Assembly: GCF_014334095.1 (NCBI RefSeq) | Contig: NZ_CP060495.1 | Location: forward strand, 2,255,001 to 2,319,000 | DNA length: 64,000 bases | From: Novosphingopyxis iocasae | GTDB lineage: Bacteria > Pseudomonadota > Alphaproteobacteria > Sphingomonadales > Sphingomonadaceae | Direction: 5' to 3' | Shown: positions 1-64,000 of the stretch, one piece after another | Layout: each line of letters begins with the position of its first letter | Numbering within the stretch: position 1 is the first letter of the stretch | Translations under genes and position numbers: made by a program | The notes under the pieces: model-generated | Seen by the model: the letters and a program-made list of their open reading frames with translations, nothing else | The model's database searches: none | Told to the model about the DNA's origin: nothing

Positions 1-800
1 TGCAGGATCTGGGACTGGATCGGATCGAAAAGACCGACGATGGCGGGCTTCGCATCGGCACGCTGGTCAGCAACACCGCGCTGTCCGCCGACAAGCGGGT
101 GCGCGAGGATTATGCCGTGCTCACCCGCGCGATCCAGGCGGGCGCGTCCGGCCAGTTGCGCAACAAGGCAACGACCGGGGGCAATCTCCTCCAACGCACG
201 CGCTGTTCCTATTTCTACGACACCAACATGTCCTGCAACAAGCGGCGGCCGGGCAGTGGATGCTCCGCCATCGGCGGCTCTTCCCGCCAACTCGGCGTTA
301 TCGGCACGTCGGACACCTGCATCGCGACCTATCCGGGCGATATGGCGGTGGCCATGCGCCTGCTCGATGCGGTGGTGGAGACGGTGAAGCCGGACGGTGC
401 CCGGCGCGCCATTCCGATCGCGGATTTCCACCGCCTGTGGGGCGATACGCCGCAGATCGAAACCGCGCTGGAGCCGGGCGAAATCATCACCCATGTGCGC
501 CTGCCGAAGCCGCTGGGCGGGCAGCATTTCTACCACAAGGTGCGCGACCGCCGGTCCTATGCCTTTGCGCTGGTCTCCGTGGCCGCCATCGTCATGCCGG
601 ACGGCACCGGCCGCGTCGCCTTTGGCGGCGTCGCGCCCAAGCCCTGGCGCGTGGAGGAAGCCGATGCGCTGATGCCGCAGGGCGCCAAAGCGGTGGTCGC
701 CCGCGCCTTTGCCGGTGCCCGGCCCACCGAGGACAACAAGTTCAAGATCCCGCTCGCCGAGCGCACGCTGGCCGGCGTGCTCGCGGACGCGAAGGCCTGA
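1..800 (+). CDS. Xanthine dehydrogenase family FAD-binding subunit, PaoB-like (5' partial)
   Basis: Medium subunit of a molybdenum hydroxylase, passing electrons between the molybdenum subunit and the iron-sulfur subunit. The reading frame is open from base 3, so the N-terminal FAD domain start lies outside the window. The segment [15 protein letters not shown] followed by GSGC supplies four cysteines spaced like the extra [4Fe-4S] insert of E. coli PaoB (YagS). The C-terminal CO dehydrogenase flavoprotein domain ends at ADAKA. The molybdenum subunit follows after 14 bases with an AGGAG-type ribosome binding site, so the two form one operon. The 2Fe-2S subunit is expected to the left. The aldehyde substrate is inferred only from similarity to PaoABC. 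Confidence 0.9.
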
Positions 801-814
801 GAGGAGCGAATCCC

Positions 815-3013
815 ATGGAATTCAACGCACCCGCAGGCGACAACCTGTTCGACAATGCCAAGATCGTCGGCAAGTCCACTCGCCGGATCGACGGCCCGCT
901 GAAGACCAGCGGCCTGGCCCCTTACGCCTATGAACGCCACGATGTCGCGGCCAACCAGGCCTATGGCTGGGTGGTCGGCTCCGCCATTTCGAAGGGGCGC
1001 ATCAAATCGATGACCCTGGACGATGCGCGCGCCGCGCCCGGCGTGATCGCCGTCGTCGCGGCGACCGAGCATGAGCCGGTCGGCAGCAGCAATTTCAACA
1101 TGGCGCCGCTGTTCGGCGGACGCGATGTCGCGCATTATCATCAGGCGATTGCCGTGGTGGTGGCCGAAACATTCGAGCAGGCCCGTGCCGCCGCCGCCCT
1201 GATCCGCACCGATTACGAGCGCGCGAAGGGCGTCCATTCGCTGGAAAAGGTGAAGGCTTCGGCCAAGGTCGGCAAGGGCTATGGCGGCGAGGACATGCGT
1301 GAGACGCGCGGCGATTTCGACACGGCCTACGCGTCCGCCCCCGTCACCATCGACAGCCAATATACGACGCCGGACGAAAGCCATGCGATGATGGAACCGA
1401 TGGCGACCATCGCCGCCTGGGACGGCGACAAGCTGACGCTCTGGACGTCGAACCAGATGATCAACTGGTCCAAGCAGGCCATGGGCAGCATCCTGAAGAT
1501 GCCGGCGGAAAACATCCGGGTGGATTCGCCCTATATCGGCGGCGGTTTCGGCGGAAAGCTGTTCATCCGCGCCGATGCGGTGATGGCCGCCTTGGGTGCC
1601 AAAGCAGCCAAGCGCCCGGTGAAAGTGGCGCTGCAACGCCCGCTGATCGCCAATAATTGCACGCATCGCCCCGCTACCATCCAGCGGCTGCGCATCGGCG
1701 CGGGCGAGGACGGGACGATCAGCGCGATCGCCCATGAATGCTGGTCCGCCAATATCACCGGCCAGGGCGGCGAACATGGCACCGCGCAGACTCCCAAACT
1801 CTACGCCGGGGACAACCGATTGGTCGCATCCTATGTCGGGCAGATCGATCTGCCCGAAGGCAATGCCATGCGCGCGCCGGGCGAAGCGGTCGGCCATCTC
1901 GCGCTGGAAGTGGCGATGGACGAAATGGCGGAGAAGCTGGGCATGGACCCAGTCGAATTCCGCATCGTCAACGAGCCCAAGACGCTGCCGGGCGATCCGT
2001 CGATCCCGTTTTCGGAACGGCATCTCGTCCGCTGCCTGCGCGAAGGGGCGGAGCGCTTCGGCTGGTCTTCCCGCAAGGCCGAGCCCGGCGCAACGCGTGA
2101 GGGGCGCTGGCTGAAGGGCATGGGCGTGGCCGCGGGCTATCGCGGTGCGCCGACGCAGAAATCGGCGGCGCGGGTGCAGCTGTCCGAGGACGGCCGCCTC
2201 ACCGTGTTCACGGACATGACCGACATCGGGACCGGCAGCTACACCATTATCGCGCAGACCGCGGCGGAAAGCCTCGGCCTGCCGCTGGACCGCGTGCAGG
2301 TAGAACTGGGCGATTCGAACTATCCCGTTGCCGCCGGATCGGGCGGCCAATGGGGTGCGGCCTCCTCCACCGCGGGCGTCTATGCCGCCTGCGTCAACCT
2401 GCGCCGCAAGATCGGCGAAGCGCTCGGGATCGACGGCGATCAGGCCACCTTCGCGGACGGCTCGATCACATTGGGTGAGCGATCCGCAAAGCTGACCGAA
2501 GCGGGCGCTGTGTCCGCGGACGGTGAGATGGACTTCGGCAAGTTCCAAGAGGATTACGACATCGGCACCTATGCGGGGCACTTCGTGGAAGTCGCGGTCG
2601 ACGCCTATACCGGCGAAACCCGCGTCCAGCGGATGCTTGCGGTGTGCGATGCCGGACGCATCCTCAACCCGCTATCCGCGCGCAGCCAGGTGATCGGCGC
2701 GATGACCATGGCCGCGGGCTCCGCATTGATGGAAGATCTGCATGTGGACGAACGCTTCGGCTTCTTCGTGAACCATGATCTGGCGGGTTACGAAGTGCCC
2801 GTACACGCGGACATCCCGCATCAGGACTGCATCTTCCTCGACACGCTCGACCCCGTCATCTCGCCGATGAAGGCCAAGGGCGTGGGCGAGCTGGGCATTT
2901 GCGGACCCGGCGCGGCGATCGCCAATGCGATCTACAACGCCACCGGCATCCGCGTGCGCGAATATCCGCTGACGCTGGACAAATATCTCGATCAGCTACC
3001 GGCGATCGCCTGA
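815..3013 (+). CDS. Molybdopterin-binding aldehyde/xanthine oxidoreductase subunit, PaoC-like
   Basis: Large catalytic subunit (732 aa) carrying the molybdenum cofactor. The start at 815 is chosen because GAGAGGAG lies 8-14 bases upstream; the frame stays open leftwards but that part overlaps the FAD subunit. Seen in the sequence: the GGGFGGK cofactor-binding loop near residue 245 and the C-terminal KGVGELGICGPGAAIANA segment, whose glutamate corresponds to the invariant catalytic base of the family, followed by GIRVREYPLTLDKYL as in PaoC. With the preceding PaoB-like gene it would form a periplasmic or cytoplasmic aldehyde oxidoreductase. A strong hairpin terminator follows directly. Confidence 0.92.
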   Translation: MEFNAPAGDNLFDNAKIVGKSTRRIDGPLKTSGLAPYAYERHDVAANQAYGWVVGSAISKGRIKSMTLDDARAAPGVIAVVAATEHEPVGSSNFNMAPLFGGRDVAHYHQAIAVVVAETFEQARAAAALIRTDYERAKGVHSLEKVKASAKVGKGYGGEDMRETRGDFDTAYASAPVTIDSQYTTPDESHAMMEPMATIAAWDGDKLTLWTSNQMINWSKQAMGSILKMPAENIRVDSPYIGGGFGGKLFIRADAVMAALGAKAAKRPVKVALQRPLIANNCTHRPATIQRLRIGAGEDGTISAIAHECWSANITGQGGEHGTAQTPKLYAGDNRLVASYVGQIDLPEGNAMRAPGEAVGHLALEVAMDEMAEKLGMDPVEFRIVNEPKTLPGDPSIPFSERHLVRCLREGAERFGWSSRKAEPGATREGRWLKGMGVAAGYRGAPTQKSAARVQLSEDGRLTVFTDMTDIGTGSYTIIAQTAAESLGLPLDRVQVELGDSNYPVAAGSGGQWGAASSTAGVYAACVNLRRKIGEALGIDGDQATFADGSITLGERSAKLTEAGAVSADGEMDFGKFQEDYDIGTYAGHFVEVAVDAYTGETRVQRMLAVCDAGRILNPLSARSQVIGAMTMAAGSALMEDLHVDERFGFFVNHDLAGYEVPVHADIPHQDCIFLDTLDPVISPMKAKGVGELGICGPGAAIANAIYNATGIRVREYPLTLDKYLDQLPAIA

Positions 3014-3019
3014 CGAAGC

Positions 3020-3045
3020 GGCGGGGCGCGCCTGCCCCGCCTTTT
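3020..3045 (+). terminator. Rho-independent terminator of the molybdenum hydroxylase operon
   Basis: An 8-bp perfect GC stem, GGCGGGGC (3020-3027) and GCCCCGCC (3034-3041), with a six-base loop, is followed by TTTT. It starts seven bases after the stop codon of the PaoC-like gene. Confidence 0.8.
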
Positions 3046-3095
3046 CGCCTTGTCGCGAACGCACCATTAACCGCGCGCATGCGATACACCGCGGC

Positions 3096-3329
3096 ATGCT
3101 CTTCGGACCGCGCCTCAAAACCGTGTTCGCCAGCCGCTGGAATGCCTTGTTCTGGTCGCTCGGCGTACTGTTGACCGCCTGGTGCACCGTGCCCGCGGCG
3201 GACGAGGCGCGCCGTGCGCCCGCCGATCAGGCGGCCAAGGCGGCGGCGGCGAAGGATACCGCCGCGATGGTCGAGGAGCGGCGCGAAGCGTTCGAACGCG
3301 CCCGGCGGCTGGAACAGGCCGCGCGCTAG
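3096..3329 (+). CDS. Small membrane-anchored hypothetical protein
   Basis: A 77-residue protein with one hydrophobic helix (ALFWSLGVLLTAWC, about residues 17-30) and then a charged, alanine- and arginine-rich tail predicted to be helical (AAKDTAAMVEERREAFERARR). It has no recognised domain. It is probably a single-pass inner-membrane or periplasm-facing protein. The ribosome binding site is weak. It sits between a terminator and the 3-hydroxyacyl-CoA dehydrogenase gene. Codon use resembles its neighbours, which favours a real gene. Confidence 0.55.
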   Translation: MLFGPRLKTVFASRWNALFWSLGVLLTAWCTVPAADEARRAPADQAAKAAAAKDTAAMVEERREAFERARRLEQAAR

Positions 3330-3443
3330 CCACCGTCCCGCCCCCGCTTTCCTCCGGCGCGCTTGTCCCGACATCGCCTATCTTATAGGCGGTCGGCAAG
3401 AGATCGGGCCGGGATCGCGGCCACGGGCGAAGGAGACATAGGC

Positions 3444-4313
3444 ATGAACAGCGTAGGCATTATCGGCGCAGGGCAGATGGGCGCAGGCATCGCGCAGGTG
3501 TCCGCCGCAGCGGGCTACCGCGTGTTCCTGGCCGATGTGAGCCTGGAGGTCGCCGAAAAGGCCAAGGCGGATATCGGCAAGCGCCTATCCCGCCTGGTCG
3601 AAAAGGAGAAGATGGAGGCGAAGGCCGCCGAAACCGCGCTCGGCCGGATCGAGCCGGTCGGCTCCTTCGAACCGATGGCAAGCGCAGGGCTGATCATCGA
3701 GGCGGCGACCGAGCGCGAAGAGGTGAAGCGCACCATATTCGCCGAAGTCGGCAAGGTGCTGGGCCACAAGGCGGTGCTGGCGTCCAACACCTCCTCCATC
3801 CCGATCACGCGGCTCGCCCAGGCCTCGCCCGATCCGGAGCGCTTCATCGGCGTGCACTTTTTCAATCCCGTGCCGGTGATGGACCTGATCGAGGTGATCA
3901 AGGGCCTCGCGACGTCCACCGAAACGGTTGAGACCGTGCGCGGCTACGGCAAGGCGCTGGGCAAGCAGATGGTGTTCGCCAACGACGCGCCGGGCTTCAT
4001 CGTGAACCGCATCCTGCTGCCGATGCTGAACGAGGCCTGCTTCGCGCTGGGCGAAGGCGTCGCGAGCATCGAGGATATCGATACCGCCTGCCGCCTGGGC
4101 CTCAACCATCCGATGGGGCCGCTGACGCTGGCCGATTTCATCGGGCTCGATACCTGTCTGGAAATTACTCGCGTGCTGCACGAGACGACGGGCGATCCCA
4201 AATACCGCCCCGCGCCGCTGCTGGTGAAATATGTCGAGGCGGGCTGGTACGGCCGCAAATCGGGCCGCGGCTTCTACGACTATAGCGGCGATACGCCCAA
4301 GCCGACGCGCTAA
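3444..4313 (+). CDS. 3-hydroxybutyryl-CoA / 3-hydroxyacyl-CoA dehydrogenase
   Basis: A 289-residue NAD-dependent enzyme interconverting 3-hydroxyacyl-CoA and 3-oxoacyl-CoA in short-chain beta-oxidation or polyhydroxybutyrate metabolism. It begins [17 protein letters not shown], the GxGxxG Rossmann motif at the N-terminus. It contains the family signature [15 protein letters not shown] near residue 137 and the C-terminal domain entry [10 protein letters not shown]. Length is typical of Hbd/PaaH. AGGAGA at 3431-3436 fixes the start at 3444 although the frame is open further upstream. It appears monocistronic; the next gene is convergent. Confidence 0.93.
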
Positions 4314-4335
4314 ACGCGCTGCTGCGGGGCGGGGC

Positions 4336-4713
4336 TCAGGCCTCGTCCTCCAGCGCGTGCATGTCATCGTCGGACAGGCCGAAATGATGGCCCATTTCGT
4401 GGATCATAACATGGTGGACCAGCCGCTCCACCGGAATGTCCCGCTCGCGTGCCTCCGCCAGGATCGGCAGGCGGAAGAGGTAGATTCGATCGGGCGTGCC
4501 GTCCGACACGTCCCAGACGCTTTTGTTGTCGATCGGCCGGCCGGTATAGAGGCCCGATAGCTGCATCGGATGGGTCAGCCCCACTGATTCGAGCATTTCC
4601 TGCGTTGCCAGATCCTGCACCCGCACGACCACATCGCCCAGATAGCGGCGGAATTCTTCCGGAAGATTCGCGAGCGACCGCAGCGCGACCGCCTCCATCG
4701 CCGCCTCGTCCAT
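4336..4713 (-). CDS. Metallopeptidase family protein (minimal MMP-like, HExxH)
   Basis: A small (125 aa) zincin-like protein of the DUF1025/MMP-like family. The zinc motif HEMGHHFGLSDDD near the C-terminus has the HExxH pattern plus downstream glycine and aspartates. The preferred start at 4713 forms an ATGA overlap with the stop codon of the upstream DUF3617 lipoprotein gene, so the two are translationally coupled; an alternative start lies four codons upstream at 4725. Substrates of this family are unknown. It has no signal peptide and is probably cytoplasmic. Confidence 0.85.
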   Translation of the reverse strand: MDEAAMEAVALRSLANLPEEFRRYLGDVVVRVQDLATQEMLESVGLTHPMQLSGLYTGRPIDNKSVWDVSDGTPDRIYLFRLPILAEARERDIPVERLVHHVMIHEMGHHFGLSDDDMHALEDEA

Positions 4714-5318
4714 CAACCTTCGCACGATCCGGTGCGCGTGCCGGTCAATTTGCCCGCCAGCTTGATCTTGCCGTTCGGGCTGTTCAGTACCTGGTTCGCC
4801 ATAGCGAGTTCGAAGTTTTCCGGCTTCAGTTCCCCCTGCATGTCGGTGCGCATCCGGCGTCCACCCTCACCGCCGCAGGTCATGCTGATGGTGGTGAAAT
4901 CGCCGCTCTGGCTGAATGTGTCATAGCTGCAATCGCTATTGGTATCGTTGCCGAAAAACTCCGGATCGGGCCGCCCGGCCTGATCGGCAGGCAGGCAATG
5001 CGCATATTCCTGGGTGGTGCCCTTCAGCGATTGGAGCGGCGCGCGCAGCGGTTCCGGCGCGTCGGGCGCATCGATGCTGGTGACGGTGAAACGCAGCTTC
5101 CACAGGCCCGGCTTCAGCTTGTCGGATAGGGTCTGGACCATCGCCTCCTGATTGGCGGCGCTTTCTTCCGGGCTCGCCCGCTCAGGTGCGGCGACCTCGG
5201 GCGCCGCGGCGCTGCTGTCCGCCGCCGACGCTGCATCCGTGCTTTCCTCCTTGCCCGAACAACCGGCGAGGGTGGCCAGAGCGGCCGCGGCGGCAAGGAA
5301 GACGGCATGGGATTTCAT
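4713..5318 (-). CDS. DUF3617 family lipoprotein
   Basis: A 201-residue exported lipoprotein. The start at 5318 gives a canonical signal peptide MKSHAVFLAAAAALATLAGC with a lipobox LAGC. Then comes a low-complexity Ala/Ser/Glu linker and a DUF3617 domain beginning at LKPGLWKLRFTV. Cysteines in HCLPADQ, SDCSYD and SMTCGG are typical of the family. The frame extends upstream to 5528, but that part lacks the signal peptide context and is not needed. Function is unknown. It overlaps the downstream HExxH peptidase gene by four bases. Confidence 0.85.
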   Translation of the reverse strand: MKSHAVFLAAAAALATLAGCSGKEESTDAASAADSSAAAPEVAAPERASPEESAANQEAMVQTLSDKLKPGLWKLRFTVTSIDAPDAPEPLRAPLQSLKGTTQEYAHCLPADQAGRPDPEFFGNDTNSDCSYDTFSQSGDFTTISMTCGGEGGRRMRTDMQGELKPENFELAMANQVLNSPNGKIKLAGKLTGTRTGSCEG

Positions 5319-5418
5319 TGTGCAACTCCGGTCGGGATCGGGCCGCTTTAGATAGGCGCGTGCTTCCGCCGTGCCTAGCCGCCTTGGCAGCGGGCCCCGC
5401 CACCCACATATAGGCGCG

Positions 5419-7596
5419 ATGGCAGAACTGGTGATCCGACGCGGGCTGGAAGAGCCCGAGACCGACGAGAATTTCAAGCCGCACAAGCCGGTTCGCCCCG
5501 AAAAGGCGGAAGGCGGGCAGAAGTTCAAGCTCGTCAGCGAATATGAGCCGTCTGGGGATCAGCCCACCGCCATCGCCGAACTGACGGAAAGCGCCCGCGA
5601 TGGCGAGGCGACGCAGGTGCTCCTGGGCGTCACTGGCTCGGGCAAGACCTTCACCATGGCGAAGGTGATCGAAGAACTGCAGCGCCCGGCGCTGGTGCTG
5701 GCTCCCAACAAGATCCTCGCCGCGCAGCTTTACGGCGAGTTCAAGAGCTTCTTTCCCGAGAACGCGGTCGAATATTTCGTCAGCTATTACGACTATTATC
5801 AGCCCGAAGCCTATGTGCCGCGTTCCGACACCTACATCGAGAAGGAAAGCTCGATCAACGAGGCGATCGACCGGATGCGTCATTCGGCTACGCGCGCGCT
5901 GCTGGAACGCGACGACGTGCTGATCGTGGCTTCCGTTTCCTGCCTTTACGGCATCGGATCGGTCGAGACCTATTCGGCGATGGTGTTCGACATCAAAAGG
6001 GAAGACACGGTCGACCAGCGCGAGCTGATCCGCAAGCTCGTCGCCCTGCAATATAAGCGCAACGACACCGCCTTCGCGCGCGGCAATTTCCGTGTGCGCG
6101 GCGATACGCTGGAGCTGTTCCCGTCGCACTATGAAGACATGGCCTGGCGCATCGAATTTTTCGGCGACGAGGTGGAGTCGATCAGCGAGTTCGATCCGCT
6201 GACCGGCAAGAAGGGCGCGCAGCTGGACAAGGTGCGCGTCTATGCGAACTCGCACTATGTCACGCCCGGCCCGACGATGAAGCAGGCCGCCGAGGCCATC
6301 AAGTTCGAGCTTTCCGAGCGGCTGAAGGAGCTGGAAGCGGAGGGCAAACTGCTGGAAGCGCAGCGGCTGGAGCAGCGCACCAATTTCGATCTGGAAATGA
6401 TCCACGCCACCGGCAGCTGCAACGGCATCGAAAATTACAGTCGCTTCCTCACCGGCCGCCTGCCCGGCGAGCCGCCGCCGACCCTTTTCGAATATCTGCC
6501 CGATAACGCGCTGCTGTTCGTCGACGAAAGCCATCAGACGGTGCCGCAGATCGGCGCGATGGCGCGCGGGGACCATCGCCGCAAGCTGACGCTGGCCGAA
6601 TATGGCTTCCGCCTGCCGAGCTGCATCGACAACCGTCCGTTACGCTTCAACGAATGGGACGCGATGCGCCCGCAGACTTTTGCGGTGTCCGCCACGCCCG
6701 GGAAGTGGGAGATGGAGGAGACCAGCGGCGTCTTTGCCGAGCAGGTGATCCGCCCCACCGGGCTGATCGATCCGCCGGTAGAGATCAAACCGGTCGAGGA
6801 ACAGGTCGACGACCTGATCAACGAGGCGCGCATCACCGCTCAAAAGGGCTATCGCACCCTCGTCACCACGCTCACGAAGCGCATGGCCGAAGACCTCACC
6901 GAGTTCATGCACGAGGCCGGGATCAAGGTGCGCTACATGCACTCCGACGTCGAGACGCTGGAGCGTATCGAGCTGATCCGGGATCTGCGCATGGGCGTGT
7001 ACGACGTGCTCGTCGGCATCAACTTGCTGCGCGAGGGGCTCGACATCCCCGAATGCGGGCTGGTCGCGATCCTGGACGCGGACAAGGAAGGCTTCCTGCG
7101 CTCCGAAACCTCGCTGATCCAGACCATCGGCCGGGCCGCCCGTAATGTCGACGGGCGCGTGATCCTCTACGCCGATCGCATCACCGGATCGATGGAGCGC
7201 GCGCTGGCCGAGACCGACCGGCGGCGCGAAAAGCAACTCGCCTATAATGAAGAGCACGGCATCACGCCGAAGACGATCCGCAAGAATATCTCCGACATCG
7301 TGGCCTATGCCAGCAAGGACGATCGCGCAAAGGCGTCCAAGGACGAGCCCGAAAGCCTCGTGGGCCACAATCTGCGCGCCTATATCGAGGATCTGGAGAA
7401 GAAGATGCGCACCGCCGCCGCCGATCTGGAGTTCGAGGAGGCCGGGCGCCTGCGCGACGAGATCCGCAAGCTGGAGGCCGACGAACTCGGCCTGCCAGGC
7501 GACGAACAGGTCGCCGCACCGCGCGGCCGCGCCACCGAGGGACGGCCGGGCACGCGCAAGATGCGATACGGCAAGACCCAGCGGAAAATGAGCTGA
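5419..7596 (+). CDS. uvrB: Excinuclease ABC subunit B (UvrB)
   Basis: A 725-residue DNA damage recognition helicase of nucleotide excision repair, acting between UvrA and UvrC. Visible motifs are Walker [10 protein letters not shown], the beta-hairpin region [12 protein letters not shown], helicase motif II FVDESH, motifs [12 protein letters not shown] and QTIGRAARN, and the C-terminal UVR motif [20 protein letters not shown] that binds UvrC. The start at 5419 gives [10 protein letters not shown]; an in-frame start at 5371 would add 16 residues. No strong ribosome binding site is visible at either. It is monocistronic and divergent from the DUF3617 operon. Confidence 0.97.
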
Positions 7597-7768
7597 GGGC
7601 CGCCCGATTATTACTGCGTTACGATAGCGTAATTTTATTGCACGCGTTTGCAGTGACTTCCGGGCATGACCACCAATCCGGGGTTGATGGGGTCGGCCGT
7701 GGTCGGCAGATGGGGAGAGGGGGGCGATAGTTCGGTCGCGTCTGACGACCTGGAGTTTGAATTTTTTA

Positions 7769-8095
7769 ATGGTATCCAATCCCCCGCGTTCCCATACGGG
7801 CGCGCCCAATGCCCGGCTTATCGATTTCGACGAAGCGGTGATCAAAACCGGTCCCATGGGAAGCACGCGCTTCCTTCGCGTGCGCGGCACCCTTCCCGAA
7901 GATGGCCTGGGCGTGAAGCTTGCGCCCCGCATCTACGCGACAAAGCCTGATTACTGGGTGATCGAAGTGGCCGCGCCGATATCGCGTGACGTGACCGAGC
8001 GCGCTTTCGAAGTATCTATTCCGATTGACGGGGTTACCGGCACGAAGGGAATTATCGTGCGCGGACACACCCACGAAGTGCAGTTCGAAAGCTAA
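7769..8095 (+). CDS. Hypothetical protein
   Basis: A 108-residue soluble protein (MVSNPPRSHTGAPNARLIDF...) with no recognised domain. The middle (FLRVRGTLPEDGLGVKLAPRIYATKPDYWVIEVAAP) looks like a small beta-rich fold. The start at 7769 is the first ATG; a TTG four codons earlier is also in frame. Its TAA stop (8093-8095) overlaps the TAG stop (8094-8092) of the convergent DsbD-like gene. Composition is like the neighbouring core genes. Confidence 0.6.
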   Translation: MVSNPPRSHTGAPNARLIDFDEAVIKTGPMGSTRFLRVRGTLPEDGLGVKLAPRIYATKPDYWVIEVAAPISRDVTERAFEVSIPIDGVTGTKGIIVRGHTHEVQFES

Positions 8096-10257
8096 CGCGC
8101 CGCCAGATCGATCAGCATATCCTGGCTCAGCAGCTGCGGTAGCTCTTTCGGCTCTCCGCCGCCTTTCGGGTAGAACAGATAAAAGGGCACGCCCGCCCGG
8201 CCATGCGCGGCCAGGAATCGTGCGATGGCCGGATCGCGGCGGGTGAAGTCCCCGCTCATCACCGCAACATTGCCCCGTTCGAACGCGCGGGCCACGCCCT
8301 CCCGCTCGATCGCGGCAGCCTCGTTCGCCTTGCAGGTGACGCACCAATCAGCAGTGAAATAAAGGAAGATTGGGCGCCCCTCGGCCTGCAGTTGCGCCAG
8401 TCGCGCCTCATCGAACGGCAGCGAATTGCTGCGGCCATTGTGCGCAGCAAAACTTCTCTCCGGAGCCGCCGCGACCAGCGCAGGGGGCAGCAGCAGAACC
8501 GCCAAAGCGCCTGCCGCCAGCAGCGGCACCGCGCCCGCGCCGCCGCGCTGACCGCGACCCAGCAGCAGCAGAATGACGAGCATCGCCACCGCCGCGACGA
8601 CGCCCGCGATTATCAGGTTCGGGCCGCCCAGACGCCATAGCAGCCAGCCCAGCGCCAATGCGGTCAGCGCCATCGGCAGCGCCATCCATTTGCGGAAGGT
8701 CTCCATCCATGCCCCCGGCTTGGGCAGCCAGCGGCGCAGCGTGGGCACGAAGCCGATGGCAAGGAAAGGCAGCGCCAGTCCGATGCCCAGCCCCGCGAAC
8801 AGCAGCAGCGCGGCCGGAACGGGCAGCAGGAGGGCCGCGCCCAATGCGGCGGCCATGAACGGCCCGGTGCAGGGCGTGGCGACGAACGCAGCGAGCGCGC
8901 CGGTCCAGAAGCTGCCGCTCATCCCGCCCGATCGCGTCAAACGATCACCGACTGCGAGGCCGGGCACGGTGAACATACCCAGCAGGTTGGCGACGATCCC
9001 CACGGTGAGCAGGAACAGCGCCACCACCACGGCCGGCTCCTGCAACTGAAACGCCCAGCCCACCGCCTCACCGCGCGCGCGCAAAGCGAGCAGCAAACCG
9101 CCCAGCGCCAGGCAGGCTAGGATCGCCCCTGCGCCATAAGCCAGCGCATCGCGGCGCGCCTCGGCCTCGCCGATGGCCGCGCGGCTCAGGCTGATCGCCT
9201 TCAGGCCCAGGATCGGGAATACACAAGGCAGGATATTGAGGAGCAGGCCGCCAAGCAGCGCCGCGCCAAAGCTTAAAAGCAGCGTAGGCGCATCGGCGGC
9301 GGCGGGATCGGCACTGCCGGCCAGTGGCACTCCCCCGGTCGGCACGGCCCCCGGCGCGGCGGAGATGGAAAGGCCGGTGCCGTCTCCCAGCGCCAGCAGT
9401 CCAGAAACGTCCTGGGGCGATGCGCCCGCCGCCCTGGTCTCCATCACCAGCCGGTCACCTACGCGCGAAAACCGCTGGGGCGCGGCGTAATCGACCATGC
9501 CGTCGGCGCTCGCAAAGAAATGAGGTGCCGGCGCGGCGGCAGCGGCTGGAAAGGGGATGGCGAGCCGCAGCATGCCGTTCGCCACCTCGAACGTTGCGGG
9601 CCGATCGAGCGGCGTCGGCAGGGCCGATCGGAAGCGGTCAAAGCTTGCGGTGGCCGCCTTTCCGCCCGGACCCGCAACCAACGTCGTTTCGAAATGGCCG
9701 GTTTCCGGCACGCAAATCTCGTCGGTACAGGCGAGCCATTGCGCATCCAGACCAATCGGCAGCCGCGTGCCCGGTGCGACGCTCTTGTCCAGCATCAGAT
9801 CGAACAGCAGCGCATGCGGCCCTTCATAAACATGGTTCATCAACCCCGCGATCGTCAGCGTCTGCGGCACCGGAAACTGCGCTTCGCCCAGCGTCACGCC
9901 CTTGGGCAGCGTCCATTTCAGATCGATCCCGAAGCCCGCATCGCCGGGATTCGACCAGTAGCCATGCCAGCCGGCATCCGGCTTAAACGAGAGCGCCAGC
10001 GTATCACCACCGCCGGGCGCGACCTTGCCGTTCTCGGCCAGCAACGCCCCCTGGATGTGCGTGGCGTTGCTGCCCTGCGCATGGACCGGGGCCGCCACGC
10101 AGAAGGTGGCCGCGAGCGCGATCAGCAGCAACGCCGCAAGGGCCGCGCCGATGCGAACGAAAGGTCGCAAATGTAACGGGACACCCCCGGAAAATTCGGT
10201 CGGCCCGTGTCCTGCCATCGATGAACGGAACAGAGCGGCGGTCGGTCGGGCGGTCAT
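8092..10257 (-). CDS. DsbD-like protein-disulfide reductase (thiol:disulfide interchange)
   Basis: A 721-residue inner-membrane protein moving electrons from cytoplasmic thioredoxin to the periplasm. Order: signal segment (GAALAALLLIALAATFC..HAQ, about residues 35-62), a periplasmic DsbD N-terminal-like beta domain with ACTDEICVP cysteines, a transmembrane core with LNILPCVFPILGLK and FVATPCTGPFMAAALG (the two conserved membrane cysteines), and a C-terminal thioredoxin domain with YFTADWCVTCK. All redox cysteine pairs expected for DsbD are present. It is longer than E. coli DsbD. The start at 10257 is the longest; a start at residue 14 is possible. It converges on a hypothetical gene. Confidence 0.9.
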   Translation of the reverse strand: MTARPTAALFRSSMAGHGPTEFSGGVPLHLRPFVRIGAALAALLLIALAATFCVAAPVHAQGSNATHIQGALLAENGKVAPGGGDTLALSFKPDAGWHGYWSNPGDAGFGIDLKWTLPKGVTLGEAQFPVPQTLTIAGLMNHVYEGPHALLFDLMLDKSVAPGTRLPIGLDAQWLACTDEICVPETGHFETTLVAGPGGKAATASFDRFRSALPTPLDRPATFEVANGMLRLAIPFPAAAAAPAPHFFASADGMVDYAAPQRFSRVGDRLVMETRAAGASPQDVSGLLALGDGTGLSISAAPGAVPTGGVPLAGSADPAAADAPTLLLSFGAALLGGLLLNILPCVFPILGLKAISLSRAAIGEAEARRDALAYGAGAILACLALGGLLLALRARGEAVGWAFQLQEPAVVVALFLLTVGIVANLLGMFTVPGLAVGDRLTRSGGMSGSFWTGALAAFVATPCTGPFMAAALGAALLLPVPAALLLFAGLGIGLALPFLAIGFVPTLRRWLPKPGAWMETFRKWMALPMALTALALGWLLWRLGGPNLIIAGVVAAVAMLVILLLLGRGQRGGAGAVPLLAAGALAVLLLPPALVAAAPERSFAAHNGRSNSLPFDEARLAQLQAEGRPIFLYFTADWCVTCKANEAAAIEREGVARAFERGNVAVMSGDFTRRDPAIARFLAAHGRAGVPFYLFYPKGGGEPKELPQLLSQDMLIDLAAR

Positions 10258-10303
10258 GATGCGCCCCCTATACAGGCTGCCCGCCGCGTAGGACAGCGCC
10301 GCC

Positions 10304-11248
10304 TCAGCGCCGCTCGAACGGCTTCAGCTTCGGCCCCAGCCGGTTTGCGCCAAGCTGCACCCGGTCTCCCGACCAATCGGCCAGGAAGGTCGTGGTGCGG
10401 TCGATGCCGGGGCCGACGCGCGCATCGTTGTTGCGCACGATCAGCCCGTTGCTCGAATGCTCCTTGCCCTCTGCGGCGACGGCGATGAAGGCGGAGTAAT
10501 TCTCCTTGTCGCGTCCTTGCACAAAGACATTGCCCTCGATCACCCCGGTGGAGCCGTTGGGCAGATCGATCATGTAATTGGTGGCGCGCCCGCGCGTATC
10601 GTCAAAGCTCGAATCGGTCACCGTCGTGCGGCGTGCGCGACTTTTCACATAATGGCCGCCATTGCCCTGCTGAAAACGGCTGCGCGTGACGCTGAGCGAT
10701 CCGTAATCGCCGATGTAAATGCTGTGCGCGCAGGACAGCCCCCGGTCGCACCGGCCAAGGCCGGAAAAGGTGGAGCGGTCGATGCGGATGGCAGACGAAG
10801 GGTCGTCGGCGGTGAGGATGCCCTGCTCGCTATTGCGGAAATAGCTGTTGGAGACGTTGAGATTGCCCTGCTCCAGCCGGATTCCCGCGCCGTTGCCGTC
10901 GGCAACCGCCATATTCTGGAAGATGATGCCGTTCACCGTAGCGGCCCGTCCGCGCAGGATGAGCGCGGCCTTATCCTCGCAGATCCCGCCGTCGAAAATC
11001 GCCTTGCCGGGCACCGCCGCGCGATACGTCACCGCGCCGCCTTCCTGAACCGCGCAATCACGATGCACGCCGGGGGAGACCAGGATCGTGCCCGTGCCAT
11101 TGCCGATCGCATCGACCGCGGCTTGCAATGATCCGTAGCCGCGCCCGCTCTCGGCGACGCTGTAGGGCGCAGTAGTTTGCGCAGCGGCAGGCGCCGCAGT
11201 CATCAAGGCGAGAGCGCAAAGGGCGAGGCGGGGCATGGTGCGGTTCAT
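10304..11248 (-). CDS. Secreted right-handed parallel beta-helix protein
   Basis: A 314-residue exported protein. The start at 11248 gives MNRTMPRLALCALALMTAAPAAAQ, a clean signal peptide with an AxA cleavage site; longer in-frame starts up to 11320 bury it. The mature part has pectate-lyase-like repeats, for example GIIFQNMAVADGNGAGIRL, LNVSNSYFRNSEQGI, SAIRIDRSTFSGL and SLSVTRSRFQQGNGGHYV, typical of PbH1 coils. Catalytic residues for a lyase are not evident, and polysaccharide binding or cleavage is only inferred. Four cysteines (DCAVQ, GICED, RCDRGLSC) may form disulfides. Confidence 0.75.
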   Translation of the reverse strand: MNRTMPRLALCALALMTAAPAAAQTTAPYSVAESGRGYGSLQAAVDAIGNGTGTILVSPGVHRDCAVQEGGAVTYRAAVPGKAIFDGGICEDKAALILRGRAATVNGIIFQNMAVADGNGAGIRLEQGNLNVSNSYFRNSEQGILTADDPSSAIRIDRSTFSGLGRCDRGLSCAHSIYIGDYGSLSVTRSRFQQGNGGHYVKSRARRTTVTDSSFDDTRGRATNYMIDLPNGSTGVIEGNVFVQGRDKENYSAFIAVAAEGKEHSSNGLIVRNNDARVGPGIDRTTTFLADWSGDRVQLGANRLGPKLKPFERR

Positions 11249-11388
11249 GGGACGGGCCGATAGCATGGAGGGGGCGATGGCGACGAACAGCTTAACCATG
11301 ACTGAAACGCCGCGTTCCAAGACGGGACGAAGGAGGCGGCAAAAGCTGCGTCATTGCGAACCGGAGGGGACGCGATGACACGGCTTTC

Positions 11389-14022
11389 TTACTCGTTCAA
11401 ATTCGGCCGCAGCCACTGGCGCGCCTGGTCGATCGAAACGCCGCGCCGCGCCGCATAATCCTCCAATTGATCGTCCCCGATCCGCGCCACACCGAAATAG
11501 TCCGCGTCAGGATGGCCGAAATACATGCCCGACACTGCCGCGGTGGGATACATGGCGAAGCTCTCGGTCAGCGTGATGCCCGCGACATCGCCCGCATCGT
11601 CGCCCAGCATATCGAACAGGATGGGTTTCAGGCTGTGGTCCGGGCAAGCGGGATAGCCGGGCGCCGGACGGATGCCCCGATATTCTTCCTTGATCAGCGC
11701 TTCGTTGGTGAGCTGCTCACCGGGCGCATAGCCCCACAGATCGGCACGGACGAGCGCATGCATCCGCTCGGCCATCGCCTCAGCCAACCGGTCGGCCAGC
11801 GCCTTCAGCAGGATGTCCGAATAATCGTCATGCGCGGCCTGGAATTCCTTCGACTTCGCCTCGATGCCGTGGCCCGCGCACACCGCGAACCCACCGAACC
11901 AGTCGCCCGTAGGATCGATGAAATCGGCCAGGCACATATTCGCGCGACCTTCGCGTTTGGGCACCTGCTGGCGCAGCATGGGCAGCGCCACGTCCTGCCC
12001 GCCTTTCGGAGAGGATTGTACGATCACATCGTCGCCATCGCGCGTGCAGGGCCACAGGCCGACCACCGCCTTCACGCGCAGCCATTTCTCCTCGATGATC
12101 CGCTCGAGCATCGCATCGGCATCGCGCTTCAGGTTGCGCGCGCTTTCGCCGACGATTTCGTCGTCGAGAATGGCGGGATAGGTGCCCGCCAGTTCCCAGG
12201 CGCGGAAGAAAGGCGTCCAGTCGATATAATCGCGCAGGTCCGCGATCGGCCACTCGTCGAACCGGTGGATGCCGGGCTTTATCGGCGCATCGGGCTTCAA
12301 CGCGAAATCCGTCGGGAAGGCGTTGGCGCGCGCTTCTTCCAGGCTGGCGAGCTTCTTCGCCACCTTGCCGCCGCGCGCGACGCGCACCGCCTCATAATCG
12401 GCGCGAATACCGGAGAGATAATCGTCTAGGCCGGTATCGCTCACCAGATTGGTGGCGACGCCGACGGCACGGCTGGCGTCGATCACATGCACGGTCGCGC
12501 CCGAATAGGCGGGCTCGATCCGCAGCGCGGTGTGCGCCTTGCTGGTCGTCGCCCCGCCGATCAGGAGGGGCAGCTTCAGCCCCGCCTTTTCCATCTCTTC
12601 GGCCACTGTCACCATCTCGTCGAGAGAGGGGGTGATGAGGCCGGAGAGACCGATCATGTCCGCATCATTCTCGTTCGCGGCCTGCAGGATCGTGGGCCAG
12701 GGCACCATCACGCCGAGGTCGATCACCTCGAACCCGTTGCACTGCAGCACCACGCCGACGATGTTCTTCCCGATATCGTGGACGTCTCCCTTCACGGTCG
12801 CCATCACGATCTTGCCCTTGCCCTTGGACTTCTCGTCCTTTTCCGCCTCGATATAGGGGAACAGGTGGGCGACGGCCTTCTTCATCACGCGGGCGGATTT
12901 CACCACCTGCGGCAGGAACATCTGGCCCGATCCGAAGAGGTCTCCGACCACGTTCATGCCGTCCATCAGCGGACCTTCGATCACCTCGATCGGGCGCCCG
13001 CCGGCTTCCTTCACCGCGACGCGCATCTCCTCGGTATCGTCCACGATATGCGCATCGATGCCTTTGACGAGCGCATGTTCCAGGCGCTTGGCGACCGGAT
13101 AGCCGCGCCATTCTTCGGCCGCCTTTTCCGCTGCCGCATCCTTGCCGCGATAGCTTTCGGCCAGCTCGATCAGCCGCTCGGTGGCGTCGTCACGGCGGTC
13201 GAAGATCACATCCTCGCATGCTTCGCGTAAGGTCGGTTCGATCTGGTCGTAGATATCGAGCTGCCCGGCGTTGACGATCGCCATGTCCAGCCCGGCGGGG
13301 ATGGCGTGATAGAGGAACACGCTGTGCATCGCACGGCGCACGATCTCGTTACCGCGGAAGGAAAAGCTGAGGTTCGACAGGCCGCCGGAGAAGTGCGCGT
13401 GCGGGCAGCTGACCGAGAGGTGCCGCACCGCCTCGATGAAGTCGATCGCATAGCGGCGATGTTCGTCGATGCCGGTGGCCACGGCAAAGACGTTGGGATC
13501 GAAGATGATGTCCTCGGGCGGAAAACCGTTCGCGGTCAGCAGCTTGTAGGCGCGCTCGCAAATCTCGATCTTGCGCTCCTTCGTGTCCGCCTGGCCGGTC
13601 TCGTCGAACGCCATGACGACGGCGGCGGCGCCGTAGGAGCGGCACTTGGCGGCGGCTTCCAGGAAGAGTTCTTCGCCCTCCTTCATCGAGATAGAGTTCA
13701 CGATCGGCTTGCCCGACACGCATTTCAGGCCCGCCTCGATCACCTCCCATTTCGAGCTGTCGATCATGATCGGCACGCGCGCGATGTCCGGCTCCGCCGC
13801 GATCCGCTTCAGGAAGCGCGTCATCGCCTCCACCGCATCGAGCAGGCCTTCGTCCATGTTCACATCGACGATCTGCGCGCCGTTTTCGACCTGATCGCGC
13901 GCGACCTCGACCGCGGCTTCATAGTCGCCGGCCAGGATCAGCTTCTTGAAGCGCGCCGAACCGGTGACGTTGGTACGCTCGCCGATATTGACGAAATTGG
14001 CGGAGGAGGAGGTCTGGGTCAT
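11389..14022 (-). CDS. metH: Methionine synthase MetH, C-terminal part (pterin, B12 and activation domains)
   Basis: An 877-residue cobalamin-dependent methyltransferase component that transfers a methyl group from methyltetrahydrofolate to homocysteine. It begins at the pterin-binding domain ([13 protein letters not shown]), followed by the B12 cap, the cobalamin domain with [13 protein letters not shown] (DxHxxG, the histidine ligating cobalt), and the reactivation domain ending with [15 protein letters not shown]. The homocysteine domain is missing here because it is encoded by the separate gene immediately upstream. The 96-base gap between them carries an inverted repeat. The pair lies downstream of metF and a SahR-like regulator on the same strand. 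Confidence 0.95.
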
Positions 14023-14035
14023 GATATAAATCCGT

Positions 14036-14105
14036 TAGCCCTGAGCCTGTCGAAGGGCGTCCAGCGCATGCGAGAAACGGGCTTCGACAGGCTCGGCCCT
14101 GACGG
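14036..14105. repeat. REP-like inverted repeat between the two metH genes
   Basis: A perfect 13-bp inverted repeat, GAGCCTGTCGAAG (14043-14055) and CTTCGACAGGCTC (14082-14094), separated by 26 bases and flanked by partly complementary GGGC/GCCC bases. The CTTCGACAGGCTC core resembles dispersed palindromic repeats common in sphingomonad genomes. It fills most of the gap between the two halves of methionine synthase. No second copy was found in this window. Confidence 0.75.
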
Positions 14106-14118
14106 TTTCAAAAGAAAA

Positions 14119-15183
14119 TCAGGCAGCCATCGTAAAGGGTTCGAGACCGGCGAGGCGCGTGCGCACTTCCGGCGTCGGAATGGTGCGCGGTTCGCGTCCT
14201 GCCACCACCTTCGCCATCGCGGCGATATGGCCGGGCGTTGTGCCGCAGCATCCGCCCACGATGTTGACGAGCTTCTCGTCGAGCCACGGGCCGATCCGCT
14301 CCGCCGTCTCATGCGGCTGCTGATCATATTCGCCCAGATCATTCGGCAGACCGGCATTGGGGTAAGCGAGAATGAGCGTATCTGCCGCCTTGGACAGCGC
14401 GGTAAGGTACGGCCGTAGCGTTTCGGGACCGAACGAGCAGTTGAGCCCCACTGCGATCGGCTTCACATGGCGCACCGCATGCCAGAAGGCCTCGACCGTA
14501 TGGCCGGACAGGTTGCGCCCGGACATGTCGGTCACCGTAAAGCTCAGCATGATCGGCACCTCGCGCCCCGCCGCCTGCGCCGCCTCGGCGGCTGCCATCG
14601 CGGCCACCTTGGCGTTCAGCGTGTCGAAGATCGTCTCGATCAGCAGGAAGTCCACACCGCCCTCGATCAGGGCGTCGCACTGCTCGCGGTAGACCGCCTT
14701 CATCTGGTCGAAATCGACTTCGCGGAAACCGGGATCGTTCACGTCCGGAGACAGCGAAAGCGTCTTGTTGGTCGGCCCGATCGCGCCTGCGACGAAGCGG
14801 CGCTTGCCGTCCTTCGCCTCGGCAGCATCGCAGGCCTCGCGCGCCACCTTGGCGGAGGCGAGGTTCACCTCGCGCACCAGATGCTCGCAGGCATAATCGG
14901 CCAACGCGATGGCGGTGGAGCTGAAGCTGTTGGTTTCGATCATGTCCGCGCCGGCATCGAGATAGTCGGTGTGAATATCGCGGATCACGTCGGGCCGGGT
15001 CAGGCTGAGCAGATCGTTGTTGCCCTTCTGATCCGCCGAAAGCTCCAGATCCCCGCGATAATCGGCTTCGGTCAGTTTGCGGTTCTGGATCGCGGTGCCG
15101 TAGCCGCCGTCGAACATGAGGATCTGCTTCGCGGCGCGATCGCGAAATTCTTCGGCGGCGGTCGACTTGGTCGGGGCGCTCAT
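14119..15183 (-). CDS. metH: Methionine synthase homocysteine S-methyltransferase domain (MetH N-terminal part)
   Basis: A 354-residue homocysteine-binding half of cobalamin-dependent methionine synthase, encoded as a separate gene. It begins MSAPTKSTAAEEFRDRAAKQ and contains FDGGYGTAIQ. The zinc-site cysteines are in GLNCS near the middle and GGCCGTTPGHI near the C-terminus. The start at 15183 forms an ATGA overlap with the metF stop; the frame is open further upstream but only into metF. The protein ends after the homocysteine domain. It must cooperate with the 877-residue partner encoded downstream. Confidence 0.93.
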   Translation of the reverse strand: MSAPTKSTAAEEFRDRAAKQILMFDGGYGTAIQNRKLTEADYRGDLELSADQKGNNDLLSLTRPDVIRDIHTDYLDAGADMIETNSFSSTAIALADYACEHLVREVNLASAKVAREACDAAEAKDGKRRFVAGAIGPTNKTLSLSPDVNDPGFREVDFDQMKAVYREQCDALIEGGVDFLLIETIFDTLNAKVAAMAAAEAAQAAGREVPIMLSFTVTDMSGRNLSGHTVEAFWHAVRHVKPIAVGLNCSFGPETLRPYLTALSKAADTLILAYPNAGLPNDLGEYDQQPHETAERIGPWLDEKLVNIVGGCCGTTPGHIAAMAKVVAGREPRTIPTPEVRTRLAGLEPFTMAA

Positions 15184-16124
15184 GCGGCTTTCTCCTTGGA
15201 GGCGGTGCCTGCCGGGCGTTTGCCGAGCAGGTGGCAGATGGCGTAAGCCAGCTCGGCGCGGTTCAGTGTGTAGAAGTGGAACTGGCGCACCCCGCCTGCA
15301 TAAAGGCGGCGGCACATTTCGGCGGCGACGGTGGCGGCGACCAGCTGGCGGGCGTCGGGCATATCGTCGAGCCCGTCGAACAGGCGGTTCATCCAGTCCG
15401 GAATTTCCGCGCCGCACATACCGGCGAATTTGCGGGTCTGCGCGACGTTGGAGACGGGTAGGATGCCGGGCACGATTTCCTGATCGATCCCGTGCGCGGC
15501 GCAGGCATCGCGGAAGCGGAAGAAGCTGTCCGACTGGAAGAAGAACTGCGTGATCGCGCGGCTGGCGCCCGCGTCCAGCTTACGCTTCAAATTGTCGAGA
15601 TCGGAATCCGGACAGTCGGCTTCCGGATGCGTTTCCGGATAGGCGGCGACGGAGATTTCGAAATCGGCGATCTCCTTCAGGCCCTTCACCAATTCGGCGG
15701 CGCTGGCATAGCCTTCCGGATGGGGCACGAATTTCGCGCCCTCGCTTGGCGGATCGCCGCGCAGCGCGACGATATGGCGCACCCCGGCTTCCCAATATTG
15801 CTCCGCGACTTCGCGGATTTCCGCCTTGCTCGCCTCCACGCAGGTCAGATGCGCGGCGGCCGGCAAGCCGGTTTCGCGGATGATGCGCGCCACCGTCTTG
15901 TGCGTGCGCTCCCGCGTCGATCCGCCCGCACCGTAGGTGACCGAGACGAAGCGCGGCTCCAGAGGCGCCAGCGTCAGGATCGAATCCCAGAGCTTCTCCT
16001 CCATCTTCTCGCTTTTGGGCGGGAAGAATTCGAAGCTGATTTCCGCATCGCCCGGAAGGCCCGCGAACAGCGGCTCCCCGGTGGCGAACTGCGCCTCGTT
16101 CAACTGCGCAACCGATAGCGTCAT
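15180..16124 (-). CDS. metF: 5,10-methylenetetrahydrofolate reductase (MetF)
   Basis: A 314-residue FAD-dependent enzyme making 5-methyltetrahydrofolate, the methyl donor for the adjacent MetH. It has the family N-terminus ISFEFFPPKSEKMEEKLW, the FVSVTYGAGGSTRERT segment, HLTCVEA and NIVALRGDPP-like HIVALRGDPP. The start at 16124 gives an ATGA overlap with the upstream regulator gene, and its stop overlaps the metH N-terminal gene start, so regulator, metF and metH are translationally coupled. Length is typical. Confidence 0.95.
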   Translation of the reverse strand: MTLSVAQLNEAQFATGEPLFAGLPGDAEISFEFFPPKSEKMEEKLWDSILTLAPLEPRFVSVTYGAGGSTRERTHKTVARIIRETGLPAAAHLTCVEASKAEIREVAEQYWEAGVRHIVALRGDPPSEGAKFVPHPEGYASAAELVKGLKEIADFEISVAAYPETHPEADCPDSDLDNLKRKLDAGASRAITQFFFQSDSFFRFRDACAAHGIDQEIVPGILPVSNVAQTRKFAGMCGAEIPDWMNRLFDGLDDMPDARQLVAATVAAEMCRRLYAGGVRQFHFYTLNRAELAYAICHLLGKRPAGTASKEKAA

Positions 16125-17173
16125 GCCGCTCTCTTCCTCTGCTTTGGATTGGCGCGATTTTCGCTGCCGGGTCTGTCGTTCGAGGCGCGCGGATGCGCCT
16201 CTGCCGGGCCAGCCTTGCGGCCGAGCCAGATCTTCACGTCGAGCGTTCCGCCCTCCAGCGTTTCGCGCCGCTCGGTGGTCAGCCCCTCGGCATCGAACCA
16301 TTGCGCCATGGCGCCGTCCGAAAAGCCCAGGCGGGCATGGGCATGTGCGCCGCGTAATTCCTCGCGGTCATGCGGTGCGAAATCGACGATCATCAGGCGT
16401 CCACCGGGTGCCAGCACACGCGCCGCTTCCGCAATCACGCGCTCGGGCGCCTGCGCATAATGGAGCACCAGGTGGCAAACGACCATGTCCGCACTGGCAT
16501 CGGCAACGGGCAGCGCGGCGATATCGCCCTGCAAAAGTTCGGCCTGCAGCGCATCGTCCAGCTTGGCGCGTGCGAGGCGGAGCATATCCGGGCTGCGATC
16601 GATGCCGCAGCTGCTGGAAGCGCGCGGGCCGAACAGTTCGATCATCCGACCAGTGCCGGTGCCGATATCGATCAAGCGGCCAACCGCGCCGGAGCCGACC
16701 ATCGCCAGCATCGTCGCCTCCACTTCCCGCTCGGGAACGTGGAGCGAGCGGATCTCGTCCCATTTGTCCGCCTGCGCAGCGAAATAGGCCTCGGCATTAC
16801 GGGTGCGTTCGGCGCGGACTTCGGCCAAGCGCCGCCGATCTTCTACCGCCATGGCATCCTCGCGAGTGCCGCAATCCTCCACCAATCTGCGAATACCGGG
16901 CAGCGCGGCCGATTGGCCGGGCCGCAGGAAGGTCCAGCTGCCCTCACGCCGCCGCTCGGCCAGTCCGGCATCGCACAGGATGCGGATATGGCGGCTGGCG
17001 CGCGGCTGGCTCTGTTCCAGGATCTGCGCGATCTCGCCCACCGCCAGCTCGGTCTCTAGGATCAGCAGCATGATGCGAATGCGGCTATCGTCGGCGAGCG
17101 CGCGCATGATCGCGGGCAAATCGCGGTGGCCATCGCTGAACTCTGCGGGCGCGGGGGTGGCGGATGAGATCAT
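16121..17173 (-). CDS. sahR: SahR-like ArsR-family regulator fused to a SAM-methyltransferase domain
   Basis: A 350-residue transcription factor. The N-terminal ArsR winged helix includes LADDSRIRIMLLIL and EIAQILEQSQPRASRHIRIL (recognition helix). The C-terminal class I methyltransferase fold includes LIDIGTGTGRMIELFG and RVLAPGGRLMIVDFAPH. This architecture at the head of metF-metH matches SahR, known in Proteobacteria as an S-adenosylhomocysteine-responsive repressor of methionine-cycle genes; that role here is inferred. The start at 17173 is preferred over 17212 because a perfect palindrome (17185-17204) would otherwise lie inside the gene. Coupling to metF by ATGA implies autoregulation of the whole operon. 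Confidence 0.85.
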   Translation of the reverse strand: MISSATPAPAEFSDGHRDLPAIMRALADDSRIRIMLLILETELAVGEIAQILEQSQPRASRHIRILCDAGLAERRREGSWTFLRPGQSAALPGIRRLVEDCGTREDAMAVEDRRRLAEVRAERTRNAEAYFAAQADKWDEIRSLHVPEREVEATMLAMVGSGAVGRLIDIGTGTGRMIELFGPRASSSCGIDRSPDMLRLARAKLDDALQAELLQGDIAALPVADASADMVVCHLVLHYAQAPERVIAEAARVLAPGGRLMIVDFAPHDREELRGAHAHARLGFSDGAMAQWFDAEGLTTERRETLEGGTLDVKIWLGRKAGPAEAHPRASNDRPGSENRANPKQRKRAA

Positions 17174-17184
17174 TTGAAATTCGG

Positions 17185-17204
17185 ATATAAAGTTTTCTTT
17201 ATAT
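17185..17204. promoter_or_regulatory. Palindromic operator upstream of the sahR-metF-metH operon
   Basis: A perfect palindrome, ATATAAAG (17185-17192), four T residues, CTTTATAT (17197-17204), lies 11 bases upstream of the chosen regulator start. It is strikingly AT-rich in GC-rich surroundings and of a size and symmetry expected for a dimeric ArsR-type repressor. Binding by the adjacent regulator, in response to S-adenosylhomocysteine, is inferred and not shown. Confidence 0.75.
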
Positions 17205-17320
17205 GCGGTCAATCGCGCAGCGTGCGGCGCCTTCCGCTTGCCTGCACGGGGCCGGGTGTCTTAGACCGCATCGTGATGAAGGGCGCAGCGCGCCAGATGC
17301 TATAAAAAGGTTCAGTTCCC

Positions 17321-17581
17321 ATGAAGAAACTCATCCTCGCCGCGCTCGTCACCGGTTCGATCGGTCTGGCTGCATGCTCGGACAAGAAGGAAGAGACCGC
17401 TCCAACCGAAGAGGTTGCAGTGGAAGCCACCGATGCCGCCCCGGTCGACATGGCGAGCGATGCGGTCGCCGGTGCCGAATCGGATGCCGATGCGATGGGC
17501 GAAATGAACGCTGATGCGATGAGCGAAGGCGAATCCGGCACGGCAACGCCGATGGCGACAACCACGCCTGCGGCAGAATAA
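17321..17581 (+). CDS. Small acidic lipoprotein
   Basis: An 86-residue lipoprotein. MKKLILAALVTGSIGLAAC is a canonical signal peptide with lipobox LAAC. The mature part is acidic and low in complexity (Ala, Glu, Asp, Thr) with repeated DAMGEMNADAMSEG units and no folded domain visible. It is transcribed divergently from the sahR-metF operon and followed by a second small lipoprotein gene after 13 bases. Function is unknown. Confidence 0.7.
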   Translation: MKKLILAALVTGSIGLAACSDKKEETAPTEEVAVEATDAAPVDMASDAVAGAESDADAMGEMNADAMSEGESGTATPMATTTPAAE

Positions 17582-17594
17582 GCGCTTTTACGGG

Positions 17595-17825
17595 ATGCGC
17601 GCCGGGCCGAACCTGCTGCTTCCGGCGCTCGTCCTGGTGCTGGCCGCCTGCGGGCCGAAGGAAACCGATCCCGGCCCCGGCGGCGTCACGGTGGGCGAGG
17701 CGCGCGCGCTCGACGAGGCGGCGGAAATGCTCGACAGCCGCACCGAGCCGCCGCCATTGCCCGCGGCTAGCCCGACGCCGCAACCGAGCGGAGAACAGGC
17801 TAGCGGAGATATCGCGGCGAACTGA
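17595..17825 (+). CDS. Small proline-rich lipoprotein
   Basis: A 76-residue protein. MRAGPNLLLPALVLVLAACGPKETD gives a lipoprotein signal peptide with LAAC. The mature part is Pro/Ala-rich (EPPPLPAASPTPQPSGEQ). It lies 13 bases after another small lipoprotein gene and is probably co-transcribed with it. It is convergent with the beta-lactamase-like gene, with only six bases between stops. Function is unknown. Confidence 0.65.
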   Translation: MRAGPNLLLPALVLVLAACGPKETDPGPGGVTVGEARALDEAAEMLDSRTEPPPLPAASPTPQPSGEQASGDIAAN

Positions 17826-17831
17826 GCCGCC

Positions 17832-18944
17832 TTACATCCCGTGGTAGCGGGCCACCGCGCGCGTTACCGACTGCATCAGCCGCATGCGCGCGGGGATGCT
17901 CGCGGTGGTATCGCCCAGCATCACGGCCACGGCATAGCGCGTGCCGTCCGGCGCGGTCATGATGCCGATATCGTTATAGCCGGTGGCAATCCCGCCCAGT
18001 TCCTGCCCCGTCCCCGTCTTGTGGAGGAAATCCCAGCCGTCCGGCACGCCCGCCTTCAGCCGATTGGGGCCGCTATGCGTGCGCTCCATCGTCTCCAGCA
18101 TCAAACGGGTCGATTCGGGACTGAGCAGTTCGCCGCGCGCCAGTTTGCCAAGCGCATCCACGATCGCCTGCGGGCTGGCCCCGTCCATCGGATCGCGCAG
18201 ATAATCGTAAAGCGCGGCGCGGCGCGTCTCGACCGGCAGCTCCGCCCGAGCGGCGTAGAAGCGGCGGCCGATCGCATAATCCTGGTTCCAGGTAAGCCCA
18301 GCGATCTTGGATTGCAGCAGCCGCTCACCCGGCCCGAACCGGATGGCACCAAGCCCCTTATCGCGGATGAAGGCATTGACCGCATCCGGCCCGCCTGCCT
18401 TCCACAATAGCGCATCATTGGCGGTATTGTCGCTTCGGGTGATGGCTTGCTGAATCAGACTATAAACCGTTTCGGTGACCGAACCGTTTGCGATCACTCG
18501 GTCGCGGATCGGCTGGTGAAACACGGCCAGATCGTTCACGCCGATGGTGACGGGATCGCTCAGCTTGATGCGGCCCTTGTCGACCTCATCCAATATGGTG
18601 AGCGACACCCAGGTCTTGGACACGCTCTGCTGCGGAAACAACTCGTCCTGACGCTTGCCGAAGGACCAGTCGCCATCAATCCGGCGCACCGCGATGCCGG
18701 TGGTGCCGGGGAAATTGCGCCACAGCTCATCGATCTCGGCGACCAAGCCAGGCGCCGGACGCTCTGCCGCCGGATTGCGATAGGGCGCGGGCGGCGGCGT
18801 TGGCGCGGGCACGCGCTGAACCGGCCCATTGGCGACGGGCGGCACCGGCTGCGGCGCGCGGGCGCTCGGCACGCAAGCCGCCAGCATGGCAACAGACCCA
18901 AGAAACGCGGCGGAACGGATCCGCCCGGTCAAATGAAAACGCAT
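17832..18944 (-). CDS. Class A-like beta-lactamase / serine hydrolase (lipoprotein)
   Basis: A 370-residue envelope-anchored protein. MRFHLTGRIRSAAFLGSVAMLAAC ends in a lipobox, then comes a Pro-rich linker to about residue 65. The beta-lactamase fold shows SVSK (Ser107, Lys110; SxxK), SDN at 171-173 and HKTGTG near residue 310, the three core motifs of class A enzymes. A clear omega-loop ExxLN motif with the usual general-base glutamate was not found, so real penicillin hydrolysis is uncertain; it could be a related serine hydrolase. It is longer than typical class A enzymes because of the linker. Confidence 0.8.
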   Translation of the reverse strand: MRFHLTGRIRSAAFLGSVAMLAACVPSARAPQPVPPVANGPVQRVPAPTPPPAPYRNPAAERPAPGLVAEIDELWRNFPGTTGIAVRRIDGDWSFGKRQDELFPQQSVSKTWVSLTILDEVDKGRIKLSDPVTIGVNDLAVFHQPIRDRVIANGSVTETVYSLIQQAITRSDNTANDALLWKAGGPDAVNAFIRDKGLGAIRFGPGERLLQSKIAGLTWNQDYAIGRRFYAARAELPVETRRAALYDYLRDPMDGASPQAIVDALGKLARGELLSPESTRLMLETMERTHSGPNRLKAGVPDGWDFLHKTGTGQELGGIATGYNDIGIMTAPDGTRYAVAVMLGDTTASIPARMRLMQSVTRAVARYHGM

Positions 18945-19078
18945 CGAAATCTAATCCTCCCGGAACGCACGGGTATAACCGTCGTGCGTGAACCCGGACT
19001 TAAAGGCATGCAGGGGCACGGCGCGGCCAGATGGCTGCGGCGAATCTTTTTCTGTGTGCGATGAATGGAGTAGCGGCC

Positions 19079-20658
19079 TTAGGGAACGATCACCGTGTCT
19101 TCGGCCACCGGCAACAGCTCCGGATAGTCGGTGGTATAATGAAGCCCCCGACTTTCCTTGCGCTTCAGCGCGCTGCGCACGATCAGTTCCGCCGTCTGCA
19201 GCAGGTTGCGCAGCTCGACCAGATCGCTGGTTACGCGGAAATTGCCGTAATAGTCCGCCACTTCTCCGTTCAGCAACTGGATGCGGTGCTGCGCACGTTC
19301 CAGCCGCTTGGTGGTGCGCACAATGCCGACATAGTTCCACATGAAACGCCGGATCTCGGTCCAGTTCTGCTTGATCACGACCTCTTCGTCCGAATCGGTG
19401 ACGCGGCTTTCATCCCAGGGGCGAATCGGAGGCACTTCCTCGAACTCCTCCCAGCGCGCCATGATGTCGCGTGCCGCCGCCTCGCCGAAGACGAAGCATT
19501 CGAGCAAGCTGTTGGACGCCAGTCGGTTCGCGCCGTGCAGGCCGCTCTCGGTCGCCTCGCCTGCCGCGTAAAGGCCCGGAAGATCGGTGCGCCCCTGCAG
19601 ATCGATCAGTATGCCGCCGCAGGTATAATGCTGCGCCGGCACCACCGGGATCGGCTCCTTCGTCATGTCGATGCCGAGGCCCAGCAGCTTCTCATGAATG
19701 TTCGGGAAATGGCCGGCCACGAATTCCGGCGGCTGATGGCTGATATCGAGATGAACGTAATCGAGGCCGAAGCGCTTGATCTCCGCATCGATCGCGCGGG
19801 CGACGACATCGCGCGGTGCCAGCTCCATGCGCGTCGGATCGTAGAACTCCATGAAACGCTTGCCCGTACGCGGGTTGATCAGCCGGCCACCTTCGCCGCG
19901 TACGGCCTCGGTGATGAGAAAATTCTTAACCTCCAGATTGTAGAGGCAGGTGGGGTGGAACTGCATCATCTCCATGTTGGAGACGCGCGCGCCCGCACGC
20001 CAGGCCATGGCGATGCCGTCCCCGGTCGCGCCGCGCGGGGCGGTGGAGAACTGGTAGACGCGTCCAGCGCCGCCGCTGGCAATGATGGTGGCGCGGCCGG
20101 TATGCGCCTGCACCTTGCCGCTTTCCTGATCGAGCGCATAGACGCCCCAGACCCGGCCCGAGCCGGAGAATTTCTCTTCATGGTGGCCGGTGATAAGATC
20201 GATCGCCACCTGATGCGGCAGCAGCGTGATGTTGGGATTGGCGCGCGCGGTCTTCAGCAGCGCCTCCTGCACCGCCCAGCCGGTGGCATCGTCCACATGC
20301 ACGATGCGCCGATGCGAATGCCCGCCCTCACGCGTCAGATGCAGCGCGTCCTTATCCTTGTTGAAGGGCACGCCCATATCGATCAGCCGCTGGATGGCGC
20401 CCGGCGCGCCGGCGATCACGCGCTCCACCGTATCGCGCCGGTTCAGCCCCGCGCCCGCGATCATGGTATCGCGGATATGGTTCTCGAACGTATCGCCCTC
20501 GTCCAGCACCGCGGCGATGCCGCCCTGCGCCCAGGCGGTGGAGCCTTGCGAAAGATTGCCCTTGGCAAGCACGAGCACGCGGTGCTTTTCGGCAAGCGAA
20601 ATCGCGGCGGTAAGCCCGGCAGCGCCCGATCCGACGATGACGATATCGTAAGGCGCGC

Positions 20659-20662
<4 letters not shown>
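19079..20662 (-). CDS. nadB: L-aspartate oxidase (NadB)
   Basis: A 527-residue flavoenzyme making iminoaspartate, the first step of bacterial NAD synthesis. It begins MSAPYDIVIVGSGAAGLTAA (FAD GxGxxG), then GSTAWAQGGIAA, the active-site region EGGHSHRRIVH, MMQFHPTCLY, and the C-terminal FAD segment GLYAAGEATESGLHGANRLASNSLLEC. The start is GTG at 20662 and overlaps the stop of the upstream ABC ATPase gene (GTGA). Neither nadA nor nadC is adjacent. Confidence 0.95.
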
Positions 20663-21579
<917 letters not shown>

Positions 21580-21685
21580 GGCGCCACATCTGAACCCTTA
21601 CCCGCAGCGCGGCAAGGCTTTCGCAAGGGCGCGCGCCGCAAATCGTTGCGCGGGCGGGCGGGCGTTGCTAATCGCCATCCTCGTT

Positions 21686-21931
21686 ATGAACCAACCGCCC
21701 GAAACCATCCGCACCCAGCATCGCCGCGTCGCCTGCGACGGCGCAGGAGAGATTTCCCCCGCGCTCGGCCATCCGCGCGTGTGGCTGGAAATTGCCGATG
21801 ACATCGGCTGGGTGGATTGCGGCTATTGCGATCGCCATTTCGTGCTGATCGGCGGCCCCGCCGACGGCCCGCTGGCCGAAGAGCGGATCGCCGAAGAGCA
21901 TCAGAGCGAGCACGGTCGCAAGGAAGTCTGA
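21686..21931 (+). CDS. Zinc-finger domain-containing protein (zf-CHCC)
   Basis: An 81-residue protein with a zf-CHCC motif: Cys in RVACDG, His in GHPRVWLE and CxxC in VDCGYCDRHFVLI. This is the small zinc-finger family related to the complex I accessory subunit NDUFS6/NUMM. A short acidic tail ends in HGRKEV. The start at 21686 is the first ATG that leaves the domain intact; the frame is open upstream. It is divergent from the ABC ATPase gene and precedes tldD by 59 bases. Confidence 0.8.
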   Translation: MNQPPETIRTQHRRVACDGAGEISPALGHPRVWLEIADDIGWVDCGYCDRHFVLIGGPADGPLAEERIAEEHQSEHGRKEV

Positions 21932-21990
21932 GCGGCATCCGCCGCTTCTCCACCTTCCCCCGCCGCGCCCGCGCCCCTATATCCGCTTCC

Positions 21991-23421
21991 ATGGATATTC
22001 AGGACCCGCGCAGCTTTCTCTACCGTCCCGGCCAGCTCGATCCGGAGACCGCCAGCCGCGTCACCGGCGAGGTGCTCGGCCAGTGCGACGATGGCGAGCT
22101 TTACCTTCAATATAGCGCCAGCGAGAGCTTCGTGTTCGACGACGGCCGTCTGAAGGTGGCCGATTACAATATGGATTCGGGCTTCGGCCTGCGCGGGATC
22201 TCGGGCGAGATGACGGGTTTCGCCCACGCCAATGAAATCAGTGAGGCAGCCATCCGCCGCGCGTCCGAGACGCTGAAGCTGATCGAACCCACCAAATCGC
22301 CCATGGCCGCGCCCCCGCGCCACAACAACCGCCACCTCTATACGGGCGACAATCCACTGGACGCCGTGCCGTTCGAGAAAAAGGCCGCTCTGTGCGCGGA
22401 GATCGACGCCGCCGCCCGCGCGCGCGATCCGCGCGTGGCGCAGGTTTCGGTCGGTCTGTCGGGCAGTTGGTCGGTCGTCGAGATCGTGCGGCCGGACGGC
22501 TTCGTCGCCACCGATATCCGCCCGCTGGTGCGCCTCAACGTCTCGATCGTCGCCGAAGAGAATGGCCGGCGCGAGACCGGCAGTTTCGGCTTGGGCGGGC
22601 GCTATCTCTATGGCCGCCTGTTCGAAAAGGCGGAGTGGGAACGCGCGATCGACACCGCGCTGGAACAGGCGCTGGTCAATCTGCGCTCGGTCGCTGCGCC
22701 CGCGGGCGAGATGACGGTGCTGCTCGGCCCCGGCTGGCCTGGCGTGCTGCTGCACGAAGCCATCGGCCACGGGCTGGAAGGCGATTTCAACCGCAAGGGC
22801 ACGAGCGCCTTTTCCGGCCGCATCGGAGACCGCGTCGCCGTGCCCGGCGTCACCATTGTCGACGACGGGTCGATCGGCGAACGCCGCGGCTCGCTCTCGA
22901 TCGATGACGAAGGCACCCCGACGCAGGAAACCGTGCTAATCGAGGACGGTATCCTCAAAGGCTATATGCAGGACCGGATGAACGCCCGGCTGATGGGCGT
23001 GCCCGCCACCGGCAACGGCCGCCGCCAGGACTATGCCCATCATCCCATGCCGCGCATGACCAACACCTTCATGAAGAGCGGCGAAGACGATCCGGAGGAA
23101 CTGCTCAGCCGCGTCAAGGACGGCATTTTCGCCAAGAGCTTCGGCGGCGGACAGGTGGATATCGTGTCCGGCAAGTTCGTGTTCTCCTGCACCGAGGCGT
23201 ACCGGGTGAAGAACGGCAAGCTGGGCGATCCGATCAAGGGCGCCACGCTGATCGGCGATGGACCGACGGTGCTCACCAAGCTGACCGGCATCGGCAACGA
23301 CATGGCGCTGGACGAAGGCGTGGGCATTTGCGGCAAGGGCGGTCAGACCGTGCCCGCAGGCGTGGGTCAGCCGACGCTGCTGGTGGGCGGCCTGACGGTG
23401 GGCGGTACTGCCGCGGCCTGA
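21991..23421 (+). CDS. tldD: Metalloprotease TldD
   Basis: A 476-residue subunit of the TldD/TldE (PmbA) protease that cleaves small peptides. The zinc-binding segment HEAIGHGLEGDFN (HExxxH) sits near residue 250, and the C-terminal GxGICGKGGQTVPAGVGQPTLLVGGL is characteristic. The start at 21991 (MDIQDPRSFLYRPGQLD) fits the family length; the frame continues upstream to 21817 without homology. Its TldE partner is not in the window. Confidence 0.95.
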   Translation: MDIQDPRSFLYRPGQLDPETASRVTGEVLGQCDDGELYLQYSASESFVFDDGRLKVADYNMDSGFGLRGISGEMTGFAHANEISEAAIRRASETLKLIEPTKSPMAAPPRHNNRHLYTGDNPLDAVPFEKKAALCAEIDAAARARDPRVAQVSVGLSGSWSVVEIVRPDGFVATDIRPLVRLNVSIVAEENGRRETGSFGLGGRYLYGRLFEKAEWERAIDTALEQALVNLRSVAAPAGEMTVLLGPGWPGVLLHEAIGHGLEGDFNRKGTSAFSGRIGDRVAVPGVTIVDDGSIGERRGSLSIDDEGTPTQETVLIEDGILKGYMQDRMNARLMGVPATGNGRRQDYAHHPMPRMTNTFMKSGEDDPEELLSRVKDGIFAKSFGGGQVDIVSGKFVFSCTEAYRVKNGKLGDPIKGATLIGDGPTVLTKLTGIGNDMALDEGVGICGKGGQTVPAGVGQPTLLVGGLTVGGTAAA

Positions 23422-23468
23422 CGCGAATTGATCGGGGACCTTTGCTGCTTTCCAGCGTTTCCCCGTTC

Positions 23469-24008
23469 ATGAAGACCTGGACTGACGACATCCTAGATTT
23501 CTGGTTCGAGCATGTCGGGCCGGACCATTGGTTCAATTCCCGCCCCGAGCTCGACCGCGAAATTCGCGAACGCTACCGCCCGCTCTGGGAAGAGATGCGC
23601 GGGGAAGAGGCGATGTTCTTCCTGGGTTCGGCCCGCGACGCACTGGCTGCGGTAATCCTGTTCGATCAGTTTCCCCGCAACATGTTCCGTGAGGAGCCGG
23701 ATAGCTTCGCCACCGATCCGCTGGCCAAATCCATCGCCACCCAAGCCATCGACATGGGCTACGAGGAAGCGCTGGAAGGGTCCGAAAAGGCGTTCCTGTT
23801 CATGCCCTTCATGCACAGCGAAAGCCTTGAGGATCAGGACCGCGCAGTGGCGCTGTTCAGCCGTGCGGGGCTGGAGGAGAATCTGCAATATGCGATCGGC
23901 CACCGCGATCTGATCCGTCGCTTCGGTCGCTTTCCGCATCGCAATCCGGTGCTGGGCCGCGAAAGCAGTCCGGAAGAGCTTCAGGCTATCGAGGACTGGC
24001 ATTCGTGA
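23469..24008 (+). CDS. DUF924 family protein
   Basis: A 179-residue soluble helical protein. MKTWTDDILDFWFEHVGPDHWFNSRPELDREIRERY, then LILFDQFPRN-like VILFDQFPRNMFR, and the RRFGRFPHRN segment are DUF924 hallmarks (a TPR-like fold of unknown function). The start at 23469 is the first ATG that begins the conserved domain. It is followed after 31 bases by a DUF2007 gene, probably in one transcript. Confidence 0.88.
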   Translation: MKTWTDDILDFWFEHVGPDHWFNSRPELDREIRERYRPLWEEMRGEEAMFFLGSARDALAAVILFDQFPRNMFREEPDSFATDPLAKSIATQAIDMGYEEALEGSEKAFLFMPFMHSESLEDQDRAVALFSRAGLEENLQYAIGHRDLIRRFGRFPHRNPVLGRESSPEELQAIEDWHS

Positions 24009-24039
24009 CGGGTTCGGCAACGGTGAGGGGGGCGGGCTG

Positions 24040-24258
24040 ATGGGCCTTGTCCGGATCGCACAATTTCCCGATCGCATGGCCGCCGATCTGGCACGGTTGC
24101 AGCTCGCCGCCGAGGGCATCGAGAGCGTGGTGTTCGATGGCGGGATGGCGAGCCTTGGCCTGGGCATGATGACGCCCGCGCGGCTGATGGTGGCCGAAGA
24201 GGACGCGGATCACGCGCGCGATCTTCTGGGGAGCGCCGAAACGGACGAGGGCGCATGA
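24040..24258 (+). CDS. DUF2007-type putative signal-transducing protein
   Basis: A 72-residue small protein, MGLVRIAQFPDRMAADLARLQLAAEGIESVVFDGG..., matching the DUF2007 pattern (ferredoxin-like fold seen next to P-II-like domains). The C-terminal LMVAEEDADHARDLLG is also typical. Function is unknown. Its stop codon overlaps the start of the next gene (ATGA at 24255-24258), so it is translationally coupled to the endonuclease/exonuclease/phosphatase gene. Confidence 0.75.
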   Translation: MGLVRIAQFPDRMAADLARLQLAAEGIESVVFDGGMASLGLGMMTPARLMVAEEDADHARDLLGSAETDEGA

Positions 24259-24956
24259 TCCGCGTCGCCAGCTACAATATCCACAAGGCCGTCGGCACCG
24301 ATCGCAAACGCGATCCCGGCCGCGTCTGCCGCGCGCTGGGTGCGCTGAAGGCCGATGTGGTGACGCTGCAGGAAGCCGATATGCGCTTCGGATCGCGCCA
24401 AAGCGTGTTGCCCGAGGCACAGGTGCGCGAGGCGGGTTACGACATCGTACCGTTCCATATCCGCCCCGGCGGCATCGGTTGGCACGGCAATGCAGTGCTG
24501 GTGAAGCACGGCCACCGGGTGCGCACGGCGCGCGCGCTGGACCTGCCGACTCTGGAGCCGCGCGGCGCGGTGTTGGCGGAGGTCGATATCGACGGGCGCA
24601 CCATGCGCGTGATCGGCATGCATCTCGACCTGTCCGGCCTATGGCGGCGGCGGCAGGTGCGCAGTGTGATCGCGCATCTGGATGCCTGCGGCGAAGCCAT
24701 GCCCACCGTGCTGATGGGCGATCTCAACCAATGGTCCAGCCGCGGCTGCCTCAGCGAATTTACCGGCCACCCGCATTACCGGCTGCTCGATACCCCGAAG
24801 AGCTTCCACAGCCGCAAGCCGGTGAGCCGGCTGGACCGGATCATCACCAGCCACGAATGGCGCTGCGAGGCCACGGGAACGCTGGAAAATGCTGCACTGC
24901 AAGCAGGATCGGACCATCTGCCGGTATGGGCGGACCTGAAATTGCATGACCACTGA
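24255..24956 (+). CDS. Endonuclease/exonuclease/phosphatase family protein
   Basis: A 233-residue metal-dependent phosphodiesterase fold. Motifs: SYNIHKAVGTDRKRD (Asn), LQEADMRFG (metal-binding Glu), MGDLNQWSSRG (catalytic Asp/Asn), SRLDRIITS and GSDHLPVWADLKL (Asp/His pair). All catalytic residues of the family are present, so an active hydrolase is likely; the substrate (DNA, phospholipid or phosphoester) cannot be told from sequence. It has no signal peptide. It is coupled to the upstream DUF2007 gene by an ATGA overlap. Confidence 0.88.
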   Translation: MIRVASYNIHKAVGTDRKRDPGRVCRALGALKADVVTLQEADMRFGSRQSVLPEAQVREAGYDIVPFHIRPGGIGWHGNAVLVKHGHRVRTARALDLPTLEPRGAVLAEVDIDGRTMRVIGMHLDLSGLWRRRQVRSVIAHLDACGEAMPTVLMGDLNQWSSRGCLSEFTGHPHYRLLDTPKSFHSRKPVSRLDRIITSHEWRCEATGTLENAALQAGSDHLPVWADLKLHDH

Positions 24957-25075
24957 GCATAGGATCAAAAACGACTGATCTACAGCTTCATCCCGTAACA
25001 AAATTGCAAAAGCGTCTTGTGCGCTGCAACATGAGTTGATAGCCTCCGTGCTCCGGCGCGTCAGAATCGAAGTGA

Positions 25076-25459
<384 letters not shown>

Positions 25460-25488
25460 CCGGATTTCAGATGAACAAGGGGGCCCCG

Positions 25489-26823
25489 ATGCTCAAACTC
25501 CTTCCCAAACTGGCAGGCGGCCTAGTTGCCGCAGCCATTGCCGCTCCTGCGGCCGCTTTGCAGACACCGGTTCCGGCCGAAGCGGTCACCGCCGTGGTCG
25601 ATAAGGGCGATACCGCCTGGATGATGACCGCCACCGTACTCGTGATGGCGATGATCGTGCCCGGCCTGGCGCTGTTCTACGGCGGCCTGGTGCGCACCAA
25701 GAACATGCTCTCGGTGCTGACGCAAATCATCGCGGTGGCCAGCTTCGGCATGATTATCTGGGTAATCTATGGCTATTCCACCGCCTTCGGGCCGGAAGGC
25801 AATGCCTTCATCAGCTGGGGCAATCTGTTCCTGGCGAACACCAATGCGGAATCCACCGCGGCGACGTTCTCGGATGGGTTCAAGATTCCAGAATATGTGT
25901 TCATCGCTTTCCAGATGACCTTCGCCGCAATCACGGTGAGCCTGGTCGTCGGCGGTCTGGTGGAGCGCATGAAATTCTCTGCACTGATGATCTTCGCGCT
26001 GATCTGGCTGACCATCGCTTATTTCCCGATCGCGCATATGGTCTGGGCAACCGGCGGCCTCATCTTCGATATGGGCGCGCTGGACTTCGCGGGCGGTACC
26101 GTGGTCCACATCAATGCCGGTATCGCGGCGCTGGTGGGCGCGATGATCCTGGGGCCGCGGCTCGGCTACAAGAAGGATATCATGGCGCCGCACTCGCTCA
26201 CCATGACGCTGATCGGCACCGGTCTGCTTTGGGTCGGCTGGTTCGGCTTCAACGCGGGTTCCGCGCTGGAAGCAAACGGTTCGGCGGGCCTGGCGCTCAT
26301 CAACACCTTCGTCGCCACCGCGGCGGGCGTCCTGTTCTGGATGCTGACCGAGCGGATGATGGGCCACAAGGGTTCGCTGCTCGGGGCCTGTTCGGGTGCG
26401 ATCGCGGGCCTTGTCGCGGTGACGCCCGCCGCAGGAAACAGCGGCCCGTTCGGCGCGATCCTGCTGGGCGCGATCGCCGCGATCCTGTGCGCCTGGTTCG
26501 TCGTCGGGGTGAAGCCGAAGCTGAAGCTCGACGATTCGCTGGATGCCTTCGGTATCCACGGCATCGGCGGCATCATCGGCTCGATCGGCACAGCCTTCAC
26601 CATGCTGCCCGCGCTGGGTGGCCCGGGCGCGGCGGATTACAATGTCATCGGCCAGCTTATCATCCAGATCGAAGCGGTGCTGATTGCCATCGTCTGGTCC
26701 GGCGTCGCGGCGGCCATCGCCTTTACCATCGCCAAGCTGCTCACCGGCCTGCGCGTTTCCGAAGAGGTGGAGCGCGAAGGGCTCGACCTCGGCGAACATG
26801 GCGAGCGCGCTTATAATTACTGA
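25489..26823 (+). CDS. amtB: Ammonium transporter (AmtB)
   Basis: A 444-residue inner-membrane ammonia channel. The start at 25489 is preferred because AAGGGGG lies just upstream and yields a signal peptide, MLKLLPKLAGGLVAAAIAAPAAA; in-frame alternatives are ATG 25471 and GTG 25456, the latter overlapping glnK. Eleven hydrophobic helices follow, with GLALFYGGLVRTKNML, DFAGGTVVHINAGIAALV (pore histidine), WVGWFGFNAGSAL and DAFGIHGIGGIIG (second pore histidine). It is regulated post-translationally by the adjacent GlnK. A terminator follows. Confidence 0.95.
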   Translation: MLKLLPKLAGGLVAAAIAAPAAALQTPVPAEAVTAVVDKGDTAWMMTATVLVMAMIVPGLALFYGGLVRTKNMLSVLTQIIAVASFGMIIWVIYGYSTAFGPEGNAFISWGNLFLANTNAESTAATFSDGFKIPEYVFIAFQMTFAAITVSLVVGGLVERMKFSALMIFALIWLTIAYFPIAHMVWATGGLIFDMGALDFAGGTVVHINAGIAALVGAMILGPRLGYKKDIMAPHSLTMTLIGTGLLWVGWFGFNAGSALEANGSAGLALINTFVATAAGVLFWMLTERMMGHKGSLLGACSGAIAGLVAVTPAAGNSGPFGAILLGAIAAILCAWFVVGVKPKLKLDDSLDAFGIHGIGGIIGSIGTAFTMLPALGGPGAADYNVIGQLIIQIEAVLIAIVWSGVAAAIAFTIAKLLTGLRVSEEVEREGLDLGEHGERAYNY

Positions 26824-26828
26824 CAAGA

Positions 26829-26866
26829 TTGGCGACGCGGATCACCCTCTCCGTCCGCGTCGCCAA
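26829..26866. repeat. Perfect 13-bp inverted repeat after amtB
   Basis: TTGGCGACGCGGA (26829-26841) pairs with TCCGCGTCGCCAA (26854-26866) around a 12-base loop, five bases after the amtB stop. It is not followed by a T run. It may be a transcript-stabilising or first termination hairpin ahead of the terminator at 26897. Confidence 0.6.
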
Positions 26867-26896
26867 ACCGGCGTTCCTCCTGCGAACGAACGACTG

Positions 26897-26926
26897 GCCG
26901 GTGCCCCATGGGGTGCCGGCTTTTTT
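26897..26926 (+). terminator. Rho-independent terminator of glnK-amtB
   Basis: An 11-bp stem in RNA (GCCGGTGCCCC with GGGGTGCCGGC, two G-U pairs) and a two-base loop at 26897-26920 is directly followed by six T residues. Confidence 0.85.
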
Positions 26927-26936
26927 CTTGCCCGGT

Positions 26937-28343
26937 TCAGCGGTCCAGCGGCGCCATGCGCAGCCTCAGCCCGTCCTTCGGCTTCGGGATTGGCCAGGCT
27001 TGCCATTCGGGCGCATAGCCCGGCTCGATCTCAAGCCGCATGCGCGTGAGCATGTGATGCACGATGATCTTCATCTGCATATAGGCGAAGTGCAGCCCCA
27101 GGCACATATGCGCGCCCCCGCCGAACGGCACCCAGGCGAAGCGATGCCGCGCCTTCACCTGATCGGGCGTGAAGCGTGTGGGATCGAACCGCTCCGGATC
27201 CGGCCAATATTCTGCCATCATATGGGTGAAGCTGGGGCTGACGCTCACCGCCGTTCCCGCCGGAATGTCATAGCCGCCGAAGGAAAAATCGCGCAGCGCC
27301 CGGCGCGGGATGGAGGGCACCGGCGCGATCATGCGCAGCGCTTCCTTGAAGAACATCTCGGTCTCTTCCAGCTTGCCGAGATCGTCATAGGCCAGGCCTT
27401 CGCCCGCGGGCGCGGCGGACAGGCTTTCGGCGCGCAGCCGCTCCTGCCAATCGGAATGCTGCGCCAGATACCAGGCCATCGACGTCACCGAACTGGTGAT
27501 CGTGTCGTGCGCAGCCATCATCAGGAAGTTCATATGATCGACGATTTCGGCCGCGGTCAGGAGGGAGCCGTCCTCGCGCTGCGCACGGCAGAACTGGCTA
27601 AACATGTCCTCGCCGCTTCCATCGGCACGGCGCTGCTCCACCATCGGTCCGAAATAGTCGACCAGAAAGGCGCGCCCCTTCACCCCGCGGCCCATCTGCG
27701 TGAACGGCAGCGGGCGCCGCACCACGCCCACAGAGGCCTGCACCATATCGACGAAGGCCTGGTTCACCTTCTGCGCATCGGGCCCGAACGGGATACCGAG
27801 AAAGGCCGTGGCGGCCAGTTCCAGCGTAAGCTGCTTGATCTCTGGATAGAAACGGATGTCGCGTCCCGCCCAGCCGGCGATCCGATCGCGCGCGCCATCG
27901 CGCAGCACCTCGGCATATGCGCGCATTGGCTCCGGCTTGAAGGCTGCCTGCAGCGCGCGCCGGTCCACCCGGTGCTTTTCGAAATCGAGCAGCATCAGTC
28001 CACGCGGGAAGAGCAGGTTCAGGATCGGTCCCCATCCCTGCTCGCTGCTGAACAGTTTATCGCGATCGAACAGGACAAGCTCGTTGGCGTCCGCGCCCGC
28101 CAGCGCCACGGTGTCAAAACCAAAGCTTTTCACACGGTAGACAGGCCCGTGCGCGCCATACATCCTGCGCGAAAATGCCGCCGGATCGCGCAGCACCTCC
28201 AGTGTCGATCCCAGAATCGGCAGGCCGTCCGCGCCCGGAATAGCGGCGAGCGCCGCGCTGTCCGCTCGTCTGGTCCAATGAGGATTGGCCGCCTCTTCGT
28301 GCGCCAGCGCCCTTGCCATAATCCGCTCCTGATCAGCACGCAT
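26937..28343 (-). CDS. Cytochrome P450
   Basis: A 468-residue heme monooxygenase. The I-helix MMAAHDTITSS carries the acid-alcohol pair region. The K-helix ExxR is EALR in FFKEALRMIAPVP, and the heme loop FGGGAHMCLG provides the thiolate cysteine near residue 420. There is no transmembrane anchor, as usual for bacterial P450s. No ferredoxin or reductase gene is adjacent, so redox partners must be elsewhere. Substrate is unknown; the overall pattern is closest to CYP families acting on hydrophobic molecules such as sterols or retinoid-like compounds, which is only a tentative impression. Confidence 0.92.
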   Translation of the reverse strand: MRADQERIMARALAHEEAANPHWTRRADSAALAAIPGADGLPILGSTLEVLRDPAAFSRRMYGAHGPVYRVKSFGFDTVALAGADANELVLFDRDKLFSSEQGWGPILNLLFPRGLMLLDFEKHRVDRRALQAAFKPEPMRAYAEVLRDGARDRIAGWAGRDIRFYPEIKQLTLELAATAFLGIPFGPDAQKVNQAFVDMVQASVGVVRRPLPFTQMGRGVKGRAFLVDYFGPMVEQRRADGSGEDMFSQFCRAQREDGSLLTAAEIVDHMNFLMMAAHDTITSSVTSMAWYLAQHSDWQERLRAESLSAAPAGEGLAYDDLGKLEETEMFFKEALRMIAPVPSIPRRALRDFSFGGYDIPAGTAVSVSPSFTHMMAEYWPDPERFDPTRFTPDQVKARHRFAWVPFGGGAHMCLGLHFAYMQMKIIVHHMLTRMRLEIEPGYAPEWQAWPIPKPKDGLRLRMAPLDR

Positions 28344-28502
28344 CGAATGACGTCCGTACCTGGATCATGTGCGATTTGATTTCAAAATGAAACCCTTGCG
28401 CAGCGTCAGCGGACGGCGTGGCGACGGTTTACCTGCGTGGCGGGAGGAACCCCGCCCGCCCCCGCCGGTTGACCCGGCAAGCAGATATCAAGGACATGAA
28501 GA

Positions 28503-28664
28503 ATGAAAAAATCGCGCGACGATGTTGAAGCTCCCGAGGCAGTAAATACCGAACAGCAGGAGGCCGGGCAGGCTCAGGATGTGGCGCAGGATGCGCTCGA
28601 TCGGCACAACCAGTTCGGCCATGAAAGCACCGACGAGGATAAGCCCGGCAAGTCGGGCGAGTAG
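28503..28664 (+). CDS. Small acidic hydrophilic protein
   Basis: A 53-residue protein beginning MKKSRDDVEAPEAV with a C-terminal HESTDEDKPGKSGE tail. It is strongly hydrophilic, Gln/Glu/Asp-rich and has no cysteines or hydrophobic stretch, and is probably intrinsically disordered. An AAGGA box lies just upstream. It is isolated between the P450 and Crp/Fnr genes. Codon use is coding-like, but no family is recognised. Confidence 0.5.
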   Translation: MKKSRDDVEAPEAVNTEQQEAGQAQDVAQDALDRHNQFGHESTDEDKPGKSGE

Positions 28665-28711
28665 AGACGATACCTCTTCAGGGGCTGGTCACCGACCGGT
28701 TCCCATCCGAT

Positions 28712-28746
28712 AAAAAGCAACTTCGCGCTCCAACGGGCGCGAAGTT
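28712..28746 (-). terminator. Rho-independent terminator of the Crp/Fnr gene
   Basis: A perfect 10-bp stem, AACTTCGCGC (28719-28728) and GCGCGAAGTT (28737-28746), with an eight-base loop. On the minus strand it is followed by GC and five T residues (28712-28716), placing it about 45 bases after the minus-strand Crp/Fnr stop. Confidence 0.8.
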
Positions 28747-28789
28747 TGTGCGCTGGAGATATTGTGCGTCTTAGCCCGGCGATCGACGT

Positions 28790-29539
28790 TCAGGCGCTGT
28801 CATCTTTCAGGCCGTCCAGCGCCAGTTCTCCTTCGCCATAAAGATAGCTGGGATCGAACTCCCCGATGACGCGCAGGCCTTGCTCGTCCAGAATTTCGAT
28901 CTGGCCGTCGCCATGGGGCTTCAGCAGGCCGCGCTCGCGCAAGTTTCGGAAGCTGCGATTGGCATGGACCGGCGTGATCCCGCAAGCTTCCGCATAATCG
29001 CGCTGCAGCAGCGGGATAGGCAGGGATTGGCCGTCATATTGGCCGATCAACCGCAGCCGCTCGATCAATTCGCAGATCAGGTGCGCTATCCGGCCCTCGG
29101 CGTGCAACCGTCCGAGGCGGAATATCCATTCGCGGTGCTGAGCCGCGTCGAGCAGTGTAGAAAACCACATCGCCCGGCCCAGATGGGGCCAATCGGCGAT
29201 CAGGCGGGTAAGATCGCTGTGAGCAAACTGGGCGACCACTGTCTCCGTCAGCGTACCGACATGGTGATCGAGCCGCTTCATGGCGTAGCCGTGCAAATCC
29301 ACGAAATCGCCCTGAACATTGACGCCGAGAAGTTGCCGTTCGCCCTTCTTATCGTCGAGATGCCGCAGCATTGTGCCCTCGACGATAAAATAGCTGTATT
29401 CGAGCCGATCGCCCCGCCGGACCAGCGTTTCGCGCGGTCCCAGACGGATAGTGCTGCCGGCGGTCGCTTCGAGCGCGGCCCGTTCATCGTGCGAAAGATC
29501 GTGTCGCAGCCGCCCGCGAAGAAAAAGCTCCGTCAGCAC
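28790..29539 (-). CDS. Crp/Fnr family transcriptional regulator
   Basis: A 249-residue regulator. The N-terminal cyclic-nucleotide-type beta barrel runs to about residue 125 (LGPRETLVRRGDRLEYSYFIVEGTM). A long dimerisation helix and a C-terminal winged helix follow (LLQRDYAEACGITPVHANRSFRNLRERGLL, recognition helix). It lacks the N-terminal cysteine cluster of Fnr, so it is not an iron-sulfur oxygen sensor, and its ligand is unknown. It is divergent from the CHASE3 hybrid kinase operon across a 243-base region, so it could regulate that operon. A terminator follows. Confidence 0.9.
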   Translation of the reverse strand: MLTELFLRGRLRHDLSHDERAALEATAGSTIRLGPRETLVRRGDRLEYSYFIVEGTMLRHLDDKKGERQLLGVNVQGDFVDLHGYAMKRLDHHVGTLTETVVAQFAHSDLTRLIADWPHLGRAMWFSTLLDAAQHREWIFRLGRLHAEGRIAHLICELIERLRLIGQYDGQSLPIPLLQRDYAEACGITPVHANRSFRNLRERGLLKPHGDGQIEILDEQGLRVIGEFDPSYLYGEGELALDGLKDDSA

Positions 29540-29782
29540 ATAGGTCTCCTTGGCATCGCAGTCCGGTATCAGTGGCCGAGGGGGTGGTCAAACCGACATA
29601 AATCAACCGGGGACCAGACAGGGGCGGATCGAATGCCGTAAACTATGCGATAAAGCGGCAAGCCTTTATCGCAGCGGGAAAAACCGGTGCCGAAATATCA
29701 GCGCCCTCTCCAGCAATATCGATTGATTGCGACCGTAATGCGCCGGTAAAGCAAATTCCAATTTGCTGAAGGTCCAGATTTC

Positions 29783-32700
29783 TTGAACATGAAAACAGAC
29801 GCGCGGACATTCCGGGTTTCCGCGAACGGATGGGCGCTGGCGGGCCTGGTCGTTGGGGTTGCGTTCTTCATCTTCAGCGCGCTCGCCGCCTATTCAAACG
29901 TGCTCGACATGCGCGAATATGATGCGCGCATCCGGAACACCCATGTCGTGCTGAACACACTCGACGATCTGCTGATATCCGCGTTGAATGCGGAAACAGG
30001 CGAGCGCGGATTCCTGGTGACGGGCAATGAATCCTATCTGGAGCCTTTTCATGAGGGCGTCGGCGACGCACGTAGAAATCTCCTCCTCCTTGAGCAACTA
30101 ACGCAGGATAGCGCCGCACAGCGCGCCCATGTCGATACGCTGCGATCACGGATAGAGAACAAGTTCCGCTTCACCGAGCGGGCAATCCGCACGCGGCGCG
30201 ATGAGGGACTGGCGCCGGCTGTCGATCTGACCGAAACCAATGGCGGAAAAATCGCGATGGACGCGATCCGTGATCAGCTGGCGCAGATGGAGCAGGAAGA
30301 ACTGCGCCTGCGCGAAGAGCACATGAGCGAGCTTAAGACAGCGACCCGTACCGCCCTGCTAAGCGCCATCGGCACCAGCCTGATCGGTATTGCTCTCACG
30401 ATCGCGATTTTCATCCTGCTGATCCGCACCAACCGCAGCCGTGAGCGTCAGCAATGGCTACAGACCGCGCAGGTGACCCTGTCCGAAGCGATGCGTGGTG
30501 AGAAAACGGTGCGCGAACTGGCGGCAGCGGTGCTGTCCGTGCTGGCGGAGCGAAGCAGCGCGAGCGCGGGTGCGCTGTTCAAGGGCGAGGGCGGGAAATT
30601 CCGGCGCGTCGCCATGCTGGGGGTAGCCGACGAAACCGCGGTACCCAGCAGCTTTGGCCAGGGCGAAGGGCTGCTCGGCAAAGTTGCGGCGGACGCGCGC
30701 GCGGTGAAGCTGTCCGATATCCCGCCCGGTTATCTCAAGATCGGTTCGGCGCTGGGCAATGATGCACCGCGTCATTTGGTGATCGCCCCTGCCTTTACGG
30801 ACGGCCATGTGAATGCCGTGATCGAACTGGGCTTTTTCGGCGAGGTCGATGAGCGCGTCCTTGATCTTCTCGAAACCGTCTCCGGCTCGGTGGGCATCGC
30901 GCTGCGTTCGGCGCGTTTCCGCGAGCAATTGCAGGAGGCCCTGGAAGAGACGCAGCGGCAGGCCGGCGAATTGCAAGCGCAGAGCGAAGAACTGCGCGTC
31001 TCCAACGAGGAATTGGAAGAACAGGGCAACGCACTGAAGGAATCGCAGGCGCGCCTGGAACTGCAGCAGGTAGAGCTGGAACAGACCAATACGCAGCTGG
31101 AGGAGCAGGCGCAGACGCTGGAGGCCCAGCGCGACGAACTGGGCCGCGCGGCCGCGACGCTTCAGCTGAAAGCGCGCGAGCTGGAGCAGGCGAGCCAGTA
31201 TAAATCGGATTTCCTCGCCAATATGAGCCATGAGCTGCGCACGCCGCTCAATTCCCTGCTGATCCTCTCCAAGCTGCTCGCCGACAATGCCGACGGCAAT
31301 CTTTCGGCCGATCAGATCAAGTTTGCGCGCACGATCGAGTCTTCGGGCAACGATCTGCTGGTTTTGATCAACGATATTCTGGATCTCTCGAAGATCGAGG
31401 CGGGCCATGTCGAGATCGAGGCAGCACCGGTTGCGACCGAGCGGCTCGCCGCCGATCTTCGCAAAACCTTCGAACCGATTGCGCAGCAGCGCGGGCTGAC
31501 GCTGGACATCTCCGTCGACACCGACGCGCCGCGGTCCTTGGAGACCGACCGAATGCGGCTGGAGCAGGTGCTGAAAAACTTGCTGTCCAACGCCCTCAAA
31601 TTTACCGAGGAGGGCAGCGTTTCGCTCTCGATCGCATCCGGGGAGGACAACCAGGTCCTGTTCACGGTCGCCGACACCGGCATCGGTATCGCGCAGGCGC
31701 AGCGGGAGGCGATCTTCGAGGCGTTCCAGCAGGCCGACGGCACGATCAGCCGCAAGTTCGGCGGCACCGGCCTCGGTCTATCGATCTCGCGCGAGCTGAC
31801 CCGTTTGTTAGGCGGCACGATCCGGCTGGAAAGCGAAGTGGGCAAGGGCAGCACCTTCATTGTGACCATTCCCGCCGCCTATGATCCTGGCAAGGTGGCC
31901 GCGCGCCAGCCGCCCCTCGCCGCGGCGGAACTGCCGGCAGTCCCCCCGCCGCCTCCGACATCGAAGCCCGCCCGTGCAGCCCCCGCCGCGCTGGCCGATG
32001 ATCGCGACAAGCTTAGCGAAGACGAGCGCCTGCTGCTGGTGATCGAGGATGATCCGTCGTTCGCCGCGATCCTGTGCGATCTGTCGCGCGAACTGGGCTT
32101 CCAGTGCATCGTGGCGGGAACCGCGCAGGACGCGATCAACCACGCAAAGGAGTATCGGCCGAACGCCATCCTTCTGGACATCGGCCTGCCCGATCAGTCC
32201 GGCCTCACCGTGCTGGACCGGCTGAAGCATGACGAGGAAACGCGGCATATCCCGGTCCACGTCATCTCCGGATCGGACCAGAGCCAGACCGCACTGGCGC
32301 TCGGCGCGATCGGTTTTCTGGAAAAACCCGCACCGCGCGAGCAGCTGGCCGAGGTGCTGGCCGGTTTGCAGGAGAAACTCACTTCGCGCATGCGCCGCGT
32401 GCTCATCGTGGAAGACGATCAGGTCCAGCGCGAGGCGGTGGGCGCGCTTCTTCGGTCGCAGGACGTGGAGACCGTCGGCGTCGGCACTGCCGCCGACTGC
32501 CTGGAAGAGCTGCGCGGCGCGTCCTATGACTGCATCGTTCTTGATCTGTCGCTTCCCGACGCATCGGGCTTCTCGCTGCTGGAAACGCTGAGCGAGGAAG
32601 GCGAAGCCGCGCCCCCGCCGGTAATTGTCTACACCGGGCGCGATCTGTCGGCACAGGAGGAGCAGCGGCTGCGGCGCTATTCCAGCTCCATCATCATCAA

Positions 32701-33211
32701 GGGCGCCAAGTCGCCCGAACGACTGCTGGACGAGGTGTCGCTCTTCCTGCACCGGGTGGTATCGGAACTGCCGCCGGAACAGCGCCAGATGATCGAAAAG
32801 GCGCGCCACCGCGATGCCGTTCTGGAAGGCAAGCGCATCCTCATCGTCGAGGATGACGTGCGCAACGTCTATTCGCTCACCAGCGTGCTGGAGCCGCGCG
32901 GCGCGCTGACGCGGATTGCGCGTAACGGGCAGGAGGCGATCGATGCGCTGCAAGATGCGGCAGGCGATGATGAAAAGACCATCGATCTGGTGCTGATGGA
33001 CGTGATGATGCCGGTGATGGACGGGCTTACCGCCGTGCGGGCCATCCGCGCCGATCAGCAATGGCGCAAGCTTCCGATCGTGATGCTGACGGCCAAGGCG
33101 ATGCCCGATGATCAGCAGAAATGCATCGATGCGGGGGCCAATGACTATATGGCCAAGCCGATCGATGTGGACAAATTGCTGTCCTTGGTGCGGGTCTGGA
33201 TGCCGCGCTGA
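29783..33211 (+). CDS. CHASE3-GAF hybrid histidine kinase with three receiver domains
   Basis: A 1142-residue membrane sensor kinase. Order: TM1 (about 15-37), periplasmic CHASE3 with ETGERGFLVTGNESYLEPF, TM2 (about 190-214), GAF (about 230-375), a Gln/Glu-rich coiled coil (about 375-475), HisKA with MSHELRTPLN (His483), HATPase_c (DTGIGIAQ, GGTGLGLSI), then three receivers beginning VIEDDPS, IVEDDQV and IVEDDVR, each with a phospho-acceptor aspartate (LLDIGLPD, VLDLSLPD, LMDVMMPVMDG). TTG at 29783 is spaced well from GAAGG; ATG at 29789 is an alternative. Its stop shares a base with the cheR start (TGATG). Confidence 0.92.
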   Translation: MNMKTDARTFRVSANGWALAGLVVGVAFFIFSALAAYSNVLDMREYDARIRNTHVVLNTLDDLLISALNAETGERGFLVTGNESYLEPFHEGVGDARRNLLLLEQLTQDSAAQRAHVDTLRSRIENKFRFTERAIRTRRDEGLAPAVDLTETNGGKIAMDAIRDQLAQMEQEELRLREEHMSELKTATRTALLSAIGTSLIGIALTIAIFILLIRTNRSRERQQWLQTAQVTLSEAMRGEKTVRELAAAVLSVLAERSSASAGALFKGEGGKFRRVAMLGVADETAVPSSFGQGEGLLGKVAADARAVKLSDIPPGYLKIGSALGNDAPRHLVIAPAFTDGHVNAVIELGFFGEVDERVLDLLETVSGSVGIALRSARFREQLQEALEETQRQAGELQAQSEELRVSNEELEEQGNALKESQARLELQQVELEQTNTQLEEQAQTLEAQRDELGRAAATLQLKARELEQASQYKSDFLANMSHELRTPLNSLLILSKLLADNADGNLSADQIKFARTIESSGNDLLVLINDILDLSKIEAGHVEIEAAPVATERLAADLRKTFEPIAQQRGLTLDISVDTDAPRSLETDRMRLEQVLKNLLSNALKFTEEGSVSLSIASGEDNQVLFTVADTGIGIAQAQREAIFEAFQQADGTISRKFGGTGLGLSISRELTRLLGGTIRLESEVGKGSTFIVTIPAAYDPGKVAARQPPLAAAELPAVPPPPPTSKPARAAPAALADDRDKLSEDERLLLVIEDDPSFAAILCDLSRELGFQCIVAGTAQDAINHAKEYRPNAILLDIGLPDQSGLTVLDRLKHDEETRHIPVHVISGSDQSQTALALGAIGFLEKPAPREQLAEVLAGLQEKLTSRMRRVLIVEDDQVQREAVGALLRSQDVETVGVGTAADCLEELRGASYDCIVLDLSLPDASGFSLLETLSEEGEAAPPPVIVYTGRDLSAQEEQRLRRYSSSIIIKGAKSPERLLDEVSLFLHRVVSELPPEQRQMIEKARHRDAVLEGKRILIVEDDVRNVYSLTSVLEPRGALTRIARNGQEAIDALQDAAGDDEKTIDLVLMDVMMPVMDGLTAVRAIRADQQWRKLPIVMLTAKAMPDDQQKCIDAGANDYMAKPIDVDKLLSLVRVWMPR

Positions 33212-34035
33212 TGAGCGAGCATATCGAGGATATCGAGATCCAGCTGCTGCTGGATGCGCTCTATCGCCACTATCACTACGATTTCCGGCATTATGCCCGC
33301 GCCTCTATCAAGCGGCGCCTGCTGCAGGCGCGCGACAAATGGGGCTTTGACAGCATCTCGGCGATCCAGTCCGCCGTCCTGCACGACGAAACCATGCTGC
33401 CGCAGCTGCTCGATTTCCTGACGGTTCAAGTGAGCGAGATGTTCCGCGATCCGGGTTATTTCCGGGCGTTGCGCGAACAGGTCGTGCCGCATCTTCGCAC
33501 CTATCCGTCGCTGAAAGTCTGGGTTGCTGGCTGCAGCAATGGCGAGGAGCTCTATTCGCTCGCCATTCTGTTCGCCGAGGAAGGGCTGGCGCAGCGGACC
33601 ATCTTCTACGCTACCGATATCAATCCGGCGGCGCTGAAAGCGGCCCAGGCAGGCATCTATCCTATGGACCGCATTCGCCTGTTCACCGAAAATCACCAAC
33701 TATCCGGTGGCCGGTCTTCGCTATCGGACTATTATACCGCCAATTATGACCGGGCGATTTTCGACAAATCCTTGCGCGAGCGGACCGTTTTCTCCGATCA
33801 TAGCCTGGTGACCGACGCGGCCTTTGGCGAAATGCACCTGATATCGTGCAGGAATGTCCTGATCTATTTCGATCGGGCGTTGCAGGACCGCGCCGTCGGC
33901 CTGTTCGGCGAATCGCTTGCGCGCGGGGGCTTTCTCGGCATCGGATCGAAGGAAAGCCTCCGCTTTTCCAACCAGGCCGCCGCCTTTGCCCCTTTCGTGC
34001 GCGAGCAGAAGATTTATCGCAGGAAGATCTTGTGA
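33211..34035 (+). CDS. cheR: CheR-type protein-glutamate O-methyltransferase
   Basis: A 274-residue SAM-dependent methyltransferase. The N-terminal helical CheR domain (HYHYDFRHYARASIKRRL) precedes the catalytic domain, with motif I VWVAGCSNGEELYSLAI, ATDINPAALKAAQAGIYP and HLISCRNVLIYFD. The S-to-N change in CS(T/N)GEE is tolerated in the family. No chemoreceptor, CheA or CheW gene is nearby. The target is therefore probably not a classical chemoreceptor and may be within this kinase operon. It overlaps cheB (GTGA) and the upstream kinase (TGATG). Confidence 0.92.
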   Translation: MSEHIEDIEIQLLLDALYRHYHYDFRHYARASIKRRLLQARDKWGFDSISAIQSAVLHDETMLPQLLDFLTVQVSEMFRDPGYFRALREQVVPHLRTYPSLKVWVAGCSNGEELYSLAILFAEEGLAQRTIFYATDINPAALKAAQAGIYPMDRIRLFTENHQLSGGRSSLSDYYTANYDRAIFDKSLRERTVFSDHSLVTDAAFGEMHLISCRNVLIYFDRALQDRAVGLFGESLARGGFLGIGSKESLRFSNQAAAFAPFVREQKIYRRKIL

Positions 34036-34598
34036 AGAAGCGTGCGGTGGTCATCGGCGCGTCGGCCGGCGGGGTTCAGGCGCTTTCGCAGCTGCTACCA
34101 GACCTGCCGCCGGACTTTCCGGTGCCGGTGATGATTGTCGTCCACATTCCGGCGCGCCGGGACAATGCGCTCGTCGAGCTGTTCGATCGCAAGTGCCGGA
34201 TGGCGGTTAAGGAAGCGGAGGACAAGGAACCGCTGGCCGCGGGCACGATCTATTTCGCGCCGCCCGATTATCATCTGCTGGTGGAAGCCGATGGTACGCT
34301 CGCGCTGTCTTCCGACGAAACCGTCAATCACTCGCGCCCCGCGATCGATGTATTGTTCGAAACCGCTGCCGACGCCTTTGGCCCGGCGCTGACGGGCATC
34401 CTGCTGACAGGGGCAAATCATGACGGCGCGCGCGGTATGAGGGCCATGTCCGATGCAGGCTCTCTTTGCATCGTTCAGGATCCGGCAAGCGCGGAAATTG
34501 CCACCATGCCGGAGGCCGCGCTTGCCGCATGTCCCAACGCCCGCGCAATGGAACTGCACGAAATCGAACAATTACTGGAGGCGATGGTCGAACGATGA
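34032..34598 (+). CDS. cheB: CheB-type methylesterase without receiver domain
   Basis: A 188-residue stand-alone CheB catalytic domain. The triad is visible: Ser11 in VIGASAGG, His38 in VVHIPARRDN and Asp131 in LLTGANHDGARG. The N-terminal receiver that normally autoinhibits CheB is absent, so control must come from another protein, for example the receiver domains of the flanking kinases. It starts with GTG at 34032 overlapping the cheR stop, and its own stop overlaps the next gene (ATGA). Confidence 0.9.
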   Translation: MKKRAVVIGASAGGVQALSQLLPDLPPDFPVPVMIVVHIPARRDNALVELFDRKCRMAVKEAEDKEPLAAGTIYFAPPDYHLLVEADGTLALSSDETVNHSRPAIDVLFETAADAFGPALTGILLTGANHDGARGMRAMSDAGSLCIVQDPASAEIATMPEAALAACPNARAMELHEIEQLLEAMVER

Positions 34599-35725
34599 CC
34601 GATCCCGTCAAATTCCTGCTTGTGGACGATCTGGAGGAGAACCTGATCGCGCTGCAAGCCTTGCTCGCGCGGGACGGGTTGCTTCTGCACACCGCCCGAA
34701 GCGGTGAAGAAGCGCTCGAGCTGATGCTGGATAATGATTATGCGCTCGCCCTCCTGGATGTGCAGATGCCGGGTATGGACGGTTTCGAACTCGCCGAATT
34801 CATGCGCGCCAATGAACGATCGCGGCACATCCCGATCATTTTCGTGACGGCCGGCACGGCAGACGCCTCGCGCCGCTTCCGGGGCTATGAAGCAGGCGCG
34901 GTCGATTTCATCCAGAAGCCGATCGAAGCGGACATCCTGCGCTCCAAGTCGAACGTGTTCCTGGATCTTTACGCGCAGCGCCGTCAAATCACCGCGCAGC
35001 GCGACGAGCTGGCCGTGCTGACCGCCGCCCTGCAGGATGCCGACCAGCAGAAGAACCGTTTTCTGGCGGTACTCGCCCACGAATTGCGCAATCCGCTGGC
35101 GGTGCTTTCCTCCGGTCTCAACATTCTGGAGCGCGCGTCCGAAGGCAGCAGCGCGGACCGCGTACGGCAATCGATGCGCCAGAACATGCTCCACGTCTCG
35201 CGCCTCGTCGACGATCTGCTCGACATCAACCGGATCGAGCATGGCAAGATTTCGCTGCAAAGCCAGACCGTCGAGCTACAGCAGCTGTTACCCACCGCGC
35301 TGGACCTCAACCGGCTCGGCATCGCCGAGGGCAATCATCAGCTGATCGTCGATGTGCCCGACGCGCCGATCCTGCTGGAAGCCGACCCTGCCCGTCTGAT
35401 CCAGATCATCAGCAATATCGTCGGAAATGCCGCGCGCTACACGACCCGCGGCGGCGAAATCCGGGTCGATGTGTCGCGCGAAGACAGCTTCGCCGTCATC
35501 ATCATATCCGACAATGGCATCGGCATCGCGCCGGAGAAACAGGCGCGGATTTTCGATATGTTCGAACAGTCGAACAGCGGTCTTGGCACGGTGGGCGATG
35601 GGCTGGGAATTGGCCTGGCCCTCGTCAAACAGCTTGTGGAGCTTCACGGCGGCACTATCGGGCTGCGCAAAAGCCTCCCCGGTGAAGGCAGCACTTTTGA
35701 AGTGCGCCTTCCCGTCAAATCCTAG
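34595..35725 (+). CDS. Response regulator-histidine kinase (REC-HisKA-HATPase)
   Basis: A 376-residue soluble hybrid protein. The N-terminal receiver has FLLVDDLEENL and ALLDVQMPGMDGFEL (phospho-acceptor Asp), then HisKA with FLAVLAHELRNPLAVLSSGLNI (His) and HATPase_c with ISDNGIGIAPEKQ and GDGLGIGLALVKQL. It has no transmembrane segment, so it probably receives phosphate from the CHASE3 kinase and relays it. The start at 34595 overlaps the cheB stop; the longer frame upstream is noise. It is the last gene of the four-gene operon. Confidence 0.9.
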   Translation: MTDPVKFLLVDDLEENLIALQALLARDGLLLHTARSGEEALELMLDNDYALALLDVQMPGMDGFELAEFMRANERSRHIPIIFVTAGTADASRRFRGYEAGAVDFIQKPIEADILRSKSNVFLDLYAQRRQITAQRDELAVLTAALQDADQQKNRFLAVLAHELRNPLAVLSSGLNILERASEGSSADRVRQSMRQNMLHVSRLVDDLLDINRIEHGKISLQSQTVELQQLLPTALDLNRLGIAEGNHQLIVDVPDAPILLEADPARLIQIISNIVGNAARYTTRGGEIRVDVSREDSFAVIIISDNGIGIAPEKQARIFDMFEQSNSGLGTVGDGLGIGLALVKQLVELHGGTIGLRKSLPGEGSTFEVRLPVKS

Positions 35726-35769
35726 CGCGCGCTGCGCATGGCCCGGTCGGCCACCAAGGATCGCCGGCG

Positions 35770-36855
35770 TCAGCGGTCGCCAACCATCCCTTCGCATAAT
35801 TGCTCAACCACAGCCGGATCGGCGAGGGTCGAAACCTTCCCGATCTGATCGGGCTGCCCTTCCGCGATCTTCCGGAGGACGCGGCGCATGATCTTGCCGC
35901 TGCGCGTTTTGGGCAGGCAGGGCGCGAACTGGATCGCATCGGGCATGGCGATCGGGCCGATCTCGCCGCGCACCCATCTGCACAGCGCGTCGCGCAGCGC
36001 TTCGTCGCCCTGCTGATCCGCATTGAGCGTGACGAAGGCGTAGATGCCCTGCCCCTTGATGTCGTGCGGCATGCCCACCACCGCCGCTTCGGCCACCTTT
36101 TCATGCGCCGCCAGCGCGCTTTCCACTTCGCCGTACACCTTGCGCATTTGCCCCGGCCAGCTCCGTGTGAGCACCAGATCGCCCTCCAACTTCCGCCCTT
36201 CTGTATCGACCAGCTGCAAAAACACGCCCGGCAGCGGCTTCGTCGCCGAGACCGGCTTCGCCTCCGCCACGCCGGGGACGGGCGCGATCAGCGCCGCCCC
36301 GGTTTCGGTCTGCCACCAGCTATCGACGATATCGCAACGCCCACCGCCGACGACGCGGTGATACCAGTTCCAGGCCTCCGGATTGATCGGCTCACCCACC
36401 GTGCCGAGCAGCCGCAGGCGGGACAGATCGTAGCGCTTCACCGGCTCCTCGCCTTCGCGCATCAGCGCGCGGATCGCGGTGGGCGCGGTGTAGAACACGG
36501 TGACGCCCAGCCGCGCACAAGCGAGCATGGCGACCGCCGCTTCGGGCATCATCGGCATGTAGAGGACGACGCGGTCGCCCTTCGCGACGCTTCGCGCCTT
36601 CAGCGCATTGGCGAAGCGGCAAACCTCGCCATGCAGTTTGCGAAAGCTGAGCGTACGTCCCTCGCCCGGCTCATCCCCTTCGAAGACGATGGCGGGCTGG
36701 TCGCCGCGGCTTTCCAGATGGCGATCGAGACAATTGACCGAGACGTTCAGCTCCCCGTCCGCGAACCACCCAATGCCGAAGTCGGCTTTGTTGAAACTGC
36801 TTTCGTCCGCTCTCGTCGGGAAGGCGCTCCAGTCCAGGCGGCGGGCTTCCGGGCG
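35770..36855 (-). pseudogene. acs: Acetyl-CoA synthetase remnant with N-terminal loss and internal deletions
   Basis: A minus-strand frame matching acetate-CoA ligase in pieces. EARRLDW..FNKADFGIGWFADGELNVSVNCLDRHL up to LACARLG matches the N-terminal part. It then jumps (junction near 36505) to VTVFYTAPTAIRALMREGEEPVKRYD, skipping roughly 200 residues that normally include the ATP-binding TSGSTGKPKG loop. A second jump near 36130 joins MRKVYG to EVESALAAHEKVAEAAVVG, losing the GDGxxxDxDGYYWIxGR hinge. The C-terminal lysine motif PKTRSGKIMRR remains. An in-frame TAG at 36858-36856 cuts off the true start. All deletions are in frame, but the product would be inactive. Confidence 0.85.
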
Positions 36856-36911
36856 CTACCGGTTGCGGTGAACCCGGCGACGGCAGATGCGATCGCCGGG
36901 CGGTGCAGCGC

Positions 36912-38435
<1,524 letters not shown>

Positions 38436-38532
38436 ATCATCCTCTCATGTTCGCCGGGCCCTCCCGGTCATGAGCATGATGGTTCCGCGAAATGGTGTGC
38501 TTGGCCAGAGAGCCGGGCCGATGCATGCCCAC

Positions 38533-38556
38533 ATCTGTCTCGCTATCGAGACAGAT
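38533..38556. promoter_or_regulatory. Palindrome upstream of the aldehyde dehydrogenase gene
   Basis: A perfect 10-bp inverted repeat, ATCTGTCTCG (38533-38542) and CGAGACAGAT (38547-38556), with a four-base centre. It lies in the 136-base gap between the GAF/Fis regulator and the aldehyde dehydrogenase gene. No T run follows on either strand, so an operator for the Fis-type HTH regulator is more likely than a terminator. This is inferred. Confidence 0.6.
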
Positions 38557-38571
38557 CGGACTATCGACCCG

Positions 38572-39519
38572 TCAGCCGCGCGAAAGGCCGGCCTTTTCCA
38601 TGCGCCGATAGAGCGTGGCACGGCCGATGCCGAGCGCCTTGGCGGCGCGTGTGGCGTTGCCGTCGGCCGACGCCAAAGCGCGCCGCAGCACCGCCCTGTC
38701 CGAGTCGCGGAAGCTGTCAGGCGCCGCTCCGCCCAGAATGTCGGACGCGCTGCGGCAGGCGGTCAGGCAGTCGTCGGACAGGCTGAAGCGGCGGCGCGCG
38801 GCGTGCGTGGCACCGATCACCAGATCGTCGCGGTCCACCGCCAACAGGGCCGCATCGCCGCCGGGCAGGTTCGCATCGATGATCCGGTGGCCCTCGAAAT
38901 ATCGGCGGAAGACTCCGCTTTCGATCCGGCGCGCCGCATCCTGCACGATGTTTTGAACCAGCGCAGCCGTGGCCAGACTGTGGTCGTCCCGGCAACTCGA
39001 AATATCGAGCGCGCCCACCAGCCGCCCGCCTGCGTCGCGCACGGGCGCGTCCATGCAGCTGATGCCGATATTGCGGCAGGCGAAATGCTGATCGCGGTGG
39101 ATGGTCACCGGGCGGCCTTCCACCAGGCAGGTGCCGATCCCGTTCGTGCCCTCCCGGCTTTCGCTCCAGATGCCGCCGGGGGTGAGGCCCACCTGATCGA
39201 ACATATCGCGGTCCCCCTCCTGACTCCGCGCCTCCAGGATCACGCCGTCATTGTCGGACAGCATCACGGCGCATCCGGTAGCCGCCACGGTCTGGAACAG
39301 CTGGTCGAGCAGCGGACGGGCTACTTCCAGCATGAGTTCGTGGCGCCGCTGCCGCTGCATCAGATCGCTTTGAGACACGAGTTCCGGCTTTTGCGCGGCC
39401 CCGGCGTCGAGACCGTGCTTGAGCCCGGACCGGCACCAGCTGGCCGCAACCAACGACTGCGCGGCGCGCGTCGTTGAGCTCAAGACCCTCTCCACATAGT
39501 CCCGATGTCGCTCGGCCAT
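38572..39519 (-). CDS. GAF domain and Fis-type HTH regulator (AcoR-like without AAA+)
   Basis: A 315-residue regulator of the AcoR lineage. The N-terminal GAF-type sensor (about 60-200) includes GIWSESREGTNGIGTCLVEGRPVTIHRDQHF and CRNIGISCMDAPV. A C-terminal Fis-like HTH follows (VLRRALASADGNATRAAKALGIGRATLYRRM). The central sigma-54 AAA+ domain (GAFTGA, Walker A) is absent, so it cannot activate sigma-54 RNA polymerase the classical way. The start at 39519 (MAERHRDYVERVL) is chosen; 39537 is possible. It sits just upstream of the aldehyde dehydrogenase gene, its probable target. Confidence 0.85.
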   Translation of the reverse strand: MAERHRDYVERVLSSTTRAAQSLVAASWCRSGLKHGLDAGAAQKPELVSQSDLMQRQRRHELMLEVARPLLDQLFQTVAATGCAVMLSDNDGVILEARSQEGDRDMFDQVGLTPGGIWSESREGTNGIGTCLVEGRPVTIHRDQHFACRNIGISCMDAPVRDAGGRLVGALDISSCRDDHSLATAALVQNIVQDAARRIESGVFRRYFEGHRIIDANLPGGDAALLAVDRDDLVIGATHAARRRFSLSDDCLTACRSASDILGGAAPDSFRDSDRAVLRRALASADGNATRAAKALGIGRATLYRRMEKAGLSRG

Positions 39520-39574
39520 AGAACAGGCATAGCGCAATTTCGCCCATTTGGCGACTGCACGAGAATCGCCGTTC

Positions 39575-41041
39575 TTATGGCTGCTGGATCACCGGTGTCA
39601 GGGGTTTGCGGATGATCGCGGGCGCATCGCGCCATCCGCCGCCCAGCGCCTCGAACACGCGCACCTGATCGGTGGCGACCTGCGCGCGCGCGCTGGCGAG
39701 TTCGGTCTTGGACTGGATCAGCGTGCGCTCGGCATCCAGCACATCTAGGAAGCCGGCGACCCCGCCCTTGTAGAGCCGCCGGACGTTGCGCGCAGCCAGC
39801 GCCGCATCCTCCTCCGCCAGCCGCAGATCTTCCGCCCGGTCCAGATCCTGCGCCAGGCGGGCCATGCTGGTTTCCGTCTCGCGCAGCGCGGTCAGCACGG
39901 TGCCGTCGAAATCGGCAAGCCGCGCTTCTGCCTGCGAATTTGCCGCAGCGAGCTGCGCCCGTGCGACGCTGCGATTGGGGAAGGTCCAGGTAAGTAGCGG
40001 ACCGATGCTCCAGCGAAAGGCGCGATCGCGCACGATATCCTCGATCTTCGTCGCGGTGGTGCCGATCGATGCGCCAAGGCTGATCGAGGGATAGAGATCG
40101 GCCGCTTGAACGCCGATCTGCGCGATCGACTGGGCCAGCCGCCGCTCTGCTTCCCGCACGTCCGGGCGGCGGCGCAGCAGCGCGCGTCCGTCCCCGGTGG
40201 GGATCGGATCGGCGAGAATCGGAGGCTCGGTGCAAGCCGCCGCCGCGCTCGGCTCGTTCTCGGGCAGATCGCCCGTCAGCGTTGCGAGCCGCAGCAGCGT
40301 GCTGCGGCGGTCGGTCAGCAGCGGCGGCAGCGATGCCTCGGTCTGGCGCAGCAGCGTGCGCGCGCGCACCACATCGTTGCGGCCCGTAATCCCCGCAGCG
40401 AAGCGCCGCTGCGTCACGTCCAGATTCTGCTGCGCCCGGCCGATCGCCTCCTTCTGCACCGCGATGCGCAGATTGGCCGAGCAGCTGTCGACATAAGCGA
40501 GCGTCGTCTGCGCAGCGACATTGACGCGGGCAAGATCGAGCGCCGCCAGCGCAGCTCCGGCATTGGCGTCCTGTGCCTCGACTCCGCGCTTCAGCCGCCC
40601 GAACAGGTCGAAATCGTAGGAGATCATTTCGCCCGCTTTATAGACGGGCCCCGGATCGAGCGCTTGCGGAGCGCCCACGGCATCAGCGGACTGCTGGCCA
40701 TAGGTTGGGTTGACGCTGAGCGATGTCTCCGGAAGCCGCCGCGCATCCGCCGCCCCCAGCAGTGCCAGCGCACGGGCCAGGTTCGCCGCCGCCGAACGCA
40801 GATCGGTGTTGTGGACCAGTGCTTTTTCGACGAGCGCATCCAGCGCCGGATCGCGATAGAGCTGCCACCAGTGGTCGGGCAGCGGCTGGCTGGTGAAGGC
40901 CGGTCCATTGTCGGACAGCTCGGGTGCCGGAGCCTCGCCGGTCAGCACCGGCGGCGTGCGATAGTCCGGCCCCGCCGTCTTGCATGCGGCCAGCGAGAGC
41001 AGCGCCGAAGCGGCCACCATCGCGGAGAGAATCTTCTTCAT
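39575..41041 (-). CDS. Outer membrane efflux lipoprotein (NodT family)
   Basis: A 488-residue outer-membrane factor. MKKILSAMVAASALLSLAAC is a lipoprotein signal peptide. Two outer membrane efflux repeats of long helices follow (DLRSAAANLARALALLGAADARRLPETS and LRRRPDVREAERRLAQSIAQIGVQAADLYPSISLGAS). RRPDVREAE is the family hallmark. It is the last gene of the FUSC/DUF1656/HlyD efflux operon, eight bases after the HlyD gene, and supplies the outer-membrane channel. Confidence 0.92.
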   Translation of the reverse strand: MKKILSAMVAASALLSLAACKTAGPDYRTPPVLTGEAPAPELSDNGPAFTSQPLPDHWWQLYRDPALDALVEKALVHNTDLRSAAANLARALALLGAADARRLPETSLSVNPTYGQQSADAVGAPQALDPGPVYKAGEMISYDFDLFGRLKRGVEAQDANAGAALAALDLARVNVAAQTTLAYVDSCSANLRIAVQKEAIGRAQQNLDVTQRRFAAGITGRNDVVRARTLLRQTEASLPPLLTDRRSTLLRLATLTGDLPENEPSAAAACTEPPILADPIPTGDGRALLRRRPDVREAERRLAQSIAQIGVQAADLYPSISLGASIGTTATKIEDIVRDRAFRWSIGPLLTWTFPNRSVARAQLAAANSQAEARLADFDGTVLTALRETETSMARLAQDLDRAEDLRLAEEDAALAARNVRRLYKGGVAGFLDVLDAERTLIQSKTELASARAQVATDQVRVFEALGGGWRDAPAIIRKPLTPVIQQP

Positions 41042-41049
41042 TGCCGCGC

Positions 41050-42006
41050 TCAGTCAGCCAAAGGCGGCTGGCCTTGGCGCAGCGTCGTTTTGGGGCGGGC
41101 GGGCGTCACGGGACGGCCCACCGTGCGACGCGGCACGGCGGTCGGCACGATGGTGACCGACGCCGTGCGCCCCGCGATCAGCCGCATATCGCCCGGAATC
41201 CGGTCGATTACGATGCGCACCGGCACGCGCTGGGCCAGGCGGATCCAGCTGAAGGTGGGCTGGATATTCGGCAGTTCGTTGTTCGAAGGCTGGCTCTCGC
41301 GGTCGTCGATCCCGCCGCTGATGCTGTCGACATGGCCCAGGATCGCGCGATCGTCATTGCCCAGCAGCGTGACGCGCGCCTTGTCCCCGATCCGGAACTC
41401 ATCGAGCTTCGTTTCCTCGAAATAGCCCACCACATAATAGCTGTCGGTATCCACCAGAGCGAACACCGGTTTGCCGGTCTGCACATAATCCCCCGGCCTG
41501 AGGCCGAGATTGGTGACGAGCCCGTTGACCCGGGCGCGCACGGTCGCGCGGTCCAGATCCAGCTCGGCCATCTCCCGATCGGCAATCTTCTGCCGCAGGT
41601 CCGCGCGCGCCAGTTGCACCGCCGTCGCGCGCTGATCGCGCACTTCGGCGGACACCAGATCGCCAAGCGACTGATAACGGGCCGAATCGCGCCGCGCATT
41701 GGCAAGCGAGGCGCGCGCATTCTCGATTCCCGCATCGACCTGCGCCAGTTTGGTCTGGAAACGCGCACGGTCGATCACGAACAGCGGGTCTCCGGCCTTC
41801 ACCGGTTGGTTGTCGCGCACCAGCACGTCGGTCACGATTCCGGATACATCGGCGCTGACTTCCACCACATCAACGCGCACCTTGCCGTCGCGCGTCCAGG
41901 GATCGGTCTCGTAATAGCGCCAGATCCAGACGACCGCCGCGATGGCGAGCGCCACCATCAGCAGGGTCAGCAAAATGCGGCCGATATGGGGAACCAGGCG
42001 GGTCAT
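41050..42006 (-). CDS. HlyD-family periplasmic adaptor (AaeA/EmrA-like)
   Basis: A 318-residue membrane fusion protein. There is one N-terminal transmembrane helix (ILLTLLMVALAIAAVVWIW), then a beta-barrel/lipoyl segment (VDVVEVSADVSGIVTDVLVRDNQPVKAGDPLFVID), a helical hairpin (about 80-150) and the second lipoyl half (RATVRARVNGLVTNLGLRPGDYV). It bridges the FUSC inner-membrane pump and the NodT-type channel encoded on either side. Length and order match E. coli AaeA. The C-terminus carries an unusual Thr/Pro/Arg-rich tail. Confidence 0.92.
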   Translation of the reverse strand: MTRLVPHIGRILLTLLMVALAIAAVVWIWRYYETDPWTRDGKVRVDVVEVSADVSGIVTDVLVRDNQPVKAGDPLFVIDRARFQTKLAQVDAGIENARASLANARRDSARYQSLGDLVSAEVRDQRATAVQLARADLRQKIADREMAELDLDRATVRARVNGLVTNLGLRPGDYVQTGKPVFALVDTDSYYVVGYFEETKLDEFRIGDKARVTLLGNDDRAILGHVDSISGGIDDRESQPSNNELPNIQPTFSWIRLAQRVPVRIVIDRIPGDMRLIAGRTASVTIVPTAVPRRTVGRPVTPARPKTTLRQGQPPLAD

Positions 42007-42018
42007 CCGAACCGCGCC

Positions 42019-42237
42019 TTAGCCCGAAGCAACGGGGTTAGGAAATAGCGCAACGATGGCGCCCGTCAGGATCAGGAACAGCGCCAGTTCGAAGAGCGGG
42101 CGGTTCCAGATGAAACGATAAAGCCGCAGCCGTGCGAGCAACCAGGACAGTAAGCCCGCAAGCAACAACCCGCCAAGAACCGCCGGGACGATGGTGGAAA
42201 TGCTGACCGTATCGCCGATGAGCCATTGGGTCGTCAT
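42019..42237 (-). CDS. DUF1656 membrane protein (AaeX-like)
   Basis: A 72-residue protein with two hydrophobic helices (IVPAVLGGLLLAGLLSWLLA and LFELALFLILTGAIVALF). DUF1656/AaeX proteins are almost always encoded between the FUSC pump and the HlyD adaptor of aromatic-acid efflux systems, as here. Their exact role is unknown. The start codon overlaps the stop of the FUSC gene (42234-42237). Confidence 0.88.
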   Translation of the reverse strand: MTTQWLIGDTVSISTIVPAVLGGLLLAGLLSWLLARLRLYRFIWNRPLFELALFLILTGAIVALFPNPVASG

Positions 42238-44306
42238 GCGCCCCCCGCTCCTTCTTCGGCAAAGGGCGTAACGCTGGGCGCCAGCGCGATGGTGAGCCCC
42301 ACCAGCGCGCGCAGCCTCTCAGGCTCCTTCGTGCCGTGCGAGTGCACCACGTCGCGAACCAGCTGCCGGGACAGCTCCAGCGGTTCGCGAGCCAGCCGGT
42401 CGCCGATCCTGAGCTGGCGGAATTCCTCGGCGATGCTTTGACGCAGCCGCCCGAAACGGTCCGCGAAATCGGGCGCGAACGCCTGATCCTGATTGCGTAG
42501 CGTCAGGAGGTTCAGCCCCACGCGCAGATCGTCGATCGCATCGACATGCTTCAGCGGCTCGCCGTCTTCCAGCATGTCGATCTCCGGCAGCGCCAGCGCC
42601 AGGCGATCGATCGTGAGCAGCAGAAAGCGGTTGCGGTCGGGCACGCGGCGCGCGGTGGCGAGATCGGCGATGTCGGTCCAGATCGCCCGGACCTGCCTTC
42701 GCGCCAGAAAGCGCGACCGGTTGTAGCTGAGGAGATGCAGCGAGGCGGCGGCGAAGGATACGCCCGCCCCGGCTGCGCCGAGGCTGAGCAGCGAACGCTC
42801 GAAATCTGCAGAATAGGCGTTCTGCAGGCCAAGAAATGCAAACCCCAGCACGCAGATGAGCAGGCCCGCGATCGTCATCGAATAGACCATGCCGAGCGGG
42901 AAGAGGGCAAGCGCCAGCACCGCCATCAGCGGCACGAAACTGCTCACCGTGGGAAGCACCGCGAAATTATAGGCAAAAACCAGCGCAAATGCGCAGGAAA
43001 ACCACATCACCAGCCCGATCACCGAGCGCATCTGCTGCGGTTTGCCCAGGATGAACACGCAGGACAGGAAGGCGAACAGCAGCGCGCCGCCCCCGCTCGC
43101 AAAGGCCGTCCAGTACCAAAGGCCCGCGACCCCGAACAAAGCGAGCGCCATCGGCGCGATGTCCCGCAGCGTGAGCAGATAATCATAGGCGCGCACGGGC
43201 CGGGCGGCCTTTGCATCCTCCAGCAGATGCCGGGGAAGCGCCTCATCCTGCCGGATCACCGCGATGAGCTTTCGAAAATCGCCCCAATGCCGCACGAACT
43301 GGGCGAGGCGGTCGCAATAGCCGATCTGGACCAGGCCGTTCCAGTCGGTGCGCTGCGCGAAGCGCTCCGCCGTCCGGTCGATCATGGTCAGGCAGTCCGC
43401 CTGCGTCCGCTCATCCTCCTCGTTCAACCAGCGCGCCACCGCGCCGATGGTGACCGCCAACGCCGGATCGGGGCCCCCGCCCTCGCGCAATTCCACGGTC
43501 CAGTCCTCCAGAGAGGCCATGTCCGAGATCAGATACATGATCGTGCGGCGCAGAATGTTGACGTCGCGGCGGCGCGGCGGCCGGTCCACGATGTCATAGG
43601 GCAGCTGGATGGCGAGCTGATCGAGATTCTGTACCGCGCCCACGAGACCCCGCAGCCGCTCCCGCACGTGGACCCGCTCTTGCCCGGGGTCCGAACCGCC
43701 ATCGACGCGGTTCAGAATGTCGGTCACCCAGCCGCGCGCCTTCTGGCGCCAGTCCTCCATATCGCTTTCGAACTGCGGCATGATGCGGGTGGGGGAAATC
43801 ACGCTGTCGACTGCCGCAACGGCGAGCACGGCGAGCGTGATTTCCGCCACCCGCGCCGCGGTGAGATCGAAAATCTGGTTTGGCTGCATCAAATTGTTGA
43901 AGGCGATGAAGCCGGCGGTCAGGCCGATCGTGAACCAGGTATAGGCGCGCGGCGTCCGGTCGATCATCCGGCCATAGACGGACGCCAGTACGATCAGAAT
44001 CGCGACGAACACCAGCATCGCCTCATGATCGGCGAACAGCGCCACCGCCGCCAGCACCGCGGCGCCGCCCAGCACGGTGCCCACCACACGATAGATCGCC
44101 TTGGTCCGGATCGCACCCGATTGCGGCTGCAGCATCACGATATAGACGGTGAGCGCGGACCAATAGGGATTGGCGAGGTTCTGGCTGAAGCCAATGAACA
44201 GCGCCAGCGTGGTTGCGATCAGCGCCTTGGCGGAGAAGATGGCATCGGATTTGGTCGGCCAGCGCAGCGCCTGCCATACTCCGGCGGGACTGAGCGGTGC
44301 TGCCAC
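42234..44306 (-). CDS. FUSC family inner-membrane efflux protein (AaeB-like)
   Basis: A 690-residue pump, probably for aromatic or other carboxylic acids. Two sets of transmembrane helices are visible, with FSAKALIATTLALFIGFSQNLANPYWSALTVYIVMLQPQSG at the N-terminus, the canonical FUSC entry, and a second set around LTLRDIAPMALALFGVAGLWYW. Cytoplasmic domains lie between and after them. GTG at 44306 is chosen because GGAAGGAAC (44313-44321) is ideally spaced; a TTG at 44363 would add 19 residues. It is the first gene of the four-gene efflux operon, 134 bases downstream of tetR. Confidence 0.9.
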   Translation of the reverse strand: MAAPLSPAGVWQALRWPTKSDAIFSAKALIATTLALFIGFSQNLANPYWSALTVYIVMLQPQSGAIRTKAIYRVVGTVLGGAAVLAAVALFADHEAMLVFVAILIVLASVYGRMIDRTPRAYTWFTIGLTAGFIAFNNLMQPNQIFDLTAARVAEITLAVLAVAAVDSVISPTRIMPQFESDMEDWRQKARGWVTDILNRVDGGSDPGQERVHVRERLRGLVGAVQNLDQLAIQLPYDIVDRPPRRRDVNILRRTIMYLISDMASLEDWTVELREGGGPDPALAVTIGAVARWLNEEDERTQADCLTMIDRTAERFAQRTDWNGLVQIGYCDRLAQFVRHWGDFRKLIAVIRQDEALPRHLLEDAKAARPVRAYDYLLTLRDIAPMALALFGVAGLWYWTAFASGGGALLFAFLSCVFILGKPQQMRSVIGLVMWFSCAFALVFAYNFAVLPTVSSFVPLMAVLALALFPLGMVYSMTIAGLLICVLGFAFLGLQNAYSADFERSLLSLGAAGAGVSFAAASLHLLSYNRSRFLARRQVRAIWTDIADLATARRVPDRNRFLLLTIDRLALALPEIDMLEDGEPLKHVDAIDDLRVGLNLLTLRNQDQAFAPDFADRFGRLRQSIAEEFRQLRIGDRLAREPLELSRQLVRDVVHSHGTKEPERLRALVGLTIALAPSVTPFAEEGAGGA

Positions 44307-44440
44307 CTCGCTGTTCCTTCCGCTGCCCCATGCGAGCTTCAGGATCGAAGACCGCACCCACAAACTTGCCTATGCCGCTTCAGCGCGCGCCACAACCGAA
44401 TTAGGATGGGGAGCGGAGTCCTTCGGGCTGCAGGAACAAC

Positions 44441-45082
44441 CTATCGGGCGTCTTCGGCTATCAGGAGCCGGCAAAACGGCATCGCGATTGCCACCAGATC
44501 AGTAATGGGTTCTTTGCATCCACGGGCGATCCAGCTTCTCGCAATCGCCAGAAGTCCGTGCATGGTGCCTGTTTCGCGAAGGGAGCGCGCCTCTGTATCG
44601 CGCCATTCGGGATCGAGGGTTTGCGCAAGCAATCGGGCGAATTTCGCAAGGCCCTGTTCGAATGCCGTATCGACGGCGGCGCTGATCCCCGACATCTCCG
44701 TCACGAACACGCGAGCGGCTGCGGGTTTTTCGCGCAGCAAGGCGTAATATGCGCTGAGCATGGCCTCCAGACGCGTTTCGGGTTCCGCGTCGTCCAGTTC
44801 GGATGCCGCGGCCTGCACGGTCTCGAGAGCGATCTGGGTGACCGCTTCATAGGCCGCGATCAAAAGCGCCTCGCTGTTCGCGAAAGATTCGTAGAAATAA
44901 CGCGGGGTCAGGCCGGCCGTCCGGCATACGTCCGCCACCGTGGTGTGGCGAAAACCCTGTTCGCCATAGGTATCGACGGCCGCCCAGATAAGCCGCTCCT
45001 GCCGCTCCGCCTGTCGTTCGCCCGACGACTGCCCGCCATAGGTCCGGCCCTGTCCGGTTCCGCTTGTCGTCGCTTTCGCCAA
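44441..45082 (-). CDS. TetR family transcriptional regulator
   Basis: A 213-residue repressor. The N-terminal HTH is AAVDTYGEQGFRHTTVADVCRTAGLTPRYFYESFANSEAL and the C-terminal ligand-binding domain is all-helical. It is transcribed divergently from the Baeyer-Villiger monooxygenase-hydrolase fusion gene across about 62 bases and in the same direction as the efflux operon downstream, so it may control both. The divergent tetR/BVMO arrangement resembles mycobacterial ethR-ethA. A short CCAT..ATGG dyad lies in the intergenic region, but no convincing long operator was found. Confidence 0.9.
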   Translation of the reverse strand: MAKATTSGTGQGRTYGGQSSGERQAERQERLIWAAVDTYGEQGFRHTTVADVCRTAGLTPRYFYESFANSEALLIAAYEAVTQIALETVQAAASELDDAEPETRLEAMLSAYYALLREKPAAARVFVTEMSGISAAVDTAFEQGLAKFARLLAQTLDPEWRDTEARSLRETGTMHGLLAIARSWIARGCKEPITDLVAIAMPFCRLLIAEDAR

Positions 45083-45144
45083 GTGATAACGTCCATTTCC
45101 AGATGGGAATCGATCTCGCCTCCTCTTGCCGATGGAACCCGAAA

Positions 45145-47757
45145 ATGGCCAGTGCTACCGAAACATCCCCTTCCCCCGCTTCCACCGATAGCGGCAGCGC
45201 AATCGAACGGTTCGATGTCCTGATCGTCGGCGCGGGGCTTTCGGGCATCGATGCGGGCTACCGCGTTTCCACCGAATGCCCGAACAAGAGCTATGCGATC
45301 CTCGAAGCGCGCGATGCGATCGGCGGGACGTGGGATCTCTTCCGTTATCCAGGCATCCGATCGGATTCGGACATGTACACGCTGGGCTTTCCCTTCCACC
45401 CCTGGCCGAGCAATCAGGCCATCGCCGATGGCGAGGCGATCCGCGACTATATCGTCGACACCGCGCAAAAATTCGGGATCGACCGGCATATTCGCTTCGG
45501 TTGCAAGGTGGTGGCGGCGCGCTGGTCCACCGAAGACGCCGAGTGGACGCTGGAGATCGATGAGAATGGCGAGAAGCGTCATGTCGCCTGCTCATTTCTC
45601 TACATGGGCAGCGGCTATTATGATTATGCGGGCGGCCATACGCCGCATTTCGAGGACGCGGCGACTTTCCGGGGGCAAATCGTCCATCCGCAGAAATGGC
45701 CCGAAAATCTGAATTATGCGGGCAAGCGCGTCGTCGTGATCGGCAGCGGCGCGACGGCGGTGACGCTGGTGCCCGCGATGGCGCAGACCGCAGAAAAGGT
45801 CACCATGCTGCAGCGCTCGCCGACCTATATCGTCGCACGCCCGTCGCAGGATGCCGTCTCCCGCTGGACGCACGAACATCTGCCGAAGCCGCTCGCCGAC
45901 GGCATTACCAAGTGGAAGAGCGTCGGGCTCGGCATCGCGACCTATGGCTATGCGCGGCGCAAGCCGGCGAAGGTCAAGGCCGCCATCCTCGATGGCGTGC
46001 GCGCACAGCTTCCCGACGGCTACCCCGTGGAACGCGATTTCGAACCGTCCTACAATCCGTGGGACCAGCGCATCTGCCTGGTGCCCGATGCCGATCTGTT
46101 CGACACCATCCGCAGTGGCGATGCCGAAATCGTCACCGATACGATCGAGCGTTTCACGCCCGAGGGCATCGCATTGACTTCGGGCAAGGAATTGCCCGCT
46201 GACATCATCGTCACCGCTACCGGGCTCACGCTCACCATGGTGGGAGGGGTGGAGCTGTACGTGGACGACGACCGCGTCGATCCTGCCGACCGGCTGGTTT
46301 ATAAGGGCATGATGCTGGAAGGCGTGCCGAATATGGCGCTCGCCTTCGGATATACGAATGCCAGCTGGACGCTGAAATGCGACCTGTCAGCGCGCCATGC
46401 CTGCCGGTTGATCAATTATCTCGACGCGCACGACAAGGTGGCCTGCCTGCCGCGCCGCGCGCATTCGGGGATCGAGCCCGAGCCGATGCTGGACTTCAGC
46501 TCCGGCTACGTTCAGCGTGCGGCAAATGTGCTGCCGAAGCAGGGATCGGAAGCACCGTGGAAACTGCACCAGAATTATGCGCTCGATCTCGCTTCGCACA
46601 AGCTGTCGCCCGTCGCCGACGGCACGATGCGTTTCATCGAAGCAGGGCAGGCGCTGGACGACGCGGTTGCGCCCAAGTCGAAGCGCAAGCCGATGGCTTT
46701 GGCCGCAGCCGTCGGGACCGCTGCGGTCGGCACCGCGCTGCTCACACGGAGTCAAAGCATGCATGACGAATCAACCGAGAATAGGGAAACGGCGTTGACC
46801 TCAGCGAAGCGGATCGGCGGCGGCGCTCTGCTGGCCGGGCTTGTGGGAGGTGCCGCTCTTGCCGGTTTTGCCGCCTTGGCCCGTTCGCGGGCGGAAGCGG
46901 CGGTGCCTGCCGATGGCCAGTTCGTCCGCGTAAACGGCAAGCGCGTGCATTACCGGGACGAAGGATCCGGCCCTGTGGTCGTGATGATCCATGGCCTTGC
47001 CGGACAGATGCGTAATTTCTCCTACGCGCTGCTCGACAAGCTGGCGAGCGATCACCGCGTGATCCTGATCGACCGTCCGGGGTCTGGCTATTCCGACCCG
47101 ATCGACAGCGCCACGATCCGCAGCCAGGCGGCGCATATTGGCGATGCTCTGCAGGCGCTGGGTCTCGACCGGCCACTGGTGGTCGGCCACTCGCTGGGCG
47201 GCGCCGTTGCGCTCGCTCTCGCGCTCGATCGGCCGGACGCGGTTGGTGGTCTCGCTCTCGTGTCACCGCTCACCCACCCCTTGACCGATGTTTCGCCAGC
47301 ATTCGACGGGCTGGCCATTGCCTCGCCCGCCGCGCGCTTTGCCGTGGCATGGACCCTGGCAGCCCCGATGATGATGATGCGCGGTGAGAAAGGGGCGCAG
47401 GCAGCGTTCGCCCCCGAACCGCTGCCCGGCGATTTCGCGACGCGGGGCGGCGGGGCCTTGCTGGCCCGCCCGGGCAATTTCCAGGCGGCAAGCGCCGACC
47501 TCAATGCCGCGCCGACAGATTTGCCCGGCATGGTATCACGCTATCCCTCGCTCGCGATGCCAGTATCGATCCTGTTCGGCCACGACGATCCGGTGCTCAA
47601 CCCGGAAACGCAGGGGGAAGCCTTCGCGGCAGCCGTCCCCGGTGCCGATCTTACGGTGATCGATGGGGGGCATATGATACCGGTAACGCAGCCTGACGTG
47701 GTCGCCGACTGGATTCGCAAACGCGTCGGTAATTCCGGCGCTGGTAAAGCCGAGTGA
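45145..47757 (+). CDS. EthA-type Baeyer-Villiger monooxygenase fused to an alpha/beta hydrolase
   Basis: An 870-residue bifunctional enzyme. Residues about 20-510 resemble mycobacterial EthA: FAD motif GAGLSG (29-34), EARDAIGGTWDLFRYPGIRSD, the Baeyer-Villiger fingerprint FRGQIVHPQKWP (175-186) and NADP motif GSGATA (200-205). A linker with two hydrophobic stretches (about 520-535 and 555-578) leads to an alpha/beta hydrolase with MIHGLAGQMRN oxyanion region, VVGHSLGG nucleophile Ser683, FGHDDP Asp and GGHMIP His (near 842). One domain could form an ester from a ketone and the other cleave it. An internal ATG at 46759 could allow separate hydrolase production. It overlaps the next gene by GTGA. 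Confidence 0.9.
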   Translation: MASATETSPSPASTDSGSAIERFDVLIVGAGLSGIDAGYRVSTECPNKSYAILEARDAIGGTWDLFRYPGIRSDSDMYTLGFPFHPWPSNQAIADGEAIRDYIVDTAQKFGIDRHIRFGCKVVAARWSTEDAEWTLEIDENGEKRHVACSFLYMGSGYYDYAGGHTPHFEDAATFRGQIVHPQKWPENLNYAGKRVVVIGSGATAVTLVPAMAQTAEKVTMLQRSPTYIVARPSQDAVSRWTHEHLPKPLADGITKWKSVGLGIATYGYARRKPAKVKAAILDGVRAQLPDGYPVERDFEPSYNPWDQRICLVPDADLFDTIRSGDAEIVTDTIERFTPEGIALTSGKELPADIIVTATGLTLTMVGGVELYVDDDRVDPADRLVYKGMMLEGVPNMALAFGYTNASWTLKCDLSARHACRLINYLDAHDKVACLPRRAHSGIEPEPMLDFSSGYVQRAANVLPKQGSEAPWKLHQNYALDLASHKLSPVADGTMRFIEAGQALDDAVAPKSKRKPMALAAAVGTAAVGTALLTRSQSMHDESTENRETALTSAKRIGGGALLAGLVGGAALAGFAALARSRAEAAVPADGQFVRVNGKRVHYRDEGSGPVVVMIHGLAGQMRNFSYALLDKLASDHRVILIDRPGSGYSDPIDSATIRSQAAHIGDALQALGLDRPLVVGHSLGGAVALALALDRPDAVGGLALVSPLTHPLTDVSPAFDGLAIASPAARFAVAWTLAAPMMMMRGEKGAQAAFAPEPLPGDFATRGGGALLARPGNFQAASADLNAAPTDLPGMVSRYPSLAMPVSILFGHDDPVLNPETQGEAFAAAVPGADLTVIDGGHMIPVTQPDVVADWIRKRVGNSGAGKAE

Positions 47758-48842
47758 CACCCTCCGGCATGACGCGCGATCGGATCTGCGTGATCCCGGG
47801 GGAAGACGCCGCTGCCGAAGCGGTTATGCACGTTCTTGCCGTGTTGAAGGCACTCGATACCGGTCTCGACTGGCATGTGTGCGAGAACACGTCCACTATC
47901 GGAGAGGACGGCCGGCCGCAGCTGGCTGCCGAAGCGAAAGCGGCGATCGACAGCAGCCGGGCAACGCTGTTCGGGGCCACCGGTGGGCCCAATTCCGCCG
48001 CGCTGTTTTATCTACGCTGGGGCAAGCAGACCTTTGCCAATGTTCGCCCCACGCGGTGGAGCGAGGGCATGCCGAGCCCGCTGGCCAAGCCCGAGGGCAT
48101 CGATCTCGCGATCGTGCGGGAAAACCTCGAAGATGCCTATGTCCTGATCGAAGGCGATCTGCCGCAGCTCGCCCCGCTGAAGCTCAGGAGCCGCACCGCC
48201 GGGATCGGCCCGGAAGCGATGGGCGAGGGGGCATTTTCGGTAAAGGCGATCACCCGCGAAGGCTCGCTCCGCGTCGCGCGCTTTGCCTTCGAACTTGCGC
48301 GCCAGCGCAAGGCCGCAGGCGGCGCGGGGCGGGTGACGGCGAGTGCGAAATACAACATGCAGCCGCGCACCGATGGCCTGTTCATCGAGTGTGCTAACGA
48401 GGTCGCGAACGACTTTCCCGATATCGACTTCGACGTTCTGATCGTGGACGATTGCGCCCACCGGATCGTGCGCGATCCGCAGCGCTTCGACGTGCTGTTA
48501 TTGCCCAATCTCTACGGCGATATCCTGTCCGACGCGGCGGCGGGATTGACCGGCGGTCTCGGGCTGGCGGCAAGCGGCTGTTACGGCGCGGATTACGCCT
48601 ATTTCGAGTCCGCGCACGGCACCGCCCCCGATATTGCGGGCAAGGGCATCGTGAACCCCGTCGCCACACTGCTGTCCGCTGCGATGCTGCTCGACTATTG
48701 CGACCGTGCGCTGATTGCAGCCTCGCTGCGCAAAGCGATCGACCGTCTGCATGAAGACGGCCGCGTCCTGACGCCCGATGTCGGCGGCATCGCCTCGACC
48801 GCGCAGGTCTGCGATGCCGTATTGGAGCATATGCAGATATGA
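47754..48842 (+). CDS. Isocitrate/isopropylmalate dehydrogenase family protein (LeuB/IDH-like)
   Basis: A 362-residue NAD-dependent beta-decarboxylating dehydrogenase. ATLFGATGGP, the VRENLEDAYVLIEG loop, ASAKYNMQPRTDGLF (catalytic Lys region), NLYGDILSDAAAGLTGGLG and ESAHGTAPDIAGKGIVNP are family motifs. Details (VDDCAHRIVRDPQRFDVLLLPNLYGD) look closer to NAD-isocitrate or tartrate dehydrogenases than to true LeuB, so the substrate is probably another 2-substituted 3-hydroxy acid. GTG start at 47754 overlaps the monooxygenase-hydrolase stop; ATG at residue 6 is also possible. Its stop overlaps the leuC-like start. Confidence 0.88.
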   Translation: MTPSGMTRDRICVIPGEDAAAEAVMHVLAVLKALDTGLDWHVCENTSTIGEDGRPQLAAEAKAAIDSSRATLFGATGGPNSAALFYLRWGKQTFANVRPTRWSEGMPSPLAKPEGIDLAIVRENLEDAYVLIEGDLPQLAPLKLRSRTAGIGPEAMGEGAFSVKAITREGSLRVARFAFELARQRKAAGGAGRVTASAKYNMQPRTDGLFIECANEVANDFPDIDFDVLIVDDCAHRIVRDPQRFDVLLLPNLYGDILSDAAAGLTGGLGLAASGCYGADYAYFESAHGTAPDIAGKGIVNPVATLLSAAMLLDYCDRALIAASLRKAIDRLHEDGRVLTPDVGGIASTAQVCDAVLEHMQI

Positions 48843-50239
48843 CGATGGACCAGAGCCTGTTCGAGAAACTCTGGGCGCTCCACCGGGTCGAGGTACTCGA
48901 AGGCGCCCGCGATCTGATCGCTATCGACCTGCATCTGCTCCACGACTTGAGTGGCCCCGGCGCGCTCAATGCGCTGAAGAAGCGTGGCATGGCCGTCGCC
49001 GCGCCCGGACAGACCTTTGCCGTTCCCGATCATGGTGTCGGGACCATGCCCGGGCGCGGGGACGACAGCAGCGAGGCGAGCCGCAAGACGCTGCAACCGC
49101 TGCGGCGCCTGTGCGCGGACATGGGCGTCACGCTGTTCGACCTCGACTCCGAAGAACAGGGGATCGTGCATGTGATCGGCCCGGAACAGGGGCTGACGCT
49201 GCCCGGGCTCTCGATTGTGTGCGGCGACAGCCATACCTGCACGCAAGGTGCCTTCGGTGCGCTCGCATGGGGAATCGGATCGACCGAGATACTCCAGGTG
49301 CTCGCCACGCAGATGCTGATCCTCGAAAAGCCGAAATCGATGCGCGTGACGATCGACGGCACGCTGGCGGACGATGTCGATGCGAAGGATCTGATCCTTG
49401 CGATCATCGGTCGCTGGAGCGCGGAAGGCGGGGCGGGTCACGTGATCGAATTCGCCGGGTCGGCGGTGCGGGCGCTCGGCATGGAAGCGCGGATGACGCT
49501 GTGCAATCTGGCGGTCGAATTCGGCGCGCGCTTCGGATTGATCGCGCCCGACGAGACGACCTTCGATTACCTGCGTGGCCGTCCTTTCGCGCCGCGAGGC
49601 GATGCTTGGGATACCGCGCTTTCGCACTGGCGCACGCTGCCCTCTGATCCCGACGCTCGCTTCGATGCGGAACTGCATCTCGATGCAAACGACGTCGTGC
49701 CGCACATCACCTGGGGCGTATCGCTCGATCAGGTTGCGCCTGTCACCGGAGCAATTCCCGAGGAGCCAAGCGATGCAGCGGGCGCCAAGGCCCACCGCCA
49801 AGCGCTGGATTATATGGGACTGGAAGCGGGCAGCAGGATCGCATCGACCCCGATCGACCGCGTCTTCATCGGTTCTTGCGCGAATGGAAGGCTGTCCGAT
49901 CTCGAGCGGGCAGCGCAGGTCGTCGCCGGGCGGCGTGTCGCAGACGGGGTCGAGGCGTGGGTTGTTCCGGGATCGCGGTCCGTAAATCGCGCTGCTCAGG
50001 AGCGCGGTCTCGATGCCGTATTTCGCGAGGCGGGCTTCGAGTGGCGCGAGCCGGGCTGTTCGATGTGCTTGGCGATGAACGGCGATCAGGTCGCCAGAGG
50101 AGAGCGCTGCGTATCCACCTCGAACCGCAACTTCGTCGGGCGGCAGGGGCCGGGCGCCCGAACGCACGTCACCGGTCCCGCGGTCGCGGCAGCCAGCGCG
50201 ATATTGGGACGCATCGGCACGCCGGGAGAGCTGGCATGA
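48839..50239 (+). CDS. LeuC-like aconitase-family dehydratase, large subunit
   Basis: A 466-residue [4Fe-4S] hydro-lyase subunit. CGDSHTCTQGAFGALAWGIGSTE, the cluster cysteine in GSCANGRLSDLERAA, and CSMCLAMNGD near the C-terminus give the three cluster ligands. Length equals 3-isopropylmalate dehydratase large subunit. It is paired with a LeuD-like subunit directly downstream and a dehydrogenase upstream. No isopropylmalate synthase is in the cluster, so a leucine-pathway role is doubtful and another 2-alkylmalate-type substrate is plausible. ATGA overlaps at both ends. Confidence 0.9.
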   Translation: MTMDQSLFEKLWALHRVEVLEGARDLIAIDLHLLHDLSGPGALNALKKRGMAVAAPGQTFAVPDHGVGTMPGRGDDSSEASRKTLQPLRRLCADMGVTLFDLDSEEQGIVHVIGPEQGLTLPGLSIVCGDSHTCTQGAFGALAWGIGSTEILQVLATQMLILEKPKSMRVTIDGTLADDVDAKDLILAIIGRWSAEGGAGHVIEFAGSAVRALGMEARMTLCNLAVEFGARFGLIAPDETTFDYLRGRPFAPRGDAWDTALSHWRTLPSDPDARFDAELHLDANDVVPHITWGVSLDQVAPVTGAIPEEPSDAAGAKAHRQALDYMGLEAGSRIASTPIDRVFIGSCANGRLSDLERAAQVVAGRRVADGVEAWVVPGSRSVNRAAQERGLDAVFREAGFEWREPGCSMCLAMNGDQVARGERCVSTSNRNFVGRQGPGARTHVTGPAVAAASAILGRIGTPGELA

Positions 50240-50853
50240 ACGAGGCATACCCACCTGTGCTGGATTCGCTGGCGGTGGTTCTCCGGCTCGAGAATGTCGA
50301 CACCGACGTCATCACGCCCATCGGTCGCGTGCTGGAAGGGCCGCAGGCGATCGTCGACTATGCGTTCGAACCGCTGCGCTTTGCCGATGACGGCACCAGG
50401 CGCGCCGACGATCCCTTCGCCGACCCCGATCGGCAAAATGCGCAGATCCTGATCGCCGGGCGCAATTTCGGTTGCGGCAGCAGCCGCGAGACGGCGGCGC
50501 AGGCGATCAGGGGCATGGGCTTTCGCTGCGTCATCGCGCCCAGCTTCGGCGATATCTTCTACTCGAACTGCCTGAAGAACGGCGTGCTCGCCATCGCGCT
50601 CAGCAGCCGGGAGGTCGAGCGGATCATGGACTCGGCGGACGAGCTTTCGCGGATCGTCGTGAGGCTGCCCGAACAGCGGATCGAGCTGGACGGGCATGTC
50701 GCCCAGTTCGAAATCGACCCCCTATCGAAGCGCATGCTCCTGGGCGGGATAGACGAGATCGGTTTACTGCAAGGTTACGCGGAAGCGAAGGCGGACTTCG
50801 ATCGCGCAGATGCGGCGGCGCGGCCGTGGGTCCGCCCCCGCAAGCGCAAATAA
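50236..50853 (+). CDS. LeuD-like aconitase-family dehydratase, small subunit
   Basis: A 205-residue swivel-domain subunit partnering the LeuC-like protein. It has NVDTDVITPIGRVL (LeuD usually has NVDTDQIIP), GRNFGCGSSRETAAQAI (substrate loop), and the FGDIFYSNCLKNGVLAI segment. The start at 50236 is set by an ATGA overlap with the leuC-like stop. It is the last gene of the tight operon. The DNA composition changes just beyond its stop codon. Confidence 0.9.
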   Translation: MNEAYPPVLDSLAVVLRLENVDTDVITPIGRVLEGPQAIVDYAFEPLRFADDGTRRADDPFADPDRQNAQILIAGRNFGCGSSRETAAQAIRGMGFRCVIAPSFGDIFYSNCLKNGVLAIALSSREVERIMDSADELSRIVVRLPEQRIELDGHVAQFEIDPLSKRMLLGGIDEIGLLQGYAEAKADFDRADAAARPWVRPRKRK

Positions 50854-51131
50854 CAATTTCCCCAGGTTTTTCCAGCAAACCGGAATGGCAACGCAGCTTT
50901 CATTTCATGGCGAGCGACCATGTGGGTGTCTGTTTGCTTATCTCCAGCCATGGAAAGGCGGAAGCGGTGTCCGATGCACAGCGCGACGAATCCTTGCGCT
51001 TCTAAGGCCACCAGAATGCCGGCAAGCATGGCGGCTGTTATCTGAAAACCCCCAAGAAACAGCACGCTTAATCCAATTTGAATAGCTAGATATTCTTTTG
51101 ATCGAAAGGCTGCAACCTCCGGAAACCAGCA
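50854..51131. other. Gene-poor junction between core-like DNA and the accessory region
   Basis: The 278 bases after the leuD-like gene hold no convincing gene. A minus-strand frame (51065 to about 50850, beginning MLFLGGFQITAAMLAGILVALEAQ) has a hydrophobic N-terminus but runs into the leuD-like gene and cannot be assigned; it may be a decayed gene end. GC content starts to fall here. No tRNA, integrase or direct repeat was found. Confidence 0.5.
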
Positions 51132-51542
51132 TTATTCCGCGATCTGTTGCGCGAAGTGTGCTTCAGTCTTCAGCTTGCACCGGCCTGATTGCTCCAGTGA
51201 CTTAACGACCGATTGCCCGGCCACTGTTGAGAATTGTTGAGGTGCACGCAAGTAGTCACCTCTCGCCGCTGGAGTTCGCATAAAGCGCCGCGCCTTTTGA
51301 GGAACGGTTAGGGGAACCGGTGCGCGAACTAGGGAGAAATCAATACGATCAAAGCCAAATGGCGGACACGGAGGGATTCGCTCCAAGCCCCCAGGTCGTT
51401 CGGAATATTGCTTTTCTGCTATCCACTCGTCGTCAGATACCCCCAGGGATACCCCGTTTTTGTTAAAATCGAACTCAATGTCCTGAGCGAGTGATTTACG
51501 TGCGACAGTTGAGTACCATGAGAAGGTAGCTTTGCACCCCAA
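51132..51542 (-). CDS. Hypothetical protein
   Basis: A 136-residue frame starting with TTG at 51542 and without a clear ribosome binding site. The sequence (DIEFDFNKNGVSLGVSDDEWIAEKQYSERPGG...PPFGFDRIDFSLVRAPVPLTVPQKARRF) looks protein-like and soluble but matches no family I recognise. Base composition is lower in GC than the genes to the left. It is oriented away from the methylase-mcrBC operon. It may be a fragment or a genuine accessory gene. Confidence 0.35.
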   Translation of the reverse strand: MGCKATFSWYSTVARKSLAQDIEFDFNKNGVSLGVSDDEWIAEKQYSERPGGLERIPPCPPFGFDRIDFSLVRAPVPLTVPQKARRFMRTPAARGDYLRAPQQFSTVAGQSVVKSLEQSGRCKLKTEAHFAQQIAE

Positions 51543-51723
51543 TTTCGGTCATTCCAAACCCATCAAAGCCTTCCCGAGAGCAGTCTTCGTATCGCCGGCT
51601 TAGATGGGGCTGTTTGGATTAATTGGCAATCGGGAGCTTGCGCTACCTGCAGAAAAATCAGCATGCTATTTGGATTCGAACTCCCCGTCGGCTAACCCGG
51701 TCGGCACAGATTGATGGGGCATC

Positions 51724-52785
51724 ATGGCGATCGAGTATATCGGCAACAAAGCGCAGCTTGTAGATCGTATGTGGGAGTGCATGCGCGGACACCTTCGTGA
51801 AAAGCCAAAGGGGTTTGCAGACTTATTTTGCGGCACTGCGTCCGTTAGCCAGTTCATGCGCGCTCGCGGCTTCCGGGTGACCGCCAACGATAGCTTGCTG
51901 CTCTGCTCGACGTTCGCAGAAGCGGCCTTGCTGACAGAAATTCCGCCGAGCTTTGTCGGGCTTGCTCAGGCGGGTGTGCTGGTAGCTCCTCCGAAATGCC
52001 GCTACGCGGAACTGCTTAGGATTCTCAATGGCCTTTCTCCGGTCGAAGGATTCATGTTTAGAACCTATTCGCCAGCCTCCCTTCGCCATGGGGCCAACGA
52101 AGCGAGAATGTACTTTACCGAGGAAAATAGCGGTAGGCTGGATGCGATGCGCCATCAGATTGCGCAGTGGCGTCCCGATATCACGACGGCAGAGCACGCA
52201 CTTCTTCTTGTCGATCTCGTCAAGGCCGCGAACCGAGTTAGCAATATTGCCGGGACTTACGGCTGTTATCTTAAGGACTGGAAAACCCGAGCCCTGCAGT
52301 CCGTCGTGGTGACAGAGAGCAGACTCTCGTTCAGCGGCCCGAGGGGCGAAGTCTTTCGTCAGGATGCGCTTGACCTTGTGCAAAAGGTCGAAGCCGAGGT
52401 CATTTACGCTGATCCGCCATATACTAAGCGTCAATACGCGGCCTACTACCATCTTCTTGAGACCCTGGTTGCCGGAGATGAGCCGAAGGTGACCGGTTCC
52501 ACGGGACTCAGGCCATGGGAGCACGCGGCTTCGGATTTCTGTTATCGGCGCAAAGCGCCTGGTGCGCTTCGCGACCTGGTCCTCAACTTGAAAGAGGGCT
52601 CGGACTTCTTCCTAAGCTACAATGAAGACGGACAGATACATCACGACGAGATCGTCAAAATCCTTAGCGAGCGCGGCAAAGTTACTGTGAACGAATTCGC
52701 ATTGCGCCGCTACAAGAGCAGTAACCTGCCGCATAAAGGCCGCCAAGTTGCGGAGCGCCTCTACCACGTTAAAGCGAGCGCGTAA
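51724..52785 (+). CDS. D12-class DNA adenine methyltransferase (Dam-like)
   Basis: A 353-residue N6-adenine DNA methyltransferase. MAIEYIGNKAQLVDRMW is the D12 N-terminus, FADLFCGTASVSQFMR is SAM motif I, and VIYADPPYTKRQY is the catalytic DPPY motif IV. The long central part between them is the target recognition region. It begins the defence operon; its TAA stop is two bases before the mcrB start. In this context it probably protects host DNA from the McrBC-type nuclease next door, an inference from gene order. Confidence 0.9.
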   Translation: MAIEYIGNKAQLVDRMWECMRGHLREKPKGFADLFCGTASVSQFMRARGFRVTANDSLLLCSTFAEAALLTEIPPSFVGLAQAGVLVAPPKCRYAELLRILNGLSPVEGFMFRTYSPASLRHGANEARMYFTEENSGRLDAMRHQIAQWRPDITTAEHALLLVDLVKAANRVSNIAGTYGCYLKDWKTRALQSVVVTESRLSFSGPRGEVFRQDALDLVQKVEAEVIYADPPYTKRQYAAYYHLLETLVAGDEPKVTGSTGLRPWEHAASDFCYRRKAPGALRDLVLNLKEGSDFFLSYNEDGQIHHDEIVKILSERGKVTVNEFALRRYKSSNLPHKGRQVAERLYHVKASA

Positions 52786-52787
52786 CA

Positions 52788-54428
52788 ATGGCCCTTGTAG
52801 CTATCGATGCTATTCTTTGGCGACGTCTTCAACAGGCTAACTATGATAGTTTAGACGGGGTGTCGGCGGGGCAATATGATATTCGCCTCGGACGCGACGA
52901 TGATGTGGCGACTTTTTTCGATGGGGTCCCCCAGCTCAACCCAACCAATTTGGGCGGGTACGATTTAAAAGTACCTATTGCGGCCTTCGATGGGGCAAGT
53001 CCGGTTCCCCAGGCGGAGCTTCGCGTACGTTTTATGGGGCCGCGATCACAGCGAAAAGACTGGAACATCCCATCGCAGCGGCCTGACACGGCCTATCCGC
53101 TCTGGCGCCTAAGCCGCAGCAGTCCAAACCGGTCGACCGAAAACTTTGTGATTATTGCTCGGGATGTGCTCGGACGTTTTCACGCGCGGTGGTTGGATGC
53201 GGCGGCTGTGGCTGCCCTACCAGAGCAAATCCGGAAGGCATTACGTTCTCAGAAGAATATGGGGGTTGAGTTCATGGCTGTCACTCAGCACGCGGAAGAG
53301 GCTGTCCGCATCTCGGACAAGCTTCTCGCCAGTCACAACGTCCTCCTTTACGGGCCGCCGGGGACGGGCAAGAGTCACTTGATGTGGGAAACCGCAAAGG
53401 CGTTCGGGCGTGATCCGGTGCAGATAGACACCGCCGATGAAGCCCAACCGCTCAAAGGAGGTGGTGCGGCGCTGGACCCTATCGTGCGCTGGGTAACTTT
53501 CCATCAGACCTACGGTTACGAGGACTTCATCATCGGCCTGAGACCCGATCCGTCCTCGGTGCAGGCGCTGAGTCTCAAGGCATTTCCGGGGATTTTGCTC
53601 GAGCTTGCCGAAGTGGCGCGCGCGACCGGCCGGCCCGCCGTCCTTCTGATCGACGAGATCAATCGCGGCAACGTGTCGCGCATCTTCGGCGAGTTCATTA
53701 CGCTGCTGGAACCGGACAAGCGCCTGGGCGGCGATGGAAATGAGACAGAGACGACTGTTCCAATCAGTCTTCCCTATGTCGATGCCGACACCGTGGTCAG
53801 TGTCGATGGACAAGACCTGCCCGTCCTAAAGCGATTTGTTCTGCCCGCTAACATTTACCTGTTGGCCAGCATGAACTCGGTGGACCGTTCCGTCGCCCCC
53901 CTCGATGCGGCCCTTCGACGTCGGTTCCGGATCGTGAACCTCGATCCTGACTTGGAGGCGCTCCAGGCAGAATTCGCACGGCGGCCTCCGACGGGCAGCG
54001 CAGAGGACGTAGCGGAGGTAGTTAGGCTCCGGACCCTCGCCACAGACCTGCTTTCTCATCTCAACGAGGGCATCTCGGCCTTTCGTGGGCCGGACTATCG
54101 GCTTGGGCAGTGGTATCTCGCCGACTTGCTCAAGGCGACCAACCAAGCTGACGCTCGCTCGGTCTTGGTCGGAATCTGGGAAGAGAAGCTTCAGCCGCAT
54201 CTAGAAGACGTCTTCCACGGACGCGTCGAGCAGCTCGCGGCCCTGATCGGGGAAGACGGACCGATCCGCCTTTCGGACCCCCCGTCCAACTACGAAAGCG
54301 CAGGCGCTCGGCCATTCGTCAACCGCAAGCTGCTCTCACCGGAGCAGACGTTGGCCTTTTTGGAGCGGCTGACCTCGGCGGCGCCGAATGCGCCGACCGG
54401 CGCGCCGGCCTCGAATTCAGCTCCGTGA
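52788..54428 (+). CDS. mcrB: McrB-like AAA+ restriction GTPase
   Basis: A 546-residue motor subunit. An N-terminal domain of about 150 residues (putative DNA recognition, no EVE or DUF3578 signature recognised) precedes a McrB-type AAA+ domain with Walker A YGPPGTGKSHL (about 189-196), Walker B VLLIDEINRGNVSRIFGE (about 285-300) and LLASMNSVDRSVAPLDAALRRRF, the McrB MNxxDRS GTPase motif with arginine finger. It would drive translocation with the McrC nuclease encoded next. It ends within the start of mcrC. Confidence 0.92.
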   Translation: MALVAIDAILWRRLQQANYDSLDGVSAGQYDIRLGRDDDVATFFDGVPQLNPTNLGGYDLKVPIAAFDGASPVPQAELRVRFMGPRSQRKDWNIPSQRPDTAYPLWRLSRSSPNRSTENFVIIARDVLGRFHARWLDAAAVAALPEQIRKALRSQKNMGVEFMAVTQHAEEAVRISDKLLASHNVLLYGPPGTGKSHLMWETAKAFGRDPVQIDTADEAQPLKGGGAALDPIVRWVTFHQTYGYEDFIIGLRPDPSSVQALSLKAFPGILLELAEVARATGRPAVLLIDEINRGNVSRIFGEFITLLEPDKRLGGDGNETETTVPISLPYVDADTVVSVDGQDLPVLKRFVLPANIYLLASMNSVDRSVAPLDAALRRRFRIVNLDPDLEALQAEFARRPPTGSAEDVAEVVRLRTLATDLLSHLNEGISAFRGPDYRLGQWYLADLLKATNQADARSVLVGIWEEKLQPHLEDVFHGRVEQLAALIGEDGPIRLSDPPSNYESAGARPFVNRKLLSPEQTLAFLERLTSAAPNAPTGAPASNSAP

Positions 54429-55782
54429 TCGCAAATTGACTGACGTAATCCTTCGCGAGGGGCAGCGGGTCAGGCTGTTCGACATCCTGCCTGCCGGAGT
54501 TTCGCAGTCGACTGCAATGGCGGAGGCTGCCAGCAAGAGTCAGAAACTGAAGAATGCTCTCAATCTGCGCGCCGGGCCGCTCAGCCTGGTCTACGAGGGC
54601 AGCACGCTGGTCCTTCAAATCACTGGAATTGTCGGTTCGCTCCGCCTTTTCGGAGTGCGGGTCGAGATCCTTCCAAAGTTCGGAGACGACAGGAGCTGGC
54701 ACGACAACGTCATGATGTTGCTGGCTCGCGCTCATGGCGCCAAGTTCGACCTGCAGGAGCTTCGAGGAACCGATCGCGACCGGCTAAGCTTCGTCGATCA
54801 CGTCGCCCAAGCCTTCTCGACAGCGCTGGACGCGGGCCTGCTCGACGGACCCATCGAGACATACCGGGACATTATGTATCGGGCACCCGTCGCGAAGGGA
54901 CGAATCGACATTTCCCGGACGGTGACGGCGGCCCTTTGCTCTCCCGGCACGATCGTCTCTTGGACAAGCGAGCTGGATGCGGACAATCCCTACAACCGCG
55001 TACTCCACGCCGCGGCGGACATCCTATTGAGGCTCGTAACAAACCGGGATGTCCGCGCCGCGCTTCAGCGATCAAGGGACGAGCTCCCCCCCTTGCCGCA
55101 GGGGCTCCCACCGCCGGTCCGCTGGCCGGACCGGCCTCCGCTGCAGTTCGTTGGCTACGCAGAAGCGCTGGAGATAGCTTCGGCGGTTCTTCAAGGGCGA
55201 GACTGGGGAATCGGTCCAGCGGCGAGCACCGCTTTCGGCTATGTCGTCGGGATGGAGAAGCTGTTCGAGAAATTTGTGGAGAGTAGCTTGCGGCAGGCGG
55301 TCAAATTGTTGCCCTTATCATTGGAAGCCTCCGCACGAAGTCAGGCAAGGACTTTATTCGCGCAGCCGGAGACGCCGGGGCGCAAGGCCTATTTCACAAC
55401 ACCGGACAATGTGGTGGATGTAGGAGGCCGTCCGACCATCATCGTAGATGCCAAATATAAGCGTTTCGCCGATGCCGAAACGGGCGATGCCAGACGGCCA
55501 TCCAACGCCGACGTGTATCAGATGTTCGCGTCTATGGCGGCCCAGGGGTGCCGAGTGGCTCTCCTCATATACCCTTCGTCCGTCGACCTTGCCGGTCCCC
55601 CGCCCACCTGGCGAATGAAAGTTGGCAAGGAGGATGCTTTCGTCGTGGCGGCCGGAATTCCCATTTCCGATCTTCGGACTAGTGCGGACCTGAATTCTGT
55701 GGATCTGGCGCTGGCGCAACAGTGTCTGCATCTCCTTACGCTCGTAAACGAATATGATGGAGCCCCCGTGAATGTCGCGTGA
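54388..55782 (+). CDS. mcrC: McrC-like restriction nuclease subunit
   Basis: A 464-residue nuclease partner of McrB. The N-terminal McrC barrel contains LRLFGVRVEILPKFGDD. The C-terminal PD-(D/E)xK nuclease has VDVGGRPTIIVDAKYKRFAD, giving the Asp and DAKYK catalytic core, with the preceding helix Glu in FEKFVESSLR. The start at 54388 overlaps mcrB by 41 bases; a TTG at 54436 (LTDVILREGQRVRLFD) would remove the Arg-rich leader and fits the McrC N-terminus well. Its 3' end overlaps the next methyltransferase gene by 11 bases. Confidence 0.9.
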   Translation: MRRPARRPRIQLRDRKLTDVILREGQRVRLFDILPAGVSQSTAMAEAASKSQKLKNALNLRAGPLSLVYEGSTLVLQITGIVGSLRLFGVRVEILPKFGDDRSWHDNVMMLLARAHGAKFDLQELRGTDRDRLSFVDHVAQAFSTALDAGLLDGPIETYRDIMYRAPVAKGRIDISRTVTAALCSPGTIVSWTSELDADNPYNRVLHAAADILLRLVTNRDVRAALQRSRDELPPLPQGLPPPVRWPDRPPLQFVGYAEALEIASAVLQGRDWGIGPAASTAFGYVVGMEKLFEKFVESSLRQAVKLLPLSLEASARSQARTLFAQPETPGRKAYFTTPDNVVDVGGRPTIIVDAKYKRFADAETGDARRPSNADVYQMFASMAAQGCRVALLIYPSSVDLAGPPPTWRMKVGKEDAFVVAAGIPISDLRTSADLNSVDLALAQQCLHLLTLVNEYDGAPVNVA

Positions 55783-58264
55783 GGTCTGCGATCTTGGATC
55801 GATCTGGCGCTGGCTGGCTGTCGAGCACTTCAGGCTCGCCGTTGGAGAAAAGCCCGGCGCACCCGGAGAAATGTCAGAGCTTTTCCGGCTTTGCGTCACT
55901 CGCTCGTTCTACGCGCTGGCGAAGGCAATGTGCGATAAATCCGCAAGAATAACCATCAGCCGCGGCTTGAGCCAAGTCGTGGCGATAGATGGCGCGGCGC
56001 TTTGTCGACTCATCCCGGAGGCGGCGGCGATTGCCTCCGGGAAACTGCTTGAGGAGGAGCTCAGCGCCAAGGTCGGCGCATTGCTGGCAGAGTCTGTCTT
56101 AGAGCCGGCCTCGTTCGGTGACGCTTTCGAGAGCCTATACGGCGATATCCCTAATGCGGACGTGCAAAGCGGCTCGCGCGCAACGCGCGATCGCAATACC
56201 CGGGGTGTTTTCTATACTCCGGCGGCCCTCGTCGAGGAGTTATGCGACCAGGCTCTGACGCCCGCGCTCGATGGCTTTCATTCGATTGAGTCCCTCTCCG
56301 GTCTCGCGGTGCTGGATCCCGCGATGGGCGGTGGACGATTTCTGATCGAGGCTGCACAGAGAATCGCCGCTAGGGCTGAGTTGCTAGAGCCCGGTGACCA
56401 GGCGAACGGGAGAAAGATCGCCCTCACCTCCCTTTACGGGGTCGACCGCGACGCCTTGGCCGTCGACGTTGCCAGGCTTTCCCTCTGGCTCGCTGGCGGT
56501 GCGGAAGCGGATGTGGTCGGCATGCTTCGCCGACATTTTATCCATGGCGACTCCATCGCCGGTCCCGCCGGAAGCTCTTCGGATTCGGGGACGAATTTTG
56601 ACGGAACTCACCAAGAAGAACTCGATTGGGCGAGGACTTTCCCGGGGATCCTTGGCCGAGATCGACCGGGCTTTGACCTAGTGATTGGCAATCCGCCTTG
56701 GGGTAAGATCAAGGCCGAGTATAAGCGCTTTCTTACGGCCTCCGTAGGCGCAGCCAGTCAGTTGCAAGGTGCGCAGCTGCGCCGGTATGTTCAGACCCTT
56801 CCTGAAGGAAATTTACGCCGGCACGCCACGACCGAATGGGAGGATCACTCGTCGGCGGTAAAGGCCTATGCGGAGAGGCTAAAATGCCGCTTCGCTGGCA
56901 ACGATGAAATTTCCGGGCGCGGCGACGCGGACCTATACAAATATTTCATGGCCAGGAGTCTGCAGCTAACCCGCGAAGGCGGCACGGTCGCGCTCATTAT
57001 CCCGGCTTCGTTTAGGAATACGGAGGGCACGGCATCTCTTCGGAGAAAGTATTTCGGTTGCGGTCACTTTACCTTTTTTACGGAGAGAACCAATCGCCGG
57101 CGACACTTCCCAATACACTCCATGTTCCGCTTCGTTTCCTTCGTGTTCCGGAAGGATGGGGTGGGCGGCATCGACAACATGCTATTCGTCGACGGTCAAA
57201 AACGCGGCGAGCCAGTGCACATTGGATTGGATGAGTTGCGCGCCGTAGCGGGCGATGATCTGCTAATACCGGAGGTCCGCGATCAGCGGGAATTCGACCT
57301 GCTGAAACGCCTATACGGCGTCTTTGAGCCGCTCGGGTCCCCGGGTCAGTGGAATATCCGCTTTAATCGCGAGGTGGACATGACGAACGCCAGCGCTCAA
57401 TTCATTGAACAGAAGCCGCAAACACAAAGCTCAGGTTTTTTGTATCTACCGTTGTTTGAAGGCCGGATGGTTGACCAGTTCGATTACGCAGCCAAGGAAT
57501 ATATCGGCGGCGCTGGACGAAGGGCACAATGGCGCCGTCTTCTGATGGGAGCCAAGCGGATCCGCCCTCATTATCTTCTTCCGGTCAGATCCACCGACCC
57601 CAAGCTCGAACAGTTCCTTAGCCCGAGAGCGGCCTTCTGCGATATAACCGGCCACGCGAACCGGCGCACTGTGCTGGCTGCTGTCCTTCCGGGCGGGGTT
57701 GCGAGCGGCAACAAGGTTCCCACTTGTCGGTTCGAGCCCGTGAACGATCCGCGCTTTCATCTCCTTTGGGTGGCAATTGCCAATAGCCTCACCGTGAATT
57801 GGCTGGTTCGGCGACGGATTTCTACAACGCTCAATTTCTTTCACCTCTATGCCATTCCGTTTCCAAGGCTCGACCCCAGCGTGCCCGAAGCGAAGCGGCT
57901 CATTCGCCTCGCCGCTTCGCTTGTAAAGATAGATGATGGTCACCTGAGCTTCGCAAGGTGGTTGAAGGATGCCTGCGGCCATGACGCACCAGCCGTCGTC
58001 GACACCTGCGAAAGGCAATCCATCATCGACGAGATAGATAAGGTTGTTTTCGGACTTTATGGTTTGGTTGCGTCAGAAGTGGCGCTGATCAAATCAGATT
58101 TCAAAGATCTCGCCACTCTAGGTTGTGATCCCGAACTACAAAATACCGAGACCAAGTTTGCCAGGCCGCCAAAGGCTGCTGCAGTGCGCAGACAGCAGTC
58201 GCGGCGAAGTGAATTGGGAGGCCGCCGCCGCCGGCTCACGACATCATTCGAAGAACATTCCTGA
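55772..58264 (+). CDS. Eco57I/type IIG-like N6-adenine DNA methyltransferase
   Basis: An 830-residue DNA methyltransferase. TRGVFYTPAALVEELC, motif I VLDPAMGGGRFLIEAA and motif IV LVIGNPPWGKIKAEY identify the gamma-type N6-adenine methylase of the Eco57I/PglX lineage. The C-terminal half (about 450-760) is probably the target recognition domain (FHLLWVAIANSLTVNWLVRRR, FFHLYAIPFPRL). No PD-ExK motif is seen in the N-terminus, unlike bifunctional type IIG enzymes, so cleavage probably relies on McrBC. The last 30 residues are very basic. It is translationally linked to mcrC. Confidence 0.9.
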   Translation: MSREVCDLGSIWRWLAVEHFRLAVGEKPGAPGEMSELFRLCVTRSFYALAKAMCDKSARITISRGLSQVVAIDGAALCRLIPEAAAIASGKLLEEELSAKVGALLAESVLEPASFGDAFESLYGDIPNADVQSGSRATRDRNTRGVFYTPAALVEELCDQALTPALDGFHSIESLSGLAVLDPAMGGGRFLIEAAQRIAARAELLEPGDQANGRKIALTSLYGVDRDALAVDVARLSLWLAGGAEADVVGMLRRHFIHGDSIAGPAGSSSDSGTNFDGTHQEELDWARTFPGILGRDRPGFDLVIGNPPWGKIKAEYKRFLTASVGAASQLQGAQLRRYVQTLPEGNLRRHATTEWEDHSSAVKAYAERLKCRFAGNDEISGRGDADLYKYFMARSLQLTREGGTVALIIPASFRNTEGTASLRRKYFGCGHFTFFTERTNRRRHFPIHSMFRFVSFVFRKDGVGGIDNMLFVDGQKRGEPVHIGLDELRAVAGDDLLIPEVRDQREFDLLKRLYGVFEPLGSPGQWNIRFNREVDMTNASAQFIEQKPQTQSSGFLYLPLFEGRMVDQFDYAAKEYIGGAGRRAQWRRLLMGAKRIRPHYLLPVRSTDPKLEQFLSPRAAFCDITGHANRRTVLAAVLPGGVASGNKVPTCRFEPVNDPRFHLLWVAIANSLTVNWLVRRRISTTLNFFHLYAIPFPRLDPSVPEAKRLIRLAASLVKIDDGHLSFARWLKDACGHDAPAVVDTCERQSIIDEIDKVVFGLYGLVASEVALIKSDFKDLATLGCDPELQNTETKFARPPKAAAVRRQQSRRSELGGRRRRLTTSFEEHS

Positions 58265-58592
58265 TCCGACAAATTGATTGCCGGAATGACAGGTCTTCGC
58301 GCTCAGGTGGACTTAAGCGGACGGTCTCCTATCGACCCATACTCTGCTTGCCGGCAAAGCAGTTTTTTGTGGTCGAGCGTCGTGCCTTTCCACGCCATTA
58401 AATAGCTCAGACGGCTACAGCCGAACTGGCGGCGAGCAGTTAATCTACGCCGCGAGATGTCCCGAATGTTCTTACAACAGACGTAAGTGCGCATTTGCGC
58501 AACCAGGTGCGCATTTGCGCACCTACGTCCAAACATTCCAGGCGTTAAAGCGTTGAGGTCGACAGAAACTCCATCAACCTTCCCGAAGGGAA
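58265..58592. other. Gene-free region between methyltransferase and Rep-like gene
   Basis: These 328 bases hold no convincing gene; a minus-strand frame at 58303-58536 has no features of a real protein. The main structure is the tandem palindrome at 58481-58528, about 65 bases upstream of the Rep-like gene. The region is lower in GC than the operon before it and is a plausible regulatory or origin region of the mobile element. Confidence 0.5.
58481..58528. repeat. Tandem palindromic repeats (iteron or operator candidate)
   Basis: GTGCGCATTTGCGCA occurs twice with a 20-base period (58487-58501 and 58507-58521). The second copy is the core of a perfect 16-base palindrome, GTGCGCA-TT-TGCGCAC (58507-58522). 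The whole block is itself roughly symmetric, flanked by ACGTA (58481-58485) and TACGT (58524-58528). The spacing of about two helical turns and the position upstream of a Rep-like gene suggest iterons or a double operator. Confidence 0.7.
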
Positions 58593-59423
58593 ATGTATAA
58601 CGGGGGCGCAGTGGTGCGGGTTATTGCGCAAGCGATTGAATTAACGTTATATTCAAGCGCAACGGCTATACGCCCCTCTATGCACGCAGGCGCTCAGCAA
58701 CCGTTCGTCGGAAGACAGCCAAAAGGCAACCACATTCGTCCAGAAAGCGCACGGGCTGTTCTGCATGCAGAGCGATACGCTAGAGCGCAACGACGCTTCC
58801 TGAATCTAATGGTTACGGTCGACCTACAGAAGCAACCAGTTTCTGGTAAAACGCCATACGAGATATTCCGTAAGCATTTTTGGGGAAACGCTCGTGCTCG
58901 CTGGAACACGTTAGTGAAGAACGGCAAGGCGAAGGGACCGTTCGATTCGATTGCGGTTTTTGAGAATCCAATGATCAAATCGCAGCGCTTCACACGATCT
59001 TGGGGACCTTACCACGTACATTGGTTTATTCGGTGGCCAACCGAGCATCAGGAGAAGTTCGCATTTCACCTCCGGTCTCAGTTCAGGAAGAGTTTTGGGA
59101 GCTTTAGCCCTTCGAATATTCATCTATTGAAGGTTGATAGCCCCGCGGGTGTCGCAGCTTACTTGGTCAAGGGTATCGATCCGACATATGCCAAGCATTT
59201 TCATATTTGGCATACTCCGCAGGGTAAAATAGACCATCGCCGCATAATCACCAGCATTCCTTTGGGAAGGGCTTCGCAAAAGAGATATCGGTCCTCCGGT
59301 AGGGACCCGCTCCCCCGTCGTTCAAAAGCCGCTAACAAAAGGATATTGGAACAAATCTCGAAAAAGCTTTGCGATCAACCAAATCATCAAAAAGGTCGTC
59401 CCACCGAAGTCTGGCATCCCTGA
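58593..59423 (+). CDS. HUH endonuclease Rep-like protein
   Basis: A 276-residue basic protein. YHVHWFIRW contains an HUH-type metal motif (His141, hydrophobic, His143), and AAYLVKGID carries a Tyr-x-x-Lys motif (Tyr190, Lys193), in the order and spacing of single-tyrosine Rep endonucleases. The protein ends in a basic tail (KRYRSSGRDPLPRRSKAANKR). It could start rolling-circle replication or act at an origin of the mobile element. Family membership rests on these motifs only. Start uncertain: ATG 58593 is too close to GAAGGG, and GTG codons at 58611/58614 or ATG 58680 are alternatives. GC is clearly lower than in the core region. Confidence 0.45.
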   Translation: MYNGGAVVRVIAQAIELTLYSSATAIRPSMHAGAQQPFVGRQPKGNHIRPESARAVLHAERYARAQRRFLNLMVTVDLQKQPVSGKTPYEIFRKHFWGNARARWNTLVKNGKAKGPFDSIAVFENPMIKSQRFTRSWGPYHVHWFIRWPTEHQEKFAFHLRSQFRKSFGSFSPSNIHLLKVDSPAGVAAYLVKGIDPTYAKHFHIWHTPQGKIDHRRIITSIPLGRASQKRYRSSGRDPLPRRSKAANKRILEQISKKLCDQPNHQKGRPTEVWHP

Positions 59424-59887
59424 ACTGAGTGTCGAACTCTCGAGCCCAACGTTCGTACCCCGCTAAGTGAAAAGCCACCATAAGACATCTGTGACGCAAC
59501 TGTTTCAACTGCTGACACTGTGAGGCATGCTAGGGGCCTAACGGTGGATAACTGAGACCATCGCCTAGCGAAGTCAGGTCCGAAGGTTAAGCCTGTGCGT
59601 TTAGTGCCTACACTATGCTCACTCTTTGCTTGGTCATAATACCAACGTTTGGCTGCCTCAGCCTCTAGTTTATTTTGGAAATGGAAGTTTTTTTGTACAT
59701 TTCCCAGTTGGGAAATGTCGAGGATTTGCGCTGTGTTCAGCGCCACGGAACGGCACTTCCCGGTTTTTATACCATTTTTTCTCGCCGGTTCATTTGGGCC
59801 TCTTCTTTTTCCGTCCTAAAACACTTCTGCAGGCAATCTCGCCTCATTCGCACTTCCAAGTGCGGCACAAGGACAAGGACGAAGACG
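59424..59887. other. Gene-free region with inverted repeat before the TraK-like gene
   Basis: These 464 bases contain no convincing gene. A minus-strand frame (59387-59746) is present but shows no motif or ribosome binding site. The region contains the perfect inverted repeat at 59697-59718 and T-rich stretches, and sits between a Rep-like gene and putative relaxosome genes. It is therefore a candidate origin of transfer or promoter-operator region. Confidence 0.45.
59697..59718. repeat. Perfect 10-bp inverted repeat (operator or oriT candidate)
   Basis: ACATTTCCCA (59697-59706) and TGGGAAATGT (59709-59718) form a perfect palindrome around GT, about 170 bases upstream of the TraK-like gene. 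No T run follows, so a terminator is unlikely. A dimer-binding operator or a relaxosome site are both possible. Confidence 0.6.
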
Positions 59888-60205
59888 ATGAGTTTTTCGA
59901 AAAGAGCTACTGACGACACAGGCCCCCGCAAGCACGTACGTAAAGCAGTTCAAGCGCAGCTTGCAGATATCGTGGACGCTATCGATGAAGGGGCATCCAT
60001 CTCGGCGATTTATCGCACCCTCCGTTCGGACGGAGTCGAAGTTGGCGCGGGGCTGAGCAGCTTCCGCTACGCCCTGAAGGCACTGGAAAGCGAGATCGAA
60101 GCGATCAGGGACTCCAAGCGCGCTACAGACGCTGGCAATGCTACCGAGCATTCCTCTGGCCCGTCCAAATTTACCGACAACGAACATTCGTCACGGTGGA
60201 ACTAG
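59888..60205 (+). CDS. TraK-like relaxosome accessory protein
   Basis: A 105-residue protein. RKAVQAQLADIVDAIDEGASISAIYRTLRSDGVEVGAGLSSFRYALKALESEI (about residues 16-68) follows the helix pattern of IncP TraK-type small DNA-binding proteins (an EALxxGxSxxxIWExLxxDGxxxxxxxFxxYL-like motif). A hydrophilic tail follows. Such proteins bind oriT next to the relaxase. The start at 59888 has repeated AAGGAC just upstream. Its stop codon lies two bases before the TraL-like gene. The match is by pattern only. Confidence 0.5.
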   Translation: MSFSKRATDDTGPRKHVRKAVQAQLADIVDAIDEGASISAIYRTLRSDGVEVGAGLSSFRYALKALESEIEAIRDSKRATDAGNATEHSSGPSKFTDNEHSSRWN

Positions 60206-60207
60206 AG

Positions 60208-61086
60208 ATGGACAGCTTTATCAAATCGCTGATTTTCATCATCGTGACCACCAACGCCGGCGGGCAGGCCAAATCCCTGATCGCAGACCTGTGCAAAAGC
60301 CTGTTTCTGATGATGGGCTACGACGTGGCTACGATGGATGCAGATCCAGGCAACAGCACAGCGATACATCTCGATAGTCGCACTGACGGGATAACGTGGG
60401 GGAGCAGAAGGAGCATCGCGTCCACGATCGCTTCCGCTTATGAGGGTAAGCAAATTGTTCTCGATTGCGGCGCGAATATGTGGGCATCAGAGCGCGAGAT
60501 AACGGAGCTCCTTCCCGAGCTCGCTTCTATGCTCGAAGCGGTAGGTTACAGGACCGTTGTGCTTCTGCCCTATACGCCGAACAAGCCACGGGCCGCGGCG
60601 ACGCTGCAGGATCTGGAGCCCCATCTTCCAGGAACGGAAAAGATCTACATCCGATCGAATAGCGACGGATCGGGTGCGTTCGATCCGCTCGATCCAAGCA
60701 AGTCGGTTATCGATCTCGGATACCTCCAGCCTGGTTTTATTCAGCATCTGAATGAAAATGGTCGCAGGTCGTTCTTCGACCTTGTCAGCAATCCTCATCC
60801 GAACCGCGTCCTTGCTAGCAATTATATCGGTCAGTGGATGCACGACTTCGCCGACGCTGCCAGTAAGTACAACCTGTTTGCTGATGCAGTTCCCATGCTC
60901 GCCAAAATCCCAGCTCAACCGAAACTGCGCTTCGGAGTAAACACGCTCGAGCGCTGCACCGACAAAGCCCTTCGCAAAATTCAATCCAAGAGCGTTATCC
61001 TAGATCATATCGATCGATTTGGCTGGGATGAGGCCGGTCTCCTGAAAGCTGCAGCAGCGTTGGCGCAGCGCTCCGACAAAGCATGA
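60208..61086 (+). CDS. TraL/ParA-like P-loop protein with degenerate Walker A
   Basis: A 292-residue protein of the MinD/ParA superfamily as in IncP TraL. The N-terminal hydrophobic strand LIFIIVTTNAGGQAKSLIADL occupies the deviant Walker A position, but the usual GKGGVGKS is NAGGQAKS (residues 16-23), with the signature first lysine lost. ATMDADPGNSTAIH matches the switch I DxDxxN region and IVLDCGANMWAS the Walker B-like strand. Nucleotide binding may be weakened. ATG 60208 is preferred over GTG 60196, which overlaps the TraK-like stop. It is paired with the TraK-like gene. Confidence 0.6.
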   Translation: MDSFIKSLIFIIVTTNAGGQAKSLIADLCKSLFLMMGYDVATMDADPGNSTAIHLDSRTDGITWGSRRSIASTIASAYEGKQIVLDCGANMWASEREITELLPELASMLEAVGYRTVVLLPYTPNKPRAAATLQDLEPHLPGTEKIYIRSNSDGSGAFDPLDPSKSVIDLGYLQPGFIQHLNENGRRSFFDLVSNPHPNRVLASNYIGQWMHDFADAASKYNLFADAVPMLAKIPAQPKLRFGVNTLERCTDKALRKIQSKSVILDHIDRFGWDEAGLLKAAAALAQRSDKA

Positions 61087-61507
61087 ACAGTCTGCAAACA
61101 GGAGATGTCACCATGCGCCCGGTGTTCAACCACTGGGCGCATCGTGTTCACCTACTAGCGCTTACGTTACCGAAGAGTGTCCCATAAATATTCATCCGGT
61201 AGCTTTGACAATGGGTAGACACAATCCAGTCTAATGTATGCATTTACCTATTTAACTGTTCTAACAATGTTTTTAGGCGCAATACCGCTAATGTGGCGTG
61301 GCCACATTAGCTTGCTTTTGAATTAGATTAATTTTTGGTATCAGAAGATCGACATCGTACGAACAATGCTCACGCATAGTTCACGCACTGATAGCTCCTT
61401 GTTCGCCAGCAGTATATTTAGGATGGACTTTGACCTAACCCAATTCCTTTAACTTTCTACTTTGAGGGCCATAGCAATCGGCGCTATATTCGCGGTAGGA
61501 GATGAAG
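61087..61507. other. AT-rich gene-free region before the relaxase (candidate oriT)
   Basis: These 421 bases between the TraL-like gene and the relaxase hold no gene. They are the most AT-rich stretch in the window. They contain the perfect 11-bp inverted repeat at 61287-61311, followed by TTGCTTTTG. An origin of transfer is commonly located beside a relaxase gene, so this is the best oriT candidate here. Confidence 0.5.
61287..61311. repeat. Perfect 11-bp inverted repeat (oriT hairpin or terminator)
   Basis: GCTAATGTGGC (61287-61297) and GCCACATTAGC (61301-61311) flank a three-base loop. The downstream TTGCTTTTG is only moderately T-rich, so termination of the TraK-TraL transcript is possible, but a relaxosome hairpin near a nick site is at least as likely. 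Confidence 0.65.
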
Positions 61508-64000
61508 ATGCCTACCAATCGCCAGATGGAAATCCAGGCCGAATATGAAGCGGCCCGTATCAAGTTCAATTTGATCCGCGAAGGTATTTTGACCGAGGTC
61601 GATGGCTCGTCCATTTCACATGGGAGAAAGTCTCGCCCGTTGCTTTTCGATACCCTTGGAAAGAAGCCGGCACGGACGCCTCAGTTCAATATTCCGGCGA
61701 CGCGGCGTCGACGCCTGATGTCATCGTCGGGAGCCACATCATTTCATTTCGCTCACAAAGGCATTGCCAAGGTCCTGTTTGAGGTCCGGCGCGATAATGT
61801 GCGCAACCTGCCAGGGGCAGCGAGGGGACACAGTCGATATATAGAACGTGAATGCGCTGTGGCCGATCTCGAGAGCAAGGATCGTTCGAAGGACGTTAAT
61901 CTCCTTGATAGCGAAGATGATAAGGCGCGATGCGTAACCGCGGCTCAAGACGAATATCTCGCCCGCCCCTCTGCCTTGGCAATGCAACCTGACGGTCAGC
62001 GAGCACTCATTACCAACATCGATCCGGATGACGATGAGCGAGCACATTTCTGGTCTCTGGTCGAAGCTCACGAACGCAGGCCAGGCCCGGATATGATGAC
62101 GGTACATCCCTGTCAAAATCCAGAGTTCTGGCAGAAAGTTGCTATCAGTCCAGCCTGCCCTACAGAGCTACGCACCAAGCTCGACGGGCCTACCGCCAAT
62201 GACGGGAAGGCTTTCAAGATCGGAAACGGCAAGACCGTGCGTGCCTTCTTGCGCAAACAAGAAGGCTGGTCCGAACCTAGACATGGGGCGAGGACCGATG
62301 AAAAATCACCGCCCTTAGCAACATTTGCCGATGGCCGGGGCGGCCGGGTTCAGTATCGCATTGAGTTCGAACTTCCAGAGGAACTGTCGCCGCAGCAAAA
62401 CTTCGAGCTTCTCCGCGAATTCTGTGGCGAAATGGAAAGCCGCAAAATTCCATTCGTGGCGGTGATGCATGCGCCGGACCATCATAACCATGATGCAAAC
62501 TGGCATGCACACATTGCCTATTATGATCGACCGTGCCGAAAGATAGAACGTAGCGACATCGAAGGCTTGGCAGAAAAAGGCTACGACACCGCGCAGTTAA
62601 GCCCTGGCATGTGGGATTTTGCCGTTACGCTGCCTGTACCTGGCCGTAGCAACCGTAACGTATCTCCGCTGCGACAGAAAAAAGTCGCCGAAGTCAGCCG
62701 AACGCAGACCTGGCCGAAGAAACTGCGCGTGCGCCTGGCAGAGATCACTAATGGCCACCTCGATCGCGCGGGAATTCAGCGTAGCGTCGACGCCGGTACT
62801 TTTGCGGACATGGGTATCGTGGCGGTTCCGCAGGAACATCTCGGCACTCGAACGAACGCCGCAGAAACGCAAGGACAGGCAACCAAGACCGGCGTCGCAA
62901 ATGAAGAGAAGCAATGGCAGGCCGTGCAGGCCGAAGCCGAGGCGCTTCACCTGCAGCTGATGTATCAGGCTGAGGGTCGGATCGATGGATGCGCTGCGCG
63001 CATGAAGAACGCACCCAGCAAAGATAGCGTTAGCGTTGAGACCCTCCGCAGCGAACTCGCTCAGTCTGCTCTCCTCAGGAAGCAAATATTTCTCCTTGAA
63101 CAAGAAATCTATCGAGCTGCTTCCCGAGCTTTCATGGTTCGTCAACGTAATGAAAAGCTGCAGCGAGCATACGAGGCGAAGGAAGAAACGGCCAATCTGA
63201 GGGCGCATAATCAGGCAGAAGCACTGGTTGAAGAAGCGTCGGCGTATCTTCAGCGCCTCGACAATTACCTATCCGAAGAAAAAGCACTGCTTTTGCAATG
63301 GCGAGCAGAGGCAGATCAATGCGAGGCCAATTCAAGGGCTATTGAGCAGTCACTGGGCAAGCAATCTCCGCCCGAAAACCTTGTTGCGCCCAGACTGCAG
63401 CCAGAAAATATCAAACGCTTCGGCGAAGACGCGCCGAAGTCTCATGACAGGCCAGTCTCGCGCGCGAATTTTTCCTCGAGAATCGAAAACGCAAACAGGA
63501 AGGATAGACAAAGGTCAGCGGTCGAGGCGCTCCCTGATCAATCTCCTCTCGCTATATCTGAGGATAAGCCGCTCAGCGGACACAATGCGCCCGGTTTCGT
63601 CAAAATCGATAGCGTAGAAAGTCCGCAACGCTCTACGGTCAAACAAGCCAAAACTGCAAATCGTGCCGCTTCAGCCGCCCCTCCGATGAGGACGCGCGCT
63701 CCAGTACCAAAACGAAAAGTCGCGACATCGAAGGCGACGGCTACCGCTGAGCAAAAGCGTCCAACGAGTTTCCCTCTTAGTTACCGCATCGAACGCTTCG
63801 TTTGGCGTATGGGCGAATATCGCTGCGAACTCGAAATGGATGATCGGAACGTCGTTTTGCCAGTGACCCAGAATATCGAGCGTTGGGGATTAACCTATGA
63901 CGACGTCAAATCTTCGAGCTGTCAGCAACCTCTCCGTGCGCAGTATATCCATTTTGAAAAAGCATGGGACTTGTACGAGTCCGACGCGCGCATTCACGCG
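61508..64000 (+). CDS. MobA/MobL family relaxase (3' partial)
   Basis: An open frame of 831 codons running off the window. AGGAG (61497-61501) is six bases before ATG 61508, which is chosen over ATG 61502. Residues about 265-345 carry a MobA/MobL relaxase segment: VQYRIEFELPEELSPQQNF, then HAPDHHNHDANWHAHIAYYDRP with His321, His333 and His335 as the metal-binding HUH triad. Tyr111 in HSRYIERE is a candidate nicking tyrosine. A long coiled coil (about 470-610) and a charged linker rich in Lys, Ser and Pro follow, then the start of a C-terminal globular part (SYRIERFVWRMGEYRCELE). It would nick oriT to start conjugative mobilisation. Confidence 0.8.
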   Translation, partial: MPTNRQMEIQAEYEAARIKFNLIREGILTEVDGSSISHGRKSRPLLFDTLGKKPARTPQFNIPATRRRRLMSSSGATSFHFAHKGIAKVLFEVRRDNVRNLPGAARGHSRYIERECAVADLESKDRSKDVNLLDSEDDKARCVTAAQDEYLARPSALAMQPDGQRALITNIDPDDDERAHFWSLVEAHERRPGPDMMTVHPCQNPEFWQKVAISPACPTELRTKLDGPTANDGKAFKIGNGKTVRAFLRKQEGWSEPRHGARTDEKSPPLATFADGRGGRVQYRIEFELPEELSPQQNFELLREFCGEMESRKIPFVAVMHAPDHHNHDANWHAHIAYYDRPCRKIERSDIEGLAEKGYDTAQLSPGMWDFAVTLPVPGRSNRNVSPLRQKKVAEVSRTQTWPKKLRVRLAEITNGHLDRAGIQRSVDAGTFADMGIVAVPQEHLGTRTNAAETQGQATKTGVANEEKQWQAVQAEAEALHLQLMYQAEGRIDGCAARMKNAPSKDSVSVETLRSELAQSALLRKQIFLLEQEIYRAASRAFMVRQRNEKLQRAYEAKEETANLRAHNQAEALVEEASAYLQRLDNYLSEEKALLLQWRAEADQCEANSRAIEQSLGKQSPPENLVAPRLQPENIKRFGEDAPKSHDRPVSRANFSSRIENANRKDRQRSAVEALPDQSPLAISEDKPLSGHNAPGFVKIDSVESPQRSTVKQAKTANRAASAAPPMRTRAPVPKRKVATSKATATAEQKRPTSFPLSYRIERFVWRMGEYRCELEMDDRNVVLPVTQNIERWGLTYDDVKSSSCQQPLRAQYIHFEKAWDLYESDARIHA

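Follow-up and report, generated by a model that had tools for sequence, protein, structure and literature searches.

The locus and its reading frame

The window analysed here is a 64,000-nucleotide stretch of the Novosphingopyxis iocasae genome, which is closed in one contig of 3.19 Mb and 100% complete. Its forward strand carries a gene (45145..47757, +) in which translation, Pfam and homologues place a Baeyer-Villiger monooxygenase (BVMO) and an alpha/beta hydrolase on one chain. The single 870-residue frame reported by a first-pass annotation of the sequence was borne out, both by a translation free of stops across 45145-47757 and by the full-length frame kept in relatives. The start ATG is matched by an aligned ATG in two relatives (L070 and L071). 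An internal ATG at 46759 (Met539) had also been put forward as a start for a separate hydrolase; there is no ATG at that position in either of these relatives, and separate production of the hydrolase from it is not supported by the aligned sequences.

Monooxygenase and hydrolase domains

The N-terminal domain (residues 1-505; 45145..46659, +) was assigned as a type I, EthA-like BVMO from motifs, Pfam and Foldseek. All four signature motifs of type I BVMOs are present: two Rossmann motifs of the form GxGxx[GA] (GAGLSG at 29-34 and GSGATA at 200-205) and two BVMO fingerprints (GGTWDLFRYPGIRSD at 60-74 and FRGQIVHPQKWPE at 175-187), the latter having been defined as [GA]GxWx4[FY]P[GM]x3D and FxGx3Hx3W[PD] (PMC9044951). 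These motifs are near-invariant across 45 aligned rows. Pfam placed an FMO-like domain in this half, and the top Foldseek matches of the domain were solved BVMOs. The motif form HPQxWP is only suggestive of the EthA subgroup, the EthA sequence itself standing outside the alignments and trees used here.

The C-terminal alpha/beta hydrolase domain (residues 586-870; 46900..47754, +) was delimited by using Pfam, motifs, conservation and structure comparison, with Abhydrolase_1 matched at 610-847 (E 7.5e-28). The GHSLGG motif at 681-686, with its Asp and His partners, was found as first described and is conserved across relatives: Ser683 is kept in all 26 hydrolase rows, and Asp815 and His843 in 25 of the 25 rows that have a residue there. 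Together with an oxyanion HG, this half has the fold and the Ser-Asp-His triad of an alpha/beta serine hydrolase. PDB sequence searches and Pfam were in agreement on both halves.

Linker and possible membrane anchor

The AlphaFold model (mean pLDDT 83.7) consists of two confident domains separated by a linker predicted to be disordered at residues 507-564 (46663..46836, +; pLDDT <50) and a helix at 559-586 (46819..46902, +; pLDDT about 50-83). Each of these regions holds one of two weakly hydrophobic stretches, 516-534 and 561-579, with maximum Kyte-Doolittle 19-residue means of 1.57 and 2.04. Both stretches had been proposed as membrane anchors, and this reading stays plausible for one of them. 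The first stretch is modelled as disordered and non-helical, and the Sphingomonas fusions described below lack a counterpart of it. The second lies in the modelled helix and matches the hydrophobic segment that begins most free hydrolases directly before the domain, a segment whose counterpart is kept in the fused proteins. From hydropathy and the model, anchoring through the second stretch only is plausible. If the chain crossed the membrane once, with the BVMO in the cytoplasm, the hydrolase would lie on the opposite side.

Fused relatives

The fusion was recovered at full length in Erythrobacter HI0063 (L070, 88% identity) and in the CG_2015-16 Erythrobacter MAG (L071, a contig that is also G101; 86% identity), and over about 840 aligned residues in three Sphingomonas genomes (L072-L074: Leaf20, S. 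rubra and S. abaci). Many relatives have the two genes apart, as would be expected if a sequencing or assembly error had joined them in this copy. The junction is nevertheless the same in six fused members drawn from at least five independent assemblies. Homologues are thus not always separate genes, and the recurrence of the fusion in two Erythrobacter and three Sphingomonas genomes excludes chance and assembly error, leaving an artefact with a negligible probability.

The fusion is rare: among 398 genomes of the window's family, only that of the MAG and the host genome itself had it at a fusion-level threshold, which was set by us and which diverged fusions may escape. Several further candidates were rejected. 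The N-terminal extensions of Solimonas L097/L109, L102, L113, L158 and L066 hold no hydrolase by Pfam, and in Caballeronia L156, which was recovered as one piece by tblastn, a stop codon splits the genes.

Separate gene pairs and origin of the fusion

BVMO and hydrolase occur as separate close genes in Bradyrhizobium, Methylobacterium, an Acidobacteria MAG, Cupriavidus, Burkholderia and Caballeronia, as well as in some members of the window's own family; rows were picked by similarity to the query, so that such frequencies are not population estimates. The start and stop of the two genes overlap in L173 and L157, and an SDR or other sequence lies between them in L091, L067 and L059. The initial reading of a complete EthA-type BVMO joined to a hydrolase is well supported by the motifs, by the homologous fusions and by this adjacency of separate genes elsewhere.

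In the BVMO tree, which was built by a quick search with SH-aLRT support only, without bootstraps, and which has one long branch (L067), the fused rows form one clade (SH-aLRT 100). This clade is nested in a 13-row clade (SH-aLRT 96) whose sampled members are solely fused or neighbouring-gene, often with an SDR; the paired members L056, L059 and L157 are placed outside it. Given this nesting, the gene most likely arose when a BVMO gene and a hydrolase gene lying in tandem were joined, and what had been the anchor at the hydrolase N terminus would then have been taken into the linker. In the hydrolase tree, the free hydrolase L051 lies inside the fused clade, so that either the BVMO half was lost there or fusion took place twice.

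Regulation and genomic surroundings

A TetR-family regulator (44441..45082, -; Pfam TetR_N) is divergent from the fusion gene, and a divergent TetR gene is kept beside four other fusions and several pairs (L070, L071, L072, L073, L075, L157 and L158). Between the two genes is a conserved 21-bp block, TGATAA-N6-TTTCCAGAT (45084..45104, +), which does not vary among the five TetR-bearing fused loci and has one site in its own genome at ≤2 mismatches. This candidate element abuts the TetR start, and so could be an operator, a promoter or both. The regulator probably controls the fusion gene, perhaps through this block. A scan for sigma-70 promoters and terminators found none, and a simple inverted-repeat operator was rejected, with just 6-bp palindromes present.

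On its other side, the TetR gene is adjoined by an efflux-type cluster of outer-membrane factor, membrane-fusion-like and FUSC genes (39575-44363, -). Downstream, a second leuB/leuC/leuD-like set (47754-50853) begins at the fusion stop codon, either by a GTGA overlap or from an ATG at 47769. The leuB match is much stronger at G000:C1:3158791-3161779, where it is accompanied by a leuC-like gene. The downstream set was rejected as part of the pathway: it is missing beside the fusion in relatives, and its LeuB2 was found in 0 of 149 other family genomes sampled at E 1e-70.

Proposed function

We favour, at a probability of about three in four, a natural bifunctional enzyme that was born of a tandem gene pair and that takes a ketone through an ester or lactone to an alcohol and an acid on one chain. 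The N-terminal FAD/NADPH monooxygenase would insert oxygen beside the ketone, and the C-terminal serine hydrolase would cleave the resulting ester or lactone to an alcohol (or hydroxy acid) and an acid. These activities and the order of the steps are a good inference. The substrates are probably hydrophobic ketones, those derived from secondary alcohols among them. In relatives, an SDR lies beside BVMO and hydrolase in L059, L091 and L156, an acyl-CoA ligase adjoins L067 and L156, a GMC oxidoreductase adjoins L059 and the fused L072, and aldehyde dehydrogenase genes are also among the neighbours, a setting that would fit a route from secondary alcohol to acyl-CoA. A route of this kind has been proposed for subterminal alkane oxidation by way of an EthA-type BVMO and an esterase, both of which were raised on the n-C28 alkane (PMC6304351).

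The two domains might instead act on different substrates, with the fusion serving to co-regulate them or to bring them together at the membrane, and not to link two steps in sequence. Ten of the hydrolase relatives examined in the window's family had no BVMO fingerprint in the 16-kb stretches read, so that a BVMO is not a necessary partner of the hydrolase; by structure comparison, its fold is also common to esterases, C-C hydrolases, dehalogenases and epoxide hydrolases. Dehalogenase and epoxide-hydrolase chemistry, however, uses an Asp nucleophile and is ruled out by the Ser nucleophile. The adjacency of the two genes moreover recurs across alpha- and betaproteobacteria, is seen in an Acidobacteria MAG and extends to a second BVMO type, with a hydrolase relative following a BVMO of 25% identity (L176:4163-6960; fingerprint FEGRTFHSARWD). 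We therefore consider separate substrates unlikely. A still smaller chance is given to a BVMO half devoted mainly to S- or N-oxidation, as of thioamide prodrugs by EthA, with the hydrolase as a detoxification esterase. EthA-type enzymes accept such substrates (PMC9044951) and the neighbouring cluster is of the TolC-MFP-FUSC efflux type, but every BVMO fingerprint is present, and the hydrolase pairing and the SDR neighbours in relatives suit ketone metabolism better.

A bolder form of the bifunctional reading, which we hold only tentatively and regard as rather doubtful, is a self-contained ketone cleavage in which a single membrane-associated chain would hand the ester from its monooxygenase to its esterase, such fusions having evolved at least twice with opposite domain orders. 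If active, the fusion would be a natural template for the one-pot ketone cleavage cascades that are built artificially in biocatalysis, and would allow a direct test of whether joining improves ester transfer from BVMO to esterase. A hydrolase family that cannot be placed by sequence alone also gains a likely partner from the conserved pairing.

Comparison with known systems

EthA stands alone as a protein of about 490 residues, whereas here a hydrolase is fused to the monooxygenase, a comparison made by motifs. In ethR-ethA, the TetR gene is divergent from the monooxygenase gene, and the fusion locus resembles this arrangement. The mymA operon comprises a BVMO, lipR, an SDR and an acyl-CoA ligase; relatives of the fusion carry BVMO, hydrolase and SDR genes, joined in some of them by an acyl-CoA ligase, whereas the gene in the window has no SDR or acyl-CoA ligase alongside. 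Gordonia acmA/acmB and Pseudomonas mekA/mekB are separate gene pairs of a BVMO and a hydrolase or esterase, encoding the same two activities together, but as two proteins rather than one. The same holds for the separate BVMO-hydrolase clusters of Sphingobium AntQ-1 (PMC9836352), likened here by description. With the EthA/MymA group of Mycobacterium tuberculosis, the fusion shares both BVMO fingerprints and the two Rossmann motifs (PMC9044951).

A hydrolase and a BVMO are also joined in one 833-aa protein on Deinococcus radiodurans plasmid MP1 (DR_RS15615; L159:2933-5434). There the order is opposite, Abhydrolase_3 and then BVMO, and the hydrolase is of a different family; by its domains this is an independent, separately evolved fusion. 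No published description of the fusion in the window was found in the open-access literature searched. The pairing of BVMO and esterase is known already; what is new is its conserved one-chain form.

Follow-up and report, generated by a model that had tools for sequence, protein, structure and literature searches.

Organization of the locus

The window, a stretch of 64,000 nucleotides of the Novosphingopyxis iocasae genome, harbours four genuine, intact and contiguous genes on the same strand between positions 45145 and 50853, coding for proteins of 870, 362, 466 and 205 residues without internal stops. Profile searches upheld the identities assigned to these genes in a preliminary description of the sequence. 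The first one (45145..47757, + strand) codes for a Baeyer-Villiger monooxygenase (BVMO) fused to an esterase, with Pfam FMO-like and Abhydrolase_1 signatures. It is followed by genes for a LeuB-like, NAD-type beta-decarboxylating dehydrogenase (47769..48842, + strand), a LeuC-like large subunit of an aconitase-family isomerase (48839..50239, + strand) and a LeuD-like small subunit (50236..50853, + strand). A TetR-family regulator gene (44441..45082, - strand; PF00440, 32.1 bits for a cut-off of 24) is divergent from the operon. The 62-bp intergenic region between them (45083..45144), presumed to comprise the promoters and a putative operator, is largely conserved in an alignment with G100, a genome of another genus. 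Downstream of the LeuD-like gene lies the N-terminal stump of an MFS transporter gene (50854..50930, + strand), which is open in G100. A restriction-modification island is found near this stump in the window.

All four genes had been described as overlapping. This holds for the LeuC-like and LeuD-like genes, whose starts (48839 and 50236, respectively) lie in ATGA motifs, but the BVMO/LeuB junction is doubtful, as the GTGA overlap hinges on an alternative GTG start at 47754. Among the alignments of 50 relatives, 36 start at query residues 6-11, 13 at residues 1-5 and one at residue 61, which is weak evidence, and the related locus of G100 (L116) has an ATG at the position matching 47769. From these comparisons, ATG 47769 is the likelier start of the LeuB-like gene, which would leave an 11-nt gap after the BVMO gene and no overlap.

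The BVMO-esterase fusion

Motif and hydropathy analyses delineate a BVMO domain (residues ~18-500), a linker with hydrophobic stretches (~516-580) and an alpha/beta-hydrolase domain (~590-865) with a GHSLG motif at position 681. The BVMO domain harbours Rossmann motifs at positions 29 and 200 and, at position 175, the FxGxxxHxxxW[PD] motif, which we take to be the fingerprint of type I Baeyer-Villiger monooxygenases. Cleavage of ketones by a BVMO and an esterase is known from the acetone route of Gordonia. The window protein resembles such systems, including those with AlmA-type BVMOs, by its fingerprint, its ester-acting hydrolase and the nearby TetR gene, and differs from them in that both domains are part of a single 870-residue chain with a hydrophobic linker.

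Relatives of the BVMO domain occur frequently in the family, with matches in 213 of 298 genomes at E 1e-90 and identities mostly of 46-59% among the matches listed. On plasmids, none of the 48 matching records covers 80% of the full-length protein. Deinococcus and Streptomyces plasmids carry BVMO and hydrolase domains, adjoining or fused, without LeuBCD; the Deinococcus protein presumably fuses them in the opposite order to that of the window protein. Acinetobacter plasmids have matches at ~45%, none of which is named AlmA.

The LeuB-like dehydrogenase belongs to a separate clade

The LeuB-like protein scores best with the models for homoisocitrate dehydrogenase (235.3 bits; NF040626, cut-off 540) and isocitrate dehydrogenase (229.2 bits; PRK08997, cut-off 510), followed by tartrate dehydrogenase (179.4 bits; TIGR02089, cut-off 470.4) and LeuB (161.6 bits; TIGR00169, cut-off 353.2), thus remaining under the cut-off in all cases. 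The initial proposal that it is closer to isocitrate or tartrate enzymes than to LeuB was therefore half right, applying to the (homo)isocitrate models, with tartrate at 179.4 versus 161.6 bits for LeuB. In a quick tree of 107 rows, built with aligned segments, keeping duplicates and omitting five loci with short or no matches, the LeuB-like clade has 96% SH-aLRT support and the window protein pairs with that of locus L036 (87). In a second tree, with 45 rows chosen by hand from those 107, this pairing is not resolved, and the 16 sampled members form a separate clade (100/100) outside the LeuB, tartrate/D-malate, isocitrate and homoisocitrate dehydrogenases, the latter represented by one sequence. 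Grouping the window protein with the eight canonical LeuBs was rejected (p-AU 8.6e-5). Pp_TDH, Ps_TDH and Ec_DmlA belong to another 100/100 clade; a tartrate dehydrogenase identity is ruled out by this placement and by the 179.4-bit score.

Residues R88, R98, R122, Y129, K199, D232, D256 and D260 (GTG-start numbering), presumably the catalytic residues of the PF00180 superfamily, are invariant in all 54 rows of the clade, and the catalytic Arg, Tyr, Lys and Asp positions are thus kept in the window protein. The NAD-type Asp of the cofactor loop is equally invariant (54/54). A structure model (pLDDT 89) was obtained, and the nearest solved sequences and folds are 3asj, 1x0l and 6m3s, among the homoisocitrate and NAD-isocitrate dehydrogenases, with which the VREN.E motif is shared. 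The LeuB-like protein differs from these enzymes by the clade-specific residues W89, G90 and T93, by scores far under the family cut-offs and by a Phe at position 85, where Thermus homoisocitrate dehydrogenase has an Arg, taken here as the ligand of the distal carboxylate, and where Leu is found in the eight LeuBs. Position 85 varies within the clade, with Phe in 29, Gly in 9, Asn in 5 and Arg in 3 of the 54 rows. The clade is present in Pseudomonadota, Myxococcota, Binatota and Chloroflexota. Among the 290 plasmid records matching at E 1e-30, none reaches at least 60% identity, the best one being at 45%.

Leucine genes and the isomerase subunits

A canonical leuA-leuC-leuD-leuB cluster is found elsewhere in the single-contig, 3.19-Mb genome, and its leuA is the only PF00682 match of the genome. 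The preliminary description, which had noted the lack of a LeuA-type synthase in the operon and deemed a leucine role unlikely, had named two observations that would speak for leucine genes: absence of a second leu set, and placement of the proteins inside the canonical LeuBCD groups. A second set is present, and the LeuB-like and LeuC-like proteins fall outside the canonical sets sampled. The separate leuACDB cluster and the LeuB-like tree rule out that the operon is the main leucine operon, and the LeuBCD-like trio do not appear to be the cell's leucine genes.

The LeuC-like and LeuD-like proteins both exceed the cut-offs of the leucine models (TIGR00170, 591.8 bits for 560.25; TIGR00171, 129.3 bits for 116.25), but the residues of the EVTSPQAF segment and the placement of the former among LeuCs do not agree with a 3-isopropylmalate dehydratase. 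In a tree from which a very long Halomarina row was removed, the LeuC-like protein is part of a six-member paralogue clade (100/98). Pairing it with the genome's own LeuC was rejected (p-AU 4.2e-5), which rules out a recent duplication of that leuC. Residues E36, V37, T38 and F43 of the EVTSPQAF segment are invariant in the 29 other LeuCs and all replaced in the window protein; within the paralogue clade, V37 and T38 are changed in all six members and E36 and F43 in five. The Fe-S cysteines Cys347, Cys407 and Cys410 are invariant in the six proteins. In a tree limited to LeuDs accessible from the LeuC loci, G1064 and G1069 not being included, the LeuD-like protein clusters with the proteins that accompany the LeuC clade. 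Searching 398 genomes of the phylum with the LeuC-like protein at E 1e-175 yielded only the source genome, relatives at up to 56% identity (E 1.4e-161) falling outside this cut-off. Thus, compared with the LeuBCD enzymes of leucine biosynthesis (EC 1.1.1.85 and 4.2.1.33), the three families and the Fe-S cysteine positions are shared, whereas the LeuB-like protein lies outside the LeuB clade, the LeuC-like protein belongs to a paralogue clade with an altered EVTSPQAF segment, and the operon has no LeuA.

Occurrence of the trio and traces of a larger cassette

Adjacent LeuB-, LeuC- and LeuD-like genes were found in three other genomes (loci L036, L052 and L223), in two gene orders and with a truncated LeuB-like gene in one; no BVMO gene is present within the flanks examined at these loci. 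Of the 50 loci scanned, two have LeuCD genes adjoining the LeuB-like gene; many of these loci are short MAG contigs, so that absent neighbours are no proof of absence. Since the peptide patterns searched for were taken from the LeuB-like protein of the window itself, distant relatives are under-sampled. A divergent TauD-type gene is found beside the LeuB-like gene in 21 of 63 loci. A LeuC of the paralogue clade is present in 3 of the 34 genomes reached via LeuB-like proteins, with three of the best matches being absent from the tree. Among 90 genomes of the class of L036, four have a LeuC-clade match, at a cut-off that could miss distant members, and all four belong to the 19 with a LeuB-like protein, as defined by match strength (49-62% identity, next best at most 45%).

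In G100, the DNA homology of L116 with the window spans the TetR and BVMO genes (44460-47778, 82.7%), which are kept together, and the BVMO-esterases match at 86% over residues 1-869. They are followed in L116 by a scar joining the start of the LeuB-like gene to the tail of the LeuD-like gene, and by the open MFS gene. The models closest to the MFS protein are those of lactate and bile-salt carriers, whose cut-offs it does not reach. When a 400-base piece of L116 was compared by blastn with positions 47701-51800 of the window, positions 50754-50926 aligned with L116 positions 16190-16362 (71%, E 5.7e-21), and tblastn aligned 29 residues of the stump (41%, E 0.005). As G100 has the BVMO and no LeuB-like protein at E 1e-40, the BVMO-LeuBCD junction might have been unique to this genome; the scar overturns this view, and the linkage predates this genome. 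The implied ancestral cassette comprised TetR, BVMO-esterase, LeuB, LeuC, LeuD and MFS genes, of which the window would retain all but the MFS gene, reduced to its stump. The four genes, whose conserved co-occurrence the preliminary description had put forward as a check, do belong together, since the cassette is found in a second genus with this deletion scar.

A putative catabolic cassette

Beta-decarboxylating dehydrogenases and isomerases of the LeuCD type are the hallmark of a small number of well-known pathways (leucine, TCA, lysine, coenzyme B and tartrate). We propose, with a probability of about 0.5, that the operon is the remnant of a TetR-controlled catabolic cassette moving between genera. 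Its enzymes would cleave a ketone and convert a malate with a side chain other than isopropyl to a 2-oxo acid. The ancestral MFS protein, related to monocarboxylate carriers, would import a carboxylate, a step lost in the window. The BVMO domain would convert a ketone to an ester, which the fused esterase domain would hydrolyse to an acid and an alcohol. The LeuC-like and LeuD-like subunits would form a [4Fe-4S] hydro-lyase interconverting 2- and 3-substituted malates, and the LeuB-like enzyme would use NAD+ to oxidize and decarboxylate the 3-substituted malate, supplying central metabolism with a 2-oxo acid. The separate leucine genes, the distinct LeuB-like and LeuC-like clades with their residue patterns, the recurrence of the trio, the scar and open MFS gene of G100 and the BVMO-hydrolase pairs found elsewhere speak for this proposal. 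Some observations run against it: LeuCD genes are usually not found beside the LeuB-like gene, position 85 is not uniform and the leuC and leuD cut-offs are passed. That the two halves form a single new catabolic pathway is a more tentative proposal, which we consider possible rather than probable. In this pathway the BVMO-esterase would cleave the ketone to a substituted malate or its precursor, from which a dedicated LeuCD-like isomerase and NAD-dependent beta-decarboxylating dehydrogenases of a new class would produce a 2-oxo acid.

The BVMO half and the trio can live apart, since the trio occurs elsewhere without a BVMO in the flanks examined and the BVMO persists in G100 after loss of the trio, and thus they need not share one pathway. 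They might then have two independent functions under one regulator, with the BVMO-esterase acting on ketones in degradation or detoxification and the trio on an unrelated malate-type acid. The frequency of BVMO-domain relatives in the family and the BVMO-hydrolase plasmids of Deinococcus and Streptomyces agree with this somewhat doubtful explanation; conversely, two genera go back to a shared source in which the order of these genes was kept as a single cassette.

It is unlikely that the trio represents a redundant or backup leucine set, making 2-ketoisocaproate from 2-isopropylmalate in special conditions. The scores of both isomerase subunits favour such a role, and in G1024, the MAG of L036, the paralogue-clade LeuC is the sole LeuC found and hence, provided that the MAG is complete, may take part in leucine synthesis there. 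However, the LeuB-like protein is far under the LeuB cut-off and outside that clade, the EVTSPQAF segment is changed, this genome has no second leuA, and that of L052 has canonical-type LeuC, LeuD and LeuB besides the trio.

HphCD and HphB are paralogues of LeuCD and LeuB. A biosynthetic chain extension of 2-oxo acids of the HphBCD type, relying on the genome's only LeuA or on a synthase from a different family, would match the enzyme kinds and the hydrophobic or aromatic residue at position 85, but it is very improbable, as a dedicated PF00682 alkylmalate synthase corresponding to HphA is missing from the operon and the genome, and the BVMO, the TetR and the MFS, whose closest relatives are monocarboxylate carriers, point to catabolism. 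HphCD and HphB are reported to act as an isomerase and dehydrogenase pair on benzylmalate in the homophenylalanine pathway (PMC12961565), which resembles the action on a non-isopropyl malate proposed here.

The initial suggestion of an undescribed pathway agrees with searches of one open library, in which none of the papers listed, judged by title, dealt with this gene set, one being about coenzyme engineering. The LeuB-like clade is widespread and reaches no curated equivalog, and in some genomes it has its own LeuCD paralogue partners, to which one cassette adds a probable ketone-cleaving enzyme. The NCBI models would annotate both isomerase subunits as leucine enzymes and thereby hide such a pathway. 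The cassette is small enough for direct testing and, if the more tentative proposal of a single new pathway is true, the LeuB-like clade would add a new class, defined by its substrate, to the IDH/IPMDH superfamily.

The operon is a second LeuBCD-like set

The four-gene operon of the preliminary description was found in place, with genes for a BVMO-esterase (45145-47757), a LeuB-like dehydrogenase (ending at 48842), a LeuC-like subunit (48839-50239) and a LeuD-like subunit (50236-50853), all of them uninterrupted ORFs without internal stops. Of the overlaps proposed at every junction, two out of three stood, both ATGA, whereas the GTGA at the first requires the less favoured LeuB-like start at GTG 47754. 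We favour ATG 47769, because alignments of relatives start at residues 6-11 of the LeuB-like protein in 36 of 50 cases and because L116, the related locus of genome G100, has an ATG at the matching place; the first junction would then be an 11-nt gap.

The host genome is a single contig of 3.19 Mb, listed as 100% complete, of which the window covers 2255001-2319000. It has three PF00180 matches (canonical LeuB, the operon's LeuB-like protein and a presumed isocitrate dehydrogenase), three PF00330 matches (a presumed aconitase, canonical LeuC and the operon's LeuC-like protein) and one PF00682 match. A canonical leuABCD set, whose presence elsewhere had been left to be checked, groups LeuA, LeuC, LeuD and LeuB at one locus, L117. 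Given this separate set and the single PF00682 match genome-wide, the operon represents a second LeuBCD-like set; as first described, it has no LeuA-type synthase of its own. Identities to the host's own paralogues are 33% (LeuB), 54% (LeuC) and 37% (LeuD).

The LeuB-like dehydrogenases form a separate clade

In profile searches, the LeuB-like protein scored below every curated equivalog cut-off. A genome scan yielded 50 loci with relatives at 47-59% identity, carried by MAGs titled Pseudomonadota, Myxococcota, Binatota and Chloroflexota. None of 12 other matches in 249 family genomes (E 1e-40) fell inside the clade, and 385 class genomes contributed three other members (G559, G476 and G373). 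A careful 45-row tree placed the 16 clade members sampled on one branch (support 100/100), apart from LeuB, TDH/DmlA, IDH and HICDH; a grouping of the window protein with LeuB was rejected (p-AU 8.6e-5). The predicted structure (pLDDT 89) and the sequence are both closest to NAD-IDH and HICDH, which lie outside the clade in the tree.

All 54 clade rows agree at the catalytic positions and at W89, G90, T93 and the NAD-type cofactor-loop Asp. The window protein carries Phe at position 85, in contrast with the Leu of LeuB rows and the Arg of Thermus HICDH, a residue that binds the distal carboxylate. Within the clade, position 85 is Phe in 29/54 (window included), Gly in 9, Asn in 5 and Arg in 3, and therefore substrates may differ among members.

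The LeuC- and LeuD-like subunits

Both subunits exceed the respective NCBIfam leuC and leuD cut-offs. In a 36-row tree, the LeuC-like protein grouped with those of L036, L052, G1052, G1064 and G1069 (100/98), the next branch outside being the host's own LeuC (7 rows, 96/93); a pairing solely with the latter was rejected (p-AU 4.2e-5). At window positions 36, 37, 38 and 43, the residues E, V, T and F are conserved throughout the 29 other LeuC rows, whereas the window protein has replaced all four; of the six clade members, every one has altered V37 and T38, and five have altered E36 and F43. Cysteines 347, 407 and 410, which we take to serve the Fe-S cluster, are retained in all six. The LeuD tree joined the window with L036, L052 and G1052 (91/97), pairing window and L036 (100/98), with long branches flagged.

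Recurrence of the trio

Of the four genes, the LeuB-, LeuC- and LeuD-like trio is contiguous in L036 and L223 (order B-C-D) and in L052 (C-D-B), but LeuC/D genes adjoin the LeuB-like gene in only 2 of the 50 scanned loci, which counts against a fixed partnership. In L223 (genome G1069), the LeuB-like gene (8621-9148) is internally truncated, lacking a stretch that includes the substrate helix, through decay or assembly error; LeuC/D-like are open. G1064 and G1052 carry LeuC/D-like and LeuB-like genes on separate contigs; in G1064, a divergent FAD_binding_2 (PF00890) flavoprotein gene adjoins the LeuC/D-like pair (L222 6220-7857). The genome of L052 additionally has canonical-type LeuC, LeuD and LeuB, and the MAG of L036 a canonical-type LeuB and no other LeuC.

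Among 90 genomes of L036's class, 19 have a LeuB-like match at clade level (18 of them reaching at least E 1e-95, the nineteenth being the partial match of G1069), and all four with a LeuC-clade match are among them (hypergeometric p 0.0015, or 0.036 without two genomes first found through LeuB-like, both ignoring relatedness). Three of 34 genomes reached from LeuB-like carry LeuC of the paralogue clade.

A divergent gene of one cluster adjoins LeuB-like in 21 of 63 loci, also counting against a fixed partnership. The member tested (L076) belongs to the TauD/TfdA family, and the genes of this cluster are a second, different partner of the dehydrogenase clade. The loci (L041, L076, L079 and 18 others) have titles mostly of Gammaproteobacteria or Pseudomonadales.

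Amidohydrolase-type genes adjoin several such dehydrogenases or the LeuC paralogue (PF04909 tested in L080 5228-6373 and L212 10618-11892; by annotation in L023 5114-5974; by eye in L024, L025 and L026). A Halomarina haloarchaeal plasmid (L021 6001-9798) encodes a LeuB-like relative at 45% that falls outside the clade, with a convergent aconitase-type pair nearby (LeuC 31%, LeuD 38%).

The BVMO-esterase and a putative ancestral cassette

The BVMO-esterase combines a BVMO fingerprint, two Rossmann motifs and a GHSLG elbow, a hydrophobic stretch separating the domains. Among the matches listed best first from 298 family genomes, the single other full-length copy (86%, residues 1-869) belongs to G100, a genome of another genus; in the same-genus genome G051, the top match spans residues 20-525 only. 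On a Deinococcus plasmid, it is the C-terminal part of a protein annotated as alpha/beta hydrolase that matches the BVMO, and the fusion is therefore presumably in the opposite order. On a Streptomyces plasmid, a BVMO match adjoins hydrolase, TetR and acyl-CoA ligase genes. PMC12449030 reports that AlmA, a BVMO of A. baylyi, acts on aliphatic ketones.

DNA homology between G100 and the window begins in the TetR gene, runs through the BVMO (82.7%) to the LeuB start, then skips straight to the tail of LeuD and the sequence that follows it. L116 16190-16362 matches window 50754-50926 (71%, E 5.7e-21) and continues into an open MFS gene, of which the window retains ~29 aligned codons before unrelated DNA. 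This junction in G100 may be an assembly error. The simplest history would be one ancestral cassette (TetR / BVMO-esterase, LeuB, LeuC, LeuD, MFS) from which G100 would have lost the trio and the window the transporter. The best scores of the G100 MFS protein are those for L-lactate and bile-salt carriers, both under cut-offs.

About 0.8 kb past the MFS stump starts a lower-GC block of restriction-modification genes (51724-58264: D12 adenine methylase, McrB-like AAA ATPase, McrC and Eco57I-type methylase). On the other side, the TetR gene is followed on its own strand (39575-44363, minus) by genes for a FUSC-family protein, a HlyD-type adaptor (nearest AaeA, under cut-off) and an outer-membrane-type protein, the last identified by eye; these have no match in the G100 stretch compared.

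Putative function

That the trio serves something other than leucine synthesis, as the preliminary description held, is well supported by the sequence comparisons. From family chemistry, it would isomerise and oxidatively decarboxylate a substituted malate. The shared cassette makes the BVMO product a plausible candidate feed; the trio and the BVMO-esterase each occur without the other. The LeuB-like dehydrogenases constitute a broad clade without assigned function, and the cassette is amenable to testing.

Follow-up and report, generated by a model that had tools for sequence, protein, structure and literature searches.

An McrBC-type operon with two adenine methylases in Novosphingopyxis iocasae: a likely restriction-modification system, apparently related to a widespread five-gene cassette

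The window, meaning the whole 64,000-nucleotide stretch of Novosphingopyxis iocasae DNA that was analysed, contains four genes in a row on the + strand at 51724-58264, encoding a D12 methylase, McrB, McrC and an Eco57I-type methylase, located where the first-pass annotation had put them. The features are the following.

51724..52785, + strand: D12-class N6-adenine DNA methyltransferase, 353 aa (Pfam MethyltransfD12, E 6.9e-26)
52788-54428, + strand: McrB (whole), 546 aa (AAA_5, E 3.5e-15)
52788..53282, + strand: McrB N-terminal domain, about 165 aa, unclassified, located where McrB and LlaJI.R1 have their specificity domain
53283..54428, + strand: McrB AAA+ GTPase domain (phmmer to solved McrBs, fold match)
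54388..55782, + strand: McrC, nuclease subunit, 464 aa (Pfam McrBC, E 3.3e-37)
55772..58264, + strand: Eco57I-type gamma-class N6-adenine DNA methyltransferase, 830 aa (Pfam Eco57I, E 3.6e-19; N6_Mtase, 1.6e-8)

The tight packing claimed for these genes was confirmed by measurement, with junctions of +2 bp (D12/McrB), -41 bp (McrB/McrC) and -11 bp (McrC/Eco57I-type methylase). This spacing suggests co-transcription of the four genes; a promoter and terminator scan of the operon gave nothing above the shuffled level. All four reading frames are of full length, and the catalytic motifs are intact in all four proteins. The D12 methylase carries motif I as FADLFCGTA and motif IV as DPPY (at about 52411-52422), the stretch DPPYTKRQY being kept in 24 of the 24 sequences tested, and PADLOC calls it MTase_II. 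In the Eco57I-type methylase motif I reads DPAMGGGRFL and motif IV is NPPW (at about 56690-56701), and no nuclease domain was recognised in its 830 residues. Pfam assigns both enzymes to N6-adenine classes and not to the 5-methylcytosine methylases. A BREX or DISARM reading of the Eco57I-type methylase was rejected, its likeness to PglX/DrmMI being that of the common methylase domain only; none of the core genes PglZ, BrxC or DrmABC was found nearby, either in the window or in the annotated loci of the cassette described below.

The PD-(D/E)xK residues of McrC, identified by alignment and a motif table, are PD (aa 339-340) and DAKYK (aa 354-358). McrB shows the expected GTPase motifs, namely Walker A GPPGTGKS (about 53352-53375), Walker B IDEINRGN and the NxxD signature MNSVDRS (about 53871-53891). 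Its best solved relatives in phmmer are the McrBs of T. gammatolerans (6ut3, 4.2e-27) and E. coli (6hz4, 1.5e-22), and by fold the GTPase part matches TgMcrB with a Z of 26.1 over 311 residues (rmsd 3.6). In the structural model the GTPase part is good and the N-terminal part is mostly under pLDDT 50. The N-terminal domain has no Pfam or PDB sequence match, and relatives of it were found neither in plasmids, phages and viral contigs nor in about 700 sampled genomes. Three weak matches from the genome scan lie in unrelated ORFs and were discarded as chance.

Our search with profiles of the five proteins concerned revealed a full homologous set in 28 other loci, distributed over at least four phyla that include Pseudomonadota, Actinomycetota, Bacillota and Thermodesulfobacteriota. 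These loci were reached by tblastn of the Eco57I-type methylase against plasmids and by a scan of 84,980 genomes. Their gene order is D12 methylase, Eco57I-type methylase, a small protein of about 190 aa, McrB and McrC. The carriers comprise Citrobacter, Enterobacter, Kluyvera, Pseudomonas, Acetobacter, Sphingobium, Alteraurantiacibacter, Microbulbifer, Zwartia and Bauldia, as well as a Desulfuromonadales MAG, Pimelobacter, Aeromicrobium, Rhodoglobus, Paenibacillus and several proviral contigs. Conjugative elements, plasmids and proviral contigs carry the cassette, which sits among genes of integrating conjugative elements in Citrobacter and in E. coli CFSAN051542. It is present in 5 of 5,426 complete E. 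coli genomes, and a literature search on these E. coli carriers returned nothing relevant. As a control, the window McrB alone was used as query and led to 60 viral-contig loci, none of which holds both methylases. Given this and the 28 loci with the full set, chance adjacency is excluded for the group.

The co-conservation of the methylases with McrBC, on which the first-pass annotation had made its reading depend, thus exists. With respect to its idea that the same four genes might recur in the same order, the homologous set does recur, but the order in the window differs from that of all 28 relatives. Judging from gene order, the sandwiching of McrBC between the methylases is a local rearrangement, the usual arrangement placing both methylases first.

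A few variants of the cassette were also observed. One proviral contig (L189, 5346-9414) has a one-methylase version, consisting of D12, a diverged small protein, McrB and McrC with no second methylase nearby. In three loci (L037, L076 and L025) McrC is interrupted or frameshifted and D12 is intact, a pattern expected if restriction decays before modification. In Pimelobacter (L024, 10928-11689) a gene with an endonuclease VII domain follows the cassette and overlaps McrC by a few bases.

Phylogenetic analysis was performed for the individual proteins. In a tree of 107 rows, the Eco57I-type methylase of the window is sister to the cassette clade (SH-aLRT 99), and the window groups with the cassette in the trees of McrB (support 99) and McrC (98). 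When McrB and McrC were concatenated and plasmid McrBCs were added, the window and the cassette together split from 37 other McrBC pairs with 100/100 support. The McrB and McrC trees have no root, with a long branch for the window, and identity to the McrB and McrC of the cassette is only about 24-33%. The D12 methylase of the window falls in the same subfamily as those of the cassette (97/94); its placement as their specific sister was dropped, as the D12s of HNH systems are nearer to the cassette than the window is. These sequence comparisons indicate that the window is an outlying, rearranged relative of the five-gene cassette.

Pfam gave no consistent match for the small protein of the cassette, and no PDB entry matched it by sequence. 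The structural model of this protein is of high quality (pLDDT 89.1, pTM 0.86), and the closest folds are the recognition domain of BfiI (Z 8.8, 150 residues, rmsd 4.5), the B3 domain of UbaLAI (Z 7.6) and EcoRII-N (Z 6.7). The first 20 rows of structure matches are all B3-type domains, with plant B3 domains among the neighbours, and the Foldseek E-values are weak (0.085 at best). On this modelled fold, the small protein is confidently predicted to be a B3-type DNA-recognition domain. Restriction enzymes use such domains to read specific sites. The presence of such a recognition protein in the relatives is as expected for a Type II and not for a Type IV McrBC. A B3-type recognition domain has also been reported in H. 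pylori LlaJI.R1 (PMC12707154).

In the window the 165-residue N-terminal domain of McrB stands in for the separate small gene. Direct homology between this domain and the small protein was not upheld, an independent profile having scored it at the shuffle level; an earlier match to a small-protein profile was discounted as circular, because that profile contained the window sequence. The small-protein profile also missed the N-termini of LlaJI.R1 type, and its negative result on the window domain therefore says little. It is conceivable, though we hold it to be rather doubtful, that the specificity domain reading the site in the window belongs to a new family, or even has a new fold, and replaced the B3-type protein of the cassette, so that the McrBC engine would have been re-targeted by a one-domain swap with the same adenine methylase pair kept.

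We consider it likely that the window encodes a restriction-modification system of Type II (Type IIS-like) akin to LlaI, LlaJI and BsuMI, in which a McrBC-type GTP-driven nuclease attacks unmodified sites. LlaI, BsuMI, LlaJI and their homologues form a McrBC-related Type II family that cuts unmethylated DNA and includes Type IIS methylase pairs (PMC2614495). The window shares with this family a McrB-type GTPase with Walker motifs and NxxD, a McrC with PD-(D/E)xK, and operon methylases that appear cognate and co-inherited, being co-conserved in the 28 loci; as for the recognition domain, it is B3-like in the small protein of the relatives, while in the window the N-terminal model has low confidence and the small-protein profile remains at the shuffle level. 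The operon most likely forms a mobile restriction system of bacteria directed against unmarked invading DNA.

In such a system, each of the two adenine methylases would methylate and protect one strand of one asymmetric site, and the N-terminal domain of McrB would bind the site when unmethylated. GTP would drive the assembly of the McrB hexamer with McrC and subsequently translocation on DNA, and McrC would cut; by analogy with McrBC, the cuts would probably fall some way from the site. A precedent is LlaJI, in which R1 binds LlaJI sites specifically and R2 carries the predicted nuclease centre (PMC1459862). Related D12 methylases also serve as half of an adenine methylase pair beside unrelated nucleases (HNH and others), a reuse that fits the notion of two methylases for the two strands of one site. 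For example, Rhodobacterales plasmids combine D12 with an Eco57I/TaqI-type methylase and an HNH protein, and Psychrobacter and Bartonella pair a related D12 with a Dam-type methylase. Related long D12 proteins lie beside FokI-type nucleases, and D12 is related to the fused two-domain methylases of FokI type. Compared with the window, the FokI-type and HNH-type loci (L114, L115, L210, L211) likewise have D12 as half of an adenine methylase pair, the partner in L210 and L211 being another Eco57I/TaqI-type methylase, but their nuclease is FokI-like or HNH and not McrBC.

Among known systems, LlaJI (Lactococcus pNP40; also seen on pDRC3B, locus L195) resembles the window in having four genes in one operon, with two methylases, a McrB-like R1 with an N-terminal recognition part and a McrC-like R2, and it restricts unmethylated DNA at an asymmetric site. 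It differs in that both methylases are cytosine methylases, in its order (M, M, R1, R2 versus M, R1, R2, M in the window) and in its McrB, a distant long branch not near that of the window. BsuMI is likewise a cytosine system. LlaI (Lactococcus pTR2030), which was compared by description, has like the window a McrB-like GTPase in an operon with an adenine methylase. In LlaI this methylase is one FokI-like protein of two domains, whereas the window has two separate methylases of two classes. A reference title in PMC3990576 calls the LlaI enzyme a 'type II A methylase', and LlaI has three restriction ORFs (PMC1459862), which recalls the cassette, where the small protein, McrB and McrC are encoded separately. 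BsuMI and PcaI also have McrBC-like restriction enzymes with methylases and cut unmodified DNA (PMC2614495, PMC8989522), PcaI with a Dcm-type cytosine methylase and a CCNGG site (PMC8989522). In the LlaJI family, the E. coli plasmid pTE_T100_3 (NZ_MW574942.1) carries, like the window, a pair of adenine methylases next to genes of McrB and McrC type; however, both are D12 methylases distant from that of the window, and the restriction genes are on the opposite strand. A mixed pair was observed on an L. plantarum plasmid (L196, 1344-9234), where LlaJI-type restriction genes accompany one cytosine and one Eco57I-type methylase.

These comparisons bear on two premises of the first-pass annotation. 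It had assumed that McrBC normally stands alone, while a 2024 census considers methylase association to be probably ancestral for McrB GTPases (PMC11090510). It had also held that the known McrBC-type systems with methylases use cytosine methylases, which LlaI and the E. coli plasmid with two D12 methylases contradict. Its proposal of an adenine-type restriction-modification variant is likely right, in view of the co-conservation and of the B3-type recognition protein in the relatives, but its claim to novelty was overstated, since adenine cases are known. In the literature searched, with REBASE and most subscription papers outside the search, we did not find the pairing of D12 and Eco57I-type methylases with McrBC described, although the kind of system itself is known.

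An alternative is that the McrBC of the window is of Type IV, cutting methylated DNA of foreign origin, and lies by chance beside two independent methylases in a defence island. Type IV systems are defined by McrB and McrC, such methylases are absent from most loci of the McrB scan, the block sits at the edge of a low-GC island, and the N-terminal domain of McrB, having no family match, could hold a modified-base reader; Pfam gave no match to DUF3578, SRA, YTH or EVE at this N-terminus, where the model is of low confidence. We nevertheless regard this explanation as improbable. Co-conservation of the full set across phyla is not given by chance clustering, and Type IV systems of the E. coli kind have no cognate methylase, whereas here two are co-conserved with McrBC in the relatives. 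Moreover, the relatives carry a B3-type domain, a fold reading specific unmodified sites as in H. pylori LlaJI.R1 (PMC12707154), and not a YTH, SRA or DUF3578 reader.

It appears very unlikely that the McrBC is m6A-dependent, with the methylases writing m6A for regulation or conflict and the nuclease reading m6A on invaders. The YTH domain of T. gammatolerans McrB does read 6mA (PMC7680126) and both window methylases are of adenine type, but a nuclease that reads marks written by its own operon would be lethal to the host if the motifs did not differ, and Pfam detects no YTH or EVE domain in the window McrB or its relatives, the reader of the cassette being B3-like. A decayed remnant or methylase-only (epigenetic) locus, with a nuclease part that has ceased to work, is brought to mind by the McrC lesions of the three relatives mentioned above, yet it is just as hard to credit given the four full-length frames and intact catalytic motifs of the window.

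Taking the Type II reading, the cassette defines a widespread mobile restriction group that would combine a GTP-driven translocating nuclease with an adenine methylase pair of two classes. Its layout is modular: related D12s recur with nucleases of HNH, FokI and McrBC type, and the module for recognition would be a separate B3-type protein in most copies and the N-terminal part of McrB in the window. Given that m6A is easily seen by long reads, the target sites should be readable from existing methylomes, which is harder for the cytosine-based relatives of LlaJI.

Regarding the surroundings, GC content drops from about 65% to 51-62% over 50500-64000, and the operon looks to be at the edge of an acquired island that extends to the end of the window. 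Downstream, the ORFs at 58593-59423 and 60196-61086 have almost no family match; one downstream ORF has an HxH stretch (YHVHWFI) reminiscent of replication-type proteins and the other is weakly ParA-like. They are possibly parts of an integrated plasmid-like element. On the other side, leuB/leuC/leuD-like genes (47754-50853) adjoin the island, and since part of this region has a second similar place in the same genome, they may be accessory paralogues.
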